A stretch of DNA of 64,000 bases, taken from the NCBI RefSeq assembly GCF_900113945.1, contig NZ_FORG01000016.1, forward strand, positions 1 through 64,000, given 5' to 3'. Shown one piece after another: positions 1 through 64,000 of the stretch. The stretch is from Xenorhabdus mauleonii. GTDB taxonomy: Bacteria > Pseudomonadota > Gammaproteobacteria > Enterobacterales > Enterobacteriaceae. The notes beneath the pieces were generated by a model. The model made no database searches. It saw only the letters and a program-made list of their open reading frames with translations, and was not told the DNA's origin. Position numbers and translations under genes: made by a program. Position 1 is the first letter of the stretch. Each line of letters opens with the position of its first letter.

Positions 1-60
1 GATAATTAACCAGTCCCAGACGTGAGACCAGAATTCCGTGTCTTTTTCAATCATGCGCAT
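1..60 (-). CDS. Possible phage holin, N-terminal fragment cut by window edge
   Basis: A reading frame opens at the ATG at 60 on the minus strand and stays open to base 1 (20 codons, beginning MRMIEKDTEFW). A purine-rich GGGTGGA lies just upstream as a plausible ribosome binding site. The charged N-terminus followed by Trp-rich residues resembles the start of small phage holins, and the position after the Q antiterminator is where lysis genes lie in lambdoid phages. The membrane segments are outside the window, so holin is an inference from position and style only. Confidence 0.4.
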   Translation of the reverse strand, partial: MRMIEKDTEFWSHVWDWLII

Positions 61-230
61 ATTCCACCCCATCAGAACAATGGGCGTCCGTGGGGTGAGA
101 GAGTCGCCCCTGTGAGTTGAGTTAATAGAATGCCAGCCGCAATGTGTGGATACGGATGTGATGAGAGTGATTGCGGTGGCAGATATGGAAAAGGCCACGC
201 AATGCGCAACCTTGGAATTATCGTCTAAAT

Positions 231-279
231 ATCCCGGACTCTTGCGGGATTTTGAACTACCTAAAAATCCTCGGTAGTT
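231..279 (-). terminator. Tandem hairpins upstream of the putative lysis region
   Basis: Read on the minus strand, an AACTACC/GGTAGTT hairpin (279-255) is followed by an ATCCCG/CGGGAT hairpin (250-231), directly after the small gene 284-439 and before the probable holin. There is no strong U-tract. They could be a terminator overcome by the Q antiterminator. Bases 61-230 show no coding sequence I can support. Confidence 0.4.
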
Positions 280-283
280 GAAC

Positions 284-439
284 TTAGAGCTTAAAGTATT
301 TATCTCCACGCCGGAGCGCTTCATCAAACTTTCTCATTCGGTCTACTATTTCTTGCTCAGATAGTTTTCTTGGCTCTTCATGAGAGTAAAGGTTCGCGCG
401 AGCAGCATCAGCACGAGTGGGATACCTAGAAGTCTTCAT
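284..439 (-). CDS. Small phage protein of unknown function (51 aa)
   Basis: An ATG at 439 with GGTGGGAT upstream opens a 51-residue frame starting MKTSRYPTRADAARANLY and ending at TAA 284-286. The product is highly charged, with basic and acidic residues alternating, and has no membrane segment or recognisable motif. It lies on the same strand as the methyltransferase and Q genes and just before a pair of hairpins, so it probably belongs to the late-early part of the prophage minus-strand operon. I do not recognise the family. Support is the good initiation region and protein-like composition only. Confidence 0.5.
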   Translation of the reverse strand: MKTSRYPTRADAARANLYSHEEPRKLSEQEIVDRMRKFDEALRRGDKYFKL

Positions 440-522
440 ATTTATCCCACCAATCAAATTCGTCTTTCATAGTTTGATCTCTATACCAATTCGAGGTGTT
501 GCTCGAAATGGTTAAAATACAA

Positions 523-1605
523 TTAGCATATTGATTTAAAATCAAATTCAGTATTGTTATGTGCTGCTTGAGTTGGATACTGCTCGAAGATCTCCTGCTC
601 AGTTTGCTTAAACCGTTCTTCTTCCAGTTCAACCCCCAACACACTGCGATTTAACTTCAACGCCGCCTTCAGTGTTGCCCCGGAACCCATAAAGAAATCG
701 GCCACCACATCCCCTTCTTTGCTACTGGACTGGATAATATGCGCCATCAAGTCAGCGGGTTTTTCGCAGGGATGTTTACCCGGATAATATTGAACAGGTG
801 CAAAGTGCCAGACGTCGGTATAAGGCACTTCTGCCGTTACCGTGAACGAGCGGCGCAATAGACCGTATTCCTGCCGCAACTCGTCATACTCGCGCGACAG
901 GGTAAGGTGAGATTTCATCAATTCATGGTGCGACCTGTTCAGCTCACCACGTTGGTGTTTCTCTTTAGCCACACGGTCAAACAACACCTGCAGCTTTTGA
1001 TAATCCACCTCATTGGGTAACTGCCATTGGCTATCACTGAACCAGTGACTGGCCATCTGCTTACCTGTTGCTGCGTGAATTTCTTTCGCCGTGACACCTA
1101 ATGCTTTTCGGGCATCACGAAAATAATCGATCAGCGGCTTAAATACCGTTTGTTTCAGTTCCCGGCATTGACGAAAATAACCGTCGCCTTTCGGGTGATA
1201 GGGGCCTTGATAATGTTCGGCAAAGATAATGCGTTCCGTTGCCGGAAAATACATTCGCAAGCTTTCTTTATTCTGCCTTCGCCATGGGCCAGAAGGTTTC
1301 GCCCAGATAATATGATTTAACACGTTAAACCGTTCACGCACCAGCAGCTCAGTATCCGAGGCCAATCGCGAACCACAGAACATGTACAAGCTGCCGTTGG
1401 GTTTCAGTACCCGCCAGAATTCAGCCAGTAATTCATCTAACCACGCAAGGTATGCCGTGACATCTTCCCACTGTCTGTCCCAGGCACACTCTTTTACCCG
1501 AAAGTACGGCGGGTCAGTGGCAATCAGGTCAATACAGTTGTCCGGCAAGGTTTTAATAAATTGCAGTGAGTCGTCGTTAATTAATGTGATACCACTTAAA
1601 TTCAC
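523..1605 (-). CDS. Phage DNA methyltransferase, beta class (N6-adenine/N4-cytosine)
   Basis: A 360-residue AdoMet-dependent DNA methyltransferase of the N6_N4_Mtase family. The catalytic motif DPPY is at residues 31-34 and the AdoMet-binding FxGxG motif (FMGSG) at 305-309; this order (motif IV before motif I) defines the beta class, and DPPY favours N6-adenine. The middle (about 110-265), with a charged helical stretch near 195-235, is the likely target-recognition region. The start is a GTG; the nearest upstream ATG (1618) is out of frame. No restriction endonuclease gene is adjacent, so it looks like an orphan phage methylase that may protect phage DNA or alter regulation. It lies downstream of Q on the same strand. 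Confidence 0.88.
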   Translation of the reverse strand: MNLSGITLINDDSLQFIKTLPDNCIDLIATDPPYFRVKECAWDRQWEDVTAYLAWLDELLAEFWRVLKPNGSLYMFCGSRLASDTELLVRERFNVLNHIIWAKPSGPWRRQNKESLRMYFPATERIIFAEHYQGPYHPKGDGYFRQCRELKQTVFKPLIDYFRDARKALGVTAKEIHAATGKQMASHWFSDSQWQLPNEVDYQKLQVLFDRVAKEKHQRGELNRSHHELMKSHLTLSREYDELRQEYGLLRRSFTVTAEVPYTDVWHFAPVQYYPGKHPCEKPADLMAHIIQSSSKEGDVVADFFMGSGATLKAALKLNRSVLGVELEEERFKQTEQEIFEQYPTQAAHNNTEFDFKSIC

Positions 1606-1687
1606 AATTGTTTTCCATCAGTCGACGCTGACTTGCTTGCTGGAAAGCCACGGGGTGAAGGCTGGCGTGAATCCACCAGCCGCCCAT
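1577..1687 (-). CDS. Candidate 36-aa protein overlapping the methyltransferase start
   Basis: An ATG at 1687 opens a 36-codon frame (MGGWWIHASLHPVAFQQ...) ending at TAA 1577-1579, 28 bases inside the methyltransferase gene. The Trp/His-rich start followed by a QQASQRR segment looks like a small phage protein, and GCGGTGA upstream could bind the ribosome. The overlap would couple its translation to that of the methyltransferase, which otherwise starts at a GTG with a weak site. No function is recognised, and a chance frame cannot be excluded. Confidence 0.4.
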   Translation of the reverse strand: MGGWWIHASLHPVAFQQASQRRLMENNCEFKWYHIN

Positions 1688-1711
1688 TTCACCGCTTAGA
1701 AAGTTATCTTA

Positions 1712-1912
1712 TTAAGGACAACGCTTGAAGAAGGTGTCGTCGTCCCGGCTTTCCATCAGGCCAGCCAGACAAAATTGAGTTAAAAGTAATTGGCAACGTG
1801 CCGTAGACAGCCCCGTCAGGGTGGAAATATCGTAAACGGATGCCCAGCCATACACGGGCACGATTTCTAAAACACAGGCGGCGGCCGTTGTCATATCTTC
1901 ATGTTTTAGCAT
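1712..1912 (-). CDS. Small winged-helix-like phage protein (66 aa)
   Basis: A 66-residue minus-strand product starting MLKHEDMTTAAACVLEIV. The segment DISTLTGLSTARCQLLLTQF followed by LAGLMESRDDDTFF has the spacing of a recognition helix and short wing, so I read it as a winged-helix DNA-binding fold. It lies between the Q-gene terminator and the methyltransferase, all on one strand. The next 150 bases toward Q contain no gene but hold that terminator. Its role in the phage is unknown. Confidence 0.6.
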   Translation of the reverse strand: MLKHEDMTTAAACVLEIVPVYGWASVYDISTLTGLSTARCQLLLTQFCLAGLMESRDDDTFFKRCP

Positions 1913-2004
1913 GATAATTTAAACCTTTTGGTCAAGTTTTATGCGTGAACACACATGTAACTCTGACCAAGGACAACAGCAAGTCTTATGTTTATTTCGG
2001 GTAT

Positions 2005-2029
2005 AAAAAAACCCACCTGTAAGTGGGTT
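2005..2029 (-). terminator. Intrinsic terminator downstream of Q
   Basis: The arms AACCCAC (2010-2016) and GTGGGTT (2023-2029) form a 7-bp stem with a 6-base loop. On the minus strand it is followed by six T residues (2010-2005). It sits 40 bases after the Q stop codon, a sensible early terminator that Q-modified polymerase would read through. Confidence 0.8.
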
Positions 2030-2068
2030 CAATCATCATTTACAATTCTGGCAAACTATCAGAATTAG

Positions 2069-2764
2069 CTAAAATATGGCTGATTTCGGAGACATTTGCA
2101 AGTCTACTTGATCGGTTCTTCGTTTATTAATTTCCTGAAGCGCTTCCATATCCAGGCGTTCACATAATCCGACCAGAATCTCCCAATATTCGGTATAACG
2201 CTTTTTCCAGTTGTATAAACTCACCCCAGCTAAACGGGCAAGTTCTGAATTGGAATAAGGGGTAAAACTTTCTGAACGGCATATTCTGGCATGCTGTTGA
2301 GCGACCAACCACACTAATCCCATGAGTCTTGTTACCACCTTAGCAGATAGCTTCCGACCTGCCCGTTTTATCAAAAAGTGACTCCATAAATACCTGCATA
2401 TTTCAATTTGGTGACGGTAATCCAAGTCATACCCATAACAGTACATCACCCATGCTAATTTGGATTCATTTATGGCCAATACTGCCCGACGCCATGAACT
2501 CAAGTGGTATGTAATTGGGCTAATTGGGGGTTTCGGTTGTTTGTTCATGCGAGTTTCAAGACAAAAAACCGGATCGGCATCCCTAATCACCCAGCGATTT
2601 CCAACCTTGATTCGTACCTGATTTCTTTTGTAATAATCCGTACATATCAATGGAGAATCCTCAAAGGCTGCTAGCTGCCCTTTAGTCTCACCTTCAATGT
2701 TCGCCAGTGCAGGGATAATCTGTGTACGCACGTAGGCCAAATCATGTAAATACCAACTTCTCAT
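2069..2764 (-). CDS. Bacteriophage antitermination protein Q
   Basis: A 231-residue protein resembling the PF06530-type phage antitermination protein Q found in many enterobacterial prophages. Features I recall from that family are the N-terminal stretch with ETKGQLAAFEDSPL, the DADPVFCLETR motif near residue 65, SWRRAVLAINE near 90 and a C-terminal helix-turn-helix-like segment (SELARLAGVSLYNWKK). Q proteins load on RNA polymerase paused at the late promoter and let it pass terminators into lysis and structural genes. The ATG at 2764 overlaps the upstream DUF968 stop (TGATG), favouring it over the GTG one codon earlier. It is the last early gene before a terminator. Confidence 0.8.
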   Translation of the reverse strand: MRSWYLHDLAYVRTQIIPALANIEGETKGQLAAFEDSPLICTDYYKRNQVRIKVGNRWVIRDADPVFCLETRMNKQPKPPISPITYHLSSWRRAVLAINESKLAWVMYCYGYDLDYRHQIEICRYLWSHFLIKRAGRKLSAKVVTRLMGLVWLVAQQHARICRSESFTPYSNSELARLAGVSLYNWKKRYTEYWEILVGLCERLDMEALQEINKRRTDQVDLQMSPKSAIF

Positions 2765-3771
2765 CACTTAATTGCCCCTATCCCCAGCGACCTGTCCAAA
2801 AACCGAAACAATAAATCGACCTGACTGCCGTGTTTATCCTCCCAGGCCACTCTGTCGCGGTGCAGTTCGTCATGGCATGTTCGGCACAGTGGCAAGCAAA
2901 ACAGGTCATGCGCCTTAGTTCCCATGCCTCCCTGACCATGCCCGATAATGTGGTGTGGATCATCTGCCGGGCGCTGGCAAGCTATGCAGTGCTGGGATTT
3001 CACCCACTGCAGCCAGTGTTTATTGCGCCATGGCTGCAATTTGGGTGAGCGCATAAAGCTGGTGGGCGGTTCAGGGTCAATATCCGCCGTCAGTACAGTC
3101 TTAACTTGCTCGACACGCTCATGGATAATATCCTGTGAGGTTTGGGTTACCCACTTGATGTCATGTTCGCTGGTGATGCTACCAATGTTCTCATCATGAT
3201 CATCCACGCGCTGCAGGGCGCGATGGCTGATAAAGGACGGCAGCAAATCCGCCACCCCGTGAATGACCGCCCAGCCAAACAATTCCGGCCACGTGACTTG
3301 ATGATGGGATGGTAGGCGAAAATAACTCATAACGTTATACAGCACCCATTGATACCGGTTTTTCTCTGCTGCAGCCTGTATGCGATCAGAGCCTTCCCGA
3401 CATTGGTTATCATGATGCCAGCACGTCCTGACCACGCTGTTATCAAGTACGGTTACCGTCAACATGTTATGGTGGTAGCCTTCCTCGTCCTCTGCCTGAC
3501 AGACTGAAACCGTATGAGTGATATAGTGTTTCATTGCCTCGACACCGCCTGTTATTTTGATCACTCGTTCATGCTGAAAAAAAGGATGTAACCGCTTATC
3601 CTCAGCCAGCCACTGCCCTTCGGGCACCTGTCCAGATGGCATTGACTGGAGTGCTGTCGGTTCAGGTGCCAACAACATCCGGCCATGAAATCCATTCAAG
3701 AGGCTGCGACCCGGTTTGAATATCACCAGCCCCAAATCACGAAGAACATGCGGCGTCAGTAAATAATTCAT
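2764..3771 (-). CDS. DUF968 phage protein with HNH-like zinc motif
   Basis: A 335-residue protein of the DUF968 type seen in lambdoid prophages (E. coli YbcN/YdfU neighbourhood). It starts MNYLLTPHVLRDLGLVIFKPG at the ATG at 3771, which overlaps the antirepressor stop by four bases (ATGA); this is preferred over a start ten codons upstream. The C-terminal 80 residues carry CIACQRP, DPHHIIGH, LPLCRTCHDELH: two CxxC pairs and a DPHH core typical of a His-Me (HNH) finger nuclease. A recombination or packaging-linked nuclease role is likely but unproven. It sits between the antirepressor and Q. Confidence 0.75.
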   Translation of the reverse strand: MNYLLTPHVLRDLGLVIFKPGRSLLNGFHGRMLLAPEPTALQSMPSGQVPEGQWLAEDKRLHPFFQHERVIKITGGVEAMKHYITHTVSVCQAEDEEGYHHNMLTVTVLDNSVVRTCWHHDNQCREGSDRIQAAAEKNRYQWVLYNVMSYFRLPSHHQVTWPELFGWAVIHGVADLLPSFISHRALQRVDDHDENIGSITSEHDIKWVTQTSQDIIHERVEQVKTVLTADIDPEPPTSFMRSPKLQPWRNKHWLQWVKSQHCIACQRPADDPHHIIGHGQGGMGTKAHDLFCLPLCRTCHDELHRDRVAWEDKHGSQVDLLFRFLDRSLGIGAIK

Positions 3772-4448
3772 GCCAGGCACCCCACTTTGTATTCTGCCCA
3801 CAATCCTGCGACCCAGCGGATCCCCTTGGCTGTAAATCGGGTTTGTGTGAACGCATGGGCATTGGTGATATTGGTACCTGTCTTGACCTCAAATCGTTTT
3901 GCATCAATGTGGTGCTGGTAAGGCAGCATCGTGCCATTCAGTCGATACATGATCCGCTTATCCAGCAGGAATCCGCGAAATTCCGGCTCCTTCACCTCAA
4001 TCAACTTGCACACCTGTCGGAATGTCATTGAGCCGTTCGCGTTAACATACCGATCAACAAACGCCACTTTGGGAGCGGCTGCAGCCAATTGAGATTCCAG
4101 CGCCTGATTGTGTTCAGCTAAATCGGCGGCTAACCGCAATGCATCGGGTAACGTCTGAGGGATATGGGTTACTTGATGTTGTTCCAATGCCTGCCAGCGA
4201 TCGACCAGCCGGGCGGTAAACTCAGGAGAGAGTTGGGCAACAATCACGTAACTGTCCCGTTTCCCTATCCGGTATTCATCAATGGCTTGGTTCTGGTGAT
4301 TTCTGACTTCCACCAATGGTGGATGTTGAATAATTCCCCGTTCTGCCAGGCGCTCAATGGTTCTTTTCACGGAGTCATGGCGGGATTCCACTAAATCCGC
4401 TATTTCCCTGCTCGACATGGTTAAGTTGTGCGCGAGTAAATTGGTCAT
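3768..4448 (-). CDS. Phage antirepressor, Rha-type N-terminus plus KilAC domain
   Basis: A 226-residue two-domain regulator. Residues 1-95 match the phage regulatory protein Rha type (MSSREIADLVESRHDSVKRTIERLAERGII, then IDEYRIGKRDSYVIVAQLSPEF). Residues 125-226 match the KilAC/ANT antirepressor domain (MTFRQVCKLIEVKEPEFRGFLLDKRIMYR, ending FTAKGIRWVAGLWAEY). Such proteins bind DNA or repressor and counteract lysogenic repression. It overlaps the DUF968 start by ATGA and lies 4 bases after the preceding gene's stop. With a cI that lacks a self-cleavage domain, this gene is a natural candidate for the induction switch. Confidence 0.85.
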   Translation of the reverse strand: MTNLLAHNLTMSSREIADLVESRHDSVKRTIERLAERGIIQHPPLVEVRNHQNQAIDEYRIGKRDSYVIVAQLSPEFTARLVDRWQALEQHQVTHIPQTLPDALRLAADLAEHNQALESQLAAAAPKVAFVDRYVNANGSMTFRQVCKLIEVKEPEFRGFLLDKRIMYRLNGTMLPYQHHIDAKRFEVKTGTNITNAHAFTQTRFTAKGIRWVAGLWAEYKVGCLA

Positions 4449-4452
4449 GTTG

Positions 4453-4797
4453 TCACTTCCCTATCCGAGCTTTAGCCAGTAATGCATCAAAACGCTTTAA
4501 CAACAGGTTGCCTTCCGGTATCGGCCGACGTCGTTGGTGTAACGCGTCCCGGCTCGCTTTTAACCTTTCCCAATATTCCGTCATGATGTGATCTGCTCCC
4601 TGAACAACACGATAAACTCGTGCTCCCCGCTCACGGGTACCACTAACTTCCACTGCCCCAATAGCAATCAATCTGCACAGGCTGCCCGTGGCGGTGCCGA
4701 TGGGTATCCCGAACTTCTCGGTGACCATCCGTGAGGTAAATCCATCATGCCGCTTAAACTGCTGAACAATGCGATGGGGTATGGGGTTATTGCGCAT
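4453..4797 (-). CDS. Phage winged-helix protein (114 aa)
   Basis: A 114-residue protein starting MRNNPIPHRIVQQFKRHDGF. Residues 15-65 (FTSRMVTEKFGIPIGTATGSLCRLIAIGAVEVSGTRERGARVYRVV) have the helix-turn-helix plus wing pattern of small winged-helix proteins. The C-terminal half is a basic helix. It overlaps the replication-protein stop by 11 bases and precedes the antirepressor by 4 bases, so the three are co-translated. Similar small proteins occur beside replication genes in lambdoid phages; the exact role is unknown. Confidence 0.65.
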   Translation of the reverse strand: MRNNPIPHRIVQQFKRHDGFTSRMVTEKFGIPIGTATGSLCRLIAIGAVEVSGTRERGARVYRVVQGADHIMTEYWERLKASRDALHQRRRPIPEGNLLLKRFDALLAKARIGK

Positions 4798-5851
4798 CCT
4801 TCCCTCCTTGCTCTTTCGCTGCCTGCACTGCCGCCTGCTGCCAAATGCCTCGCCATGCAGCCAAGCCCGCTATCTCGCTCATGCGACCAATGCCCGCCTT
4901 GCGTGCCAGTTGTGCCGCCAGCTCTTGAATGCGGTTTGCAGGTTTCCAGCCGGTTGAAAACAGTTGCCGGAACGTAGTGTCACGCTCTACGGTGTCAATG
5001 GTGATGGCAGTTTCTCCGGCCTTCAACCAGCGACCGTTAACACAGGCCGGACGCCCTTTTTTGTGCCATTTACAGGCCTTATCGAAATACTCCGGGCAGT
5101 TCTCTGGACTGAACAGAGTTTTCAGTCGCAGATACTCACTCATCCTGTCATCGTTCGCCCACTTGGCCGTCAGGTAATCCGTGACCAGCATCAGGTCTTC
5201 CATCACGTAGCCCTCCCTCAATCGAGCACGGATATATCCCAAGGTAGTTTTACCCTCGCGGTAACGGGAACCTGTCACTTGATTGAAATAATTCAACACC
5301 TGCTGGGCGGGGTCGGGTTCCTCGAGAACCTGACAAGAGTTCTCTGCAGTAGTCTCTGTAGTAATCTCTGTTGTATTCTCTGTAAGATCAGGCCAATTTG
5401 ACCCGTTCAGAGCAGCGCAATCTGACCCGTTTGATCGTTTCATTTTGCGCTTATCGATAAGGTCATTTTGACCTGTTCGACGATGAGATTTTGAGTCATT
5501 CGACGGGGTCATTTTGACCTCATCGTTCAGCAACGCATGTTCATAATTTATCGAATAATAATTTGTGCGGTCATGATTGGATTTGTTGATCTGCTCAATG
5601 CGCAATACGTTCATCTTTTTCAAATTGGCAAACGCGCGTTTAATGGTGGACTCCGAGAAGAACGGGAACTGCTCCTGCCATTTTTCAATGGTGTTGTAGA
5701 TCCAGCGCCGTCCGTTAGCGTCGATGCCTGACTCGGTTTCGGTCAACCAGTATTGCAACTGCTGCAGAACAATCGCCTCATTCAATCCCAGCCGTACCGC
5801 TAACTCAGGATTTACCACCAATGGGCGGCTTTTTAACAATAGCGAACTCAT
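4787..5851 (-). CDS. Phage replication protein with helix-turn-helix and conserved C-terminal domain
   Basis: A 354-residue protein starting at the ATG at 5851, which has a strong GGAGGGT site and overlaps the upstream stop by ATGA; a longer frame to 5926 is less likely. Residues 10-115 (LNEAIVLQQLQYWL, FPFFSESTIKRAFANLKKMNVL) form a replication-initiator-type winged helix. A polar linker follows (about 118-185). Residues 185-275 (VLNYFNQVTGSRYREG, ARLREGYVMEDLMLVTDYL, YLRLKTLFSPENCPEYFDKA) match the conserved phage C-terminal domain (phg_2220_C) of replication-organising proteins. It probably recruits host replication machinery to the phage origin, as lambda O does. Confidence 0.8.
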   Translation of the reverse strand: MSSLLLKSRPLVVNPELAVRLGLNEAIVLQQLQYWLTETESGIDANGRRWIYNTIEKWQEQFPFFSESTIKRAFANLKKMNVLRIEQINKSNHDRTNYYSINYEHALLNDEVKMTPSNDSKSHRRTGQNDLIDKRKMKRSNGSDCAALNGSNWPDLTENTTEITTETTAENSCQVLEEPDPAQQVLNYFNQVTGSRYREGKTTLGYIRARLREGYVMEDLMLVTDYLTAKWANDDRMSEYLRLKTLFSPENCPEYFDKACKWHKKGRPACVNGRWLKAGETAITIDTVERDTTFRQLFSTGWKPANRIQELAAQLARKAGIGRMSEIAGLAAWRGIWQQAAVQAAKEQGGKDAQ

Positions 5852-6030
5852 ACCCTCCCCCCATTGCCCCGTTCTCTGTATTCCCCCACAGCCCATTGCA
5901 CAAAACTGTGGTTGGTCGGTTCCCATTTACCCAGTATTCTTATTTCATAACGAAACGGCACTGACCCACTGCCGGGGGTGAAGCGACAACGAATTTGCGC
6001 CATCCCCGTATTTTTGGTTAAACTGTCCAT
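5848..6030 (-). CDS. Small phage protein upstream of the replication gene (60 aa)
   Basis: A 60-residue product starting MDSLTKNTGMAQIRCRF. Its start is preceded by the prophage-specific leader TGTGGAGTAATTAACGC, and its stop overlaps the replication-protein start (ATGA). Both facts support real translation. The middle (FRYEIRILGKWEPTNHSFVQW) looks like a small beta-rich domain. Function unknown. Confidence 0.6.
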   Translation of the reverse strand: MDSLTKNTGMAQIRCRFTPGSGSVPFRYEIRILGKWEPTNHSFVQWAVGEYRERGNGGRV

Positions 6031-6037
6031 GCGTTAA

Positions 6038-6577
6038 TTACTCCACACATTGTTTTTGGCGCACTGACGCCTCAGACCGCGAATCTGGGGCGTTACCTTT
6101 TTCGGATGGGCAAAAATAACGATAAGACAGGCTGAGATACCCCAATGTCAGCACCTGCAGTTGTTCACCGATATAATTCAATTCTTCCCGTTCTTGTTGA
6201 TCAATCACACCATCCGCCGTGAATTCATTCCAGCGATGCGCCAACTCCCCCATTTTTCCAACCAATTCATGAAATTTGGCGGCGATATCTTCCCTATCCA
6301 CTTCCACCTCTGGGGACGGAACAAACACGCCACCCGCCCGTCTTGCCATTTCTTCCACCAGCAATAACTCACCACAAGCACGCTGAATAACCTCAGCAAA
6401 TCCGACAGGAAAGACTTGGTCCCCCTCATCACGCAGGCGGTTATAGACCGAGTTTTCGGTGATCCCCAACCATTCAGCCGCTTCCTTATAACCTCCTGAC
6501 AGTTTTGTGATCATTTGTTTAACCACTCTCGAATACCATTGAGGCTGTTTTTCGATATGCCAATGTTCATGTTTCAT
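6038..6577 (-). CDS. YmfL family phage regulatory protein (CII-like position)
   Basis: A 179-residue protein of the YmfL type (named from the e14 prophage, which also sits at icd in E. coli). It starts MKHEHWHIEKQPQWYSR at the ATG at 6577, which has an AAGGAG site; 16 more codons upstream lack one. Residues 18-55 (MITKLSGGYKEAAEWLGITENSVYNRLR) contain a helix-turn-helix. It is the second gene after cro on the minus strand, where lambda has cII, so a role in the lysis/lysogeny decision or in early transcription is probable. Confidence 0.75.
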   Translation of the reverse strand: MKHEHWHIEKQPQWYSRVVKQMITKLSGGYKEAAEWLGITENSVYNRLRDEGDQVFPVGFAEVIQRACGELLLVEEMARRAGGVFVPSPEVEVDREDIAAKFHELVGKMGELAHRWNEFTADGVIDQQEREELNYIGEQLQVLTLGYLSLSYRYFCPSEKGNAPDSRSEASVRQKQCVE

Positions 6578-6643
6578 CCCACGGCTCCTTTTATTTTTTT
6601 GTGGTTTATTTATTTCAGTCTTCAATTACTCTTTTGATTGTGT

Positions 6644-6871
6644 TTATTCTGAAAGCAGTTTTTTTTTGCTGATATTTAGCAGCTCCTTCGCTTGATATTT
6701 ACCGTCAGAAATTTTTTGAATTGTTTCGGCATAGTTAGTCTTTCCAAAGAACTCAGTCTTAGGGAGAAAGCCATTTTTTAACCATTTATACACTGCTCTT
6801 TCGCTGATCCCGCAAGCGCGAGCCACTTTGGTGATACCAATACTTTTTATTGGCTCCCTCAAAGATCGCAT
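6644..6871 (-). CDS. Cro-like repressor
   Basis: A 75-residue DNA-binding protein starting MRSLREPIKSIGITKVARACGISERAVYKWLKNGFLP, with helix-turn-helix at about residues 14-33, of the Cro/YdaS type. The start at 6871 has a GAGGT site 5 bases upstream; the longer frame to 7030 would run through the promoter and operators and into cI, so it is rejected. It is divergent from the cI-like gene at 6950 and shares two operator sites with it. It is expected to repress the cI promoter and commit the phage to lytic growth. Confidence 0.8.
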   Translation of the reverse strand: MRSLREPIKSIGITKVARACGISERAVYKWLKNGFLPKTEFFGKTNYAETIQKISDGKYQAKELLNISKKKLLSE

Positions 6872-6887
6872 ACCAACCTCATAATTC

Positions 6888-6900
6888 GTACTTTTGGTAC
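6888..6900. promoter_or_regulatory. Phage operator site O1 at the cro promoter
   Basis: GTACTTTTGGTAC, a 13-bp site whose ends are symmetric GTAC half-sites. It lies just downstream of the cro -10 element (6903-6908, read on minus), where a bound repressor would block cro transcription. The same site recurs at 6944, 9203, 9235 and 9259. Confidence 0.75.
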
Positions 6901-6902
6901 AT

Positions 6903-6930
6903 ATTATGATTGAACTGAAAGTTTTTTCAA
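6903..6930 (-). promoter_or_regulatory. Probable pR-like promoter for cro
   Basis: On the minus strand, TTGAAA (6930-6925) and CATAAT (6908-6903) are spaced by 16 bases, each one mismatch or so from consensus. Transcription would start about 25 bases before the cro ATG. O1 covers the start region and O2 lies upstream of the -35. Confidence 0.65.
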
Positions 6931-6943
6931 GTGAGCTATCATC

Positions 6944-6956
6944 GTACTTATGGTAC
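6944..6956. promoter_or_regulatory. Phage operator site O2 overlapping the cI start codon
   Basis: GTACTTATGGTAC, one base different from the other sites. The ATG of the repressor gene (6950-6952) is the centre of the operator, so repressor or Cro bound here would sit on the cI start. There is no convincing Shine-Dalgarno upstream of this ATG, as with the leaderless cI message of lambda. Confidence 0.7.
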
Positions 6957-7396
6957 AGACAGAAGAAACGCGTAAACAATTCTCCCAACGACTGGCGCAA
7001 GCCTGTGAGCAGGCTGGTCTCAATGAACATGGTCGGGGAGCAGCGATAGTTAGAGCTTTAGGGGTATCATCTAAGGCAGTGAGTAAGTGGTTTAATGCAG
7101 AATCTTTACCCAGACAGGAAAAGATGAATTCACTCGCTGATTACCTCAATGTCGACATCGTCTGGTTGCAACATGGTATTGATAATGCCAGCGATAACGC
7201 TCGCCCAGAGAAAATACAGGCTGTTAAGCCAGCAGTTAGACAACTAACAAAGGAACAAGAAGAATTATTAGAGCTATTCGATCGTTTGCCAGCAGAAGAG
7301 GCAAAGCGCTTTTTAAAAGAAATGCAGATAAAAGCAGCTCATTTTGATGCAATTTTCGCCGAGATGTTGGCGAAACGTGGCAATAAAGCAAGTTAA
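6950..7396 (+). CDS. Phage CI-like repressor lacking a peptidase domain
   Basis: A 148-residue protein. Residues 8-70 form a helix-turn-helix repressor domain (FSQRLAQACEQAGLN, IVRALGVSSKAVSKWFNAE, LADYLNVDIVWLQHG). Residues 85-148 are helical and acidic, probably for dimerisation. The S24/LexA-type self-cleavage domain of lambda CI is absent, so RecA-triggered cleavage is not expected. It is divergent from cro, with two shared operators between and inside the starts. It is the probable master repressor of the prophage, binding the five GTACTTTTGGTAC-type sites. The ATG at 6950 is the only sensible start. Confidence 0.85.
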   Translation: MVQTEETRKQFSQRLAQACEQAGLNEHGRGAAIVRALGVSSKAVSKWFNAESLPRQEKMNSLADYLNVDIVWLQHGIDNASDNARPEKIQAVKPAVRQLTKEQEELLELFDRLPAEEAKRFLKEMQIKAAHFDAIFAEMLAKRGNKAS

Positions 7397-7462
7397 CAAA
7401 AGAATTTTCATCTGTAAATCATAACGTTAAGAAATGTTATACTGATCATATTTTTTAATATA

Positions 7463-7479
7463 GGCCGTGCCTTGCGGCC
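7463..7479 (+). terminator. Short GC hairpin between cI and the GNAT gene
   Basis: GGCCG (7463-7467) and CGGCC (7475-7479) form a stem with a 7-base loop, followed only by ATTT. It may end part of the cI transcript. The rest of 7397-7660 is AT-rich with no gene and contains a possible -10 TATACT at 7438-7443 without a clear -35. Confidence 0.35.
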
Positions 7480-7660
7480 ATTTACTCTCTGTAACACTTC
7501 AATAATTCCATCCCAAAATAGTCAGTTATGTAATTACATGCATAATTCACAATTTAAGCAATTTCTGATCAAAATATTTGTAATAGTGTTTTATCGTATG
7601 AAATCTATGATGTTTTCTAACTAATGGCTTTTACTTTACCGTATTCTAAAGGGTCAAATA

Positions 7661-8749
7661 ATGGACAATTTAAAATATATTCCATTTCGTGATGTTAATT
7701 TTAATGATAGCTTTTTTGACTCCCTAAAATCAGACTATCAACATGGTTTTATTGAATGGGTTAATAAAAAAATCAATGATACAACCCAATTTTCATATGT
7801 CTTGTTCGATGAAAACAATAAAATTGATGGATTCATGTATCTTAAAATAGAAATGGGTATAGTAAATGATGTAACTCCTAATCTGTCAAAATCTAAGCAC
7901 CTAAAAATTGGAACATTTAAATTCAACCCACGAGGTACTCTTAGAGGACAACGATTTATAAAAAAAGTATTTGACCACGCCATTAATGAAAAAGTTGATG
8001 ATATATATGTAACTATATTTGATAAACATCAGTATCTTATCAAATTATTTATTATCTATGGATTCCAAGTATATGGTTCCAAACCATCTAAAAATGGTAA
8101 AGAGTGTGTTCTTGTAAGAGAAATGAAAACATTTCGCCTCACAACAAATGAATCTAATTGTTTAATAAATTATCCATATATAATCAACTCAAGCAGTTAT
8201 AATAAATATTTGTTATCAATTTATCCAGAATTTCACACTCGGCTTTTCCCAGATTCTAAGTTGGTAAACGAATCTCCAGATATTTTAAAAGACGTTTCTC
8301 ATTCAAATAGCATAAGAAAAATCTATATATGTGCAATTTCTAATGCGCTAAAGATACGTACTAATGATCAAATAGTTATATACAGAACAACCGATAGCAA
8401 GGGCCCTGCTCACTATCGTTCGGTAGTAACATCCATATGTATCGTAGAGTCAGTAACACATATCAACTCTTTTCAGAATGAAGATGATTTTGTGAATTTT
8501 TGTAAAAAATATTCTGTATTTTCAGAAGAAGAGCTCAGACAATACTACAAACTTAAAAGATACCCATACGTTATCAGCTTTACATATAATTTAGCCCTGC
8601 CAAAACGCATAACTAGAGCTACACTAATTGAAGTTGTGGGGTTAAATCCAGATGAACGTTGGAGTATAATCAAGCTAACGGATGAGAAGTTTAATAAAAT
8701 TATAGAGCTGAGTAATGTAGATGAAAGTATTATTATCAATAAAACCTGA
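7661..8749 (+). CDS. GNAT acetyltransferase fused to a PUA/ASCH-like domain
   Basis: A 362-residue two-part protein. Residues 1-150 have GNAT features: a beta strand, then RGTLRGQ (91-97) resembling the acetyl-CoA pyrophosphate loop, then LIKLFIIYGF (126-135), the usual last helix and strand. Residues 205-360 look like a PUA/EVE/ASCH-type nucleic-acid-binding fold (NDQIVIYRT at 235-243, then VTSICIVESV). The gene is clearly richer in A and T than its prophage neighbours, as expected of acquired cargo. It overlaps the next gene by 29 bases, so the two are translationally coupled. It lies between cI and the pL-like operators, where lambda carries rexAB. A toxin, exclusion or RNA-modifying role is inferred, not shown. 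Confidence 0.7.
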   Translation: MDNLKYIPFRDVNFNDSFFDSLKSDYQHGFIEWVNKKINDTTQFSYVLFDENNKIDGFMYLKIEMGIVNDVTPNLSKSKHLKIGTFKFNPRGTLRGQRFIKKVFDHAINEKVDDIYVTIFDKHQYLIKLFIIYGFQVYGSKPSKNGKECVLVREMKTFRLTTNESNCLINYPYIINSSSYNKYLLSIYPEFHTRLFPDSKLVNESPDILKDVSHSNSIRKIYICAISNALKIRTNDQIVIYRTTDSKGPAHYRSVVTSICIVESVTHINSFQNEDDFVNFCKKYSVFSEEELRQYYKLKRYPYVISFTYNLALPKRITRATLIEVVGLNPDERWSIIKLTDEKFNKIIELSNVDESIIINKT

Positions 8750-9101
8750 ATTCGCTGAAAAAATATTAAATGGCACTAAAAAGTACGAGTTCAGAAAAGG
8801 TATCTTTAAAAACACTTCCGTTCGCTCAGTTGTGATTTACGCAACAAAACCTGTTGGTCGAATAGTAGGTGAGTTTGATATTGAAACCATTATAGAAGAT
8901 GCCCCAGAAGCAGTATGGTATAAAACTTACGAATATGCTGGTATTAGCAAACAATTTTTTGATTCTTATTTCTTCAAAAAGAAAAAGGCTTTCGCTATCC
9001 AAATTGGCAAGGTAAAAAAATATAGCACTCCTATCCCGTTGGATGAATTTGGACATAATATTGTTGCCCCCCAGTCCTACAGATACCTGCCTTCATACTG
9101 A
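8721..9101 (+). CDS. ASCH domain protein, partner of the GNAT gene
   Basis: A 126-residue single-domain protein. It opens MKVLLSIKPEFAEKILNG and carries the ASCH signature GxKxxExR as GTKKYEFR (18-25), followed by a beta-rich core (VVIYATKPVGRIVGEF) and a C-terminal strand. ASCH domains are PUA-like RNA-binding folds; E. coli YqfB is an ASCH amidohydrolase acting on N4-acetylcytidine. Here the position of the YqfB catalytic Thr appears to be Glu (E23), so the same activity should not be assumed. The gene starts 29 bases inside the GNAT gene and is followed at once by a terminator, so the two form a closed unit. Confidence 0.75.
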   Translation: MKVLLSIKPEFAEKILNGTKKYEFRKGIFKNTSVRSVVIYATKPVGRIVGEFDIETIIEDAPEAVWYKTYEYAGISKQFFDSYFFKKKKAFAIQIGKVKKYSTPIPLDEFGHNIVAPQSYRYLPSY

Positions 9102-9103
9102 TT

Positions 9104-9122
9104 GCCCCAATAGGGGCTTTTT
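9104..9122 (+). terminator. Intrinsic terminator closing the GNAT-ASCH unit
   Basis: GCCCC (9104-9108) and GGGGC (9113-9117) with an AATA loop and five T residues. It begins three bases after the ASCH stop codon and separates the cassette from the pL-like promoter region. Confidence 0.85.
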
Positions 9123-9197
9123 ACACCTTACAGATAAATTTGTGACTATAATCACAATACCTCACCGGCGTAAAAATTTATTTCATTGTTAATCAAT

Positions 9198-9226
9198 TTG
9201 TTATACCAAAAGTACGATAATTTAAT
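9198..9226 (+). promoter_or_regulatory. Probable pL-like early promoter
   Basis: TTGTTA (9198-9203) and TTTAAT (9221-9226) are 17 bases apart and point toward the int operon. An operator (9203-9215) sits between the two elements and two more lie just downstream. This matches a repressor-controlled early left promoter. Confidence 0.55.
9203..9215. promoter_or_regulatory. Phage operator site OL1
   Basis: ATACCAAAAGTAC, the reverse orientation of the GTACTTTTGGTAC site with one terminal mismatch. It lies inside the pL-like promoter spacer. Confidence 0.65.
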
Positions 9227-9234
9227 TTAAATAC

Positions 9235-9247
9235 GTACTTTTGGTAC
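9235..9247. promoter_or_regulatory. Phage operator site OL2
   Basis: A perfect GTACTTTTGGTAC copy, at about the expected transcription start of the pL-like promoter, 32 bases from OL1 (start to start). Confidence 0.75.
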
Positions 9248-9258
9248 TTGTAAAATTC

Positions 9259-9271
9259 GTACTTTTGGTTC
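9259..9271. promoter_or_regulatory. Phage operator site OL3
   Basis: GTACTTTTGGTTC, one mismatch from the perfect site, 24 bases from OL2 (start to start). Together the three sites resemble a lambda-type tripartite operator. Confidence 0.65.
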
Positions 9272-9301
9272 AAAATTAACTCGTAGGGTACTGAAGCACT
9301 T

Positions 9302-9375
9302 TGCGGCTGATCAGATTTCCAGTCCAGCACCAGGGGGAACGACGCTTTCGTTCTTATTGGTCAGCCGCACTTTTT
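9302..9375 (+). ncRNA. Structured leader RNA ending in a terminator-like stem
   Basis: A perfect 9-bp closing stem TGCGGCTGA (9302-9310) with TCAGCCGCA (9361-9369) encloses an inner hairpin GAACGA (9337-9342) with TCGTTC (9348-9353), and is followed by five T residues (9371-9375). It lies in the untranslated leader of the pL-like operon. It could be an early terminator, an antitermination element like the HK022 put RNA, or a C4-type antisense RNA as in P1-like phages. The fold is seen in the sequence; the role is inference. Confidence 0.5.
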
Positions 9376-9384
9376 AGCTCTTAT

Positions 9385-9447
9385 AGATAAGGTCACTGGT
9401 TTGTTTCTTTTGTCACTCGGCACTCTCGGTAGCTGGTGGCCTTATCT
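9385..9447 (+). ncRNA. Second long hairpin in the pL-like leader
   Basis: Bases 9385-9399 can pair with 9433-9447 over about 15 positions (eight perfect, then three wobbles mixed in), enclosing a 33-base loop with a repeated CTCGG. It follows the first structured RNA by nine bases and precedes the first gene of the operon. Two tandem stems in an early phage leader recall put-type antitermination RNA. Confidence 0.45.
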
Positions 9448-9488
9448 GTAAGTGTGGAGTAGTTAAAAACAGTGTGGAGTAATTGACT

Positions 9489-9692
9489 ATGGAAATTAAA
9501 TTATTGGTAGATGAAAAGGTGATCACTACATATACAGAAGGTGAATCACCTATCAGATTTCTAGCTGACATATTCACTGCTATGGCAGTGGCGGATGAAG
9601 AAGCTCAAAAGGCTAAAAGCATCGCTAGAAAAAAACGCCTTATGGAGCTTACTGATCGATGGCTTAAAACGGATCACTCAGGTCAGCACTAA
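9489..9692 (+). CDS. Small prophage protein, first gene of the pL-like operon (67 aa)
   Basis: A 67-residue protein starting MEIKLLVDEKVITTYTEGE and ending in a basic helix (AQKAKSIARKKRLMELTDRWLK). The ATG at 9489 follows the motif GTGTGGAGTAATTGACT with good spacing of GGAG; a TTG two codons earlier is less likely. It is first after the structured leader, so it is expressed immediately on derepression. No known family is recognised. Confidence 0.6.
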   Translation: MEIKLLVDEKVITTYTEGESPIRFLADIFTAMAVADEEAQKAKSIARKKRLMELTDRWLKTDHSGQH

Positions 9693-9891
9693 TAGGATCA
9701 AGTAACCTAATCATTTGGGCTGAGATTGATTTTTTTTGTACGTCAACTGAACTGCTATTTAATTTGTATTTGAGGTTATTGATATCCTCCCGGTACACAT
9801 CGGCAGGCGTGTTTTCAAGTAAGGCAACAGATACGAAGCTAATAGCGCGTTCAATAGCTTCTAGGCGAGCTTCTAAAGAATCATTTTTCAT
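9664..9891 (-). CDS. Small prophage protein on the opposite strand (75 aa)
   Basis: An ATG at 9891 with AAGAGA upstream opens a 75-residue frame starting MKNDSLEARLEAIERAISFV and continuing as an amphipathic helix-rich protein. The composition is protein-like throughout. It runs against the plus-strand operon and overlaps the end of the preceding gene by 29 bases tail to tail. This orientation lowers confidence. No family is recognised. Confidence 0.5.
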   Translation of the reverse strand: MKNDSLEARLEAIERAISFVSVALLENTPADVYREDINNLKYKLNSSSVDVQKKSISAQMIRLLDPISADLSDPF

Positions 9892-10008
9892 TATCTTTTC
9901 TCTTGGTTGTTGTGGTGACTTCCAAGAATACCACCACCGCCTGAGGTGGTAAAACAACCAGGCATTAATTCACGTGTGGAGTAATAACGATAACCGACGG
10001 AGGTTAGC

Positions 10009-10380
10009 ATGAGTGAAAGTAGAGCAACGGTAGTACCGGATTTTTTATCCGAACTGGATGGCGGCGTATTCGAAAATAAACTGTCCGCATCATTAAACGC
10101 AGTTGCACTGGGGGTCATTAATAACGGTGGAAAAGGTAAAGTGATTGTTGAGATGGATATTGCCCGCTTGAACAATTCCATCGAAGAAAAGCGCGTCATG
10201 ATTTCCCATAAATTGAAATTTACCGCACCGACACCACGCGGAAAATCTTCAGAAGAAGATACGACTGAAACACCAATGTATGTTGGCAAGGGTGGGAAAT
10301 TATCCATCATGCAGGAAGATCAGGGTAATTTATTTTCCATTAATGGAGAGCCAGACGGAAAATTAAGAGCAGCGAACTGA
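10009..10380 (+). CDS. Conserved-type prophage protein upstream of DUF2303 gene (123 aa)
   Basis: A 123-residue protein starting MSESRATVVPDFLSELDGGVF, with a glycine-rich turn (VINNGGKGKVIVEMDI) and a charged middle rich in Glu and Thr. The start has GGAGGTTAGC directly upstream, and a GTGTGGAGTAAT copy lies 27 bases further up. It precedes a DUF2303 (YfdQ-like) gene, the position of yfdP in the CPS-53 prophage of E. coli, but I cannot confirm homology from sequence alone. Function unknown. Confidence 0.65.
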   Translation: MSESRATVVPDFLSELDGGVFENKLSASLNAVALGVINNGGKGKVIVEMDIARLNNSIEEKRVMISHKLKFTAPTPRGKSSEEDTTETPMYVGKGGKLSIMQEDQGNLFSINGEPDGKLRAAN

Positions 10381-10446
10381 TTTAATTTATTCCTATTTAA
10401 CTTTCAATATTCATTAATACTCAAAATAAAGAGTGGAGGTTTTATC

Positions 10447-11274
10447 ATGTCTCAATTAGATAGCACAGCTATTTCTCAAATTCAGGAAATGAGCATCGCC
10501 GCTTCATCTCTGGATGTAATTAAAAGTGCTAATTTCCCAGCTGCCCTTATTTCAGAAAATTATCGCATCGAAAGTTTGGAAGAGTTTGAACTTCTTCGAT
10601 ATCGTTTTCGTGGTGAAATGAAAACAACCAGTATTGATGATTTCGTCAAATATTCTATTGGTTATTCTGGTGAAGGTACCCGCTGCTTTATTGATGCGGA
10701 AAAAATGCGGGCTGAATCTATTTTTAATCTGGGCACACTTTCCCGCCCTGACCATGCAGATAATACGGCCAGCGTCACCTTAAAGAAAACGGCTCCCTTC
10801 CGTTCCTTGCTAGATATTAATGCCCGTAAACAACGGCAAAAAGATTTGGCTGAATGGCTGGAAGACTGGCATGAACATTTAACCGCGTTCGATAGTGACG
10901 GCAATGTATTAGATATCAAAAAAGCAGTCGCGGCCATTAGACGCATTACCATTGAAGCTACACAGTCCCAAGATCATGAAGAGCACGACTTCAGCGGCAA
11001 GCGCTCGGTATTAGAGAGTGTCGAAGCCAAAAGCAAAGAAGTGATGCCTGCGGTGTTTGAATTTAAATGTGTACCTTATGATGGCCTGTCAGAACGCCGG
11101 TTTAAATTGCGCTATAGCATCTTGACCGGTGATAACGTTCCAGTGCTGATACTGCGCATTGTGCAACTGGAAGCAAAAGAAGAAGCGATTGCCGGAGAAT
11201 TTCGCGATCTCCTGACAATTGAGTTTCAAGATGCCAACATTGAAACATTTATCGGTAATTTCTCAATCCGATAA
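10447..11274 (+). CDS. DUF2303 family (YfdQ-like) prophage protein
   Basis: A 275-residue protein with the layout of the DUF2303/YfdQ family of lambdoid prophages: an N-terminal helix, then YRFRGEMKTTSIDDFVKY, a FIDAEKMRAESIFNLGT stretch around residue 80-95, a central WLEDWHEHL segment and a C-terminal beta domain. The start follows a strong GGAGG site. The family is common near recombination genes in phage early-left operons; its biochemical function is not established. It is followed by a short hairpin-containing gap before an ANR-type gene. Confidence 0.75.
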   Translation: MSQLDSTAISQIQEMSIAASSLDVIKSANFPAALISENYRIESLEEFELLRYRFRGEMKTTSIDDFVKYSIGYSGEGTRCFIDAEKMRAESIFNLGTLSRPDHADNTASVTLKKTAPFRSLLDINARKQRQKDLAEWLEDWHEHLTAFDSDGNVLDIKKAVAAIRRITIEATQSQDHEEHDFSGKRSVLESVEAKSKEVMPAVFEFKCVPYDGLSERRFKLRYSILTGDNVPVLILRIVQLEAKEEAIAGEFRDLLTIEFQDANIETFIGNFSIR

Positions 11275-11365
11275 TGAGTAATAAATTAAGCGTCGTAATT
11301 GCGGCGCTTACTTAAAAATAATGTGTGGAGTAAATATCATATTTTTATTGCCATCTGGTGAATAT

Positions 11366-11626
11366 ATGACAAACGAACAATATTTTAATTTCGCCAATAA
11401 AGCTGTTTTATGTGAACAAAGTGAAAAATATATTCAAGCTGCTTTATTTTGGGGGAAAGCTGCTGATTGTGCGATGCATTATAAAAATAGAGGCTGGGCA
11501 ATATATCGCAAAGAGCACAATGAAATTAGAAATACATTGCATATTCGTCACGAAGGGGAATGCAAGAAAACAACCAATCGAAAAACGGCTGTGGTGTTAA
11601 AGGCGCATATTGATAGAAATAAATAA
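11366..11626 (+). CDS. ANR family transcriptional regulator
   Basis: An 86-residue protein starting MTNEQYFNFANKAVLCEQSEKYIQAALFWGKAADCA, the typical two-helix pattern of ANR proteins (AraC negative regulators such as Aar), which bind and inhibit AraC/XylS-type activators. A longer frame starts at 11321 but consists of hydrophobic residues read through the GTGTGGAGTAAA leader motif, so the internal ATG at 11366 is preferred. It overlaps no neighbour and ends 16 bases before the next gene's start. Phage copies may tune host or phage activators. Confidence 0.72.
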   Translation: MTNEQYFNFANKAVLCEQSEKYIQAALFWGKAADCAMHYKNRGWAIYRKEHNEIRNTLHIRHEGECKKTTNRKTAVVLKAHIDRNK

Positions 11627-11642
11627 AATACAGGTGAATATC

Positions 11643-11873
11643 ATGAAAAACACGTTGGAAGATTTAAATAACCATCTCTTTGCTCAATTGGAGCGATTGT
11701 CTGACGAAGATATTTCCGGTGAAGAATTAGAAATGGAAATCAGGCGCGGAAAAGCGATATCTGGTGTGGCAGTGCAGATTGTTAATAACGGTAAATTGGC
11801 ATTAGAGGCTCAACGAGCCTTCGGTTCTGGCGAGATCCCTGCAACCCCCAAATTTTTGGAGGCTCGGAAATGA
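11643..11873 (+). CDS. Small prophage protein coupled to an HNH nuclease (76 aa)
   Basis: A 76-residue protein starting MKNTLEDLNNHLFAQLERL, rich in Glu and Leu, with a long helix (ISGEELEMEIRRGKAISGVAVQIVNNGKLALEAQ). The ATG at 11643 has AGGTGA upstream. Its stop overlaps the next gene by four bases (ATGA), so it is coupled to the HNH endonuclease gene. Proteins of this kind beside HNH genes are frequent in lambdoid phages; the function is unknown. Confidence 0.65.
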   Translation: MKNTLEDLNNHLFAQLERLSDEDISGEELEMEIRRGKAISGVAVQIVNNGKLALEAQRAFGSGEIPATPKFLEARK

Positions 11874-12469
11874 AGAAAGCTCTGTTTTTCTATTCAGATG
11901 AAATGAAGCTGTGGATGAAGGAAAATTATAGGTTGGTACGACACCAACTTACAGATGCGTTTAATGTTCAATTTAACACGAACCAAAGCAGGGAAAGTGT
12001 TTGTGGACTACGTAAGCGATTAGGGTTACGTGTTAGGCAATCTGCTACATGGGAAAAAGGATATAAACCCATCCATACCGGCACTAAAGGCGTACTAAAA
12101 GCCACTAGCGGCTCATTCAAAGCAGGTCACGATGCGATTGGAAATAAGCGCGAGGTAGGAGCAGAACGTATTAACTCATGTGGCTACATGGAAATAAAAA
12201 TCGCCAATCCCAGCGTTTGGCGACTGAAGCATCTGGTTATTTGGGAAGAGCATCATGGCGAACGCTCTAAAAACCACGTAATTACTTTTAAAGATGGCAA
12301 TCCCCTAAATTGCCAAATTGATAACTTGGTATTGATTACCCGTACAGAGAATACCATTGTCAATAACACCAACAGAAAACTAAAAGCACCTGCAGAATTT
12401 AAATCGGTGTTAATCAATTTGGTAAAAATAGAACAGGTCATCGCAAGCAAGAGCGCCAATAACGCATAA
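11870..12469 (+). CDS. HNH endonuclease (HNH_3 type)
   Basis: A 199-residue protein. Residues 1-60 form a basic DNA-binding head starting MKKALFFYSDEMKLWM. Residues 110-165 carry the HNH_3-type nuclease core: WRLKHLVIWEEHHGE supplies the first His pair, and ITFKDGNPLNCQIDNLVLI supplies the Asn and Asp. This is the pattern of small phage HNH and homing-like nucleases. It follows its coupled partner by an ATGA overlap. It could be a free-standing homing nuclease or assist phage recombination. Confidence 0.8.
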   Translation: MKKALFFYSDEMKLWMKENYRLVRHQLTDAFNVQFNTNQSRESVCGLRKRLGLRVRQSATWEKGYKPIHTGTKGVLKATSGSFKAGHDAIGNKREVGAERINSCGYMEIKIANPSVWRLKHLVIWEEHHGERSKNHVITFKDGNPLNCQIDNLVLITRTENTIVNNTNRKLKAPAEFKSVLINLVKIEQVIASKSANNA

Positions 12470-12510
12470 CCAAAATTAATACCTTTTAATGAAATTAAGG
12501 AAAAATAAAA

Positions 12511-12981
12511 ATGAACAACACTGCAATTGATATAGCCGCAAGATTCAAAATGGCTTCAAAACTAGCTAAAAAAATGGGTGGAAATGAAATTACAATTAAC
12601 TGCGATGAATTAATAAAACTTTGTGAGGCAACAAAGAAACTCGCTGAATATAAAGACATGGAGCCTATGGCTCATTTCATTATCGGTGGCGATGGATTTA
12701 TTGGAGAAGCTCTTCACGAATATAAAAATGATTCTGACGTATTTCCCCTCTATCGCCATCCCAGCAAAGAGTCACTTAAATTTACTGCCGAAATAGAATT
12801 AACCGATTTCGTGAATGGAAGTAATGGTAAAGCGATAGCATATGGCAAGATATTCAATGACATTAAAAAACGTTTTTCAGATGGAACTGAAATAAAAACA
12901 TCCCTGATAACCAATCCTGAAACCTATAAAACTGATGGGTATATAAAAACTCAAAACTCTATTTATAAAATTAGGGAGTAA
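12511..12981 (+). CDS. Prophage protein of unknown function (156 aa)
   Basis: A 156-residue protein starting MNNTAIDIAARFKMASKLAKKMGGNEITI. An N-terminal helical half is followed by PMAHFIIGGDGFIGEALHEYKNDSDVFPLYRHPS, reminiscent of the LYRHP motif seen in many small lambdoid proteins of the left operon, and then a beta-rich tail. It is followed 6 bases later by a DUF551 gene. It probably belongs to the non-essential accessory set of the early-left operon. Confidence 0.6.
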   Translation: MNNTAIDIAARFKMASKLAKKMGGNEITINCDELIKLCEATKKLAEYKDMEPMAHFIIGGDGFIGEALHEYKNDSDVFPLYRHPSKESLKFTAEIELTDFVNGSNGKAIAYGKIFNDIKKRFSDGTEIKTSLITNPETYKTDGYIKTQNSIYKIRE

Positions 12982-12987
12982 AGAACA

Positions 12988-13323
12988 ATGATAAGCATCG
13001 ATAACGCACAAAATAATATTGGTTTGCCTGGGCACATTGACGATGGACGGGAGTGGGCAGATTGGTTATTGAAAAAGGCTGGTGAATGCAAGGCAACTCA
13101 GGGGATCCCATGGGTAAGTGTTCAGAAAAGAATGCCTGAAACCGATGAACCTTTTCCCACTTTGTGTCTTGTTTATATTTCCTTAGGTTCACCCCCTCGC
13201 GCAGATTTTAGCTACTGGGATGCCGACGAGAAACATTGGCAGCAACATGAAAACGATAAAATAACGCACTGGTGCTATTTGGAAGATATCCCCGCGCCAG
13301 TCATTGGGGTGAATCATGGTTAG
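12988..13323 (+). CDS. DUF551 domain prophage protein
   Basis: A 111-residue protein. The DUF551 signature is clear in the second half: WVSVQKRMPETDEPFPTLCLVYI (42-65), then DFSYWDADEKHW and ITHWCYLEDIPAP at the end, the usual closing motif of this domain. DUF551 proteins are common in the accessory part of lambdoid early-left operons and have no established function. It overlaps the following gene by 8 bases. Confidence 0.8.
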   Translation: MISIDNAQNNIGLPGHIDDGREWADWLLKKAGECKATQGIPWVSVQKRMPETDEPFPTLCLVYISLGSPPRADFSYWDADEKHWQQHENDKITHWCYLEDIPAPVIGVNHG

Positions 13324-13627
13324 TAACTCATTCCACCTCACACAGATAATAGCTTCGGCTTGGGGTGATCCTTCGGATATCACCGATGCAGTATGGCATG
13401 CCGGATACCGCAAGCCAGAACGGGAAGCAAAGGAAATTGCCGCACTGACTATCGACATTATGGAGGGAGTGCCCGATGGGGAGCCCTATTCAGCAAGACC
13501 AAAAAATCTGGATGATATTCTTAGTTTAGAACTGAAAAACATTGTTTTTGATACGGTGTGGGATGGAAAGGCGACGCCGGCGGGAGTGGCTCGAATCATT
13601 TTGAGGTGTGGTTATCAAAAGGGATAA
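13316..13627 (+). CDS. Prophage protein of unknown function (103 aa)
   Basis: A 103-residue acidic protein starting MVSNSFHLTQIIASAWGDPSDI. Its start lies inside the DUF551 gene (8-base overlap), which suggests coupled translation. The last 40 residues (LKNIVFDTVWDGKATPAGVARIILRCGY) look like a compact helical domain. No family is recognised. It is the last accessory gene before excisionase. Confidence 0.6.
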   Translation: MVSNSFHLTQIIASAWGDPSDITDAVWHAGYRKPEREAKEIAALTIDIMEGVPDGEPYSARPKNLDDILSLELKNIVFDTVWDGKATPAGVARIILRCGYQKG

Positions 13628-13715
13628 TAAAGAATCAAAACCATTAATCAAAGGCTGTTAAAAGTAGCAGCCCAATATTGTTAAGTTATCCTTAATTTAA
13701 GGTATGGGAAGAGCT

Positions 13716-13958
13716 ATGGCACGAACTCAAACACTTAGGGAATGGGCTGAACAGGAATTTTCTGAACCAGTTCCAAGCTACCAGACTCTAATACGTTATG
13801 CAAAAAATGGAATGATTTCCCCCAGACCATATAAAGCCGGAAGATGCTGGAGAGTTGAACTAAATGCCAGATTTATTGGATTTATAGAAAAACCTATTAT
13901 CAAGAAAAATGATGATCCCAGACTTATGAGGATTTTAGAAGATGGCTCGTCCACGTAA
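13716..13958 (+). CDS. Phage excisionase (Xis)
   Basis: An 80-residue small basic protein starting MARTQTLREWAEQEFSEPVPSYQTLIRYAKNGMI, followed by SPRPYKAGRCWRVELNARFIG. This is the winged-helix pattern of lambda-type excisionases: helix, recognition helix, then a wing with the Gly-Arg-Trp-Arg motif. It bends attachment-site DNA and directs Int toward excision. The ATG at 13716 (GGGAAGAG upstream) is preferred to the one four codons earlier. It overlaps int by 17 bases, as in many xis-int pairs. Confidence 0.8.
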   Translation: MARTQTLREWAEQEFSEPVPSYQTLIRYAKNGMISPRPYKAGRCWRVELNARFIGFIEKPIIKKNDDPRLMRILEDGSST

Positions 13959-15069
13959 ATATAATGTCAATGTCCCCGGCTTATCCTGTTACACCGATGC
14001 CAGAACAAAAAAAATCTACTGGCGTTACAAGCACCCTGTTACGGGGAAGTTTCATGGCTTAGGGGATGATGAAGAAGCCGCGAGAACCATTGCTGTAGAA
14101 GCAAACTCTCGTTTAGCTGAGGTCAAAATGACCCAGCTAATAAAAGTAAAAGATGAAATTAGCCAAAAAATAAGAAAAGGAATTTCAGTAACAAGCTGGT
14201 TAGATGAATATTTAAAAATTCAGCAAGAACGACTAAATGCGGGTGAAATAAAATTAAACACCCTAAAGCAAAAAATTGCTCCTGTAGAAGCATTCAGAAA
14301 GCACTGCGGTAATGAAAATATAGACAGCATTCAAACTAAAGATATTGCAATCTTGGTGGATGAATATAAAGAACGCGGGCAAGCGAGAATGGCTCAAATT
14401 ATTCGCATGGTTTTAATTGACGTATATAAAGAAGCTCAACATGCCGGGGAAGTTCCTCCCGGATACAATCCAGCGAGAGCAACAAAAATGCCTATAAATA
14501 AAGTGAAGCGCCAACGCCTGAGCTTAGAAGAATGGGAAGTTATATTCAATAAAGCTGGGGAAACTCAGCGCTACTTACAAAATGCGATGTTATTAGCTCT
14601 GGTAACTGGTCAACGCTTAGGGGATATTGCTAAATTGCGATTTGATGACGTATGGGATGAGCATTTGCATATTATTCAGGAAAAAACAGGAAGCAAGCTG
14701 GCAATCCCTTTAGATCTTAAGTGTGAAAAAATAAATTGTACCTTACGAGATGTAATAGCGCGTTGCAGAGACAGAATATTAAGCCCTTACATGCTCCATT
14801 ATCACCACACAACTTCACAAGCCAAACGAGGCGGTCAAGTTTCCGCCAATGCTATCACCGCAGGTTTCCAGAAATCCCGTGATAAAACAGCCCTAAAGTG
14901 GGATAAAGGCACTCCTCCTAGTTTCCATGAACAACGATCTCTGTCAGAACGTCTTTATCGTGAGCAGGGTATAGATACAAAAATATTGTTAGGGCATAAG
15001 AGTCAGGCAATGACGGATAAATACCATGATGATCGGGGTAAAGATTGGGTTATTTTGGTGGCGAAATAA
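13942..15069 (+). CDS. int: Phage integrase, lambda-type tyrosine recombinase
   Basis: A 375-residue integrase. Residues 1-65 are the arm-binding domain (GLSCYTDARTKKIYWRYKHPVTGKFHGLG), 80-175 the core-binding domain, 185-370 the catalytic domain. All catalytic residues are visible: Arg225 in TGQRLGD, Lys near 248, His329 and Arg332 in HEQR, His352 in LGH, and Tyr361 in DKYHDD. The gene ends 120 bases from the 3' end of icd, facing it. This is the same attachment gene as phage 21 and e14 in E. coli. It was transcribed last in the pL-like operon. Confidence 0.92.
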   Translation: MARPRKYNVNVPGLSCYTDARTKKIYWRYKHPVTGKFHGLGDDEEAARTIAVEANSRLAEVKMTQLIKVKDEISQKIRKGISVTSWLDEYLKIQQERLNAGEIKLNTLKQKIAPVEAFRKHCGNENIDSIQTKDIAILVDEYKERGQARMAQIIRMVLIDVYKEAQHAGEVPPGYNPARATKMPINKVKRQRLSLEEWEVIFNKAGETQRYLQNAMLLALVTGQRLGDIAKLRFDDVWDEHLHIIQEKTGSKLAIPLDLKCEKINCTLRDVIARCRDRILSPYMLHYHHTTSQAKRGGQVSANAITAGFQKSRDKTALKWDKGTPPSFHEQRSLSERLYREQGIDTKILLGHKSQAMTDKYHDDRGKDWVILVAK

Positions 15070-15085
15070 CGGTTATTTTTTGAAC

Positions 15086-15119
15086 AGTTTTGCAGAAGAG
15101 TTTTGCAGGAGTTTTGCAG
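15086..15119 (+). repeat. Three direct repeats, probable Int arm-type sites
   Basis: AGTTTTGCAG occurs at 15086-15095, 15099-15108 and 15110-15119, in the 120 bases between int and icd. Tandem same-direction decamers beside an integrase gene are typical arm-type binding sites of a lambda-family attP. The core crossover should lie between here and the last codons of icd. Confidence 0.6.
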
Positions 15120-15189
15120 AAGAATTTTTCAATGCTTAAAATTAACGGGAACCCTTAAGCCCCCGTTATCAATTCAATTAAGCAATCAA

Positions 15190-16443
15190 TTACATATGAG
15201 AGATAATTGCATCACCGAACTCGCTACATTTCAGCAGCTTAGCATCATCCATCAGGCGTTCGAAATCGTAAGTCACGGTCTTGGCAGCAATTGAACCTTC
15301 CATTCCTTTAACGATTAAGTCTGCGGCTTCGAACCATCCCATGTGGCGCAGCATCATTTCAGCAGAAAGGATCACAGAACCTGGGTTAACTTTATCCTGA
15401 CCGGCATATTTAGGCGCTGTACCGTGTGTCGCTTCAAATAGTGCGCACTCATCACCAATATTGGCACCAGGAGCGATACCAATACCACCTACCTGTGCAG
15501 CCAAGGCGTCAGAAATGTAATCACCATTCAGGTTCATACAAGCAATTACATCATATTCTGCTGGGCGCAGCAGGATTTGTTGCAAGAAAGCATCAGCGAT
15601 AACATCTTTGATGATGATTTCTTTTCCGTTTTTCGGATTCTTGATCTTAACCCACGGACCGCCATCCAGCAGCTCCCCACCGAATTCGGTACGAGCCAGC
15701 TCATAACCCCAATCTTTAAAGGCGCCTTCAGTGAATTTCATGATGTTGCCTTTGTGAACCAATGTCACGGATTCACGATCATTATCAATGGCGTATTCAA
15801 TTGCAGCGCGCACCAAACGTTTAGTCCCTTCTTCTGAGCAAGGTTTCACGCCGATACCACATTGTTGAGGGAAACGGATTTTGGTGACACCCATTTCATC
15901 CTGCAGGAATTTGATGACTTTGTCCGCTTCCGCTGAACCCGCTTTCCATTCAATGCCCGCATAAATATCTTCGGCATTTTCACGGAAAATGACCATATCA
16001 GTCAGTTCAGGCTGTTTAACAGGGCTTGGCGTACCTTGATAGTAACGAACAGGACGCAAACAAACATACAGATCCAATTGCTGACGCAGAGCTACGTTCA
16101 AAGAACGGATACCGCCGCCGACTGGTGTTGTCAGAGGGCCTTTGATGGCAACACGGTATTCACGGATCAGATCCAGTGTTTCATCTGGCAGCCACACATC
16201 TTTGCCATAGATTTGGGTGGATTTTTCACCCGTATAGATTTCCATCCAAGAAACTTTGCGCTCACCGCTATACGCTTTCTGAACTGCTGCATCAACAACT
16301 TTCAGCATGACCGGCGTAACATCAACACCAATGCCATCCCCTTCGATATAAGGGATTACTGGGTTATTCGGAACATTTAATTTACCTTTGGCATCAATGG
16401 TAATTTTTTTACCTTCCGCCGGAACAACTACTTTGCTTTCCAT
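15190..16443 (-). CDS. icd: NADP-dependent isocitrate dehydrogenase
   Basis: A 417-residue, full-length Icd (E. coli 416). It oxidises isocitrate to 2-oxoglutarate and CO2 with NADP in the TCA cycle. Visible are the substrate loop [26 protein letters not shown] region with the serine phosphorylated by AceK (RSLN, about residue 114), the metal-binding DVIADAF and [13 protein letters not shown]-type segment, and the NADP-binding [16 protein letters not shown]. The C-terminus is [13 protein letters not shown]. Prophages at icd supply a replacement 3' end, so these last codons may be phage-derived. The gene is complete in this window. Confidence 0.97.
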
Positions 16444-16547
16444 TAACCTCTCCTTTCAAATAAGCGCAATGCCTTGTTAATTTTTTGTAAGGGACGTGTC
16501 AATACTACTTGAATATTCTGCAAACGCCAATGGTCACAGATTTAAGG

Positions 16548-16553
16548 TATAAT
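16548..16553 (+). promoter_or_regulatory. -10 element upstream of rluE
   Basis: A perfect TATAAT 31 bases before the rluE ATG. The -35 region at the proper distance (CGCCAA) is poor, so an activator or an extended contact may be needed. Confidence 0.45.
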
Positions 16554-16583
16554 ATGTCCCCAAATTTTTTACGATGGCTTATC

Positions 16584-17213
16584 ATGACAAATTTCTCTTT
16601 TAAAAAACGCAAACTTAACCGATTCAGCCAAAGAAAAAATGACAATCCTATAAAAAAATTAACGGTTCCCAGACGAGTATTAATTTTTAACAAGCCTTAT
16701 GATGTTCTCCCTCAGTTTACCGATGATATGGGCAGAACAACGCTAAAAGATTTTATTCCATTTACGGACGTTTATGCCGCAGGTCGTCTGGATCGCGATA
16801 GTGAAGGTCTGCTTGTTTTGACCAATGATGGGAAGTTGCAGGCTAAGTTAACGCAACCACATAAAAAAACAGCTAAAATTTATTATGTTCAGGTCGAAGG
16901 AATTCCTGATGACGCTGCCCTGAATAAATTACGCCGTGGTGTTACGTTAAAAGATGGCCCGACTCTGCCCGCAGGCGCAGAGCTTGTCGAAGAACCTAAT
17001 TGGCTCTGGGAAAGAGTCCCCCCTATCCGCGAGCGAAAAAGCATTCCGGTCAGTTGGCTCAAAATTACCTTGTATGAGGGCCGTAACCGCCAAGTACGCA
17101 GAATGACGGCTCATGTTGGTTTCCCTACATTGCGTTTAATCCGATTTAGCATGGGTTCAATGCAATTAGGAAACCTATCCCCAGGAGAATGGAGAGAAAT
17201 CGATTTTGTTTAG
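16584..17213 (+). CDS. rluE: 23S rRNA pseudouridine(2457) synthase
   Basis: A 209-residue protein of the RsuA/RluE branch. The catalytic motif [11 protein letters not shown] (about residues 67-77) contains the essential Asp, and the family-typical [13 protein letters not shown] lies near the C-terminus. A basic tail precedes the catalytic domain. RluE modifies U2457 of 23S rRNA. The ATG at 16584 ([14 protein letters not shown]) is chosen because a TATAAT (16548-16553) lies within the longer upstream frame. Its stop overlaps the TTG start of nudJ by 8 bases. Divergent from icd. Confidence 0.92.
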
Positions 17214-17658
17214 CCCACACGTTACTGTTGCCTGCATTGTGCATGCAGAAAATAAATTCTTGGTTGTCGAAGAAATTATCAATGGCAAACCGCTCTGGAA
17301 TCAGCCTGCGGGTCATTTGGAGGCTGATGAAACGTTACTGGCAGCCGCTGAGCGTGAGTTATGGGAAGAAACCGGCATTCGTGCCCAACCACAATCCTTC
17401 TTGAAACTGCACCAGTGGGTAGCCCCCGACGGAACGCCATTTATCCGTTTTCTGTTTTTGATTGAAATGGAAACCATCATGGATACCAATCCACAAGATG
17501 AAGATATCCATCGTTGCCATTGGTTAAGCGCAGAAGAAATTCTCAAAAGTTCACAACTGCGCTCACCGCTGGTTGCTGAAAGCATTCGTTGCCATCAGGA
17601 GCGCAAAACGTATCCGCTCTCAATACTGGACAGTTATGGCTCACCTTTCACTAATTGA
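17206..17658 (+). CDS. nudJ: Phosphatase NudJ (Nudix hydrolase)
   Basis: A 150-residue Nudix hydrolase. The full Nudix box runs from GHLEADE to REL.EETGI (about residues 36-58), with all Glu ligands present. E. coli NudJ hydrolyses thiamine pyrophosphate-type and nucleoside di/triphosphate substrates. The start is a TTG (17206) inside the end of rluE, preceded by GGAGAG; the protein then begins [23 protein letters not shown] exactly like the E. coli protein. Translationally coupled to rluE. Followed by an 11-bp hairpin. Confidence 0.93.
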
Positions 17659-17666
17659 TCCTTTTA

Positions 17667-17703
17667 CTTGTTGCTTGGTGTAAATGGCACATCAAGCAAC
17701 AAG
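17667..17703. terminator. Hairpin between nudJ and mnmA
   Basis: CTTGTTGCTTG (17667-17677) pairs perfectly with CAAGCAACAAG (17693-17703) across a 15-base loop. No T-tract follows on the plus strand, so termination may be partial. Confidence 0.5.
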
Positions 17704-17783
17704 AGTGTGAAGACGTTTGATGCACCTTAACAGCCAACGTGCTAAAGTATTGCGTTTGTTTTTTTCCGCAGTGAGATATATCC

Positions 17784-18887
17784 ATGTCAGATAACAGCCA
17801 GAAAAAAGTCATTGTCGGCATGTCCGGCGGTGTTGATTCATCAGTTTCCGCCTACCTTCTGCAACAGCAGGGCTATCAGGTCGCAGGGCTGTTCATGAAA
17901 AACTGGGAAGAAGACGATGGCGAAGAGTATTGCTCTGCTGCTACCGATCTTGCCGATGCCCAAGCGGTTTGTGACAAATTGGGCATTGAATTACATACCA
18001 TCAATTTTGCCGCTGAATATTGGGATAATGTTTTTGAACATTTTCTTGCAGAATACAAAGCCGGCAGAACCCCAAACCCAGATATTCTCTGCAACAAAGA
18101 AATAAAATTCAAAGCATTCCTGGAATTTGCGGCTGAGGATCTGGAGGCTGATTACATCGCAACAGGGCATTATGTCCGTCGTCGGGATGTAGACGGTATG
18201 AGTCAGTTACTCCGTGGCTTGGATGGCAATAAAGATCAAAGTTATTTCCTGTACACCCTAAGCCACCAGCAAGTTGCCAAGAGCCTGTTTCCTGTTGGGG
18301 AATTAGAAAAGCCTGAAGTACGCCGTATTGCTGAAGAAATCGGGTTGATTACAGCCAAGAAAAAAGATTCAACCGGCATTTGTTTTATTGGTGAGCGTAA
18401 ATTCCGTGATTTTCTGGGACGTTACCTGCCAGCCCAACCAGGGCCAATTGTAACCGTGGATGGAGAAACCATCGGCCAGCATACTGGCTTGATGTACCAC
18501 ACACTCGGTCAACGTAAGGGGTTGGGCATTGGCGGAACCAAAAATGGCAGCGAAGAGCCTTGGTATGTTGTTGATAAAGAAGTTGAAAACAACGCACTGA
18601 TTGTTGCCCAAGGCCATGAGCATCCTCGCTTGATGTCTGTCGGCTTAATTGCACAGCAGCTTCATTGGGTTGATCGCCAGCCATTGAAAACAGAAATTCG
18701 TTGTGTAGTGAAGACTCGCTACCGTCAGCAGGATATCCCCTGCACTATCGTTCCCCTGAGCGAAGATAAAATCGAAGTTCGTTTTGACAGCCCTGTCGCT
18801 GCTGTCACACCCGGCCAATCGGCCGTATTTTATCAGGATGAAATCTGTCTCGGTGGCGGTGTGATTGAACAACGTATACAGGAGTAG
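17784..18887 (+). CDS. mnmA: tRNA 2-thiouridylase MnmA
   Basis: A 367-residue tRNA-specific 2-thiouridylase. It adds sulfur to U34 of tRNA(Lys), tRNA(Glu) and tRNA(Gln) using sulfur relayed by IscS and the Tus proteins. The ATP pyrophosphatase P-loop SGGVDSS is at residues 14-20, the catalytic cysteines at 103 (ILCNKEIKF) and 200 ([10 protein letters not shown]). The C-terminal beta-barrel domains are complete. Length equals the E. coli protein within a residue or two. It is followed two bases later by hflD, so the pair is an operon. Confidence 0.96.
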
Positions 18888-18889
18888 TT

Positions 18890-19516
18890 GTGGCTAAAAA
18901 TTATTACGATATTACACTGGCCTTGGCAGGTATCTGCCAGTCAAGCCGCCTGGTACAAACACTGGCCCATGAAGGCCAGTGCGATGCTGATAGTTTTGAA
19001 ATGATGACCAACAGTATCTTAAATATGAATCCGTCATCCACTCTGGATGTTTTTGGCAACGATGCCTGTAACCTGCGCATTGGCCTCGAAACATTGCTAG
19101 GAATATTCAATGGATCGCACAGCGGCATTTCGGCTGAACTGACCCGTTATGTGCTGAGCTTAATGGCACTGGAACGAAAACTGCACAAGAACCAGTCTGC
19201 TGCCAATGAGCTGGCAAATCGTATTAACCAGCTGGAACGTCAGCAAGCCTACTTTGAGCCTATGTCAGAGGGAATGTTAAACGCCCTTGCGGGGATTTAT
19301 GTTGATGTTATCAGCCCGCTGGGATCACGTATTCAAGTCATGGGTTCACCTGACGTACTGCGTAATACATTAACTCAGGCAAAAGTCAGATCTGCATTAC
19401 TGGCAGGGATCCGCAGCGCGGTGTTATGGCAACAAGTCGGCGGCAGTCGCTTGCAAATCATGTTTTCTCGCCAACGTCTGGTCCGACAGGCCAAAGACAT
19501 TCTTGCTCATTGCTAG
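18890..19516 (+). CDS. hflD: High frequency lysogenization protein HflD
   Basis: A 208-residue, mostly helical peripheral inner-membrane protein. In E. coli HflD binds lambda CII and lowers lysogenization; it is otherwise conserved next to mnmA and purB, as here. The sequence [25 protein letters not shown] near the start and a C-terminal [13 protein letters not shown] match the family. The start is a GTG two bases after the mnmA stop, with GGAGTAG as binding site. Confidence 0.93.
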
Positions 19517-19556
19517 AGCACGTTTGTAACATATAGCGTGACATATAGATTGTTAA

Positions 19557-20963
<1,407 letters not shown>

Positions 20964-20968
20964 CCTCA

Positions 20969-21020
20969 CTGTTTAGTGGATTTCACGTCACTACCAACAA
21001 ATCCACAACTTGCTAAACAG
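20969..21020 (+). terminator. Long hairpin just after purB
   Basis: CTGTTTAG plus TGGATTT (20969-20983) pairs with AAATCCA (20999-21005) plus CTAAACAG (21013-21020), with a 7-base bulge. It begins 5 bases after the purB stop. Probable purB terminator, without a long U-tract. Confidence 0.55.
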
Positions 21021-21034
21021 TAGTTATCTTCATG

Positions 21035-21064
21035 TATATGAACGGGAAATATCCCGTTCATATA
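21035..21064. terminator. Perfect 13-bp hairpin between purB and phoP
   Basis: TATATGAACGGGA (21035-21047) and TCCCGTTCATATA (21052-21064) with an AATA loop. It is symmetric and lacks a T-tract. The rest of the purB-phoP gap to 21529 is AT-rich and should hold the phoP promoter. Confidence 0.55.
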
Positions 21065-21447
21065 TCAATACCTCTCCCCATTACTTTGCATGCCATCAGT
21101 TGTAAATCAACAGGCCACAACTTTCTTTTCTCTTCTTTTTAAAACGGCTATAAACGTTTGCTATTTTTTAGCAGAACTATCAACGACATTGTCGGCCCAT
21201 AAATAATTACTTGAATAATCACATAAATAGCATAGAGGGAAATATATCCAATAAAACAACTGGTTGCATGTGTATTATTTCTGGAAATATAAAAATGAAA
21301 TTACGGACAAAATATAAATGAAACATAAACTTATTTGTTATTTTAATATAACCATTTGTTTTTAAATGCCTCGATCATTAATATGGCAATAAAGGCCAAA
21401 TGGTTACTATACTTAGCTTAGTCATAATAATATATTTCATAATTTTG

Positions 21448-21464
21448 TTTAATCTTTATTGACG
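21448..21464 (+). promoter_or_regulatory. Weak candidate PhoP box upstream of phoP
   Basis: A TGTTTA followed 5 bases later by TATTGA lies about 70-80 bases before the phoP ATG. PhoP binds direct repeats of (T/G)GTTTA with 5-base spacing; the first half matches well, the second at four of six positions. phoPQ autoregulation is known in enterics. This is suggestive only, and the coordinates are good to within a base or two. Confidence 0.25.
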
Positions 21465-21529
21465 AAACTAATTAATTAGCTATTTTAAATTTATTTAGTA
21501 AACATTACTGATTAACAAAAGGAATCATT

Positions 21530-22213
21530 ATGCGGATATTGATTGTTGAAGATAACGCATTACTTCGCCATCACTTAACCGTACAACTACGGGATATCGG
21601 ACATCAAGTCGATGCTGCGGAAAATGCCAAAGAAGCTGACTACTACCTTAAAGAAAGTCACCCAGATATTGCTATTGTTGATCTGGGTCTGCCGGGAGAA
21701 GATGGGCTCACCATGTTGCGACGTTGGCGCAATGAGCAGATTAATTTACCTATACTCGTACTGACTGCCCGTGAAAGCTGGCAGGAAAAGGTCAATGTAC
21801 TGAACGCAGGCGCAGATGATTACGTCACTAAACCTTTTCATCTGGAAGAAATTAATGCCCGGATACAGGCTTTAATGCGGCGTAATAGTGGATTGGCTTC
21901 TCAACTTGTTGAGTTATCGCCTTTTTTAATTGATCTTTCACGAAAAGAGTTTTCAGTTAATGATACCAATATCAGGTTGACTGCCTTTGAATATACCATC
22001 ATCGAAACCTTGATGCGTAATAATGGCAAAGTTGTCAGCAAGGAATCATTAATGCGTCAGTTATATCCAGACGCTGAATTACGTGAAAGTCATACAATTG
22101 ATGTATTAATGGGGCGTTTAAGGAAAAAAATATTGAATGAATGGCCTAACGAGGTAATTGTTACTGTTCGTGGTCAAGGATATCGTTTTGATGTTAAAGA
22201 GCAAGATGCCTAG
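21530..22213 (+). CDS. phoP: Response regulator PhoP
   Basis: A 227-residue OmpR-type response regulator. The receiver domain (1-120) has the acidic pair in VEDN, the phosphoacceptor Asp51 ([11 protein letters not shown]) and Lys101 in TKPF. The C-terminal winged helix (130-225) ends with TVRGQGYRF. It responds to low Mg2+, antimicrobial peptides and acid through PhoQ and controls surface remodelling; in insect pathogens of this group it is linked to virulence. phoQ overlaps its stop by 8 bases. Confidence 0.96.
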
Positions 22214-23717
22214 GTTCTCTGAAAAATACTTTTCTCTGAGGGCTCGGTTTCTCATGGCAACGGCAGTTATTATTCTTGCCATGACCTTATCATATGGAAT
22301 TGTTGCTATTATTGGGTATTCAGTGAGTTTCGATAAAGCTAGTTATGCGATACTCCATACCCAAAGTAAATTCTTTACCTCTCTTGCCAGGTGGGAAAAC
22401 AATAAACTGGATATAATTGCTCCCCCAAGTGTTTTTGCGAATAACAAGATGTTAACGTTGATTTATGACCAAAACGGAAATCTTCTCTGGCGCCAAAATA
22501 ATGTGCCTGAATTGGAAAAGAAGCTGAACCCGGAGTGGTTGAAAAAAGAAGGAATATATTTGCTGGAAAGATATGGCAAAGAGAATGGGAACTTTATTTA
22601 TAACCAAACACCAACTTCAGATTCAAGTGGTGCGAAAGATACCAGAGGTGAAAAAGATCCAAAAAATAAAATAAATGAAGCAAAAAAAACAGATAACGAC
22701 GGTAATACATCATTGATTTATTTTGTTGCTGTAAGTATTTATCCAGCAACAGATAATCTACCTGCAATGACTGTCGTTATCATTGATAATATTCCGCAAA
22801 ATGTACAAGAGTCAGCAAAAGTCTGGAAAATGTTTGGTTATGTGCTGATAGCCAATTTGCTGCTCGTTATTCCGTTAATCTGGCTTGCTGCTGATTGGAG
22901 CCTCAAGCCAATTAAATCGCTTATTACTCAAATAAGTTCTTTAGAAAAAGGGGAACGAGAAAAGCTGGATGAGAACCCACCTTCTGAGTTGAAAACCTTG
23001 GTCAGGAATTTAAATGCCCTATTGGACAATGAGCGCAAGCGTTATGCTAAATACCACACAACGCTGTCAGATTTGACGCACAGTCTAAAAACACCGTTGG
23101 CCGTTTTGCAATCAACGCTACGCTCTCTAAGACCACCGCAAAAAACCACCATTAAGCAAGCTGAACCCATCATGCTTGAACAGATTGACAGAATCTCCCA
23201 GCAGATTGGTTATTATCTGCATCGAGCCAATATGCGCAGCGATCATAACCTGATGCTGAGGCAAGTGTCTTCCGTTCCAATTCTATTGGATAGCTTAATC
23301 AGTGCGTTGGTAAAGGTATATCAGCAAAAAGGTGTACACGTCACGCTAGATATATCCCCTGAGGTGACATGGCTGGGTGAAAAAAATGATTTTTTGGAAG
23401 TGATGGGAAATGTGCTGGATAACGCTTGCAAATATTGTTTGGAGTTTGTTGAAGTCACCGCCACCATGGACGAAAACTCCGTCACCATCATTGTTGATGA
23501 TGACGGGCCGGGCGTTCCGCCAGATAAGCATGAGATGATTTTTCAACGCGGTCTGCGGGCTGATACTCTTCGTTCAGGGCAAGGGCTTGGGCTTTCAATC
23601 GCTTCTGAAATTGTCGAGCAATATGATGGTGATATCAGCATTGAAGATAGCCCACTGGGTGGTGTGCGAATGAAAGTCGTTTTTCGGGCGCAGCAAATTA
23701 ACAACGACGATAATTAG
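22206..23717 (+). CDS. phoQ: Sensor histidine kinase PhoQ
   Basis: A 503-residue inner-membrane kinase (E. coli 486). Transmembrane helix 1 is at about 16-38, the periplasmic PAS-like sensor at 39-208, helix 2 at about 210-230, then HAMP, the phosphoacceptor His292 in [11 protein letters not shown], and a kinase domain with [10 protein letters not shown] and GQGLGLSIA boxes. The sensor contains an insert at about 135-168 that is rich in Lys, Asp and Ser, where E. coli has a compact acidic EDDDDAE cluster. The ATG at 22206 overlaps phoP and has AAAGAG upstream; one five codons earlier is also possible. Confidence 0.95.
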
Positions 23718-23820
23718 GCAATTTCTGACAGAGTCGAGAAATATTGACACCAAGTCTGATATCGTCGTTGACTATTCGTTATAATAGCCCGAAATTCACT
23801 TCTCACTTCAGGATGTCATC

Positions 23821-24942
23821 ATGGATTATCAGCTAAATCTGGACTGGCAGGCGTTTTTGCAAAATCATTGGCAAAAACGACCGTTGCTGATTAAACAAGG
23901 TTTCCATCAGTTTATTGATCCCCTTTCTCCTGATGAGTTGGCGGGATTGGCGATGGAAAATGAAATCGATAGTCGCTTGGTCAGCCAGAAAAATGGCCGT
24001 TGGGAAGTTTCCCATGGACCATTCGAAGATTACGACCATTTAGACACAAAAGACTGGTCATTGCTTGTACAAGCCGTTGATCACTGGCATCTTCCTTCCT
24101 CTGCATTGATGAAACCATTCCGGGTACTGTCTGATTGGCGCATGGATGATCTGATGGTCTCTTTTTCTGTACCGGGCGGCGGTGTTGGCCCTCATCTTGA
24201 CCAATATGACGTCTTTATCATTCAAGGAAAGGGCCGTCGACGTTGGCGTGTGGGCGAGAAAATCCCCATGAAACAACATTGCCCGCATCCTGATTTATTG
24301 CAGGTAGAACCGTTTGAAGCCATCATTGATGAAGAAATGCTACCGGGCGATATTCTTTACATTCCACCAGGCTTTCCACATGAAGGCTATGCCATTGAGG
24401 ATTCCCTGAACTATTCAGTGGGGTTCCGAGCTCCCAATGCGCGTGAATTATTCAGTGGATTTGCTGATTACATACTGGCAAACGAATTAGGCAGTCATCG
24501 CTACAGCGACCCTAAACTGGCATTACGTGAGAATCCAGCTTTAATCCAAACCGACGAACTGGCTACTCTGCGTTCAATGATGCTTGAGTTGCTGGATCAA
24601 CCTGAGACATTCCAGAATTGGTTTGGTGAGTTTATCTCCCAATCACGCCATGAGCTGGATCTTGCTCAACCTGAACCACCTTATGAAAGTGATGAAATCT
24701 ATGAATTGCTGAAACAAGGTGAAGAATTAAATCGGCTGAGTGGATTGCGTGTTCTGCGTGTCGGTGATCAATGCTTCGTTAATGGTGAATTGATGGAGAC
24801 TCCCCACCTCCACGCTGCGGATGCGCTTTGCCAGTATAGCAAGGTCAACGCAGAGCTGTTGGGTGATGCCATCGACGATGTTCGGTTCGTCAGCCTGCTG
24901 ACTGCTTTGGTTAATAGTGGTTATTGGTATTTCAACGATTGA
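23821..24942 (+). CDS. roxA: Ribosomal protein L16 arginine 3-hydroxylase
   Basis: A 373-residue JmjC-type Fe(II)/2-oxoglutarate oxygenase (YcfD). It hydroxylates an arginine of ribosomal protein L16. The iron ligands are visible as His and Asp in PHLDQYDVF (about 121-129) and His in PPGFPHEGYAI (about 187). The C-terminal winged-helix dimerisation region is complete. In E. coli it also lies beside phoQ. It ends at a shared terminator with the convergent pepT. Confidence 0.94.
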   Translation: MDYQLNLDWQAFLQNHWQKRPLLIKQGFHQFIDPLSPDELAGLAMENEIDSRLVSQKNGRWEVSHGPFEDYDHLDTKDWSLLVQAVDHWHLPSSALMKPFRVLSDWRMDDLMVSFSVPGGGVGPHLDQYDVFIIQGKGRRRWRVGEKIPMKQHCPHPDLLQVEPFEAIIDEEMLPGDILYIPPGFPHEGYAIEDSLNYSVGFRAPNARELFSGFADYILANELGSHRYSDPKLALRENPALIQTDELATLRSMMLELLDQPETFQNWFGEFISQSRHELDLAQPEPPYESDEIYELLKQGEELNRLSGLRVLRVGDQCFVNGELMETPHLHAADALCQYSKVNAELLGDAIDDVRFVSLLTALVNSGYWYFND

Positions 24943-24984
24943 TTTTCATTCATCGTTACCCATGACAATCGTTACCAATCCAAT

Positions 24985-25010
24985 AAAGGGGAGCTATGCA
25001 GCTCCCCTTT
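24985..25010. terminator. Bidirectional terminator between roxA and pepT
   Basis: AAAGGGGAGC (24985-24994) and GCTCCCCTTT (25001-25010) form a 10-bp stem with a 6-base loop. It lies between the ends of convergent genes and carries short A and T tails on either side. Confidence 0.75.
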
Positions 25011-25030
25011 ATGATGGGATTAATCTGACG

Positions 25031-26275
25031 TTAATCCGGTAAAACACCGTGCTCATGCTTCGCTGTCAATTCAGCAATTCGCATAATAACATTCACTGCC
25101 TGTTCCATGCCTTCCAGCGAAATGAATTCATGCTTACTGTGGTAATTGTACCCGCCGGTGAAAATATTCGGGCATGGCAGGCCGCGATAAGAAAGCTGCG
25201 CCCCATCTGTACCGCCACGAATTGGCTGAATTATCGGCTCAATACCACAATCCAGCATGGCCTGTTTGGCTATATCAATAACGTGTGGATGTTTAATTAT
25301 TTCACTGTGCATATTGTAGTAGCTATCATCCATTGTCAGCTCAATATAGCAATCTGGGTGTAGATCTTTTCCGATTTTTTCAGCGATAGTAAACAACGTT
25401 TCTTTCCGTTTTTCAAAATCCGTACTGTCAAAATCTCGAATGAGATAGTGCATTTCCGCACGTTCCACCGTGCCCTTGATACTCTCCAAGTGATAGAAAC
25501 CTTCATACCCTTCTGTTTTTTCCGGCGTTTCTTCAGAAGGCAGCGCATGATGGATCTGCATTGCCAAAGATAATGCATTGACCATCACCCCTTTGGCGCT
25601 CCCGGTATGAACCATGTTGCCTATAATTTTAATAACCACTGATGCAGCGTTAAAGTTTTCAAACTCCAGTTCCCCCACTCCCCCGCCATCAACGGTATAG
25701 GCCCATTCAGCACCAAATGCTGCAATGTCTAAATAGTGCCCTCCGGAACCAATTTCTTCATCGGGTGTGAAAGCAATGCGTATATCGCCATGTGGAATAT
25801 CTTGTTGTTTCAACCGCACCATTGCTGTGATGATTTCAGCGATCCCCGCTTTATTATCAGCACCCAGCAACGTTTTCCCGTCAGTCGTTATCAATGTCTT
25901 GCCCAACAAATCATGCAATACAGGAAACATGACCGGCGATAACACTTCATCCCCCATTCCCAATGCAATATCTCCCCCACGGTAATTCTCCAGAATTTGG
26001 GGATTAACATGTTTGCCGGAAAAATCAGGTGAGGTATCAAGATGTGAAATGAAGCCAATAACAGGTACAGGCCAAGCAACATTTGATGGTACGGTTGCCA
26101 TAACATACCCTTGTTCATCAAGGGTAACATCAGAAAAACCAAGTTGAATCAGTTCATCGTATAACTCTTTACCAAGTTTCAGTTGGCCGTTACTGCTGGG
26201 AATGGTTTTAGCGGATGGTTTTGATTGAGTATTAAATGCAATATAGTTAAAAAAACGCTCTAATAATCTATCCAT
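25031..26275 (-). CDS. pepT: Peptidase T (tripeptidase)
   Basis: A 414-residue zinc aminotripeptidase of family M20 (E. coli 408). Metal-binding residues are visible: His and Asp in ISHLDTSPD (about 78-84), Asp in [13 protein letters not shown], the Glu pair in [11 protein letters not shown], Asp in [10 protein letters not shown], and the late His in [10 protein letters not shown]. coli has GADDK; here the second Asp is Asn, next to but not the metal-bridging Asp. The last residues are a short extension. Cytoplasmic; releases N-terminal residues from tripeptides. Confidence 0.95.
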
Positions 26276-26340
26276 CTTCTCCTCCCTAAATCACGTGGGT
26301 TTATTATGGAGAAGATGGATAGAGCAAATCTTGCGTCAAA

Positions 26341-27171
26341 TCAGCTTTTATCTGCCTTCATCTGCTGAATTAAGGTTTGTACATATCCAGTGACAACTTT
26401 GCTGGCATGACCATAATGTTTTTCATCAAACAGATTTTCAACCTGGCTTGGCTCCAGATTCAATTCAACAGTATGTGCCCCAGACAATTTCGCTTCATGC
26501 ACGAAACCAGCCGCAGGATAAACATGGCCTGACGTGCCAATCGCAATAAAAATATCAGCTTCCGCCAAAGCAGAATAAATTTGTTCCATGCCTAATGGCA
26601 TTTCCCCAAACCATACAACATGAGGGCGCAAATAGGAGGGAAACTGGCAGCAATGGCAACGATCATCCATCGTTAATTCACTTGTCCACTCGATCACTTG
26701 GCCGGACTGACAACAACGAACTTTCAGCAATTCACCATGCATATGCAACACACGGCGGCTGCCTGCACGTTCATGCAGATTATCAATATTTTGTGTCACC
26801 AACAGAAAACGATCGCCAAGAAGCTGCTCAAGTTCTGCCAAAGCATAATGTGCGGCATTGGGTTTAATTTCCAATTGTTGAAGCTGCTCCCGACGTGCAT
26901 TGTAGAATGCCTGAACCATATCAGGATCCTTCTGGAAGCCTTCCGGTGTGGCAACATCTTCCACCCGATGTTCTTCCCACAGGCCGTCAGAAGCGCGAAA
27001 TGTTTGAATGCCTGATTCGGCAGAGATCCCTGCCCCAGTCAGCACCACCACATAGGGTTTTTCTATTTTATTTGCCAATCGAATATCCCTGTAAAAGTTT
27101 TGTCGATGTAATCGCTGACGCCGTAACCGTTTAATCCGGTAAAATTTACCGTGCCGATAACGAACCCGCAT
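26341..27171 (-). CDS. cobB: NAD-dependent protein deacylase CobB (sirtuin)
   Basis: A 276-residue SIR2-family deacylase (E. coli long form 279). It removes acetyl and succinyl groups from lysines using NAD+. Present are [10 protein letters not shown] (46-55), [12 protein letters not shown], catalytic His145 in HMHGEL, a CC...CHCC zinc-binding region (153-175) and Tyr90/Arg93, which give desuccinylase activity. The first 37 residues are very basic, as in the long E. coli isoform. In E. coli nagK lies between lolE and cobB; here lolE follows directly after a 160-base gap. Confidence 0.94.
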
Positions 27172-27331
27172 GTCACCATTTCCTTGTCATGTCATTATTA
27201 AATGATTATATGCTCTACTTTCCAAGTGCATTATCTGAAAATACGACTTAAGCGTATTTTTTGTGCTGATTTTCTTACTAAGACAAAATTATACAATAAC
27301 TTGCTTCGAGGTAAGTTGATACCTTGACTTA

Positions 27332-28579
27332 TTATTGACCACTCAAAATTCGTGCTGGATCAAGTTTGCTGGCCCGACGAGCCGGATACCAACTGGCCAA
27401 CAGGCTTAATATCAACGCTGTCAGCAGAACATAAAAGACATCCATTGCATGCAATTCCGAGGGCAGGAAATCAATGAAATAGACATCTCCTGACAGGAAT
27501 TGATGCCCGATCAACTTTTCCAGTCCTTTAATCATAGGCGTCAAATTTAATGATATGAAAACGCCAACGACGGCGCCAATACCGCTGCCAATCATCCCCG
27601 CAATTGAGCCATACCACAAAAAGATCGCTCTGACATGGGCATCTTTGGCACCCAAAGTACGCAGGATCGCGATATCGCTGCTTTTATCTTTCACCGCCAT
27701 AATCAAGGTTGAAATAATGTTGAAACAAGCGACGCCAATAACCAAGATCATGGCCAGATACATGATGCTTCGTACCATCTGGATGTCGTTATACATATAG
27801 CCATAGTCTTTTATCCACGTGCTGATATACACATACCTCCCTGTTGCTTTACCCGCAGCCAAAACCCGCTGATCTGCCGCAAAGACATTATCTGCCTTAA
27901 TGGCAATACCTGTGATGGCATTACCGTAATCCAGATATTGCTGGGCATCAGATAAAGGTACCAGAGCCAGACTATGATCCAGCATGCCACTTAACTGGAA
28001 AACACCCGAGACTTGTAAGCGAATGCGCTTGGGCTGCAAAAGTTTTAAACTTGGATCGCTATTGGGGATCATGACAGTCAGCCAATCCCCTTGTTTGACA
28101 TGCAGAGAATTGGCGACGCCCTGCCCCAAAATGACCTGATTTTTCCCCGCGCTGAAGTGGTTCCACGCCCCGCGGCTCACAAATTGAGGCAAGGAGCTGA
28201 CTTCTGTCTCTGTCGCCAAATCCACCCCACGTACCTGTACGGCATGGAGCTTTTCCCCGCGTTCCATCAAGCCGGTAAATTCAACATAGGGGGATGCCCC
28301 GGCAATTCCCGGAGTGTGCTTTACCTGTTCCAGTGCAGGCTTCCAATCCTGAAAAGGTTGCTCTACCGCATAAATTTGCCCGTGAGGCACAACAGAAAGT
28401 ATCCGGTTATTCAACTCACGTTCGAACCCGTTCATTGCGCTCAGGCCGATAATCAGTACCGCAACACCCAGCATAATGCCCAGAGTTGAAATAACAGAAA
28501 TCAAGGAAACCATCCCTGAACGGCGGCGACCTCTGCTGAATCGTAATGCGGTAAATAATGCAAGAGGCAGATTTGCCAT
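27332..28579 (-). CDS. lolE: Lipoprotein-releasing system transmembrane subunit LolE
   Basis: A 415-residue inner-membrane protein of the LolCDE ABC transporter, which extracts outer-membrane lipoproteins and hands them to LolA. It has one N-terminal membrane helix ([19 protein letters not shown] region), a large periplasmic domain (about 50-265) and three C-terminal helices. The final [20 protein letters not shown] is the typical MacB/FtsX ending. It overlaps lolD by one base (TAATG). The C-terminal gene of the lolC-lolD-lolE operon. Confidence 0.95.
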
Positions 28580-29283
28580 TACATCTCCCCCGTCAGGGTT
28601 AATTCATCCTGTAGATAACCATCACGCATTTCTACCTGACGGGTCAGGCGATTGGCTAAAGCCAGATCATGGGTCACCACCAAAAATGCTGTACCTTGCC
28701 GTTGATTCAATTCTTGCAAGAGCTGGAACACACTCTCAGCATTACGCTGGTCAAGGTTGCCTGTGGGTTCATCCGCCAATACCAGAGAAGGCTCATTTAC
28801 CAATGCCCGGGCAATTGCAACACGCTGGCGCTCTCCTCCAGACAATTCAGACGGTCGGTGATGCGCCCGCTTTTCCAGCCCGACGGCCGCCAACATGTCC
28901 AGTGCCTTTTGTTTAGCCAACTGACGTTTTTTTCCACCAATAAATAGCGGCATGGCAACATTTTCCAACGCATTAAAATCCGGCAAGAGGTGGTGAAACT
29001 GGTAAATAAAACCAATTTCGTTATTCCGTAGTTCTGCACGCACAGAAGAAGACATATGATTCAAGGACTGCCCCTTGAAAATCACTTCACCAGCCGTGGG
29101 AGAATCCAACCCTCCAAGCAAATGCAATAACGTACTTTTACCCGATCCGGAGCTGCCGACGATTGCCATCATTTCTCCTTGCTGCATAGAAAAAGTGACA
29201 TTTTTCAACACCTCTGTGGAAACATTTCCTTCCTGATATTTTTTACACAGATGATGACACAGCAATAAGGGTTGGTTACTCAT
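28579..29283 (-). CDS. lolD: Lipoprotein-releasing system ATP-binding protein LolD
   Basis: A 234-residue ABC ATPase. Walker A is GSSGSGKST (about 43-51), the signature [15 protein letters not shown] (about 146-160), Walker [13 protein letters not shown] (about 165-176) and the switch His in VVTHDLALA. It powers lipoprotein release by LolC and LolE. It starts inside lolC (8-base overlap) and ends inside the lolE start, so the three subunits are tightly coupled. Confidence 0.96.
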
Positions 29284-30478
29284 AACGTAGAGCCTCAGCA
29301 GGTTGGACGGCAGCCGCGCGCCAGGATGGATATAAAGTCGAAAGCAAAGATATCAGCATGGCACTGACCGCAATAACCACTACTTGCATAGGATCAAGTG
29401 CAACAGGGAGTTTGATCCCTTCAGTCAACAGACCAATCACCGGCATCAAATTGTTCAACTGGCTGGAAAGCAGTATTCCCAGCCCTGTTCCCAACAGAGC
29501 ACCGATAATGCCCGCCCCTGCGCCTTGTAACATAAAGATTGCCATTATCTGGCGACGGGTCAGCCCTTGAGTCTGCAAGATGGCGATTTCACCTTGTTTT
29601 TCCATCACAAGCAAAGAAAGTGAAGTAATGATATTAAAAGCGGCGACGGCGATAATGAGGCTCAATAACAGACCCATCATATTTTTCTCCATGCGCACCG
29701 CCTGGAAAAATTCACCTTTACGCTCACGCCAATCTTTCCAAATTAACCCATCCGGTAGTTTTTGCTGGCTCAGTTCATCAACTGACAGTGGTTTGTCTAG
29801 ATACAAACGCCATCCGGTAATATCCCCGATGGGATAACGCAGCAAACGTGATGCATCTTGCTGATTGACCAGCATTTCTGTGTCATCAACCTCACTGTTA
29901 GCATAAAACGTACCTGCGACAGTAAATAGCCTCTGGCTGGGAATTCTGCCCATTGGCGTTAATTGACTGGCGCTGGGTACAATAACGCGAATTTGATCAC
30001 CACGTTTAACCCCCAATTTTATCGCCAGCTTTTCTCCCAAAATGACAAAATAACGTCCGGCTTGCAGCTGACTGCGATCACCATCGTCTATATGTTCCGC
30101 CAAAGGTGAATATTCATCAGGTGTAATCCCCAGCATAACGCCGACACCAACATTGCGGGGACTTTGTAGCACCACATCTCCCTGTACCAAAGGGGTAATA
30201 CGGTTAACACCTTTTAAACCCGAAAGTTCACTACTCGGATGTTCAGTGGGATTAATAGAACCCTGTTCCGATGTAATGATTGCCTGGGGCATAAAACCCA
30301 AAATACTTCCTTCCAATGTGCGTTCAAAGCCGTTCATCACTGACAAAACGGTGATCAATGCCGCCACACCCAGCGTGATGCCAATTGCTGATAGCCATGA
30401 AACAAAACGGCCAAACTTGTCGACCGCTCGCCCGCGCATATAGCGCAATCCTATAAATAATGAGACAGATTGAAACAT
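29276..30478 (-). CDS. lolC: Lipoprotein-releasing system transmembrane subunit LolC
   Basis: A 400-residue inner-membrane partner of LolE. It starts [17 protein letters not shown] at the ATG at 30478, matching E. coli LolC; the frame extends 26 codons further upstream without homology. It has a membrane helix at about 20-45, a periplasmic domain with the hook and pad regions that recruit LolA, and three C-terminal helices ending [18 protein letters not shown]. First gene of the operon, divergent from mfd across an ERIC element. Confidence 0.95.
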
Positions 30479-30610
30479 GAAATCTGTACGCCCCTGTTGC
30501 CAAAGCAAAGTGTTCAGGGATAATAAAGGGTAGCAATACTTTATGGAACCACCCATATCCCGGTTATGTGGTTTTTTTTACTTTATCTCAACCTGCCAGC
30601 GTATTTATTG

Positions 30611-30736
30611 TATACCCTATGGATTTTAAAGTGCATCGAGTCGGCAAGGGAGTGATCCTCGGAAGCATAGATAACTATGTGGCCGAAGTGAACAAGTACA
30701 GCCAACAAAGAGACTATTTGAAACACGACGGGTATA
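30611..30736 (+). repeat. ERIC element (126 bp) between lolC and mfd
   Basis: The block begins TATACCC and ends GGGTATA and contains the ERIC landmarks GGCAAGGGAGTGATCC, GGAAGCATAGATAACTATGTGGC and AGCCAAC, with a hyphenated central palindrome. Length is one base short of the 127-bp enterobacterial ERIC consensus. It fills most of the lolC-mfd gap, and the apparent short frame across it is not a gene. ERIC transcripts can form stable hairpins affecting adjacent mRNA. Confidence 0.85.
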
Positions 30737-30798
30737 AAGCTACTGGGTCAAAAATGTGTTGGGAATGAACTGAATCTTAGAGAACACATCAAACGCTT

Positions 30799-33700
30799 AT
30801 GTCAGCAAAATATCGTTATCAACTTCCTGAACGCCGTGGTGATATCCGCCACTTAGGTCATTTAACGGGTGCGGCCAGTGCCGTTGAATGTGCAGAAATC
30901 ATTGAACGTCACTCAGGGCCAATACTGCTGGTGACAAAGGATATGCAGAACGCCCTGCGATTGCGTGATGAAATCCAACAATTCACCCATGCCCCAATAA
31001 ATATGATGTCAGATTGGGAAACACTGCCTTACGATAGTTTTTCTCCCCATCAAGAAATCATTTCCAATCGCCTGTCTACACTGTACCACTTACCCTTTAT
31101 GACGAAAGGTGCGTTGATCCTTCCCGTCAATACGTTAATGCAACTTGTCTGCCCACACGGTTATCTTAAAGGGCATGCCTTGGTCATGCATAAAGGGCAA
31201 CAGCTTTCCCGCGATAAATTACGGGCAGAGTTAGAACAAGCGGGCTATCGCAGCGTTGAGCAAGTGCTTGAACATGGTGAGTTTGCCACGCGTGGGGCTT
31301 TGTTCGACCTATTCCCCATGGGAAGCGAACACCCTTACCGCATTGACTTTTTTGACGATGAAATAGATAGCCTGCGCATTTTTGACGTCGATACTCAACG
31401 AACGCTGACAGAGGTAGAAAAAATCAGTTTATTGCCAGCCCATGAGTTTCCGACTGATAAGGAAGCGATTGAGCTGTTTCGCAGCCAGTGGCGTGAACAG
31501 TTTGAAGTTCGCCGTGATGCTGAACATATTTACCAGCAAGTCAGCAAAAAAATGTTGCCTGCTGGAATCGAATATTGGCAACCGTTGTTTTTTGAACAAC
31601 CCTTGCCTTCCCTCTTCGATTATTTACCTGAAAATACGCTGGTTATTACACAAGATTTAATCAATGCAGCAGAGCGTTTCTGGCAAGATACAGAACAACG
31701 CTTTGAAAGCCGCAAGGTTGATCCCATGCGTCCGCTGCTTTCTCCTGAAAAAATTTGGTTGCCCGTCAATAAGCTATTTTCAGCCTTGAAAAACTGGCCT
31801 CGCATTCAGATAAGCAACGAAGCCCTTGCTCAAAAGACAGGAAATACCAACCTTGCCTATCAATCTCTGCCTGATTTATCGATTGCAGCCCAACATAAAG
31901 CGCCATTAGATAAATTACGTCGCTTCATGGAACAGTTCAGCGGCAAGATTATCTTTTCAGTGGAAAGCGAAGGCCGCCGGGAATCCGTACAGGAGTTGCT
32001 GTCGCGAATCAAGGTCAGCCCGACAAAAATCAATCAATTGTCAGAAGCCAATCAATCTGGTCACTTTTTGATGATTGGTGCAGCAGAACACGGTTTTGTT
32101 GACGAAGAAAATCAACTCGCACTTATCTGTGAAAGCGACATGCTCGGTGAGCGGGTTAGCCGTCGCCGCCAAGATAATCGACGCACGATAAATACCGATA
32201 CGTTAATCCGCAATCTTGCTGAATTACGGCATGGTCAGCCTGTTGTGCACCTTGAACACGGAGTCGGGCGCTATCAAGGGTTAACCACGCTGGAAGCCGG
32301 TGGAATCAAAGCTGAATATCTTATTCTGACCTACTCCGGGGAAGACAAACTCTATGTACCTGTATCCTCCCTTCATTTAATCAGCCGTTATGCCGGTGGC
32401 GCTGAAGAGAGCGCGCCCTTGCACAAGCTGGGGGGAGAAGCATGGAGCAAGGCTCGCCAGAAAGCCGCAGAAAAAGTGTGTGATGTGGCGGCTGAATTAT
32501 TGGATGTTTACGCGCAACGAGCTGTCAAATCGGGTTTTGCCTTCACCAATGATCGCGAACAATATCAACTGTTCTGCCAAAACTTCCCATTCGATACCAC
32601 TCCAGATCAAGAACAAGCCATCAATGCGGTTATCAATGACATGTGCCAACCCATTGCCATGGATCGGCTGGTATGTGGTGATGTCGGTTTCGGGAAAACA
32701 GAAGTCGCAATGCGCGCTGCATTTCTTGCCATCACCAATAACAAGCAGGTTGCCGTGTTAGTGCCAACGACCTTATTGGCGCAGCAGCATTATGATAATT
32801 TCCGCGATCGCTTTGCCAATTGGCCGGTACACATTGAAGTGATGTCACGTTTTCGCAGTGCGAAAGAGCAACAGCAAGTCATTGATATGGCAGCGGAAGG
32901 AAAAGTCGATATTATCATCGGCACTCACAAGCTCCTGCAAAGTGATCTGCGCTGGAAAGATCTTGGCTTGTTGATTGTCGATGAGGAACACCGCTTTGGT
33001 GTCCGCCATAAAGAGCGTATTAAAGCCATCCGTGCGGATGTTGATGTTCTGACTTTGACCGCAACCCCGATTCCCCGCACCCTCAACATGGCAATGAGCG
33101 GAATGCGTGATCTGTCCATTATTGCAACACCTCCGGCCCGTCGTTTGGCAGTAAAAACTTTCGTGCGGGAGTATGACAACCTGATCATTCGCGAATCCAT
33201 TCTGCGTGAAATTTTGCGTGGCGGGCAGGTGTACTATCTGTATAACGATGTCGAAAATATTGAAAAGGCCAAAATCCGCCTTGAAGAGTTAGTACCGGAA
33301 GCCAGAATTGTTGTTGGTCATGGACAAATGCGTGAGCGTGATCTGGAACGCGTCATGACGGATTTCCACCACCAGCGTTTTAATGTTCTGGTTTGTACCA
33401 CGATTATTGAGACAGGGATTGATATTCCCAGCGCCAATACCATCATTATTGAGCGTGCTGATCATTTCGGCTTGGCTCAATTGCATCAATTGCGGGGACG
33501 GGTTGGGCGCTCGCATCATCAAGCCTACGCCTATTTATTGACCCCTCATCCAAAAGCCATGACCAGTGATGCACAAAAGCGGCTAGAAGCCATTGCATCC
33601 CTTGAAGATTTAGGAGCCGGTTTTGCGTTGGCTACCCATGATTTGGAAATCAGGGGAGCCGGTGAGTTACTGGGTGAAGATCAAAGTGGGCAAATGGCCA

Positions 33701-34239
33701 GCATCGGTTTCACGCTTTATATGGAATTATTGGAAAGCGCCGTTAACGCACTCAAGGAAGGCCGTGAACCTTCACTTGAAGATTTAAGCAGTAGTCAGAC
33801 AGATATAGAATTGCGCATGCCTGTCTTACTTCCTGATGACTATATTCCCGATGTTAATATGCGTCTGTCTTTCTATAAACGTATCGCCAGTGCGCGGGAT
33901 GATAATGAACTGGAAGAGCTTAAGGTCGAGCTCATAGACCGGTTTGGCTTGCTCCCTGATCCGGGTCGGCAGTTGCTGCAATCCGCGTCTATTCGTCTGG
34001 CAGCACATAGCTTGGGCATTAAACGGATTGAAGCACACGAAAAAGGTGGTTTCATCGAATTTAGTCATGACAATAAAGTTGACCCTAACTATTTGATCGG
34101 ATTATTGCAGACACAACCCAATGTTTATCGTCTTGATGGCCCATCGAAACTAAAATTCATTACCGAATTGACCGAACGGGCGGCCCGTGTTTCTTTCATC
34201 CAGCAATTATTGGAGTCTTTCGCTAAACATTCACTGTGA
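30799..34239 (+). CDS. mfd: Transcription-repair coupling factor Mfd
   Basis: A 1146-residue ATP-dependent DNA translocase (E. coli 1148). It removes RNA polymerase stalled at lesions and recruits UvrA. In order: UvrB-like N-terminal domains (1-350, including SDWETLPYDSFSPHQEIISNRL), RNA-polymerase-interaction domain (GQPVVHLEHGVGRYQGL, about 480-545), helicase motifs (Walker A GDVGFGKTEVA about 630, DEEHRFGV, TATPIPRTLNMA, Q..GRVGRSHHQAYAYLL) and a TRCF C-terminal domain. Complete and undisturbed. Divergent from lolCDE. Confidence 0.97.
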   Translation: MSAKYRYQLPERRGDIRHLGHLTGAASAVECAEIIERHSGPILLVTKDMQNALRLRDEIQQFTHAPINMMSDWETLPYDSFSPHQEIISNRLSTLYHLPFMTKGALILPVNTLMQLVCPHGYLKGHALVMHKGQQLSRDKLRAELEQAGYRSVEQVLEHGEFATRGALFDLFPMGSEHPYRIDFFDDEIDSLRIFDVDTQRTLTEVEKISLLPAHEFPTDKEAIELFRSQWREQFEVRRDAEHIYQQVSKKMLPAGIEYWQPLFFEQPLPSLFDYLPENTLVITQDLINAAERFWQDTEQRFESRKVDPMRPLLSPEKIWLPVNKLFSALKNWPRIQISNEALAQKTGNTNLAYQSLPDLSIAAQHKAPLDKLRRFMEQFSGKIIFSVESEGRRESVQELLSRIKVSPTKINQLSEANQSGHFLMIGAAEHGFVDEENQLALICESDMLGERVSRRRQDNRRTINTDTLIRNLAELRHGQPVVHLEHGVGRYQGLTTLEAGGIKAEYLILTYSGEDKLYVPVSSLHLISRYAGGAEESAPLHKLGGEAWSKARQKAAEKVCDVAAELLDVYAQRAVKSGFAFTNDREQYQLFCQNFPFDTTPDQEQAINAVINDMCQPIAMDRLVCGDVGFGKTEVAMRAAFLAITNNKQVAVLVPTTLLAQQHYDNFRDRFANWPVHIEVMSRFRSAKEQQQVIDMAAEGKVDIIIGTHKLLQSDLRWKDLGLLIVDEEHRFGVRHKERIKAIRADVDVLTLTATPIPRTLNMAMSGMRDLSIIATPPARRLAVKTFVREYDNLIIRESILREILRGGQVYYLYNDVENIEKAKIRLEELVPEARIVVGHGQMRERDLERVMTDFHHQRFNVLVCTTIIETGIDIPSANTIIIERADHFGLAQLHQLRGRVGRSHHQAYAYLLTPHPKAMTSDAQKRLEAIASLEDLGAGFALATHDLEIRGAGELLGEDQSGQMASIGFTLYMELLESAVNALKEGREPSLEDLSSSQTDIELRMPVLLPDDYIPDVNMRLSFYKRIASARDDNELEELKVELIDRFGLLPDPGRQLLQSASIRLAAHSLGIKRIEAHEKGGFIEFSHDNKVDPNYLIGLLQTQPNVYRLDGPSKLKFITELTERAARVSFIQQLLESFAKHSL

Positions 34240-34350
34240 GCCCAATAGGTTCCGGCAACAATCACTGGCTTTCGCTCAGTGGAAAATGGGAATGAACAGT
34301 GGACAGGAAAATGGCTCAGAAAATGGATAGAAAGATTAAGGGTTAATTTT

Positions 34351-34439
34351 AAGATTGCGCTATCACGCCAACGCAATTCACCAAAGTCGTTTCATGTGAA
34401 TTACGTGCAAAGATAGCGCAATCATGTACGCTATCTTTG
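34351..34439 (+). terminator. Two alternative hairpins downstream of mfd
   Basis: Hairpin B is CAAAGATAGCG (34408-34418) with CGCTATCTTTG (34429-34439), an 11-bp stem and 10-base loop. Hairpin A pairs GATTGCGCTATC (34353 onward) with GATAGCGCAATC (34412 onward), with inner arms GCAATTCA/TGAATT. Both use 34412-34418, so only one can form. They lie between convergent mfd and the ycfJ-like gene; B is a likely terminator. Confidence 0.55.
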
Positions 34440-34460
34440 GCCATTGGGCAGAGAAAATGA

Positions 34461-34931
34461 TTATTCCAGCGGTGCGTTAATAATTAATTGCCCTTTCTCA
34501 TTTAAAGGGATTGAGCTCCCCGGTTCATAGGGCATTCTGACCTTGCCGCCACCTTTTTCACCGATCTCATAATTGATATCATATCCAATGATACTGACTT
34601 GCTCAAAATGAACTGGTATGCAATGTTCCAGTGCTGAATGAGATAAAGCGGGATATTCTTTCTTTACTTTTAAGTAATCAAGCAGAGTTAATATCTGGTA
34701 TTCGCGGGCAACCAGACTATTTCCCGGCAAATCTTTTACCGTAGCTGGAATGGGGAATACGGCGATATGGCAATAGGATTGGTGAACGGTAATAGATGCT
34801 CGTATCGGTTCCGAAGATACTACTTTCGCAACATTGGGAAACGGGGGCTTAAAACAATACGTTGCAACACCAATGGCAGCAATAGTAATTATGAAACCAA
34901 GTAAGTACTGTCTTATATTTAGTTTAACCAC
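34461..34931 (-). CDS. YcfJ-like protein lacking the glycine zipper
   Basis: A 156-residue membrane-anchored protein with an N-terminal helix (YLLGFIITIAAIGVATYCF, about 9-27). The flanks match E. coli YcfJ: VAKVVSSEPIRASITVHQSYCHIAV near 35-60 and IIGYDINYEIGEKGGGKVRMPYEPGSSIPLNEKGQLII at the end. E. coli YcfJ carries a glycine-zipper two-helix segment between these (GSVLGAVAGGVIGHQFGGG). Here that segment is missing and replaced by a charged helical stretch (DLPGNSLVAREYQILTLLDYLKVKKEY). The gene is also next to mfd in E. coli. Function unknown in both. Confidence 0.75.
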   Translation of the reverse strand: MVKLNIRQYLLGFIITIAAIGVATYCFKPPFPNVAKVVSSEPIRASITVHQSYCHIAVFPIPATVKDLPGNSLVAREYQILTLLDYLKVKKEYPALSHSALEHCIPVHFEQVSIIGYDINYEIGEKGGGKVRMPYEPGSSIPLNEKGQLIINAPLE

Positions 34932-35494
34932 ATAGCACCTTGATATATTAATAATTTTATACGCATTTTATTAAGCAACTCTTTCGGTGTATAAAAAGAA
35001 CTAAAAATGCGTTTAATTTATTATTTAAGAAAAGTCCTATTCCAATAATCCAATTTTATAAAAAATATAATTTATTCCAGTAGGATTTGCGTGTGTTTAT
35101 TCCCTCGGATTTATCTGTCTACGAAACTGATTTGAAATAACAAATAAAATATCTTAGTGGAATCCTTTCTAATCCTAACAGCTCAAGTAAAATTGCGATA
35201 CTACAGTAAGCTAACTAAAACTCACTTTATTACAACGATTAGTTAAGTGCATAAATAAATTACTGCACTTTCTTAAAGGATATTCCACAGTAAAATTATC
35301 TAAATTTTCCCTTTGTATCATATAAATATAAGAATATCTCCATTATTTAAAATAAACTCACATATAACAATAATTAGTTAATTCGATGCAATGGCTTTAT
35401 GGAATATAAATAAAACTTTATTCATTATAATAAACAAGTTCGGTAAATTTAGAGAAGAATTATTATGATATGTATAATAATAAATATAACGCGT
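34932..35494. other. AT-rich intergenic region between ycfJ-like gene and ndh terminator
   Basis: About 560 bases of very AT-rich sequence with no supported gene or RNA. It presumably contains the promoter for the ycfJ-like gene. I see no repeat family or recognised regulatory motif in it. Confidence 0.5.
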
Positions 35495-35540
35495 AAAAAA
35501 ATGGCCCGCCTGAATTAATTAAATTCGGACGGGCCATTTT
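35495..35540 (-). terminator. ndh terminator
   Basis: A nearly perfect palindrome centred on TGAATTAATTAAATTC, with outer arms AATGGCCCG and CGGGCCATT. On the minus strand it is followed by six T residues. It lies 46 bases after the ndh stop. Confidence 0.85.
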
Positions 35541-35586
35541 TCAAATCAGTATCTCAGCTCAATTTACCTGCCGAGTTTTCAATTAG

Positions 35587-36891
35587 TTAATGTAATTTCA
35601 ATCGTGGGCGAATAACACGGTTAATTCCACCAACTAACATCATCAGGCCAGTTTTAATATACCCATGCAAAGCCACCTGATGCATGCGGTACAACGAAAT
35701 ATAAACGATGCGTGCGATACGGCCTTCTATCATCATTGAGCCACGCATCAAGTTCCCCATCAGGCTGCCAACTGTGCTGAACTTAGATAATGAAACTAAT
35801 GAACCATGATCTTTATAAACATATTCTTTCAATGGCTTTTCATTCAGCAATGCCAAAATATTATCGTAACAACGGCTTGCCATCTGGTGAGCAGACTGAG
35901 CTCTAGGAGGAACAAAACCGCCCTCTTTTTTCGGGCATGATGCACAATCCCCGATAGCAAAAATATGGCTGTCATGCGTAGTCTGCAACGTTGGCTTCAC
36001 GACCAGTTGATTGATTCGGTTCGTTTCCAACCCACCAATGTCTTTCATGAAGTCAGGCGCTTTGATCCCTGCCGCCCAAACCATCAGAGAGGCTTTGATC
36101 TGTTCACCATCTTTAGTATTCAGGCCGTGCTCGTCAGCGCTGGTCACCATAGTCTTGGTTAATACCTTAACACCCAGCTTGGTCAATTCCTGATGAGCGG
36201 CGCTGGAAATGCGCGTAGGCAATGCTGGCAGGATACGCTCCCCAGCTTCAACCAAAGTCACATTCAAGACATCTGAATTCAGGCTTTCAAAACCATAACT
36301 GTTGAACTGTTTCACGGCATTGTACAGTTCTGCTGACAATTCCACGCCTGTTGCGCCGCCGCCAACAATCGCAATATTCACCTTTTCTTCTGCACATTGA
36401 TTTGCAGAATATTTCAGGAATAGATTTAGCATCTCGTTATGGAAGCGATGCGCCTGCTGCGGATTATCAAGGAAAATACAATTGTCTTTCACGCCAGCCG
36501 TACCAAAATCATTTGATTGGCTGCCCAATGCCATGACAAGAATGTCGTAAGTCAGCTCACGCTCTGGAACCAACAAATCGCTGCCTTCATCACGGATTTC
36601 AGCCAAAGTAATTTTCTTTGCCTCACGATCAATATTCGTGAGTGTACCCAGCTGGAAATTGAAATAATGGTTACTGGCATGCGCTAAATAACTCAATGCA
36701 TCCACACCATCATCCAGAGAACCCGTCGCTACTTCATGTAATAATGGCTTCCATAAGTGGCTGTTATTGCGATCCACCAAAGTAATTTCGGCTTTCTGCT
36801 TACGCCCTAATTTATGCCCCAAACGCGTTGCCAGCTCTAAACCACCAGCGCCCCCACCAATGATGACAATTCTTGTCTTTGGCGTTGTCAT
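35587..36891 (-). CDS. ndh: NADH dehydrogenase II
   Basis: A 434-residue non-proton-pumping NADH:quinone oxidoreductase, same length as E. coli Ndh. The FAD-binding [14 protein letters not shown] is at residues 10-24, the NAD-binding [15 protein letters not shown] at about 172-186, and [14 protein letters not shown] marks the second FAD contact. The C-terminal amphipathic part binds the membrane. The ATG at 36891 gives the E. coli-like [13 protein letters not shown] start; a longer frame to 36939 lacks homology. Regulation by FNR is known in E. coli, but I see no convincing FNR box upstream. Confidence 0.95.
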
Positions 36892-36939
36892 GACTACCCC
36901 ACTGAAAATACAACTAATGTTATGTAAGAAGTCAAACAC

Positions 36940-37250
36940 GTTTTTTTAAGTCAAAAATGTTGAATAACGTTCTTAAATAACATCAGGCTAGACAAATTTC
37001 ATACGGAAAATATCCTCAGAATATCATGGCTGGTCAGTTGGTCATACCAAAAATAGCCGCAATCAAATTCTTTTGACTAATTAGACATCAATCACAAATT
37101 TTGCATTCAAATTTTCAATTAGTTGGATATCAATCATATTTATTACTGATTCATCTTTACAATGTTAATACGATGTGAATTGGAAATTTTTCGGCTCAAC
37201 CAAGCCCTATCGTCAGGGCTCAAGGAAGACTTAAGAAAGGGCATTCAGAG
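36940..37250. other. Intergenic region between ndh and nagZ
   Basis: Upstream region of ndh, AT-rich. It contains repeated near-palindromic segments around TTGATATCCAACTAA and GACTAATTAGACATCAA that could be regulator sites, and a small AGCCCT/AGGGCT hairpin at about 37203-37220. No gene is supported. Confidence 0.45.
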
Positions 37251-37288
37251 TAAAAAAGGAATAGGGTTATCAATCACATCCCTATTCC
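37251..37288 (-). terminator. nagZ terminator
   Basis: GGAATAGGG (37258-37266) pairs with CCCTATTCC (37280-37288); on the minus strand the stem is followed by six T residues. It lies 35 bases after the nagZ stop. Confidence 0.85.
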
Positions 37289-37323
37289 TGATTTTATGGT
37301 GAAAAGAACAAATTATTTAAAAA

Positions 37324-38355
37324 CTATTCACATCTTAACCACTTATCGCATAAATCATGCAATGCCTTGTGCGCTTGCTGCCAACGTTCAGATTTATGCA
37401 GTTCCTCTAGGCTAAACTGTTTTCCTTGATGATACAACCGCGAAACTTTCTCTGAATTGATAATCGGCAGATTATCCAGCACACTGACCGCGCCTTCTCG
37501 ATTATTGCACACCAAAATCATGTCACAACCTGCATCTAATGAGGCTTTCGCACGATCAGGATAGCTCCCCATAACAGCCGCGCCTTCCATGGACAAGTCA
37601 TCAGAAAAAATGACGCCTTCAAAGCCCAATTGACCACGCAGAACGGATTTCAGCCAATATGGAGAACCACTGGCAGGACGATGATCAATTTGAGGATAAA
37701 TAACATGGGCAGGCATAATTGCATCCAGCAAATTACGTTGGATAAAATCACGAAATATCACCATATCATGGCAATTGATGTCATCCATTGAACGGTTATC
37801 CCTTGGCGTCTCTTTATGGGAATCGGCTGTTACGGCACCATGTCCGGGAAAATGTTTACCCGTTGATCGCATTCCCGCAGAATGCATGCCCTTAATAAAT
37901 TTTTCAGCCATCGCCATCGCAGGTTCAGGCTCTTCATGAAACGAACGTTCACCAATGGCCGTGCACTTGTGCCCCAAGTCCAGTACTGGCGCAAAACTGA
38001 TATCAATGTCCATCGCAATCATTTCTGAAGCCATCAGCCAACCAGATTCTTCAGCCAAATAAGCCCCCATAAGATTGTCATTCATACAGGCAAAAGATTG
38101 TGCTGCTGGTAAACGAGTAAAGCCTTCGTGGAAACGCTGGACACGCCCTCCTTCCTGATCAACCGCAATGACCAGGCGGTTATGGGACGCCTCACGGATT
38201 TGGCGAACCAATTCACGTAATTGTTTTGTATCATGGAAGTTGCGGGTAAACAGAATTAAGCCGCCCACTAATGGATGTTGCAGAATTTCGCGTTCTTCAC
38301 TATCCAATTCATAACCAACAACATCTAACATTACTGGTCCCATAGCTTTCCTCAT
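37324..38355 (-). CDS. nagZ: Beta-N-acetylhexosaminidase NagZ
   Basis: A 343-residue cytoplasmic glycosidase of family GH3 (E. coli 341). It removes GlcNAc from anhydromuropeptides in peptidoglycan recycling, producing signals for AmpC induction where present. The general acid/base loop is in [19 protein letters not shown] (about 163-181) and the nucleophile Asp in [12 protein letters not shown] (about 247). [13 protein letters not shown] contains the substrate-binding Asp/Glu. Its upstream partner thiK is 99 bases away. Confidence 0.95.
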
Positions 38356-38454
38356 TATTTCTCTTTATTGGTTGTTTATTGGTCGTCACTTTTGACTAAT
38401 AATCAGTTAAAACCCGCCAGTACATCACACCTGTTTTAAACTTATTACATGAGG

Positions 38455-39330
38455 TTAAAGTTTAAAATTGTGGCGCAGAGGATCCACCAATGATAAAAAT
38501 TGCTGCTCTCTTGTCTGTTGCCAGCGTACTTCGTACCACATCAGCATCATATAGTTAACCCATGGCTTCCATCGTTTAATCTGCTGTTGTAACCGCTGGA
38601 TATCTGAATAGCCTGATGCCTGAATACAATAATAATTCAAAAAAGTGTGTTGCTGTATCTCATCCCATTGATTTCCGCTAAACAGAACAGCCAATGACAA
38701 ACCAATATCGACATCAGCGGCATATTCCCAATCAATCAATTTGATCCCTTTGTCGGTGATCAGCAGATTATCAGGATGAATATCCATATGGGCAGGCGCG
38801 ATTTTTAAAGCGGTGGGCATTTTGGCCGCCATAAAAAATTTATGTAAGCGTAGCCAGCCGGGAGACAGACGTTTCCGGTCAATTTGCTGCCATTGAGACG
38901 CAATTTGTTGTTTGAACTTGAGAGGATATCCCAAGGGAGGACGCCGATGCAGGATAGAAATTGCCTGAGCCAACGACTGCAACAGCGCTGGCCGACTCAA
39001 TGCTGCGGGTGTTACTTTTGTCCCCGTAACCCACTCCAGCAATAGCCAGCGTTCGTTCATAGCGACAACTTTAGGGGCAATACCGCTCGTGGACAATCTG
39101 CGTAATATTTGATTTTCCCGCAGACGATTTACCCCAAGTGTTCGATTCTGTGATGTTTGTGCACGCCCAATCATCTGGTGCACACCATTCGTAATATAGT
39201 AACTGCCTTGTGTCAGCCCCGTTAATGGCTTAATTTCCCAAGACTCTGCCGGAATATCAGGCCATTGCCGGCATAACATTCTCAGCAAAGAATTATTCTG
39301 CAAAATGTTATCGTCAGTTAACGTCACCAC
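38455..39330 (-). CDS. thiK: Thiamine kinase
   Basis: A 291-residue APH/choline-kinase-fold enzyme (E. coli ThiK 274) that phosphorylates thiamine in salvage. The kinase signature HMDIHPDNLLITDKG (about 187-201) and LIDWEYAADVDIG (metal-binding Asp) are present. The N-terminal region WEIKPLTGLTQGSYYI holds the nucleotide loop. The start is one of two adjacent GTG codons inside the end of lpoB (17-base overlap), so exact initiation is uncertain. nagZ-thiK-lpoB order is as in E. coli. Confidence 0.85.
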   Translation of the reverse strand: MVTLTDDNILQNNSLLRMLCRQWPDIPAESWEIKPLTGLTQGSYYITNGVHQMIGRAQTSQNRTLGVNRLRENQILRRLSTSGIAPKVVAMNERWLLLEWVTGTKVTPAALSRPALLQSLAQAISILHRRPPLGYPLKFKQQIASQWQQIDRKRLSPGWLRLHKFFMAAKMPTALKIAPAHMDIHPDNLLITDKGIKLIDWEYAADVDIGLSLAVLFSGNQWDEIQQHTFLNYYCIQASGYSDIQRLQQQIKRWKPWVNYMMLMWYEVRWQQTREQQFLSLVDPLRHNFKL

Positions 39331-39886
39331 GACCTGACCACAGTATTTCGCCCGTTTTAACCAGCATCAACTGCATCTCTATATTACGCTGGCCATTGTG
39401 ATTAGAAACCGTGGAGTAAAGCACATAATCAGCGTTCAAATAACGAGCCAAACCGATAGACTTACTCCGCAACCCCAGACTATCCTCCGATGATAACCTG
39501 AGTGCTTGTCGAGCCGCATAGACCTGAGATTTGGAGACTACCCGGAAAACCTGTTTTCGGTTAATGGCATCAGTAATCGCTTCTGTTGCTTTCAGCGTTC
39601 GCAATGAACTGTTGGTATTGTTTTTCACAGAATCAACCAACAGCAGTTTCCCGCCGCCCACGCCATTGGCTTTAGCCATCTTTTCAATCAATGGCTGAAC
39701 AATATCATTCCAATTAGTAGATTGGATTTTGGGAGGCTGAGGAACTTTTTCCGATGGCTCTATCGGAGGTGGTTCCTGTTTTTTCTCTGGTTGGGCTGGT
39801 GTAACAGGAGCAGGCTGTTGTGATTCGTGGAATACACAACTTGCCAGCAGCATCGCTGATAATATAACAAAGAGAACTCTTTTCAT
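39314..39886 (-). CDS. lpoB: Penicillin-binding protein activator LpoB
   Basis: A 190-residue outer-membrane lipoprotein that activates PBP1b. The signal peptide (MKRVLFVILSAMLLASC) ends in a lipobox LASC with Cys17. A Pro/Gln/Glu-rich linker spans about 25-55, shorter than in E. coli (213 aa total). The globular domain starts near STNWNDIVQPLIEKM and contains LLLVDSVKNNTNSSL and MQLMLVKTGEILWSG. The shorter linker may reflect a different periplasm or peptidoglycan spacing. E. coli ycfL, next in order, is absent. Confidence 0.92.
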   Translation of the reverse strand: MKRVLFVILSAMLLASCVFHESQQPAPVTPAQPEKKQEPPPIEPSEKVPQPPKIQSTNWNDIVQPLIEKMAKANGVGGGKLLLVDSVKNNTNSSLRTLKATEAITDAINRKQVFRVVSKSQVYAARQALRLSSEDSLGLRSKSIGLARYLNADYVLYSTVSNHNGQRNIEMQLMLVKTGEILWSGRGDVN

Positions 39887-39935
39887 TAATCTACTCCGGT
39901 TACATCGCTAACTTTTATTGGTACTTATATCCGTT

Positions 39936-40162
39936 TATACCCACTGTCTTTCAAGTTGCAGCGTTCAAGCCGCCGAGTTATTGGCTGCACTCATTCATTT
40001 CAGTCACCGTTTTATAAAAATACAGTGACTTCTGCTTTTGAGGGGATTAATGCAAGGCTCCCGTCTTTCACCAAAAACCTGCTTTTGGCTGGGCAAATTC
40101 GTTTCCGACGAATTTGCCACTCCCTTGTCACCTCAGCGCAACTCGAAATCTATAGGATATAT
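39936..40162 (+). repeat. ERIC-like element with internal insertion (about 227 bp)
   Basis: The left end TATACCCACTGTCTTTCAAG with TTGCAGCG and the right end CAGCGCAACTCGAAATC with TATAGGATATA are the two ERIC termini. The ERIC core TTGGCTGCACTCATTCA...CAGTCAC follows the left end. The element is about 100 bp longer than standard ERIC, with extra sequence in the middle, a form known in Yersinia. It occupies the lpoB-hinT gap where E. coli has ycfL. Confidence 0.65.
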
Positions 40163-40173
40163 AACTAAAACGA

Positions 40174-40524
40174 TTATTTTGCTAACAGTGGCCCCAATGG
40201 ACGCCCGCCAACCATATGCATATGGATATGGAATACTTCCTGCCCTGAATGACGGTTACAGTTCATAATTAAACGATAGCCATCTTCTGCGATACCTTCA
40301 TCCTGTGCGATTTTTGCTGCGACGGTAAATAAACGCCCCAATGCCAGTTCATGATCCGCAGTCACATCGTTAACTGTCGGGATCAATACGTTAGGGATAA
40401 TCAAAATATGTGTCGGTGCTTGAGGAGAAATATCACGAAATGCGGTTACCAAATCGTCCTGATAGATAATATCAGCCGGAATTTCTCGACGAATAATTTT
40501 ACTAAAAATAGTTTCTTCTGCCAT
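40174..40524 (-). CDS. hinT: Purine nucleoside phosphoramidase HinT
   Basis: A 116-residue HIT-family protein. The histidine triad is in [12 protein letters not shown] (about 97-108) and the N-terminal [18 protein letters not shown] is typical. It hydrolyses adenosine 5'-monophosphoramidates and aminoacyl-adenylates. It is followed on the same strand by lpoB after an ERIC element and preceded by ycfH. In E. coli ptsG and fhuE lie between ycfH and hinT; here they are adjacent (20-base gap). Confidence 0.95.
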
Positions 40525-40544
40525 CTAAATTCTCCTTTTATCAC

Positions 40545-41330
40545 TTATTTTTCAGTAAGATCAACATGAAACAATTCACAAAAGTTTTTTGTAGTTACTT
40601 CAGCCAATTCATCAATGCTAACACCTTTCAAGACGGCCATATATTCAGCGACATCTCGTACATAGGCAGGCTGATTTTGTTTGCCACGATGAGGAACTGG
40701 AGCCAGATAAGGCGAGTCAGTTTCTACCAAGATTCGATCGAGTGGTACAAATCTGGCGGCTTCACGGATCTGTTCCGCGTTACGGAAAGTAACGATACCA
40801 GAAAAAGAAATATAAAAACCCAAATCCAACAAGGCGCTGGCGGTTTCTTTATCTTCTGTGAAACAGTGCAAAACACCACCGCAATCTTGCACATTTTCTT
40901 CTCGCAAAACCATCAACGTATCGTCTCTGGCTTCACGGGTATGCACGATCACAGGCTTATTTAATTCACGACCAATTTGTATGTGTTTGCGGAATGAAGT
41001 GCGTTGGAGTTCTGCATTATCTTTCTGGTAATAATAATCGAGCCCCGTTTCCCCCATTGCGATGACTTCTTTATCGGCAGCCAATCGGGCCAATTCTTCA
41101 AAATCGTAACCTTCATCCAAATTTAATGGATGAATACCACAGGAATACGCGACATTTTCTCGTTTGCCGATCAGATTCTTCATCTGCTGAAAGCCAGGCA
41201 ATGTTGTTGCCACTGCCAGCATATATTTCACATCCCGCTCTGCAGCTTTTGCTACAACTTCATCAACATTTTTGTGCTGTGTTTCATAATCAAGGCAATC
41301 GAGGTGACAATGTGAATCAACTAAAAACAT
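40545..41330 (-). CDS. ycfH: TatD family metal-dependent hydrolase YcfH
   Basis: A 261-residue TIM-barrel metallohydrolase (E. coli YcfH 265). Metal ligands are visible in DSHCHLDCLD (5-14), GETGLDYYY (Glu, about 93), VIVHTREA (His, about 127), LHCFTED (His, about 152) and ETDSPYLAP (Asp, about 202). TatD proteins are 3'-5' DNases and deoxyaminoacyl hydrolases. It is the last gene of the fab-associated cluster, 14 bases from holB. Confidence 0.93.
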   Translation of the reverse strand: MFLVDSHCHLDCLDYETQHKNVDEVVAKAAERDVKYMLAVATTLPGFQQMKNLIGKRENVAYSCGIHPLNLDEGYDFEELARLAADKEVIAMGETGLDYYYQKDNAELQRTSFRKHIQIGRELNKPVIVHTREARDDTLMVLREENVQDCGGVLHCFTEDKETASALLDLGFYISFSGIVTFRNAEQIREAARFVPLDRILVETDSPYLAPVPHRGKQNQPAYVRDVAEYMAVLKGVSIDELAEVTTKNFCELFHVDLTEK

Positions 41331-41343
41331 AATATGCTCGTAT

Positions 41344-42342
41344 CTAAAGGGGTGACGGTATGGAACAAAGTTGCTTTTCCCATTTGAGTAAGTGTTCTGT
41401 CAGCAATAATTCCCGGTTGATGCCCACCACAGACAGCAATTGATGACGACAAAGTACCCAATCATCAACTGTACTTAATAATGTTTCCACATTTTGTGAA
41501 AAAGCAAGGTGCTGAATTAAGGCCTGTTGATCTTGATTAACGCAGTAGTTCTGCGCCTGCTGCCGCCATTTCACTGCATCGGACAATAGGCTTATCAACC
41601 AAAACAAAAATTGTGGTGCATCATCACGATTCAACAATGGCAAAAGCGACAGGGTATCACATTTATGCAAAGCCTGGGCAATTGCCTGACAAAGCGCATT
41701 TCTCTGCTGCCATTTTTCAGTCTGGAGCAATTGTTCCGCCGCCAATGGTGCCCCTTGTGACAACTTTAATGCGGTCAACGCATCTGAAGGTGCTACATTA
41801 GGCAGCTTGTTTTGCAGCCAATAAAGCCCGATGGACGTTTCTGGTACAGGGAGAAAATAGTAGAAACAACGACTCCGCATGGTTGCCAGCAAATTTGCGG
41901 GATGTTGGCATTGCAATAAGAAATACGTGTTTTTAGGCGGCTCTTCCAACGTTTTCAATAAAGCGTTGGATGCAGCATCAGTTAAGGACTCTGCCGATGG
42001 AACCCAGACAATTTTGGCCCCACCTTGCTGAGAGTATTCATAGAGTCTTTCGCTGATATGGCGGACAGCATCCACCCCAATGATATGCTTTCCCTTTTCG
42101 GGGGCAAGAACATGCCAGTCAGAATGGGTACCGGCCAGCATCAAGTGGCAGCCATGGCATTCGCCACAGCTTTTCATACCCTGTTTATTCTGACACATCA
42201 GCCAGCGGCTCAATCCGTATGATAATGCTTTCGCACCTGTTCCTTCATGAGCATGCAGTAAAATAGCGTGATGCCCACGCCCCTGTTGATGGGATTCAAC
42301 TAACTGGCGATACGCATGATTGAGCCACGGATACCAATTCAT
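41344..42342 (-). CDS. holB: DNA polymerase III delta' subunit
   Basis: A 332-residue clamp-loader subunit (E. coli 334). Starting at 42342 ([15 protein letters not shown]), it overlaps tmk by ATGA; nine upstream codons are not needed. The zinc-binding module [16 protein letters not shown] (about 50-65) with a following His-rich turn is present. As in E. coli, the Walker region is degenerate ([15 protein letters not shown]). [19 protein letters not shown] contains the conserved SRC-adjacent motif. Confidence 0.93.
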
Positions 42343-42980
42343 GCCGGTGTTTCCTGTTGTTGTAGCCACTGTAGCAAGATATGGCGAATATCCGCCTGTA
42401 CTTCTTCCAGTGATTGAGTTGCATCAACCTTTTTGATTCTGTCATCAGACATCACAAACTCAAGATACTTTGCCCGAGTACGGTTGAAGAAATCTAAAGA
42501 TTCTTTTTCAATGCGATCTAACTCACCCCGCTCACGGGCGCGTTTTAGTCCTACCTCTGGAGGTAAATCAAGATAGATAGTTAAATCTGGGCAAAAATCC
42601 CCCAATGCAGCGTCACGCAATGATGTCATCAGGTTCTGGTCAATGCCACGTCCTCCTCCCTGATAGGCCTGGGACGAAAGATCATGGCGATCACCTACAA
42701 CCCAAGTTCCCTTTGCCAGAGCAGGCTTGATAACATTTTCAACCAATTGAACTCTGGCAGCATATAACATCAATACTTCTGCTTTATCTGTCAGTAGTTC
42801 ACCTTCAATACCTTGTTTAATCAACTCACGTAACTTTTCTGCCAATGGCGTCCCGCCCGGCTCACGAGTAAAAATAAGATCAGAAATGCCATACTGCTTC
42901 AATGTTTCAACAACTGTTTTGATTGCAGTCGTCTTGCCCGCACCTTCAAGCCCTTCAATTACAATAAATTTGCTGTTCAT
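42339..42980 (-). CDS. tmk: Thymidylate kinase
   Basis: A 213-residue kinase forming dTDP from dTMP. P-loop [14 protein letters not shown] (9-22), the DRH motif in [19 protein letters not shown] (about 95-113) and the LID segment [12 protein letters not shown] (about 145-156) are present. It overlaps holB (ATGA) and mltG (ATGA), making a tightly coupled trio. Confidence 0.96.
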
Positions 42981-44002
42981 TTATCCTGCTTTAACCTCTG
43001 ACGGTAAAGGGTTACTGCCTTATTGTGCGCAACCAAATTAGTAGTGAATGTATGACCGCCATTGCCATTCGCAACAAAATATAAGTATTCAGTTACGGCG
43101 GGATGTGCCGCAGCCTTGATTGAAGCTAGGCCCGGCATAGCAATCGGCGTTGGAGGTAACCCATCAATCATATAAGTATTGTACGGAGTAAATGTGGTCA
43201 GGTTGCTGCGAAAAATCGTCCCCGTATATTTATCTCCAAGACCATAAATAACTGTAGGATCAGTTTGCAATCTCATTTTTAACCGTAATCGATTGATGAA
43301 AACAGATGCAACTTTAGTACGCTCAGATTCAATTGCCGTCTCTTTTTCAATGATGGAAGCCATGATCAACATTTCATGTGCGTTCTTATACGGCAGATTT
43401 TTCTCGCGTGATTTCCACTCCTGATCCAGCACTGTTTGCATTTTATTGTGGGCTCGCTTGAGTAATTCCATATCACTCGTACCAGCGGTGTACATATATG
43501 TGTCTGGATAAAACCACCCTTCCAGAGACTCCCCCGCTTTCATGCCCAAGGCATCTGTCAACTCTTGCGGTGTTTTATTTTCCACAACATGCTTTAAGTA
43601 TGGTGCATTCTGTAATATTTTTGACCAATCAGAGAGGTTGCTTCCTTCAACGAAACGGATAGCAAATTGCATTTCTTTACCACTGGCAAATAATTGCAAA
43701 ATAGCTCGCAGAGACATCCCTTTCTGCAAACGGTAAGTTCCCGCCTTGAATTTCATCAACTCAGGTTCGACACGGAATAACCACGGCATTAACTGATTAT
43801 CTTCAATTAATTTATGTTTAATCAGCAGGGCTTCTAAACCTGTACGCCCAGTTCCCGCCGGCACAGTAAATATGAGATCTTGATTGAGATTAATCTTTTG
43901 ATCAGCAAAATTTTCTATTTTTTTCATAAAAGAGAAAAAGATGATCAGTGCGATCACAATAATCAAACCAGGTAGAATGAGAATATGCTTTTTAAATTTC
44001 AT
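42977..44002 (-). CDS. mltG: Endolytic murein transglycosylase MltG
   Basis: A 341-residue inner-membrane lytic transglycosylase (YceG). One N-terminal membrane helix ([19 protein letters not shown], about 7-25), a LysM-like region around 45-115, and the catalytic Glu in [18 protein letters not shown] (about 216-220). It cleaves nascent glycan strands and limits their length. pabC lies 91 bases upstream, and tmk starts within its stop. Confidence 0.94.
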
Positions 44003-44093
44003 TCGTAATCACTTTTATATGTACTTCAATGACGAATACCAATAGCCGATACTTTAAGCGTTAGCTAGACCAACCGTTTGAGCAGTAAAAACG

Positions 44094-44921
44094 CTAAATC
44101 TCTAAGCAGCCGGGTAATAAATACTCATACAATTCTCTTGATTGATATTGCCACTGAGGCTGATTCTTATGTGCTTGTATTTGATTGATTGGGAGTACTG
44201 GCATCAAGGAATTGCAGATAATCACCTCGTCAGCATGAGCCAACGCTTCAGGGTAACGCATGACACATGACAAGTTATAATCACTTTTCGATAATAATTC
44301 GATTATTTTCTGGCGCATCACCCCTTCAACACCACATTGAGTGAGTTCAGGAGTATAAATATTTTTGCCTTTTCTCCAGAAAATATTAGCAGCGCTGCAT
44401 TCAACCAATAGTCCATCGCTATCAAGCACTAATGCATCATCAGCTTTCGATGTTTCAATGAACCGTTTGATTAAAATTTGTTCCAGACGATTCAGGTGTT
44501 TAATGCCTGCCAAATAAGGATTAATGCCCAGTGAAACAGGGCTAAGAACCAGTGAAATACCTTTCTGGCGTTGAGTAATATACTGTTCTGGATATGGATT
44601 CAACGATAAAATGTGAGTAGGTGCAACTGCACCATCCGTACCATAGCCTCTGCCCCCTTCCCCTCTGGAAAGAATCACCTTTAAAACGCCTGATTCACAT
44701 CCCTTTACTGCTTGTTTAATTTGGCTCTCAAGTTGCAGCCAATCAAATTCTGGCATAAACAACTTTTCAACACCTTTTTGCAGGCGTTTGATATGCAAAG
44801 ACAACAAAGCTGGCTGTTCTTGTTCCACTCTTATTGTAGTGAAACAGCCATCACCAAATTGTACAGCCCGATCGCTTACCGCTATGCGATCGCACTGATT
44901 ACCATTAATCCAGTACGTCAT
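44094..44921 (-). CDS. pabC: Aminodeoxychorismate lyase
   Basis: A 275-residue PLP enzyme (E. coli 269) that converts 4-amino-4-deoxychorismate to p-aminobenzoate and pyruvate for folate synthesis. The PLP lysine lies in YLAGIKHLNRLEQ (about 140). VECSAANIFWRKGKNIYTPEL matches fold-type IV aminotransferase-like lyases. It sits between fabF and mltG in the usual order, but a terminator and about 170 bases separate it from fabF. Confidence 0.92.
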   Translation of the reverse strand: MTYWINGNQCDRIAVSDRAVQFGDGCFTTIRVEQEQPALLSLHIKRLQKGVEKLFMPEFDWLQLESQIKQAVKGCESGVLKVILSRGEGGRGYGTDGAVAPTHILSLNPYPEQYITQRQKGISLVLSPVSLGINPYLAGIKHLNRLEQILIKRFIETSKADDALVLDSDGLLVECSAANIFWRKGKNIYTPELTQCGVEGVMRQKIIELLSKSDYNLSCVMRYPEALAHADEVIICNSLMPVLPINQIQAHKNQPQWQYQSRELYEYLLPGCLEI

Positions 44922-45090
44922 TTTAATTTCTTATTTCGATAAAAAGGCGCAATAACCTCAGCTACTAAGGGGCGCTATAATAGTATAGGTGTCCCGACAG
45001 TGCAAAAACCCATACAATTAGTGAACCTACGTTCGGCGAACTTACATTCGATGACCATTCTAATTCATGATAAAAAAGTAGGTATAAAAA

Positions 45091-45112
45091 AGCCTCAACA
45101 AATGTTGAGGCT
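45091..45112 (-). terminator. fabF terminator
   Basis: AGCCTCAAC (45091-45099) pairs with GTTGAGGCT (45104-45112) across an AAAT loop. On the minus strand six T residues follow. It lies 27 bases after the fabF stop. Confidence 0.88.
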
Positions 45113-45138
45113 CTTCATTGACGCAAAGTGTTTTGTTT

Positions 45139-46380
45139 TTAGATCTTGCGGAAAATCAATGACCCATTGGTGCCACCGAAACCGAAAGAGTTACACAGAG
45201 CGTACTCCATCCCTTCAACTTTACGCGCTTCACCTGGAACTAAATCCAAATGACAGTTTTCATCCTGATTTTCCAAGTTAATGGTAGGAGGAACAATCTG
45301 ATCACGCAGCGAAAGAATAGTAAAAATGGATTCAACCGCACCAGCCGCGCCTAACAAATGGCCTGTCATTGATTTGGTAGAACTCACCAATACTTTAGTG
45401 CCCTTACCGAAAACAGACTCAACTGCACGAGCTTCTGCCAAATCACCAACTGAAGTTGAAGTGCCATGAGCATTAATGTAGCCCACTTGCTCTGGTGAAA
45501 GACCAGCATCATTCAGGGCATTGCTCATTGCTAAAGCAGCACCCGCACCGTCTTCAGGTGGTGATGTCATATGGTAAGCATCACTGCTCATACCAAAGCC
45601 GACAATTTCAGCGTAGATTTTTGCACCACGTTTTTTGGCATGTTCATATTCTTCAAGAACGACAATACCAGCGCCATCACCCAGCACAAAGCCATCACGA
45701 TCTTTATCCCAAGGACGACTTGCGCCTTGAGGATCATCATTACGGGTAGACAATGCACGTGCAGCACCGAAACCGGCAATACCAAATTCTGTGCTCGCTT
45801 TCTCCGCACCACCAGCCAGCATAATATCAGCATCATTATAGGCAATAATACGAGCCGCATGACCGATATTGTGTACGCCAGAAGTGCAAGCGGTTGCAAT
45901 GGAAATGCTTGGACCACGCAGACCATAAAGGATGCTCAGATGGCCTGATACCATATTGATAATGGTCGAAGGTACAAAGAATGGACTGACCTTACGAGGG
46001 CCGCCAGAAAGCAATGTACTGTGGTTTTCTTCAATCAGGCCCAAACCACCAATACCAGAACCAATAGCAGCACCAAAGCGGCTAGCATTGGTTTCTGTTA
46101 TGTCAATTCCTGCATCTTCAATGGCTTGTATGCCCGCAGCAATACCATATTGAATGAAGAGATCCATCTTCCGTGCTTCTTTGCGCGAAATATTAAAATC
46201 TTCATGATTAAAATTCTTCACCAAACCAGCAAATTTAGTTGCATGGTTACAGGCGTCAAAATGTTCGATAAGGCCGATACCACTCTGTCCGCTACAAACA
46301 GCATTCCAAGAAGATTCTACTGTGTTGCCGACAGGAGATAACATGCCTAGTCCGGTCACGACTACTCGACGCTTAGACAC
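45139..46380 (-). CDS. fabF: Beta-ketoacyl-ACP synthase II
   Basis: A 413-residue condensing enzyme for fatty-acid elongation, important for making cis-vaccenate. The catalytic triad is Cys165 (TACTSGVHN), His in NAHGTST and His in [10 protein letters not shown]. The GTG at 46380 with GGAGGATAACC upstream gives the E. coli-like [14 protein letters not shown] start; an ATG 14 codons upstream is rejected. An acpP terminator precedes it. Confidence 0.96.
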
Positions 46381-46414
46381 GGTTATCCTCCAGGGAGGGA
46401 AAAAATTTAGGACA

Positions 46415-46443
46415 AAAAACATAGGCGGTCGAACGACCGCCTA
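46415..46443 (-). terminator. Terminator/attenuator between acpP and fabF
   Basis: AGGCGGTCG and CGACCGCCT (46422-46443) form a 9-10-bp stem; on the minus strand a TATGTTTTTT run follows. It lies 12 bases after the acpP stop. It would reduce fabF transcription relative to the very abundant acpP. Confidence 0.8.
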
Positions 46444-46454
46444 GGTATGTGTGC

Positions 46455-46691
46455 TTATTTACCTGCGTTTTCAACGTAGTCAATAGCAGCCTGAACTGTG
46501 GTGATTTTTTCAGCTTCTTCGTCTGGGATCTCGATATCGAACTCTTCTTCCAGAGCCATTACCAGTTCAACTGTGTCAAGAGAATCAGCGCCCAAGTCAT
46601 CAACAAATGAAGCTGAATTTACAACTTCTTCCTCTTTAACACCCAGTTGTTCAACGATGATTTTCTTAACGCGTTCGTCGATAGTGCTCAT
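46455..46691 (-). CDS. acpP: Acyl carrier protein
   Basis: A 78-residue acidic protein, identical in length to E. coli ACP. The phosphopantetheine attachment site is Ser37 in GADSLDTVE. It carries acyl chains between the Fab enzymes and donates them to PlsX and lipid A synthesis. It lies between fabG and fabF, with a 150-base gap to fabG that may hold its own promoter. Confidence 0.98.
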
Positions 46692-46842
46692 ACTATTAAA
46701 TTTCCTATCAAAACTCGCTTTTGCGATGGTTTTCGTAGTTTATAAAATACAGGAAAAGATGCAACCAAATCCCGGCTGGTCGAACCACAATCTGCCTCTT
46801 TCTGTATAAAAAATACATCAGAAACAGATAGTTCGCTCATTT

Positions 46843-47577
46843 TTAGATCATGTACATGCCGCCATTGACATGTAATGTTTCACCCGTAATGTAAGCGGCC
46901 TCGTCAGAAGCAAGAAACGCTACAGCACTGGCAATTTCTTTTGCATCACCAAGACGATTGGCAGGAATTGTAGCTTCAATACCTGCACGCTGTTCGTCAG
47001 TCAACGCTTTGGTCATATCTGTTTCGATAAAACCAGGTGCAACAACGTTGACGGTGATACCACGGGAAGCAACTTCACGGGCCAGTGATTTACTGAAACC
47101 AATAACCCCTGCTTTCGCTGCCGTGTAATTCACCTGCCCAGCATTTCCCATTACTCCAACAACAGAACCAATGGAAATAATGCGTCCATAACGTTTTTTC
47201 ATCATAGAGCGCATTACTGCTTTTGACAGACGAAAAATAGAAGAAAGATTAGTGTCAACAATGTCTTGCCACTCATCATCTTTCATGCGCATCAACAAGT
47301 TATCACGAGTGATGCCTGCATTATTAACTAAAATGTCTATTTCACCAAATTCAGCACGAATATTCGATAGTGCATTTTCAATGGATTCTGAATCTGTGAC
47401 ATTCAGTACAAAACCTTTGCCCTTATCACCAAGGTAGGCACTGATTGCTTCAGCACCTTTTTCACTGGTCGCAGTACCAATAACACATGCACCGCGTTCA
47501 GCCAATAATTCTGCAATTGCGCGACCTATACCGCGGCTCGCACCTGTTACCAGTGCAATTTTTCCATCAAAGCTCAT
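46843..47577 (-). CDS. fabG: 3-oxoacyl-ACP reductase
   Basis: A 244-residue short-chain dehydrogenase using NADPH for the first reduction in each elongation cycle. [12 protein letters not shown] (about 12-23) is the cofactor loop, NNAG and the Ser-Tyr-Lys triad ([15 protein letters not shown] about 151-155) are present. ATG 47577 gives [14 protein letters not shown]. It follows fabD by 11 bases. Confidence 0.97.
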
Positions 47578-47588
47578 GTTTTCCCCAG

Positions 47589-48518
47589 TCATTTGTTCAG
47601 AGCAACTGTGAGTGATGATACATCATTTACTGCCACAGCACTTAAAGTATCAACAATTCGTTTAGTCAACCCAGTTAATACCTTACCCGGCCCAATTTCT
47701 AACAGTTGTTCTACACCTTGCGCAGCAATGTATTCAACCGATTCAGCCCAACGTACAGGATTATACAACTGACGAACCAGCGCGTCGCGAATAGCGTCGG
47801 CAGATTTTTCTACTTTTACATCGACATTATTAACGACAGGGAATAGTGGCTGTTTAAATTCAATCGCTTGCAATGCAACTGCCAATTGATCAGCAGCCGA
47901 TTTCATCAGTGCGCAGTGTGAAGGTACACTCACAGACAGAGGCAATGCGCGTTTTGCGCCCGCAGCTTTACATGCTGCGCCAGCGCGTTCAACTGCATCT
48001 TTTTCACCAGCTATCACAACCTGTCCAGGTGAATTGAAGTTAACGGGTGAAACAATTTGCCCTTGTGCTGCTTCGTCACATGCTTTTGCAATGGACTCAT
48101 TATCCAGACCAATAATGGCATACATCGCCCCTTGTCCTTCTGGTACAGCATCCTGCATCAGCTTCCCGCGTAGTTCAACCAGTTTGATTGCCTGACTGAA
48201 GTCAATCACGCCAGCACAAACCAATGCCGAATATTCACCGAGGCTGTGACCGGCCATTATGGAAGGTGCTTTACCTCCCTTTTCTTGCCAAACACGCCAA
48301 ATGGCTACTGAAGCTGCCAGTAACGCAGGTTGGGTTTTCCACGTTTTATTCAGCTCTTCTGCGGTTCCTTGTTGGACTAATGCCCATAAATCATATCCCA
48401 AAACCGCAGAGGCCTCTGCGAAAGTTTGCTCAACCAGCGGGAACTCCGTGGCTAAATCTGCCAACATCCCCAAAGATTGAGAACCTTGACCGGGAAATAC
48501 CATTGCAAAATCAGACAT
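47589..48518 (-). CDS. fabD: Malonyl-CoA-ACP transacylase
   Basis: A 309-residue acyltransferase that loads malonyl groups onto ACP. The oxyanion loop [12 protein letters not shown] (8-19), catalytic Ser in [10 protein letters not shown] (about 92) and His in VPSHCALM (about 201) are present. It lies between fabH and fabG. Confidence 0.96.
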
Positions 48519-48536
48519 GTTTATTTTCCTGTTAAA

Positions 48537-49490
48537 TTAAAAACGTACTAGCGCTGAGCCCCAGGTAAAGCCACCGCCAAATGCTTCAAGTAAAACAAGC
48601 TGGCCACGTTGGATCCTTCCATCACGCACCGCTTCATCAAATGCTGTCGGTACTGATGCTGCCGAGGTATTACCATGACGATCCAACGTCACAACAACTT
48701 TATCCATAGTCATATTCAACTTCTTGGCTGTCGCTGAAATAATGCGCAAGTTTGCCTGATGAGGCACCAGCCAATCCAGCTCGGAATGAGACATGTTGTT
48801 AGCTTCTAATGTTTCATCAACGATATTCGCTAACTCACGGACAGCTACTTTGAAAACTTCATTGCCGGTCATAGAGATATATGATGACTTATCAAGTTCC
48901 ACTCTGCTTTGATGGGGCAGTGACAACAAATCACCATGACGGCCATCAGCATGAAGATGGGTGGATAATATGCCTGGTTCCTCGGAAGCCCCGACTATCA
49001 TAGCTCCAGCCGCATCTCCAAAGAGAATAATTGTACCGCGATCTTCTGGATCCACAACTCTTGAAATAATGTCAGATCCAATTACCAGTGCATGCTTGGC
49101 TGCCCCGGTTTTAATAAATTTATCAACAACGCTCAAAGCGTAAGCAAAACCAGCACATGCCGCTGCAACATCAAAAGCTGCAACGTTTGGAATTCCCAAT
49201 AATTGCTGGATTTGGCAAGCTGCGCTTGGGAAAGCATGCGTGGAGCTTGTTGTTGCAACAACAATTAAATCAATTTCTGTTTTATCGATGCCGGCCATTT
49301 CAATGGCTTTTTCTGCAGCTTTAAAACCCAAGGTTGCAACATTTTCATCTTCAGCTGCAATACGGCGTTCACGAATGCCCGTACGAGCGACAATCCACTC
49401 GTCAGACGTATCCACCATTTTTTCTAGATCTGCGTTAGTACGCACTTGCTCAGGCAAATAACTGCCCGTACCTAAGATTTTTGTATACAT
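48537..49490 (-). CDS. fabH: Beta-ketoacyl-ACP synthase III
   Basis: A 317-residue initiating condensing enzyme that joins acetyl-CoA and malonyl-ACP. The catalytic triad is Cys112 (AACAGFAY), His in VPHQANLRI and Asn in [10 protein letters not shown]. Same length as E. coli FabH. It begins immediately after plsX. Confidence 0.97.
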
Positions 49491-50549
49491 TTATGCTTGT
49501 TCACTCTTGGGTAATACTGCATCCAGTCGGGCAGCGATTCTGTCAGGAACTTGTTTTTCTACAGCCTGAACAGCTTGATCAATAGCCGCTTTAAACGCTC
49601 GTTCATTGGCAGCACCATGGCTTTTAATGACGATACCGCGTAATCCCAATAACGTTGCTCCGTTATACTGATCAGGATTCAAATGACCAAATCGCTTCGT
49701 TACCTGCTTTAGCAACCATTTTTTGAATATCTTCATCTTGAATATTTTCATCAGCCAAGATGATTTTTTCTGCTGACCATCCGGTGATTTTACCAGAGAT
49801 AGAATCACTCTAATTGCACCTTCCATCGTCTTCAGCGTAACATTACCTGCGAAGCCGTCACATACGAGCACATCGGTCTTTCCCGTCAGTAACTCATTTC
49901 CTTCCACATAGCCTATATAATTAATAGCCGGGCTATTGCGCAAGGTTATAGCAGCTTCGCGGATATTATCCAGCCCCTTGGATTCCTCTTCCCCTATATT
50001 GAGCAGCGCAACTCGCGGATTATCCACACCAGCTACATACTCTGCCATTACAGCACCCATAATCGCAAACTGAACCAACATGCCGCTATTACAATTAATA
50101 TTAGCGCCTAAATCTAATACAACTGTCTTCCGCTGTTTCAGGTTAGGTATCACTGTCATTAATGCCGGCCGTTCAATCCCCTCTATGGATTTTAGCATCA
50201 ATTTGGCCAACCCCATCAAAGCACCCGTATTTCCCGCACTGACACAGGCTTGCGCTTCTCCCGATTTAACCAGTTCCAAAGCCACACGCATCGAAGTACC
50301 ATGACTGGCGCGAATAGCTTGTGAAGGTCTTGCATCGTTGGAAACGACATGTTCCGCAGGGATGATTTGCAAACGGCCAAGCAGCTCGGCATTTTCATTT
50401 GCAAGCAAAGGGGAAATGGTTTCGGGGTTACCGACCAACAATAGCTTTAATTGCGGATTAGATGCCAGTGCCTGCAAAGCAGCAGGCACTGTGACGCGAG
50501 GACCAAAGTCCCCGCCCATAGCATCTAACGCTAAGGTTAGATTAGCCAA
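49491..50549 (-). CDS. plsX: Phosphate acyltransferase PlsX
   Basis: A 352-residue peripheral membrane enzyme that makes acyl-phosphate from acyl-ACP for phospholipid synthesis. It opens [23 protein letters not shown] and contains [12 protein letters not shown] and [10 protein letters not shown], family hallmarks. Length is close to E. coli PlsX (356). It ends one base before the fabH start and follows rpmF by 29 bases. Confidence 0.95.
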
Positions 50550-50578
50550 GATATCAACTTGCTAATGGTTAGCTGAGA

Positions 50579-50749
50579 TTACTTGTTGATTACCTTGCGG
50601 CCACGGTAGTAGCCATCAGCGGTCACGTGGTGACGCAGGTGAGTTTCACCAGAAGTTTTGTCTACAGAGACATGTGATGCAGTCAGTGCGTCATGAGAAC
50701 GACGCATACCACGTTTAGAACGAGTTGGTTTATTCTGTTGTACGGCCAT
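50579..50749 (-). CDS. rpmF: 50S ribosomal protein L32
   Basis: A 56-residue basic protein starting [20 protein letters not shown] and ending [10 protein letters not shown], clearly L32 (57 residues in E. coli, one fewer here in the [10 protein letters not shown] stretch). It lies between yceD and plsX as in other enterics, coupling ribosome and membrane synthesis in one operon. Confidence 0.97.
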
Positions 50750-50761
50750 TGACCTTACTCC

Positions 50762-51286
50762 TTAAGTACTTTTCTTTAAACTGGCTAATACGGCAAATGG
50801 GTTTGGTTTTTCCGCTTCAACGGGCAATACACCAAACACCATGTCCGCGTCGGACACTTCACAGTGTTCAGAATCATGTACCGGAACTACCGGCAGAGAC
50901 AGAATTATTTCATCTTCAATCATTGCCAGTAAATCTATTTCGCCAAATTCATTAACATTAATTGGCTCATATTCTTCCGGTAATGCCTCAGCTTTTTCGT
51001 CATTGACGATCGGGCTAAAACAATACGTTGTGTGAACATGATGACTGAAATTACTGCCACAACGCTGACAGGCAAGTGTGACATCCACATCGGAATGCCC
51101 TTTTACAACAGCCAGACGCTGATTATCAATTTCAAACGATAGTGAGCTATCTACATCACCATCCACACTGACCACACTTTCTGCAATGCGACGAACTTGC
51201 TCAGGAGAATAACTACCTTGATAGTCTAGTCTTTTCTGGGCAGCCCGAAGTGCATCAATGGTCAGGGGTAATTTTACCTTCTGCAT
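50762..51286 (-). CDS. yceD: YceD (DUF177), 23S rRNA accumulation protein
   Basis: A 174-residue DUF177 family protein required for normal 23S rRNA levels in E. coli. The [12 protein letters not shown] segment (about 72-83) gives the conserved CxxC, and the acidic middle leads to [24 protein letters not shown], the family hallmark. It lies 12 bases before rpmF. Divergent from maf. Confidence 0.93.
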
Positions 51287-51426
51287 AAGGCGCGCATATT
51301 ATCTTTGTAATGAGACATAGTCAAAGAAAAAGGCCACACATCTTACCTTTCCGCCAAATATTCGCTTATTAAGCGCCGTATAGTTTAAAATGTCTGCAAA
51401 GATTTCTCTACGTATTTTATGGAAAA

Positions 51427-52023
51427 ATGATGCTTCCGATTGTTTTATCGTCAACTTCTGTCTATCGCCGCCTATTATTGGAAAAATTGGGTTTATCTTT
51501 TGCTTGTGCCTCTCCAGACATTGAGGAGAATCCACAAGAAAATGAAAATCCAGAACAGTTGGTAATGCGGCTATCTCATGCCAAAGCAACTGCATTGCAA
51601 TGTGATTATCCCAACCACTTAATTATAGGTTCAGATCAGGTTTGTGTTTTAGATAACAAAATTACAGGGAAACCACATAATTTTGAAAACGCGTTCAATC
51701 AACTGCAAAAAGCCAGCGGAAAATGTGTCACGTTTTATACTGGTGTTACGTTATTTAACAGCAAAACCGGGAATGCAGATACCCGCTGTGAACGCTTTCA
51801 TGTTTATTTTAGACAAATTACCGAAGCAGAAATCATCAGCTACTTAAACAAAGAAAAACCGTTTAATTGTGCAGGCAGTTTTAAAAGTGAAGGTTTAGGG
51901 ATCACATTATTTGAGAAACTTGATGGCAGAGATCCAAACACATTAATCGGCCTGCCATTGATTACCCTGACAGAGATGCTGATCCGTCAGGGGGTTAATC
52001 CTCTGACGGAATCTTCTTATTGA
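51427..52023 (+). CDS. yceF: Maf-like m7GTP pyrophosphatase YceF
   Basis: A 198-residue nucleotide pyrophosphatase of the Maf family. [19 protein letters not shown] (5-23) is the phosphate-binding loop, IGSDQV contains the catalytic Asp, and [26 protein letters not shown] closes the active site as in YceF. It hydrolyses 7-methyl-GTP. Two adjacent ATG codons (51427, 51430) are possible. Its end overlaps the convergent rluC by 7 bases. Confidence 0.92.
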
Positions 52024-52973
52024 TTATTCTGCCGCAATATTCTTAAACAAGTTCTTAATTTATCATCCAACGGGGCTTCGAAACGTAAAGTTTCCCCCGT
52101 AGATGGATGGGTAAATTTCAGAGAGCTTGCATGCAAAAACAATCGGTTAAGGCCCGTATTTGCCAGTTGTGCGTCAAATGCCCTATCACCGTAGCGATCA
52201 TCAAAAGCGATAGGATGACCCGCATGCAAGGTATGTACCCGAATCTGATGCGTTCGGCCTGTAACTGGACTTGCCCGCACCAAAGTCGCGAATGTATACC
52301 TTTCTTCAATTTTAAAGCGTGTTTCAGAAGGCTTACCTTCGTTGCTGATTTTTACTACCCTTTCCCCGCTTTGCAGAATATTTTTCAGCAAAGGCGCTTC
52401 AACCACTTTGCAATGGGATTGCCACTGACCGCGTACCAATGCCAAGTAATCTTTTTGCATCTGTTTCAAACGCAGTTGCTCATGAAGGGCGCGCAACGCA
52501 GAACGTTTTTTTGCAATTAATAAAATGCCCGAGGTATCACGGTCGAGGCGATGCACCAGCTCAAGAAAGCGAGCTTCAGGACGCAATGCCCGCAATCCTT
52601 CAATTACACCAAAACTCAGCCCGCTGCCGCCATGTACTGCCGTCCCAGAGGGTTTATTAATGACCAAAATATGGTCATCTTCATACAAAATGCATTCAGC
52701 CAGTGCTGCAACCTTGCCCAGTTTTGCTGAGACAGGGGGTTCCTGTTTGTCTGAGACTCTGACCGGAGGGATCCTGATGATGTCACCTGCCGCCAATTTA
52801 TATTCGGGTTTGATTCTGCCCTTGTTAACTCGAACTTCACCTTTGCGCAGGATCCGGTAGATCATGCTCTTAGGTACACCTTTTAAACGAGCCAGCAAAA
52901 AATTATCGATTCGCTGACCGGCTTCATCGTCATCAATAGTGACAAATTGTACAATTTGATTATTTGTTTTCAT
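52017..52973 (-). CDS. rluC: 23S rRNA pseudouridine(955/2504/2580) synthase
   Basis: A 318-residue pseudouridine synthase (E. coli 319). It has an N-terminal S4 RNA-binding domain ([28 protein letters not shown]) and the catalytic motif [11 protein letters not shown] (about 142-152). The ATG at 52973 gives [11 protein letters not shown]; a frame 22 codons longer is rejected. Divergent from rne, as in E. coli. Confidence 0.95.
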
Positions 52974-53144
52974 GGGCGAGATTTTAATTATCCAACAAAC
53001 AGAGCGCCACTCAATTTTTTTAATGTGACTAAATAACATCCATGTTTTTCTACTTCATTGGTATGAATGACTTTATTTAAAGGCCAAAGATTAACAACTT
53101 ATCACTATTTCCTGATAAAAAAACCCCAAAGCGATAAAGTCACC

Positions 53145-53174
53145 TTGCTATCACCCCAAAAGCAATGGAATAAT
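53145..53174 (+). promoter_or_regulatory. Probable rne promoter
   Basis: TTGCTA (53145-53150) and AATAAT (53169-53174) are separated by 18 bases. Transcription from about 53181 would give a leader of about 354 bases, very close to the 361-base rne leader of E. coli. Confidence 0.45.
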
Positions 53175-53180
53175 GCTTTC

Positions 53181-53534
53181 TGGCCACAGTTCACTAAACT
53201 ATGAATGGCAAGATTGAAATTGTTTGTTATCTGTTTGATCGAACAAAAGCGCAGCAATGGCGTAAGACGTAATGTTCAATCAAACAATTTATGGGCTGCG
53301 AGTTGCAGCTTACTGGATTGGGTAAAATCTGTACTGGCTTAATTACAGTATTCCCCAATAAATAGAGTGCTGTATTTGAATGAAATCCAGACTCGCCGGC
53401 AAATAGGCGCCTCTATACAAACGATAGCCGTGAGGCTGACGGTTTTGTAAAAGACACGAGGCCATCGGTAACCAGTAGCTCATCTTTTTTACTCGCAGCT
53501 CTATACCAATGTAAAAAATAATGAGTAAGTTAGA
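53181..53534 (+). ncRNA. rne 5' untranslated leader (autoregulatory)
   Basis: In E. coli a long rne leader with stem-loops is cleaved by RNase E to adjust its own mRNA. The same gap here is about 490 bases without any gene. It contains hairpins such as CCGT/ACGG with flanking ACAAAC/GTTTTGT (about 53416-53448). I assign it by position and structure; the exact correspondence to the E. coli hairpins was not verified. Confidence 0.55.
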
Positions 53535-56500
53535 ATGAAAAGAATGCTAATCAACGCAACCCAACAGGAAGAGTTGCGTGTCGCCCTTGTTGATGGGCAA
53601 CGTCTTTATGATTTGGATATTGAAAGCCCTGGGCACGAGCAGAAAAAGGCCAATATATATAAAGGTAAAATTACACGAATTGAACCTAGCCTGGAAGCTG
53701 CTTTTGTTGATTATGGTGCAGAACGACACGGTTTCTTGCCCATAAAAGAAATTGCTCGCGAGTATTTCCCAAGTAATTATCATCCGCACGGCCGCCCCAA
53801 CATTAAGGATATCCTTAAAGAAGGTCAGGAAGTTATCGTTCAGGTTGATAAAGAAGAACGTGGAAATAAAGGTGCAGCTTTAACCACTTTTATTAGCCTG
53901 GCTGGTAGCTATCTGGTTCTGATGCCCAATAATCCAAGGGCTGGCGGTATTTCTCGCCGTATTGAAGGCGATGATCGCATTGAGCTGAAAGAAGCACTCT
54001 CTTCGCTTGAAGTTCCTGAAGGAATGGGGCTGATTGTACGTACCGCTGGTGTAGGCAAATCCGCAGAAGCTTTACAGGGAGATTTAAATTTCCGTTTAAG
54101 ACACTGGGAAGCTATCAAAAAAGCCGCAGATAACCATCCTGCCCCGTTTCTGATCCATCAGGAAAGTAATGTTATCGTACGTGCCTTCCGTGATTATCTG
54201 CGCCCTGACATCGGGGAAATCTTGATAGATAATCCGAAAATCCTTGATTTGGCCCGCCAGCATATCACTGCGCTGGGGCGTCCGGATTTTGCCAGTAAAA
54301 TTAAGTTATACAGTGGTGAAGTTCCCCTGTTCAGCCATTATCAAATAGAATCACAGATAGAATCAGCTTTCCAGCGCGAAGTTCGCTTGCCTTCAGGCGG
54401 TTCAGTGGTTATTGATACGACTGAGGCCTTAACTGCCATTGATATTAACTCATCACGTTCAACCCGTGGTGGCGATATCGAAGAAACTGCCTTTAACACC
54501 AATTTAGAAGCCGCAGATGAAATTGCACGTCAATTGCGTTTGCGTGACCTCGGTGGCTTGATTGTCATTGACTTTATTGACATGACACCAGTGCGCCACC
54601 AGCGCGAAGTTGAAAACCGGCTGCGTGATGCAGTACGCCAAGATCGTGCCCGTATTCAAATTGGCCGTATTTCTCGCTTCGGCTTGTTGGAGATGTCCCG
54701 CCAGCGTTTAAGCCCTTCGTTGGGAGAATCCAGCCATCACGTTTGCCCTCGCTGTAGCGGCACGGGAACTATTCGCGATAACGAATCACTTTCTTTGTCT
54801 ATTCTGCGCTTAATCGAAGAAGAAGCACTGAAAGAAAATACACATCAGGTTCATGCGATTGTTCCCGTACAAATTGCCTCTTACTTGCTGAATGAAAAAC
54901 GTAGGGCTGTCAGCGCGATTGAACATCGCCAGGGCGGTGTCGGCGTTGTCATTGTGCCAAACGACCAAATGCAAACACCGCATTTCTCTGTTTTGCGTGT
55001 GCGTAAAGGCGAAGAAATTTCTGCATTGAGTTACCTGCTTCCACAATTGCATGATGCAGAAACGACAAATGTTCAGGATGAAAGCCAGAATGAACGTAAA
55101 CGTCCAGAACAACCAGCCATTTCGACATTTGACCTTCCAGCGGATGCACCTGCTGCGGCAACAGCAAAAACCAGAGATAAAAAAGCAGCAGCCAATAACC
55201 AGAAGCAAGCTGCTACTCCGGGTTTGTTCAGCCGTTTCTTCACTGCCCTGAAAAAAATATTCAGTGCTGAAGAAGAGAAACAACCTCAGGCAAATAACAA
55301 AAAATCTTCTGGCAATGACAACCGCCGCTCATCAGACCGTCGCAATTCACGCCGTCAAAACCAACGACGTGATCGCAACGAAAATGAAAATCGCAATAAC
55401 CGCGAGCGCGATGAACAGCGTAAGGGCCGCAATGTACAGCAGAAAAATAATGCTAATGCACAAGAAAACACTGCAATAGACAATGAAGCACGCGAAGCTC
55501 AGCAGCAGCAACGTCGTGAGCAACGTGCAGAACGTCAGCGCCGTCGTCAGGAAGAAAAACGTCAGCAACAACTGGAAGCCAAAGCTGAGCAAGTAGCAAG
55601 CAAGCCGGAACTGAATGAGGAAGAAGCAGAAGAGCGCCAGCCTGTCATGCCTCGTCGCCAGCGCCGTCAGCTTGAGCAAAAAATACGCATAACCGATGAG
55701 GTGAAAAAAGAAGCAGTTACCGCTGCTTTGCCAGTCATCTTGTCAGAAACGGTATCAACCAATGTCGAAGAAGAGAAAAAAGCTTCTGTACCGGCCATTA
55801 TTGATACTCATGCTGAAGCAGCAAACCAACCTGCAATATCACAGGACACAGTTGCTCAGAACGATGCGCCTCAAAATGCGGCTTCACAAAATAACGAGCA
55901 GCAAGATAACACCATGCCACGTCGTTCCCGCCGTTCACCACGTCATCTGCGTGTCAGCGGTCAGCGTCGTCGCCGTTATCGTGATGAACGCAACTTAACT
56001 CAATCTCCAGTGCCGTTAGAAATGGCTGTGGTTTCACCAGAACTGGCATCAGGTAAAGTCTGGGTTCGTTATCCTGTTACCCCTGTGACAAATAGCGAAG
56101 CTGAAATTCCAACAGCTGTTGAAACCTTTGATGAGGCAACTCAGGCACAGCAAGAAAATGTTATTCTGATGCCAGCAATAACAGAGCCTGCAGCAAGCCC
56201 AATGGAAACTCATGCGGCAGCAGCAGAGCAACAAGAGAGCGTTGTTCATCATGAAGCTACTGTAACTCATGAGGAAACCAAATCAACTGAAGTATCTTCT
56301 TCCGCCGTGGCATCCGAAGAGCCAGAAGTGGTGGCACCAGCCAGCAGCCATGATGAAACACATCCGGCCGAGGTTGCATTGGACGATAAAGCTCCGCAAG
56401 TTAGCGTTCTCCATAATGAAGTGCTGCATAACGAGGTGCCGCATGATTCTGAAGAAACAGCTCACAAATCAGCGCCAATCATCGTGTCGCCTTTAGTTGA

Positions 56501-56792
56501 ACAGGAACATCATGAAGAACAACCAACTGTCGCAGCGGAAACACGCTCTCAGGCAGAGGAAGTTAAAACGGAAGAGACAAAAGTTATTGAGTCTTCGATT
56601 ATCGTGGAAAAATATCATCACGCTTATTCCCCAATGACAAGAGCACCCGCTCCAGATTTGCTGGAAAAACCCGTCGTGATTACCGAATTGCAGCGCCCTA
56701 CTTCCCCATTCAAAGGAAAAGGCGGAGCAGGTGGTCACTCTGCGACAAATGTTGCTACTTCTGGCATGGTTAAACCCCAATTTTTCAAATAA
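53535..56792 (+). CDS. rne: Ribonuclease E
   Basis: A 1085-residue endoribonuclease (E. coli 1061), organiser of the RNA degradosome. The S1 domain (about 36-120), catalytic Asp pair ([10 protein letters not shown] near 303 and IVIDFIDM near 346) and zinc-link CPRCSGTG (about 404) are present. A likely membrane helix lies in [14 protein letters not shown] (about 565-580). The C-terminal scaffold has an Arg-rich RNA-binding region (about 600-680) and a conserved PNPase-binding tail ([13 protein letters not shown] to [14 protein letters not shown]). The scaffold's Glu/His/Ala-rich part is expanded. Confidence 0.97.
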
Positions 56793-56820
56793 TCGAAAAT
56801 TGTAATTTCTTATAAGAACA

Positions 56821-56852
56821 AATGGCTCCTGTTATCAGGAGTCATTTTTTTT
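56821..56852 (+). terminator. rne terminator
   Basis: AATGGCTCCTG (56821-56831) and CAGGAGTCATT (56836-56846) form an 11-bp stem (one G-U) with a TTAT loop, running into eight T residues. It is 28 bases after the rne stop. Confidence 0.9.
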
Positions 56853-56962
56853 ATCCCATTTCCACAAAAAACAACCAATCTCATTCCTTTCAATGAGTTA
56901 TTCCAATAAACTTAAATAATTATCATTTGAAGTTTATTAATTTTATGGAGAGTATCCTGCCT

Positions 56963-57589
56963 ATGAAACCTTGGTTAATTTTTGGCGCTGGGAAAGGTAT
57001 TGGAAGACATTTAGCGGCTATCGGACTCAAACAAAACCGCCCTGTTACGGCCTTGATTCGTAATGAGCAACAAGCTGCCGAGCTGAGTGCAGTGGGTGTT
57101 AATGTGATATTCGGCGATGCCTGCGACCACGAGAGTATAGAAACAGCAATTGCAAATGCGGGGGAAAACCCGGTTGTCTTCTCAACCATTGGAGGAGGGA
57201 ATTCAGATCATCATGGCAATATCGCCATCATTGATGCATTGGAAAAATCCCAGATTTCACGCATGTTATTAGTGACCTCCATCGGGTGTGGAGAAAGCTG
57301 GAAAACATTATCGCAGCGAGCCAAATCACTATTCGGGCAATCAGTCAGACACAAATCACTGGCGGAAAGTTACTTACAAACCAGTACACTGAATTTTACC
57401 ATTATTCGTCCTGGCGGCCTGACCGATCAGCCAGGTACCGGAAACTGCCAACGCTATCAAGATGAAATTCATGGCATGGTAAGCCGCATAGATGTCGCTG
57501 AACAATTAGCGCAAATGGCAGATGATGAACAAACTTATTATCAGATTTATGCCTTAGTCGATCCTGAACTTAAACCACATTGGAACTGA
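56963..57589 (+). CDS. Atypical short-chain dehydrogenase / NAD(P)-binding protein
   Basis: A 208-residue Rossmann-fold protein starting MKPWLIFGAGKGIGRHLA, with the dinucleotide loop GAGKGIG at 8-14. VIFGDACDHESIETAIANAG and VVFSTIGGG are typical of atypical (extended/NmrA-like) SDR proteins, and IIRPGGLTDQPGTG matches the usual substrate-side loop. The internal ATG at 56963 is chosen; upstream in-frame codons lack homology. Possible oxidoreductase or NADPH-sensing regulator. No operon partner. Confidence 0.75.
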   Translation: MKPWLIFGAGKGIGRHLAAIGLKQNRPVTALIRNEQQAAELSAVGVNVIFGDACDHESIETAIANAGENPVVFSTIGGGNSDHHGNIAIIDALEKSQISRMLLVTSIGCGESWKTLSQRAKSLFGQSVRHKSLAESYLQTSTLNFTIIRPGGLTDQPGTGNCQRYQDEIHGMVSRIDVAEQLAQMADDEQTYYQIYALVDPELKPHWN

Positions 57590-57671
57590 TATTTCCATCG
57601 CCAAAAAAAATGATAACCACGCACAATGGCGTGGTTTAATTTTATCAATCTAACTATTGGCAACCGAAAGC

Positions 57672-57992
57672 TTATTTAACCCCACCATCCATCGCTTTCA
57701 ATTTTTTAGATAATTCACGGCGCTCTTTAGATAACTCCGCATTCTTGATGATATATTCATCGACACGTTCTTCATAATCACTGCGCATATGAGCAATAAT
57801 TCCCTGAATATCATCAATCGACATACCAGGTTTAATGTAATCACTCAAATTATCGAGCAGTAATACGCGCTTTTGGTTATCGCGGATCTTTTTCTCATTA
57901 TCTACAATTTCACGTTGCAATTTGTTTTTACGACGGAATATACGCACAAACTCCAGTACATTATGAAATGTTGGTTTATTTGTGTTGTCCAT
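57672..57992 (-). CDS. tmaR: Pole-localizer protein TmaR (YeeX, DUF496)
   Basis: A 106-residue coiled-coil protein very close to E. coli YeeX (109 aa): [21 protein letters not shown], then [24 protein letters not shown] and [24 protein letters not shown]. TmaR clusters at a cell pole and sequesters enzyme I of the sugar phosphotransferase system. Alone in its transcription unit, convergent with the SDR gene. Confidence 0.93.
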
Positions 57993-58085
57993 TTTTTACA
58001 CCTTTTTAATCTGACTGATAATTTCTTATGCTAACCCCACAATACAATTTCAAGCAACGTATAGACAAGTTAGTTTCGATAATTT

Positions 58086-58493
58086 TTAAGACTTAGGTGT
58101 TAAACGCCGGTACATCCCCTGCGCATCTGGGCTTGTCAATTGATAACCGAGTTTTGCATAAAATTCAGGTTCATCCGCAATCAAAGAAACATAAGAGCCT
58201 GATAAGGCTTGTGCCTCCAACCAGGTATCAATTCGAGCCATAATTGTTTTACCAAGCCCTTGCCCTTGATAATCTGGATCAACAGCAATATCCACTATTT
58301 GAAAAAAACATGCGCCATCACCAATCACACGACCCATTCCAATCAGTTTTCCTTGAGTACGTAAGTAAACGGCAAACAGTGAGTTAGGTAATCCTTTCTG
58401 TGCAGCTTCTATAGATTTTACTGATAACCCAGCTCGCTCACGCAATGTGACATACTCTTTCGGTGTCGGAAGTGTGTCTGTAATTTCTATCAT
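58086..58493 (-). CDS. GNAT family N-acetyltransferase
   Basis: A 135-residue acetyltransferase. The acetyl-CoA motif is DPDYQGQGLGKTIMARI (about 72-88) and the core ends FYAKLGYQL. LYLRTQGKLIGMGRVIGDG contains the first strand pair. Such short GNATs act on small molecules or protein N-termini; the substrate cannot be told. The ATG at 58493 with AGGA upstream is preferred over one three codons earlier. It is the last intact core gene before the island. Confidence 0.85.
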   Translation of the reverse strand: MIEITDTLPTPKEYVTLRERAGLSVKSIEAAQKGLPNSLFAVYLRTQGKLIGMGRVIGDGACFFQIVDIAVDPDYQGQGLGKTIMARIDTWLEAQALSGSYVSLIADEPEFYAKLGYQLTSPDAQGMYRRLTPKS

Positions 58494-58653
58494 CAGTATC
58501 ATCCTGTTTTAGGGAAAGATTCACGAGATTCAAATATGGTGTTTACCCCACAATAATACACTGGCATTAAATAGCCCAAAAGTCACTCTTCCAACTTTTA
58601 CGGAATCAGTTCATTTTTTCCATATCACAAACATTCAGATCTGTTCATTCAGA

Positions 58654-58710
58654 TTAGCCAGAATATGGTTTACCATGTATAACTCGCAATTTAGTGTTAC
58701 TGAGAATCAT
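58654..58710 (-). pseudogene. Remnant of a P4-type integrase N-terminus
   Basis: An ATG at 58710 on the minus strand reads MILSNTKLRVIHGKPYSG and stops at 58654-58656. It closely matches the start of the truncated integrase at 62433-62632 (MALSDTKLRSIHGKPYQGKS). The rest of the gene is lost. It lies just left of the sbcB 5' fragment, the same relative position as the second integrase. Confidence 0.7.
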
Positions 58711-58800
58711 CGTTTTTAGTACGCGCAGTTTTTAGTATGCACTGTTTTAGGTACACATTTTCGATATGATTTAATTGGCGATGACGGAGAACACACAACA

Positions 58801-58854
58801 TTGAACACCAGTAAAGAACAACAAAGTTTCTACTTTCACGATTATGAATTTTGA
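58801..58854 (+). pseudogene. Displaced 5' end of sbcB
   Basis: A TTG at 58801 with GACGGAG upstream reads (M)NTSKEQQSFYFHDYEF then TGA. This is the exonuclease I N-terminus, including the catalytic DxE start (FHDYE), broken off at the integration point. The functional sbcB begins at 62810 with a different first nine codons but shares the 20-bp repeat. Confidence 0.75.
58828..58847 (+). repeat. Left 20-bp direct repeat of the sbcB island (att-like)
   Basis: TTCTACTTTCACGATTATGA, identical to 62837-62856. The two copies bound the region carrying the fibre, lectin, IS elements and integrase remnant. They match the crossover core of an integrase that uses the sbcB 5' end. Confidence 0.7.
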
Positions 58855-59253
58855 CATCCAATCCATTGTAATATAACTATTTTAATTTTATTAAATTTTT
58901 AATGTACTCGATTTTGTACTCAACCATCAAAGAGCGGCATCACTCTTTACCTACCTCCCCTTCAAATGTCATACCAACCTAGGGAAATTAATAAGCATTA
59001 CGGATTAGGAAGCCTTGCCCTTTACCTTCAACTTTCATCAGTCATCTGACAAATTCTATTAATTTCCCGCCTGTCATTTTATGTCATCCTGCCATCAAAA
59101 ATATGCTACTCACAGAATCACCTTCCAACTGTAATTAGTCAAAATTCATTCTCCAGTATTGATGAACCGATTTTATTGATGTTCACTGGCGGAGAAGTCC
59201 CCCGCCTCATGTTATTTAGCAATGTGTATTGTTGATTAAATGAGGGAATAAAT
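58855..59253. other. Non-coding left end of the island
   Basis: About 400 bases of AT-rich sequence between the displaced sbcB fragment and the fibre gene. No frame is convincing. It should contain the fibre gene promoter; a GAGGG site lies just before the fibre ATG. Confidence 0.5.
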
Positions 59254-60312
59254 ATGAGCAATCGAGACAGTAGCAATTCCGTTGAAGTCCCAACAATGGA
59301 CGAAGTCAGAAAGGCCATTAAAGACGCAATTGCAGAACACGCCGCAAGTCGTAATCATCCAGATGCAACGCTAAAAGATAAGGGATTAGTGTCTCTAAGT
59401 AATGATGTTAATAGCAATAGTGAAACAGCCGCATCAACCCCAAGAGCAGTAAAAACAACATATGATTTAGCTAGTGCAGCCAATCAGAATGCTAACAATG
59501 CAAACAAGGATGCCAATAACGCCAATGACAATGCTAATACTCGCTTAGCAAAAGGCCTGAACGGGGTTGATATTCCAGATAAATCGGCGTTTGTGCGGAA
59601 TATTGGGCTGGGGAATACGCTGAAAGTTGGAGAGTATGGAGTCGGGGCAGATCCAATTTCTTCTCCACAAGCAGGTATTGATGGCAATGCTAACAATTTA
59701 GTGAGGTCGGGGTGGTATGGAGCAGGAGGATATAACACCCTTAACTACTGGTATAATTATGCGCCTATTATGGTCATGACAAGAAGCGGAGGTGATGGTA
59801 CTGGGTCAGTCGCGCAACTTCAGATTAGTGAAAAAGGAATGGGAACTCGTTATCGAGTAAGTAATCAGTGGAGTAAATGGGTATCATTTTATCATACGGG
59901 CAACACAACCAAAGACAATAATGGCGTCCTCAGAGTATCCACCTCCATTATCCAAATTTTCCCCGATGGCAACTTTACCACCAACGTCGAATCTGAAGGT
60001 GCTATTGTTGAACGTCTATCAAAAGGGACTTATCTCATCAAAGGTGTTCAGGGATTCAGTAATGATGGGCAGATAGGCGGTATTGAAATTCCTCGATGCC
60101 AGAATGACCTTCCACTAATCTGGGTTAATCACGACGTTCTGCCTGATGGTTCTATCAAATTAATGACCTACCATCGTGAACATTCAGATGCTCCTGCATT
60201 CGCCAGAAATAGACGAGAAGGCTACACGAGCGGGGATTTGATTGATATTCCCGAGGGTAGATTCATTTCGGTTCGTGTGCAAATGCCTGACACCCAAAAA
60301 TCACAATCTTAA
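59254..60312 (+). CDS. Phage tail fibre protein (short form)
   Basis: A 352-residue fibre-type protein. Residues 35-80 match the phage tail-fibre repeat (ATLKDKGLVSLSNDVNSNSETAASTPRAVK). Residues 80-98 are an Asn/Ala-rich coiled-coil stretch. Residues 130-230 resemble fibre receptor-domain modules (YGAGGYNTLNYWYNYAPIMVM, RYRVSNQWSKWVSFYHTGN). The C-terminal 130 residues form another module ending DIPEGRFISVRVQMPD. The normal base-plate-binding N-terminus is absent, so it is a detached fibre distal part or a stand-alone adhesin. It is 40 bases before the lectin gene. Confidence 0.8.
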   Translation: MSNRDSSNSVEVPTMDEVRKAIKDAIAEHAASRNHPDATLKDKGLVSLSNDVNSNSETAASTPRAVKTTYDLASAANQNANNANKDANNANDNANTRLAKGLNGVDIPDKSAFVRNIGLGNTLKVGEYGVGADPISSPQAGIDGNANNLVRSGWYGAGGYNTLNYWYNYAPIMVMTRSGGDGTGSVAQLQISEKGMGTRYRVSNQWSKWVSFYHTGNTTKDNNGVLRVSTSIIQIFPDGNFTTNVESEGAIVERLSKGTYLIKGVQGFSNDGQIGGIEIPRCQNDLPLIWVNHDVLPDGSIKLMTYHREHSDAPAFARNRREGYTSGDLIDIPEGRFISVRVQMPDTQKSQS

Positions 60313-60352
60313 TTCCTCTATCAATTTCAAAATATCATTTGGAGGTAATACT

Positions 60353-60715
60353 ATGTACGATTGGTCTGGAAATGTTCCTGCAAATGCTGAACAAGGTCAA
60401 CCCACTGGGCTTATCCTTGAAAAAGGAGACGTGATCTCTGTTATTGCCTCTGGCTGGGTTAGGTATACCCTTGACAATACAAATCCCTGGTCTGCTCCTC
60501 AAGGAGTTCCGCCTCTTCCTCCAGGAGGGGGTTTAATTGCAAAAATTGGTGACAGCACCTATGAAATTGGCAATGGTGTACTCCACAGAACAGTCCCTAC
60601 AAATGGTGAATTAACTCTTTTATTTTCAGATAGCCAATATAGCGATAATTCTGGAGATTTTTATGTCAACGTTAAAATAGAATCACGCTATGATCCTCTT
60701 CAAGAAATAAAATAA
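60353..60715 (+). CDS. PA-IL (LecA/PllA)-like lectin
   Basis: A 120-residue protein aligning over its full length with Pseudomonas LecA: WSGNVPANAEQGQPTGLIL, then GDVISVIASGWVRY, then GLIAKIGDS and LTLLFSDSQYSDNSGDFYVNV. The calcium-site residues appear kept (Tyr38, Asp93, Asp98, Asn99). The galactose-contacting His50/Gln53 loop of LecA is replaced by Pro/Gly-rich residues 51-60, so specificity probably differs. Photorhabdus carries a LecA homolog (PllA). A strong GGAGG precedes the ATG at 60353. No signal peptide, as in LecA. It follows the fibre gene by 40 bases and could be co-transcribed. Confidence 0.82.
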   Translation: MYDWSGNVPANAEQGQPTGLILEKGDVISVIASGWVRYTLDNTNPWSAPQGVPPLPPGGGLIAKIGDSTYEIGNGVLHRTVPTNGELTLLFSDSQYSDNSGDFYVNVKIESRYDPLQEIK

Positions 60716-60730
60716 ATAACCTTAATACAT

Positions 60731-60752
60731 AACCCGCAACTTTTTGCGGGTT
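60731..60752 (+). terminator. Terminator after the lectin gene
   Basis: AACCCGCA (60731-60738) pairs with TGCGGGTT (60745-60752); the following bases TAATCATTT are only moderately T-rich. It lies 15 bases after the lectin stop. Confidence 0.65.
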
Positions 60753-60754
60753 AA

Positions 60755-60922
60755 TCATTTCTCTATTTTCACCTGCTCAGTTACTTCATCATCAGCAACC
60801 GCATCTGCTGATTGTTTCTGCCCCCTATTCCACACCAAATCCGCCGGCATCTGCACACGGACATCAAAGCGACAGCCTTCGGGAATATCACAGGGTTTAC
60901 CGTCGTAAAAGGGCACGAAGCC
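60755..60922 (-). pseudogene. C-terminal remnant of another tail-fibre gene, opposite strand
   Basis: On the minus strand an open frame reads GFVPFYDGKPCDIPEGCRFDV, RVQMPADLVW and onward to a stop at 60755-60757. The DIPEG(C)RF-V-RVQMP ending is the same module as the end of the intact fibre at 59254-60312 (DIPEGRFISVRVQMP). No start is left. Upstream on the same strand (60926-60957) another frame ends NIAWPEPPK, a typical phage tail-gene ending, before the IS. Convergent fibre ends recall phage tail-fibre cassettes with alternative tips. Confidence 0.6.
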
Positions 60923-60930
60923 CTATTTTT
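60910..60930. terminator. Small bidirectional terminator in the fibre remnant
   Basis: GGGC and GCCC around ACGAA (60911-60923), followed on the plus strand by TATTTTTATTT and preceded by AAAA on the same strand. It sits between two remnant phage frames on the minus strand. Confidence 0.45.
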
Positions 60931-60957
60931 ATTTCGGCGGTTCCGGCCAGGCGATAT

Positions 60958-61366
60958 TGTAGTGGTTTAATAAATTTGGCCACCTGAACAGAGATGATAT
61001 GCTCACCTCAGAGCAACACAGGTGCCTTGATGAAAAAACGAAATTTCAGTGCAGAATTCAAAATTGAATCCGCTCAGTTGGTTGTGGATCAAAACTATAC
61101 TGTTGCGGATGCTGCGAACGTTATGAATGTCGGGCTTTCCACTATGACCTGGTGGGTAAAGCAGCTGCGGGATGAACGGGCAGGCAAAACACCGAAAGCA
61201 TCCCTCATCACCCCGGAGCAAATTGAGATACGTGAGCTAAAGAAGAAACTTCAACGTATTGAAATGGAAACGAAATATTAAAAAAGTCTACCGCGCTCTT
61301 GATGTCAGACCCCCTGAACCGTTCTCGATAACCGGGAAACTCAGAGCGCATTATCCTGTGGCCACA
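60958..61366 (+). mobile_element. IS3-family element, left part (interrupted)
   Basis: The element begins near TGTAGTGG (60958), interrupts the inverted phage fragments, and carries orfA at 61030-61331. It breaks off at 61366 where a second IS3-family element begins. orfB and the right end are missing. Confidence 0.6.
61030..61331 (+). pseudogene. IS3-family transposase OrfA, frameshifted
   Basis: Starts [21 protein letters not shown], a helix-turn-helix OrfA followed by a leucine-zipper segment ([13 protein letters not shown]). The frame stops early at 61279-61281. Adding one A in the AAA run after ATGGAA (about 61263-61269) restores [15 protein letters not shown] up to a normal stop at 61329-61331. 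So this copy has lost one base and is inactive. Confidence 0.75.
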
Positions 61367-61433
61367 TGTCCTCTTCCCCTAAAATGAGACAACGATAATT
61401 AGATTTTCTGCCCTAATATTTGCAGAGGTCAAC

Positions 61434-61703
61434 ATGAAAAAAGCACGATTGGCTGAAACTCAGGTAGTGAATATTTTAAAGCTCGCCGATTCGGGTATGA
61501 AAGTGGACGATGTCTGCCGCCAAAATGGGATCAGTAATGCCACTTACTACAATTGGAAGTCAAAGTAGGGTGGTATGTAAGCCAATGATATTAAAAGATT
61601 AAAATAACTTGAGGAAGAAAATACCAAGCTTAAAAAGCTATTTGCGGAAGTCAGCCTTGAAAATCATGCCATGAAGGAACTTTTCGCAAAAAAGGGTTGG
61701 TAG
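61434..61703 (+). pseudogene. IS407-type transposase OrfA with internal stops
   Basis: Reads MKKARLAETQVVNILKLADSG and ends its first open stretch at YYNWKSK-stop (about 61566). Two stop codons interrupt the otherwise well conserved helix-turn-helix plus EEENTKLKKLFAE leucine-zipper region. Non-functional. Confidence 0.75.
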
Positions 61704-62419
61704 TGGCCGAGAAAAAATCCTGCGCACAATCGTTGGTTCAGGCGGGTTTGTCGGTCATAAAAGCGTGTCAGTTAACGTCCCTGACGCGTGCAACCTTCTA
61801 TCGTAACGGGATGGATTAGCGTAAAAAAGATAATGTCGTCATTGATGCTATACACGCTGTTTTAGCTAAATCACCTCAAGCAAGCTTCTGGAATTGTTAC
61901 TATCGGCTCAGGTTTCAAGGCTATCCCTTTAACCCTAAACGCAGGTTCAAAAAAGCCCTGGCTCAACGTGAAAAAAGGCCATTAATAGTAACAAGCCAAC
62001 CTAATATTCACTGGGCGTTGGATTTTATGCATGACGCATTATATTGCGGTAAGCGATTCAGAACATTAAATATTATTGATGAGGGAACACGAGAATGTCT
62101 TGCCAGTGAAGTGGACACTTCACTGCCGGCAGAAAGAGTCATTCGAGTCCTTGAACGTTTAAAAACAGAACGAGGCTTGCCTCAACAAATTAGGGTTGAT
62201 AATGGCCCTGAATTAATATCCGCAAAACTATTAAATTATTGTGATAGTCACAATATTGAGTTATGCCATATTCAGCCCGGCAAGCCACAACACAAAGAAA
62301 TGGCGTGGTTTTGGCTGTAGGGTTACAACCAGAATCGATCCCATGAAATTTTAAATCACCTCCCGCCAGAAATATGTCGAAAACAGTTAGAAAATTCCAG
62401 TCAGGTATGTCTCAGTTAA
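61704..62419 (+). pseudogene. IS407-type transposase OrfB, degenerate
   Basis: The rve integrase core is recognisable: WALDFMHDALYCG with the first Asp, VDNGPELIS with the second. The catalytic Glu region (normally YIERFN after GKPQ) is lost: GKPQHKEMAWFWL then stop. A further stop lies near 61818 (GMD-stop). A fragment of orfB continues to the right inverted repeat. Non-functional. Confidence 0.75.
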
Positions 62420-62432
62420 TGAGGAGTGGGCA

Positions 62433-62632
62433 CTAGCATCTCGTAATGATATAGCTGGGTATCTGCCTATGCTGACCCTGTGCTGTTTACCATCCAATCT
62501 ATATCGACACTGAAACGTAATCACTCCTTTGGGTGACACTCGCACACTAAGCCCGTCGATATCTGTTATTTCAGATTTACCTTGATATGGTTTACCATGT
62601 ATGGAACGTAATTTAGTGTCACTAAGAGCCAT
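62433..62632 (-). pseudogene. P4-type integrase truncated by an IS element
   Basis: Reads MALSDTKLRSIHGKPYQGKS, EITDIDGLSVRVSPKGV and on to IGRYPAISLRDA, the N-terminal (DUF4102) domain of P4-family integrases. It is cut at 62433 by the IS inverted repeat, losing the catalytic domain. It starts 178 bases from the current sbcB start and points away from it, the usual arrangement of an integrase beside its attachment site. Confidence 0.82.
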
Positions 62633-62809
62633 ATTATTCTGTACTCGCGATAATTATTAATTTGTACTCATTATGTACTTAAATATCGCATGGACAAAAC
62701 CGGACAGTAAAGAACACAAACAAACCAATAGAGCAAGATTCAATCAAAAATAACTGATGAATAATTTAAAATCAAAAAGATAACTGTTGATAACTTACGG
62801 AAAAAAACT

Positions 62810-64000
62810 TTGTCTACCGATAACAAACAACCATCCTTCTACTTTCACGATTATGAGACGTTTGGCAAACATCCTGCCTTAGATCGCCCTGCCCAATTTG
62901 CGGGAATTCGCACCGACAGTGATTTCAATATCATTGAAGAGCCTTTGGTGGTGTATTGTGCTCCTGCTGACGATTACCTTCCCGACCCTGAAGCGGTGAT
63001 GATTACGGGAATTACACCGCAGTTGGCATTGAAAAAAGGGGTCAATGAAGCTGAATTTGCTCGTCTGATTCACGAAGCATTCAGCAAGCCCAACACATGT
63101 ATTCTTGGATACAACAATATTCGTTTTGATGACGAAGTTAGCCGCAATATTTTTTATCGTAACTTTTACGATCCTTACGCCTATAGTTGGCAAAAAGGTA
63201 ATTCACGTTGGGATTTACTTGATGTATTACGTGCTTGCTATGCCTTGCGTCCAGAAGGTATTGTCTGGCCGGAAAATGATGATGGGCTGCCCAGTTTCAA
63301 ACTGGAACATCTGACAAAAGCCAACGGTGTTGAACATAGTCAAGCCCACGATGCAATGTCCGATGTTTACGCTACCATCGCCATGGCAAAACTGGTGAAA
63401 AAAGCCCAGCCCCGCTTATTTGATTACTTTTTCCAATTGAGAAATAAGCAAAAAATCAGCAATCAAATTGACATTCCGCAAATGAAACCTTTGGTTCATG
63501 TATCGGGAATGTTTGGGACTTTGCGCAGCAATATTAGCCTTATTGCACCTCTGGCATGGCATCCGACAAATCGCAATGCCGTTATCATGTGTGATTTGGC
63601 AGGTGATATTACGCCACTACTGGAACTCAGTGCAGATAAGCTACGTGAACGTTTATATACCCGACGCGATGAGTTGCAACCAGATCAAAGCCCAGTTCCT
63701 ATCAAGTTAGTGCATATCAATAAATGCCCAATTATCGCGCCAGAGAATACGTTACGGTCAGAAGATGCAGAACGAGTCGGATTAGACCGCAATCAATGTG
63801 AGCAAAATTTGGCTATTTTGCGTAATCATCCACAAATCCGGGAAAAGGTTGTTGAATTGTTTTCGCACCCAGAAGAGTTCCCCGAATCTGATAATGTAGA
63901 TGCTAAACTATATAGCGGATTTTTCGGCGATGCCGATAAAACTGCCATGGAAATTATTCGGGAAACTTCCCCACAAAACTTACCGGCCTTGGATTTAACC
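62810..64000 (+). CDS. sbcB: Exodeoxyribonuclease I, 3' end outside window
   Basis: From TTG 62810 the frame reads (M)STDNKQPSFYFHDYETFGKH and stays open for 397 codons to the window edge. It matches E. coli SbcB throughout, including the DEDD exonuclease motif FHDYETFG (Asp14, Glu16), CILGYNNIRFDDEVSRN, and HSQAHDAMSDVYATI. It degrades single-stranded DNA 3'-5' and takes part in recombination and repair. There is no in-frame ATG nearby; the displaced fragment also starts with TTG. The first nine codons and the promoter come from the island side of the 20-bp repeat. Confidence 0.93.
   Translation, partial: MSTDNKQPSFYFHDYETFGKHPALDRPAQFAGIRTDSDFNIIEEPLVVYCAPADDYLPDPEAVMITGITPQLALKKGVNEAEFARLIHEAFSKPNTCILGYNNIRFDDEVSRNIFYRNFYDPYAYSWQKGNSRWDLLDVLRACYALRPEGIVWPENDDGLPSFKLEHLTKANGVEHSQAHDAMSDVYATIAMAKLVKKAQPRLFDYFFQLRNKQKISNQIDIPQMKPLVHVSGMFGTLRSNISLIAPLAWHPTNRNAVIMCDLAGDITPLLELSADKLRERLYTRRDELQPDQSPVPIKLVHINKCPIIAPENTLRSEDAERVGLDRNQCEQNLAILRNHPQIREKVVELFSHPEEFPESDNVDAKLYSGFFGDADKTAMEIIRETSPQNLPALDLT
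62837..62856 (+). repeat. Right 20-bp direct repeat of the sbcB island (att-like)
   Basis: TTCTACTTTCACGATTATGA, identical to 58828-58847. It lies in codons 10-16 of the functional sbcB. The reading frame is preserved through the repeat, so integration leaves an intact gene with a new 5' end. Confidence 0.7.

Follow-up and report, generated by a model that had tools for sequence, protein, structure and literature searches.

Gene pairs that combine a GNAT-EVE fusion protein with an ASCH partner were predicted in 2020, in a paper whose authors we take to be Bell et al. The passages of that paper considered here (PMC7641849) classify these fusions and their ASCH partners as predicted toxin-antitoxin systems, describe PIN-less GNAT-EVE proteins as common in prophages of beta- and gamma-proteobacteria, cite an earlier proposal of base acetylation from a 2013 paper, and state that no such module had been tested. 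In PADLOC, PDC-M11 is a two-gene defence system listed as a candidate only, and the genome of Escherichia phage PhiR47_2 (PV340567.1) contains two genes named 'GevT toxin' and 'GevA antitoxin', names that come from the GenBank label only. No paper on GevT/GevA or PDC-M11 was obtained among the matches listed (preprints and most subscription papers were outside the scope of the search), and no published experimental test or mechanism of a GNAT-EVE/ASCH pair was found in literature searches. More remote counterparts are the type II GNAT toxins TacT and AtaT, single-domain proteins which acetylate charged tRNA and whose partner is a ribbon-helix-helix antitoxin encoded upstream of the toxin.

The window analysed here, a stretch of 64,000 nucleotides of Xenorhabdus mauleonii DNA, holds a pair of this type on its forward strand. 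Gene 1 (7661..8749, ATG start; PHROG 6345) encodes a 362-aa relative of GevT with a GNAT domain and a PUA/EVE/ASCH-type domain, and gene 2 (8721..9101, ATG start; PHROG 3136) encodes a 126-aa relative of GevA and ZmASCH with a single ASCH domain. Both proteins match PDC-M11 over their full length (PDC-M11A for gene 1, E 2.1e-128, residues 3-360; PDC-M11B for gene 2, E 1.2e-49, residues 1-124), and the two genes are adjacent with an overlap of 29 bases, as in PDC-M11 if adjacency is, as we assume, part of its definition. In PhiR47_2, the same two genes are found in the same order and in the same cI-to-kil slot, with identities of 57.5% (gene 1) and 64% (gene 2), although the overlap is 23 bases there and the phage backbone and repressor differ from those of the window prophage. 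The pair also shares with the (PIN)-GNAT-EVE and ASCH modules, as portrayed in the passages of PMC7641849 considered, the N-terminal GNAT domain, the C-terminal EVE/PUA-type domain, the ASCH gene in the operon and the siting in prophages, whereas the AAA_17 neighbour of some relatives and the N-terminal extension are both absent from the window member. The cassette itself is not new, being already a catalogued candidate, a toxin-antitoxin prediction of 2020 and the bearer of a GevT/GevA label. For the window, this mostly settles what the cassette is: cargo of a known type in the slot of rexAB. The pair adds one more clearly bounded member to a defence candidate that is widespread in prophages. 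We think it probable, on balance, that the two proteins form a defence module of toxin-antitoxin type carried by the prophage, with a GNAT-EVE toxin and an ASCH antitoxin, sited so as to allow expression in the lysogen. Membership of the TacT/AtaT group was rejected. The likeness is that a GNAT effector has a small protein as its partner, but the gene 1 protein, at 362 aa, contains a second folded domain, and its partner is an ASCH protein encoded downstream instead of a ribbon-helix-helix protein. RexAB occupies the corresponding place, flanked by cI and the left operator, and is likewise transcribed in the cI direction, and no Rex name was returned for either protein by Pfam, PADLOC, PHROG and related searches, in which names only were compared.

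A Cro-like HTH gene on the reverse strand (6644..7030, outer ORF limits with the real start probably inside; PHROG 35 transcriptional repressor, E 7.8e-14) is divergent from the gene of a 148-aa CI-type repressor on the forward strand (6950..7396), identified from its ORF and a domain match. This neighbour had been called cI-like from the letters, which is right for the DNA-binding half (an HTH domain), while a domain search found no peptidase domain match to the 148-aa protein. One terminator-like hairpin on the forward strand (7463..7479) follows the repressor gene and precedes the pair, and another (9104..9117, forward strand, GCCCC-AATA-GGGGC followed by TTTTTA) closes the pair. The 4-kb region contains five terminator-like sites, compared with a mean of 2.1 in shuffles, and its promoter-like sites gave no signal beyond chance (17 vs 16.0 in shuffles). 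The G+C content is 0.29-0.36 over the pair and 0.37-0.53 elsewhere in positions 1-18000 (1-kb windows). ORFs, G+C values and the closing hairpin thus agree with the earlier description of an AT-rich, overlapping gene pair with its own terminator.

Sites of the pattern GTACTTTTGGTA with zero or one mismatch were found on both sides of the unit formed by the repressor gene and the pair. Two right operator-like sites are located at 6888..6955 (GTACTTTTGGTA at 6888 with no mismatch and GTACTTATGGTA at 6944 with one mismatch), and the left operator-like cluster at 9204..9270 comprises three sites (9204 on the minus strand, 9235 and 9259). In the whole 5.1-Mb genome there are 31 sites of this pattern, five of which fall within 2.4 kb around the repressor gene and the pair; because a control pattern read backward gave 76 sites, the pattern alone is no rarity, and it is the clustering that counts, not the number. 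With up to two mismatches, the window contains 12 such sites, while 4.6 are expected. Since the operator-like sites flank the repressor gene and the pair, we place the pair within the immunity region, at the position of rexAB, and the three sites on the left agree with its placement between the repressor and pL-like operators. A lambda-type integrase gene of the same prophage (13942..15069, forward strand) adjoins the 3' end of an icd-like gene (15190..16443, reverse strand, named by eye from its translation), which suggests that the prophage is integrated at icd.

This siting bears on the likeliest of the alternatives, in which the gene 1 protein would acetylate a base of DNA or RNA, belonging to the phage or to the host, and the ASCH protein would read or guard it, so that the phage would be protected from restriction and the cell would not be killed. 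PUA/EVE/ASCH domains, in the portions of the literature considered, bind modified bases, which agrees with such a role. We nevertheless regard it as unlikely, because the operator-like sites group the pair with the repressor, within the immunity region, and not with the lytic operons, and because the considered passages of PMC7641849 link restriction-modification to the PIN-bearing class and not to PIN-less GNAT-EVE proteins.

Structure predictions, made on single chains, assigned a GNAT fold to residues of about 1-158 of the gene 1 protein and a PUA/ASCH-type domain to residues of about 177-354. Together with weak Pfam GNAT and EVE matches in its relatives, the fold comparison upheld the proposed division into a GNAT half and a PUA/EVE-like half, and the PUA/ASCH-type domain is the nucleic-acid-binding-type fold that had been sought in the C-terminal half. 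For that half, ZmASCH was the sole ASCH-type fold among the matches listed. A comparison of the gene 1 protein with PDB sequences gave no match up to E 5. PDC-M11A matches 25 of 25 proteins in alignment A2, the window protein included. Several of the PDC-M11A models are 444-501 positions long; the window protein covers only their C-terminal part, whereas two or three of these models are filled by L172 and L173, two of the relatives. Between the window and locus L001, dN/dS was 0.10 for gene 1 and 0.03 for gene 2 with saturated dS, and dS was not computable in 4/6 comparisons for gene 1 and 3/6 for gene 2; both genes look constrained, but dN/dS was set aside as evidence on account of the saturation.

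For the gene 2 protein, the Pfam ASCH match (26.9 bits, cut-off 21.2) and the nearest solved relative, ZmASCH from Zymomonas mobilis (PDB 5guq/5gus), which is also its closest solved fold, bear out the assignment to ASCH. In the ac4C amidohydrolase YqfB, Thr24 is the nucleophile of a Thr-Lys-Glu triad and the Thr24Ala mutant is inactive (PMC6972931, from the passages considered). At that position the gene 2 protein has Glu23, invariant in 27/27 aligned ASCH proteins with the motif position placed by eye, so the remark that the catalytic Thr seemed to be replaced by Glu was correct. Because of this Glu, the doubt expressed about an acetylate/deacetylate model was justified, and a YqfB-type pair was ruled out, the Thr nucleophile being absent from gene 2. 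A second, distant stand-alone ASCH gene of 174 aa is present in the same genome (G000:C70:10678-11052, L021), with no gene 1 found beside it.

Tyr40 and Ser119 of the gene 2 protein are likewise invariant in 27/27 ASCH proteins and match Tyr47 and Ser128 of ZmASCH, which raises the alternative that the gene 2 protein acts as the effector through a ribonuclease activity of its own, as in ZmASCH, with the gene 1 protein as its regulator or targeting partner. Judged from the aligned residues, an RNase activity would be conceivable, but Lys53 of ZmASCH is not kept at the aligned position, which is Gly46 in gene 2 (K or R follows one position later in many rows). ASCH genes with no gene 1 match in phage psiM2 and in several streptococcal phages would also be unlikely for a free nuclease toxin, and we hold this alternative to be quite improbable.

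Co-occurrence of the two genes in other genomes, which the sequence-only reading had proposed to survey, was evident. The 176 fetched loci are redundant and contain 95 distinct gene 1 proteins. A gene 1 BLAST match is present in 165 of the 176 loci, and gene 2 is found at a distance of up to 628 bases in 162 of these 165; in 154 of the 162 paired loci, the two genes touch or overlap. Gene 1 without gene 2 was seen in L011, a remnant of the GNAT half, and in L029 and L157, which represent the same contig and stand at its end. Gene 2 without a gene 1 BLAST match was detected in eight loci, among them the L173 fusion and L067 at a contig end. L012 (E 1.9e-4) and L176 (E 9.8e-4), weak profile-only gene 1 matches with no BLAST match to either gene, were left out.

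Two scans, which have many contigs in common, gave a similar pattern. The gene 2 scan of viral contigs yielded 49 loci, and gene 1 adjoins in 45; the remaining four are L067 at the contig end, the MORN fusion L077, and L078 and L079, in which no gene 1 was found (for L079 this was not read by eye). From the 164 relatives in the gene 1 alignment scan 80 were kept, and gene 2 adjoins in 79 of them, the 80th (L157) being cut by the contig end. Gene 2 is on the same strand as gene 1 in 77/80 and on the opposite strand in L146 and L161, where an AAA-type kinase gene lies near the pair. Across the 77 loci, the overlap of the two genes, trimmed at the first stop of gene 1, is 23 bases in 61 and 29 bases in 14, and gene 1 is interrupted in the other two. 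Because the family is conserved, the pair cannot be explained as chance ORFs.

Locus L173 has one uninterrupted reading frame of 641 codons (L173:1009-2931), which encodes an N-terminal extension, a GNAT domain, an EVE-like domain and an ASCH domain and matches PDC-M11A and then PDC-M11B in a row. Pfam found no PIN domain in L173, and a weak PIN match was obtained only in L171. The fusion suggests that both proteins work together. In the 162 paired loci, both genes are intact in 155, gene 1 is incomplete and gene 2 intact in seven, and the converse was observed in none. Two of the seven (L010 and L175) are cut by contig ends and another two (L057 and L160) are one contig, leaving four independent cases (L009 with no matching 5' end, L057 with a frame break, L093 and L139 with an early stop). 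Since gene 1 is 2.9 times longer than gene 2, the asymmetry has a chance of about 0.3. With four independent cases only and this length bias, the direction of gene loss was rejected as proof of which gene is the toxin and which the antitoxin.

The archaeal phages psiM2 (L185) and psiM100 (L080) differ in that most of gene 1 is missing from psiM2, while its tail and all of gene 2 are kept; the annotated insert of psiM100 that holds most of gene 1 starts in 125-base repeats. The retention of gene 2 alone in psiM2 would fit a gene 2 that does no harm by itself. Solo phage ASCH genes of the gene 2 family, without gene 1, were found at L081:2992-3369 and L078:3986-4387, one of them just upstream of a streptococcal phage terminase region. 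A phage contig also encodes a MORN-repeat protein of 598 aa with a C-terminal ASCH domain (L077:2570-4366).

Computation reveals a conserved operon of overlapping genes, a GNAT plus PUA/ASCH-type fold, an ASCH partner, and siting next to phage repressors and in other cargo positions. The interpretation made from the letters was partly supported overall, in that the architecture, the ASCH assignment, the pairing, the cargo slot and the Thr-to-Glu remark all stand. On the toxin-antitoxin reading that we favour, the gene 2 protein would hold the gene 1 protein inactive in the lysogen, probably by direct contact, a restraint to which the overlap of the genes, their fusion in L173 and the persistence of gene 2 without its partner point. 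A superinfecting phage would upset the balance between the two proteins and release the gene 1 protein, the trigger being a guess. We also conjecture that the C-terminal ASCH-like half might guide the GNAT half to nucleic acid or nucleoprotein, and that acetylation of the target would stop growth, so that the invading phage would not multiply. By analogy with TacT/AtaT, the likeliest guess for the target is tRNA or another translation RNA.

A weak clue to how gene 2 might act is that it and the C-terminal half of gene 1 look like sister ASCH domains. An ancestral ASCH domain may have been duplicated and one copy fused to a GNAT domain. The free copy might then neutralise the toxin either as a rival for one and the same modified nucleic acid or by binding to, or taking the place of, the toxin's own domain. 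This is a tentative and rather doubtful scenario, yet the part worth following. Concrete structural hypotheses come from the fusion seen in L173 and from the weak kinship of the domains. It is possible that the solo ASCH genes of L081 and L078 are decoy antitoxins; if the sister-domain reading were true, those of streptococcal and other phages would act as decoys against such systems.

Analysis of the distribution of the pair identified gene 1 in 16 of 50,697 phage records and gene 2 in 27 (some records are duplicates), and gene 1 in 32 of 72,556 plasmid records. Among 5426 complete E. coli genomes, the pair was matched in 311 and covered to at least 80% in 307; L166, one of the four below 80%, has adjacent, uninterrupted, merely divergent genes. 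With the pair in 307/5426 complete E. coli genomes, questions about the target of the GNAT-EVE protein and about its restraint by ASCH have wide reach. With partial and weak matches counted and the genome of the window included, gene 1 was found in 6/99 related genomes and 11/398 genomes of the phylum, and gene 2 in 8/369 genomes of the class. A list of 719 matching genomes came from a query that included flanking sequence and does not serve to count the pair.

The cI-adjacent slot had been expected to hold varied cargo, and the pair was found there in two forms. In the lambda-type cI-kil slot, the phages PhiR47_2 and 4A7 carry it in the same arrangement, and P2/186-like E. coli prophages carry it between CI and the integrase with one extra gene between. 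It also occupies the gpA-gpQ slot of the P2-like SopEPhi and of an E. coli prophage, a position upstream of the terminase in the Lactobacillus prophage Lj965, and a prophage region in a Rahnella plasmid record; on Vibrio and Pseudomonas plasmids, an AAA-type ATP-binding gene adjoins it. A distribution across unrelated phages, plasmids and slots is what self-contained cargo typically shows, in contrast to the lysogeny control of one phage. It makes it quite improbable that the gene 1 protein acetylates proteins so as to tune lysogeny or a host factor, with gene 2 as an accessory RNA-binding subunit and no toxicity or defence.

Of the 56 loci submitted to ARAGORN, whose flank lengths vary, three gave tRNA-like genes. 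In L023 (Lj965), four annotated tRNA genes lie directly 5' of the pair (L023:3307-3883), ARAGORN being unsure of the first; in L081, a streptococcal phage, the tRNA-like gene is near the solo ASCH gene, and in L159 it is about 2.4 kb 3' of gene 2. Neighbouring tRNA genes were rejected as an indication of the target. One P2/186-like E. coli prophage has, between CI and the pair, a gene with a weak DUF3644 match (L026:5216-5998, E 2.4e-5). A small kinase gene of AAA_17 type lies beside the pair in several relatives (for example L028:5438-5947), with a PADLOC VakA match at E 4.8e-8.
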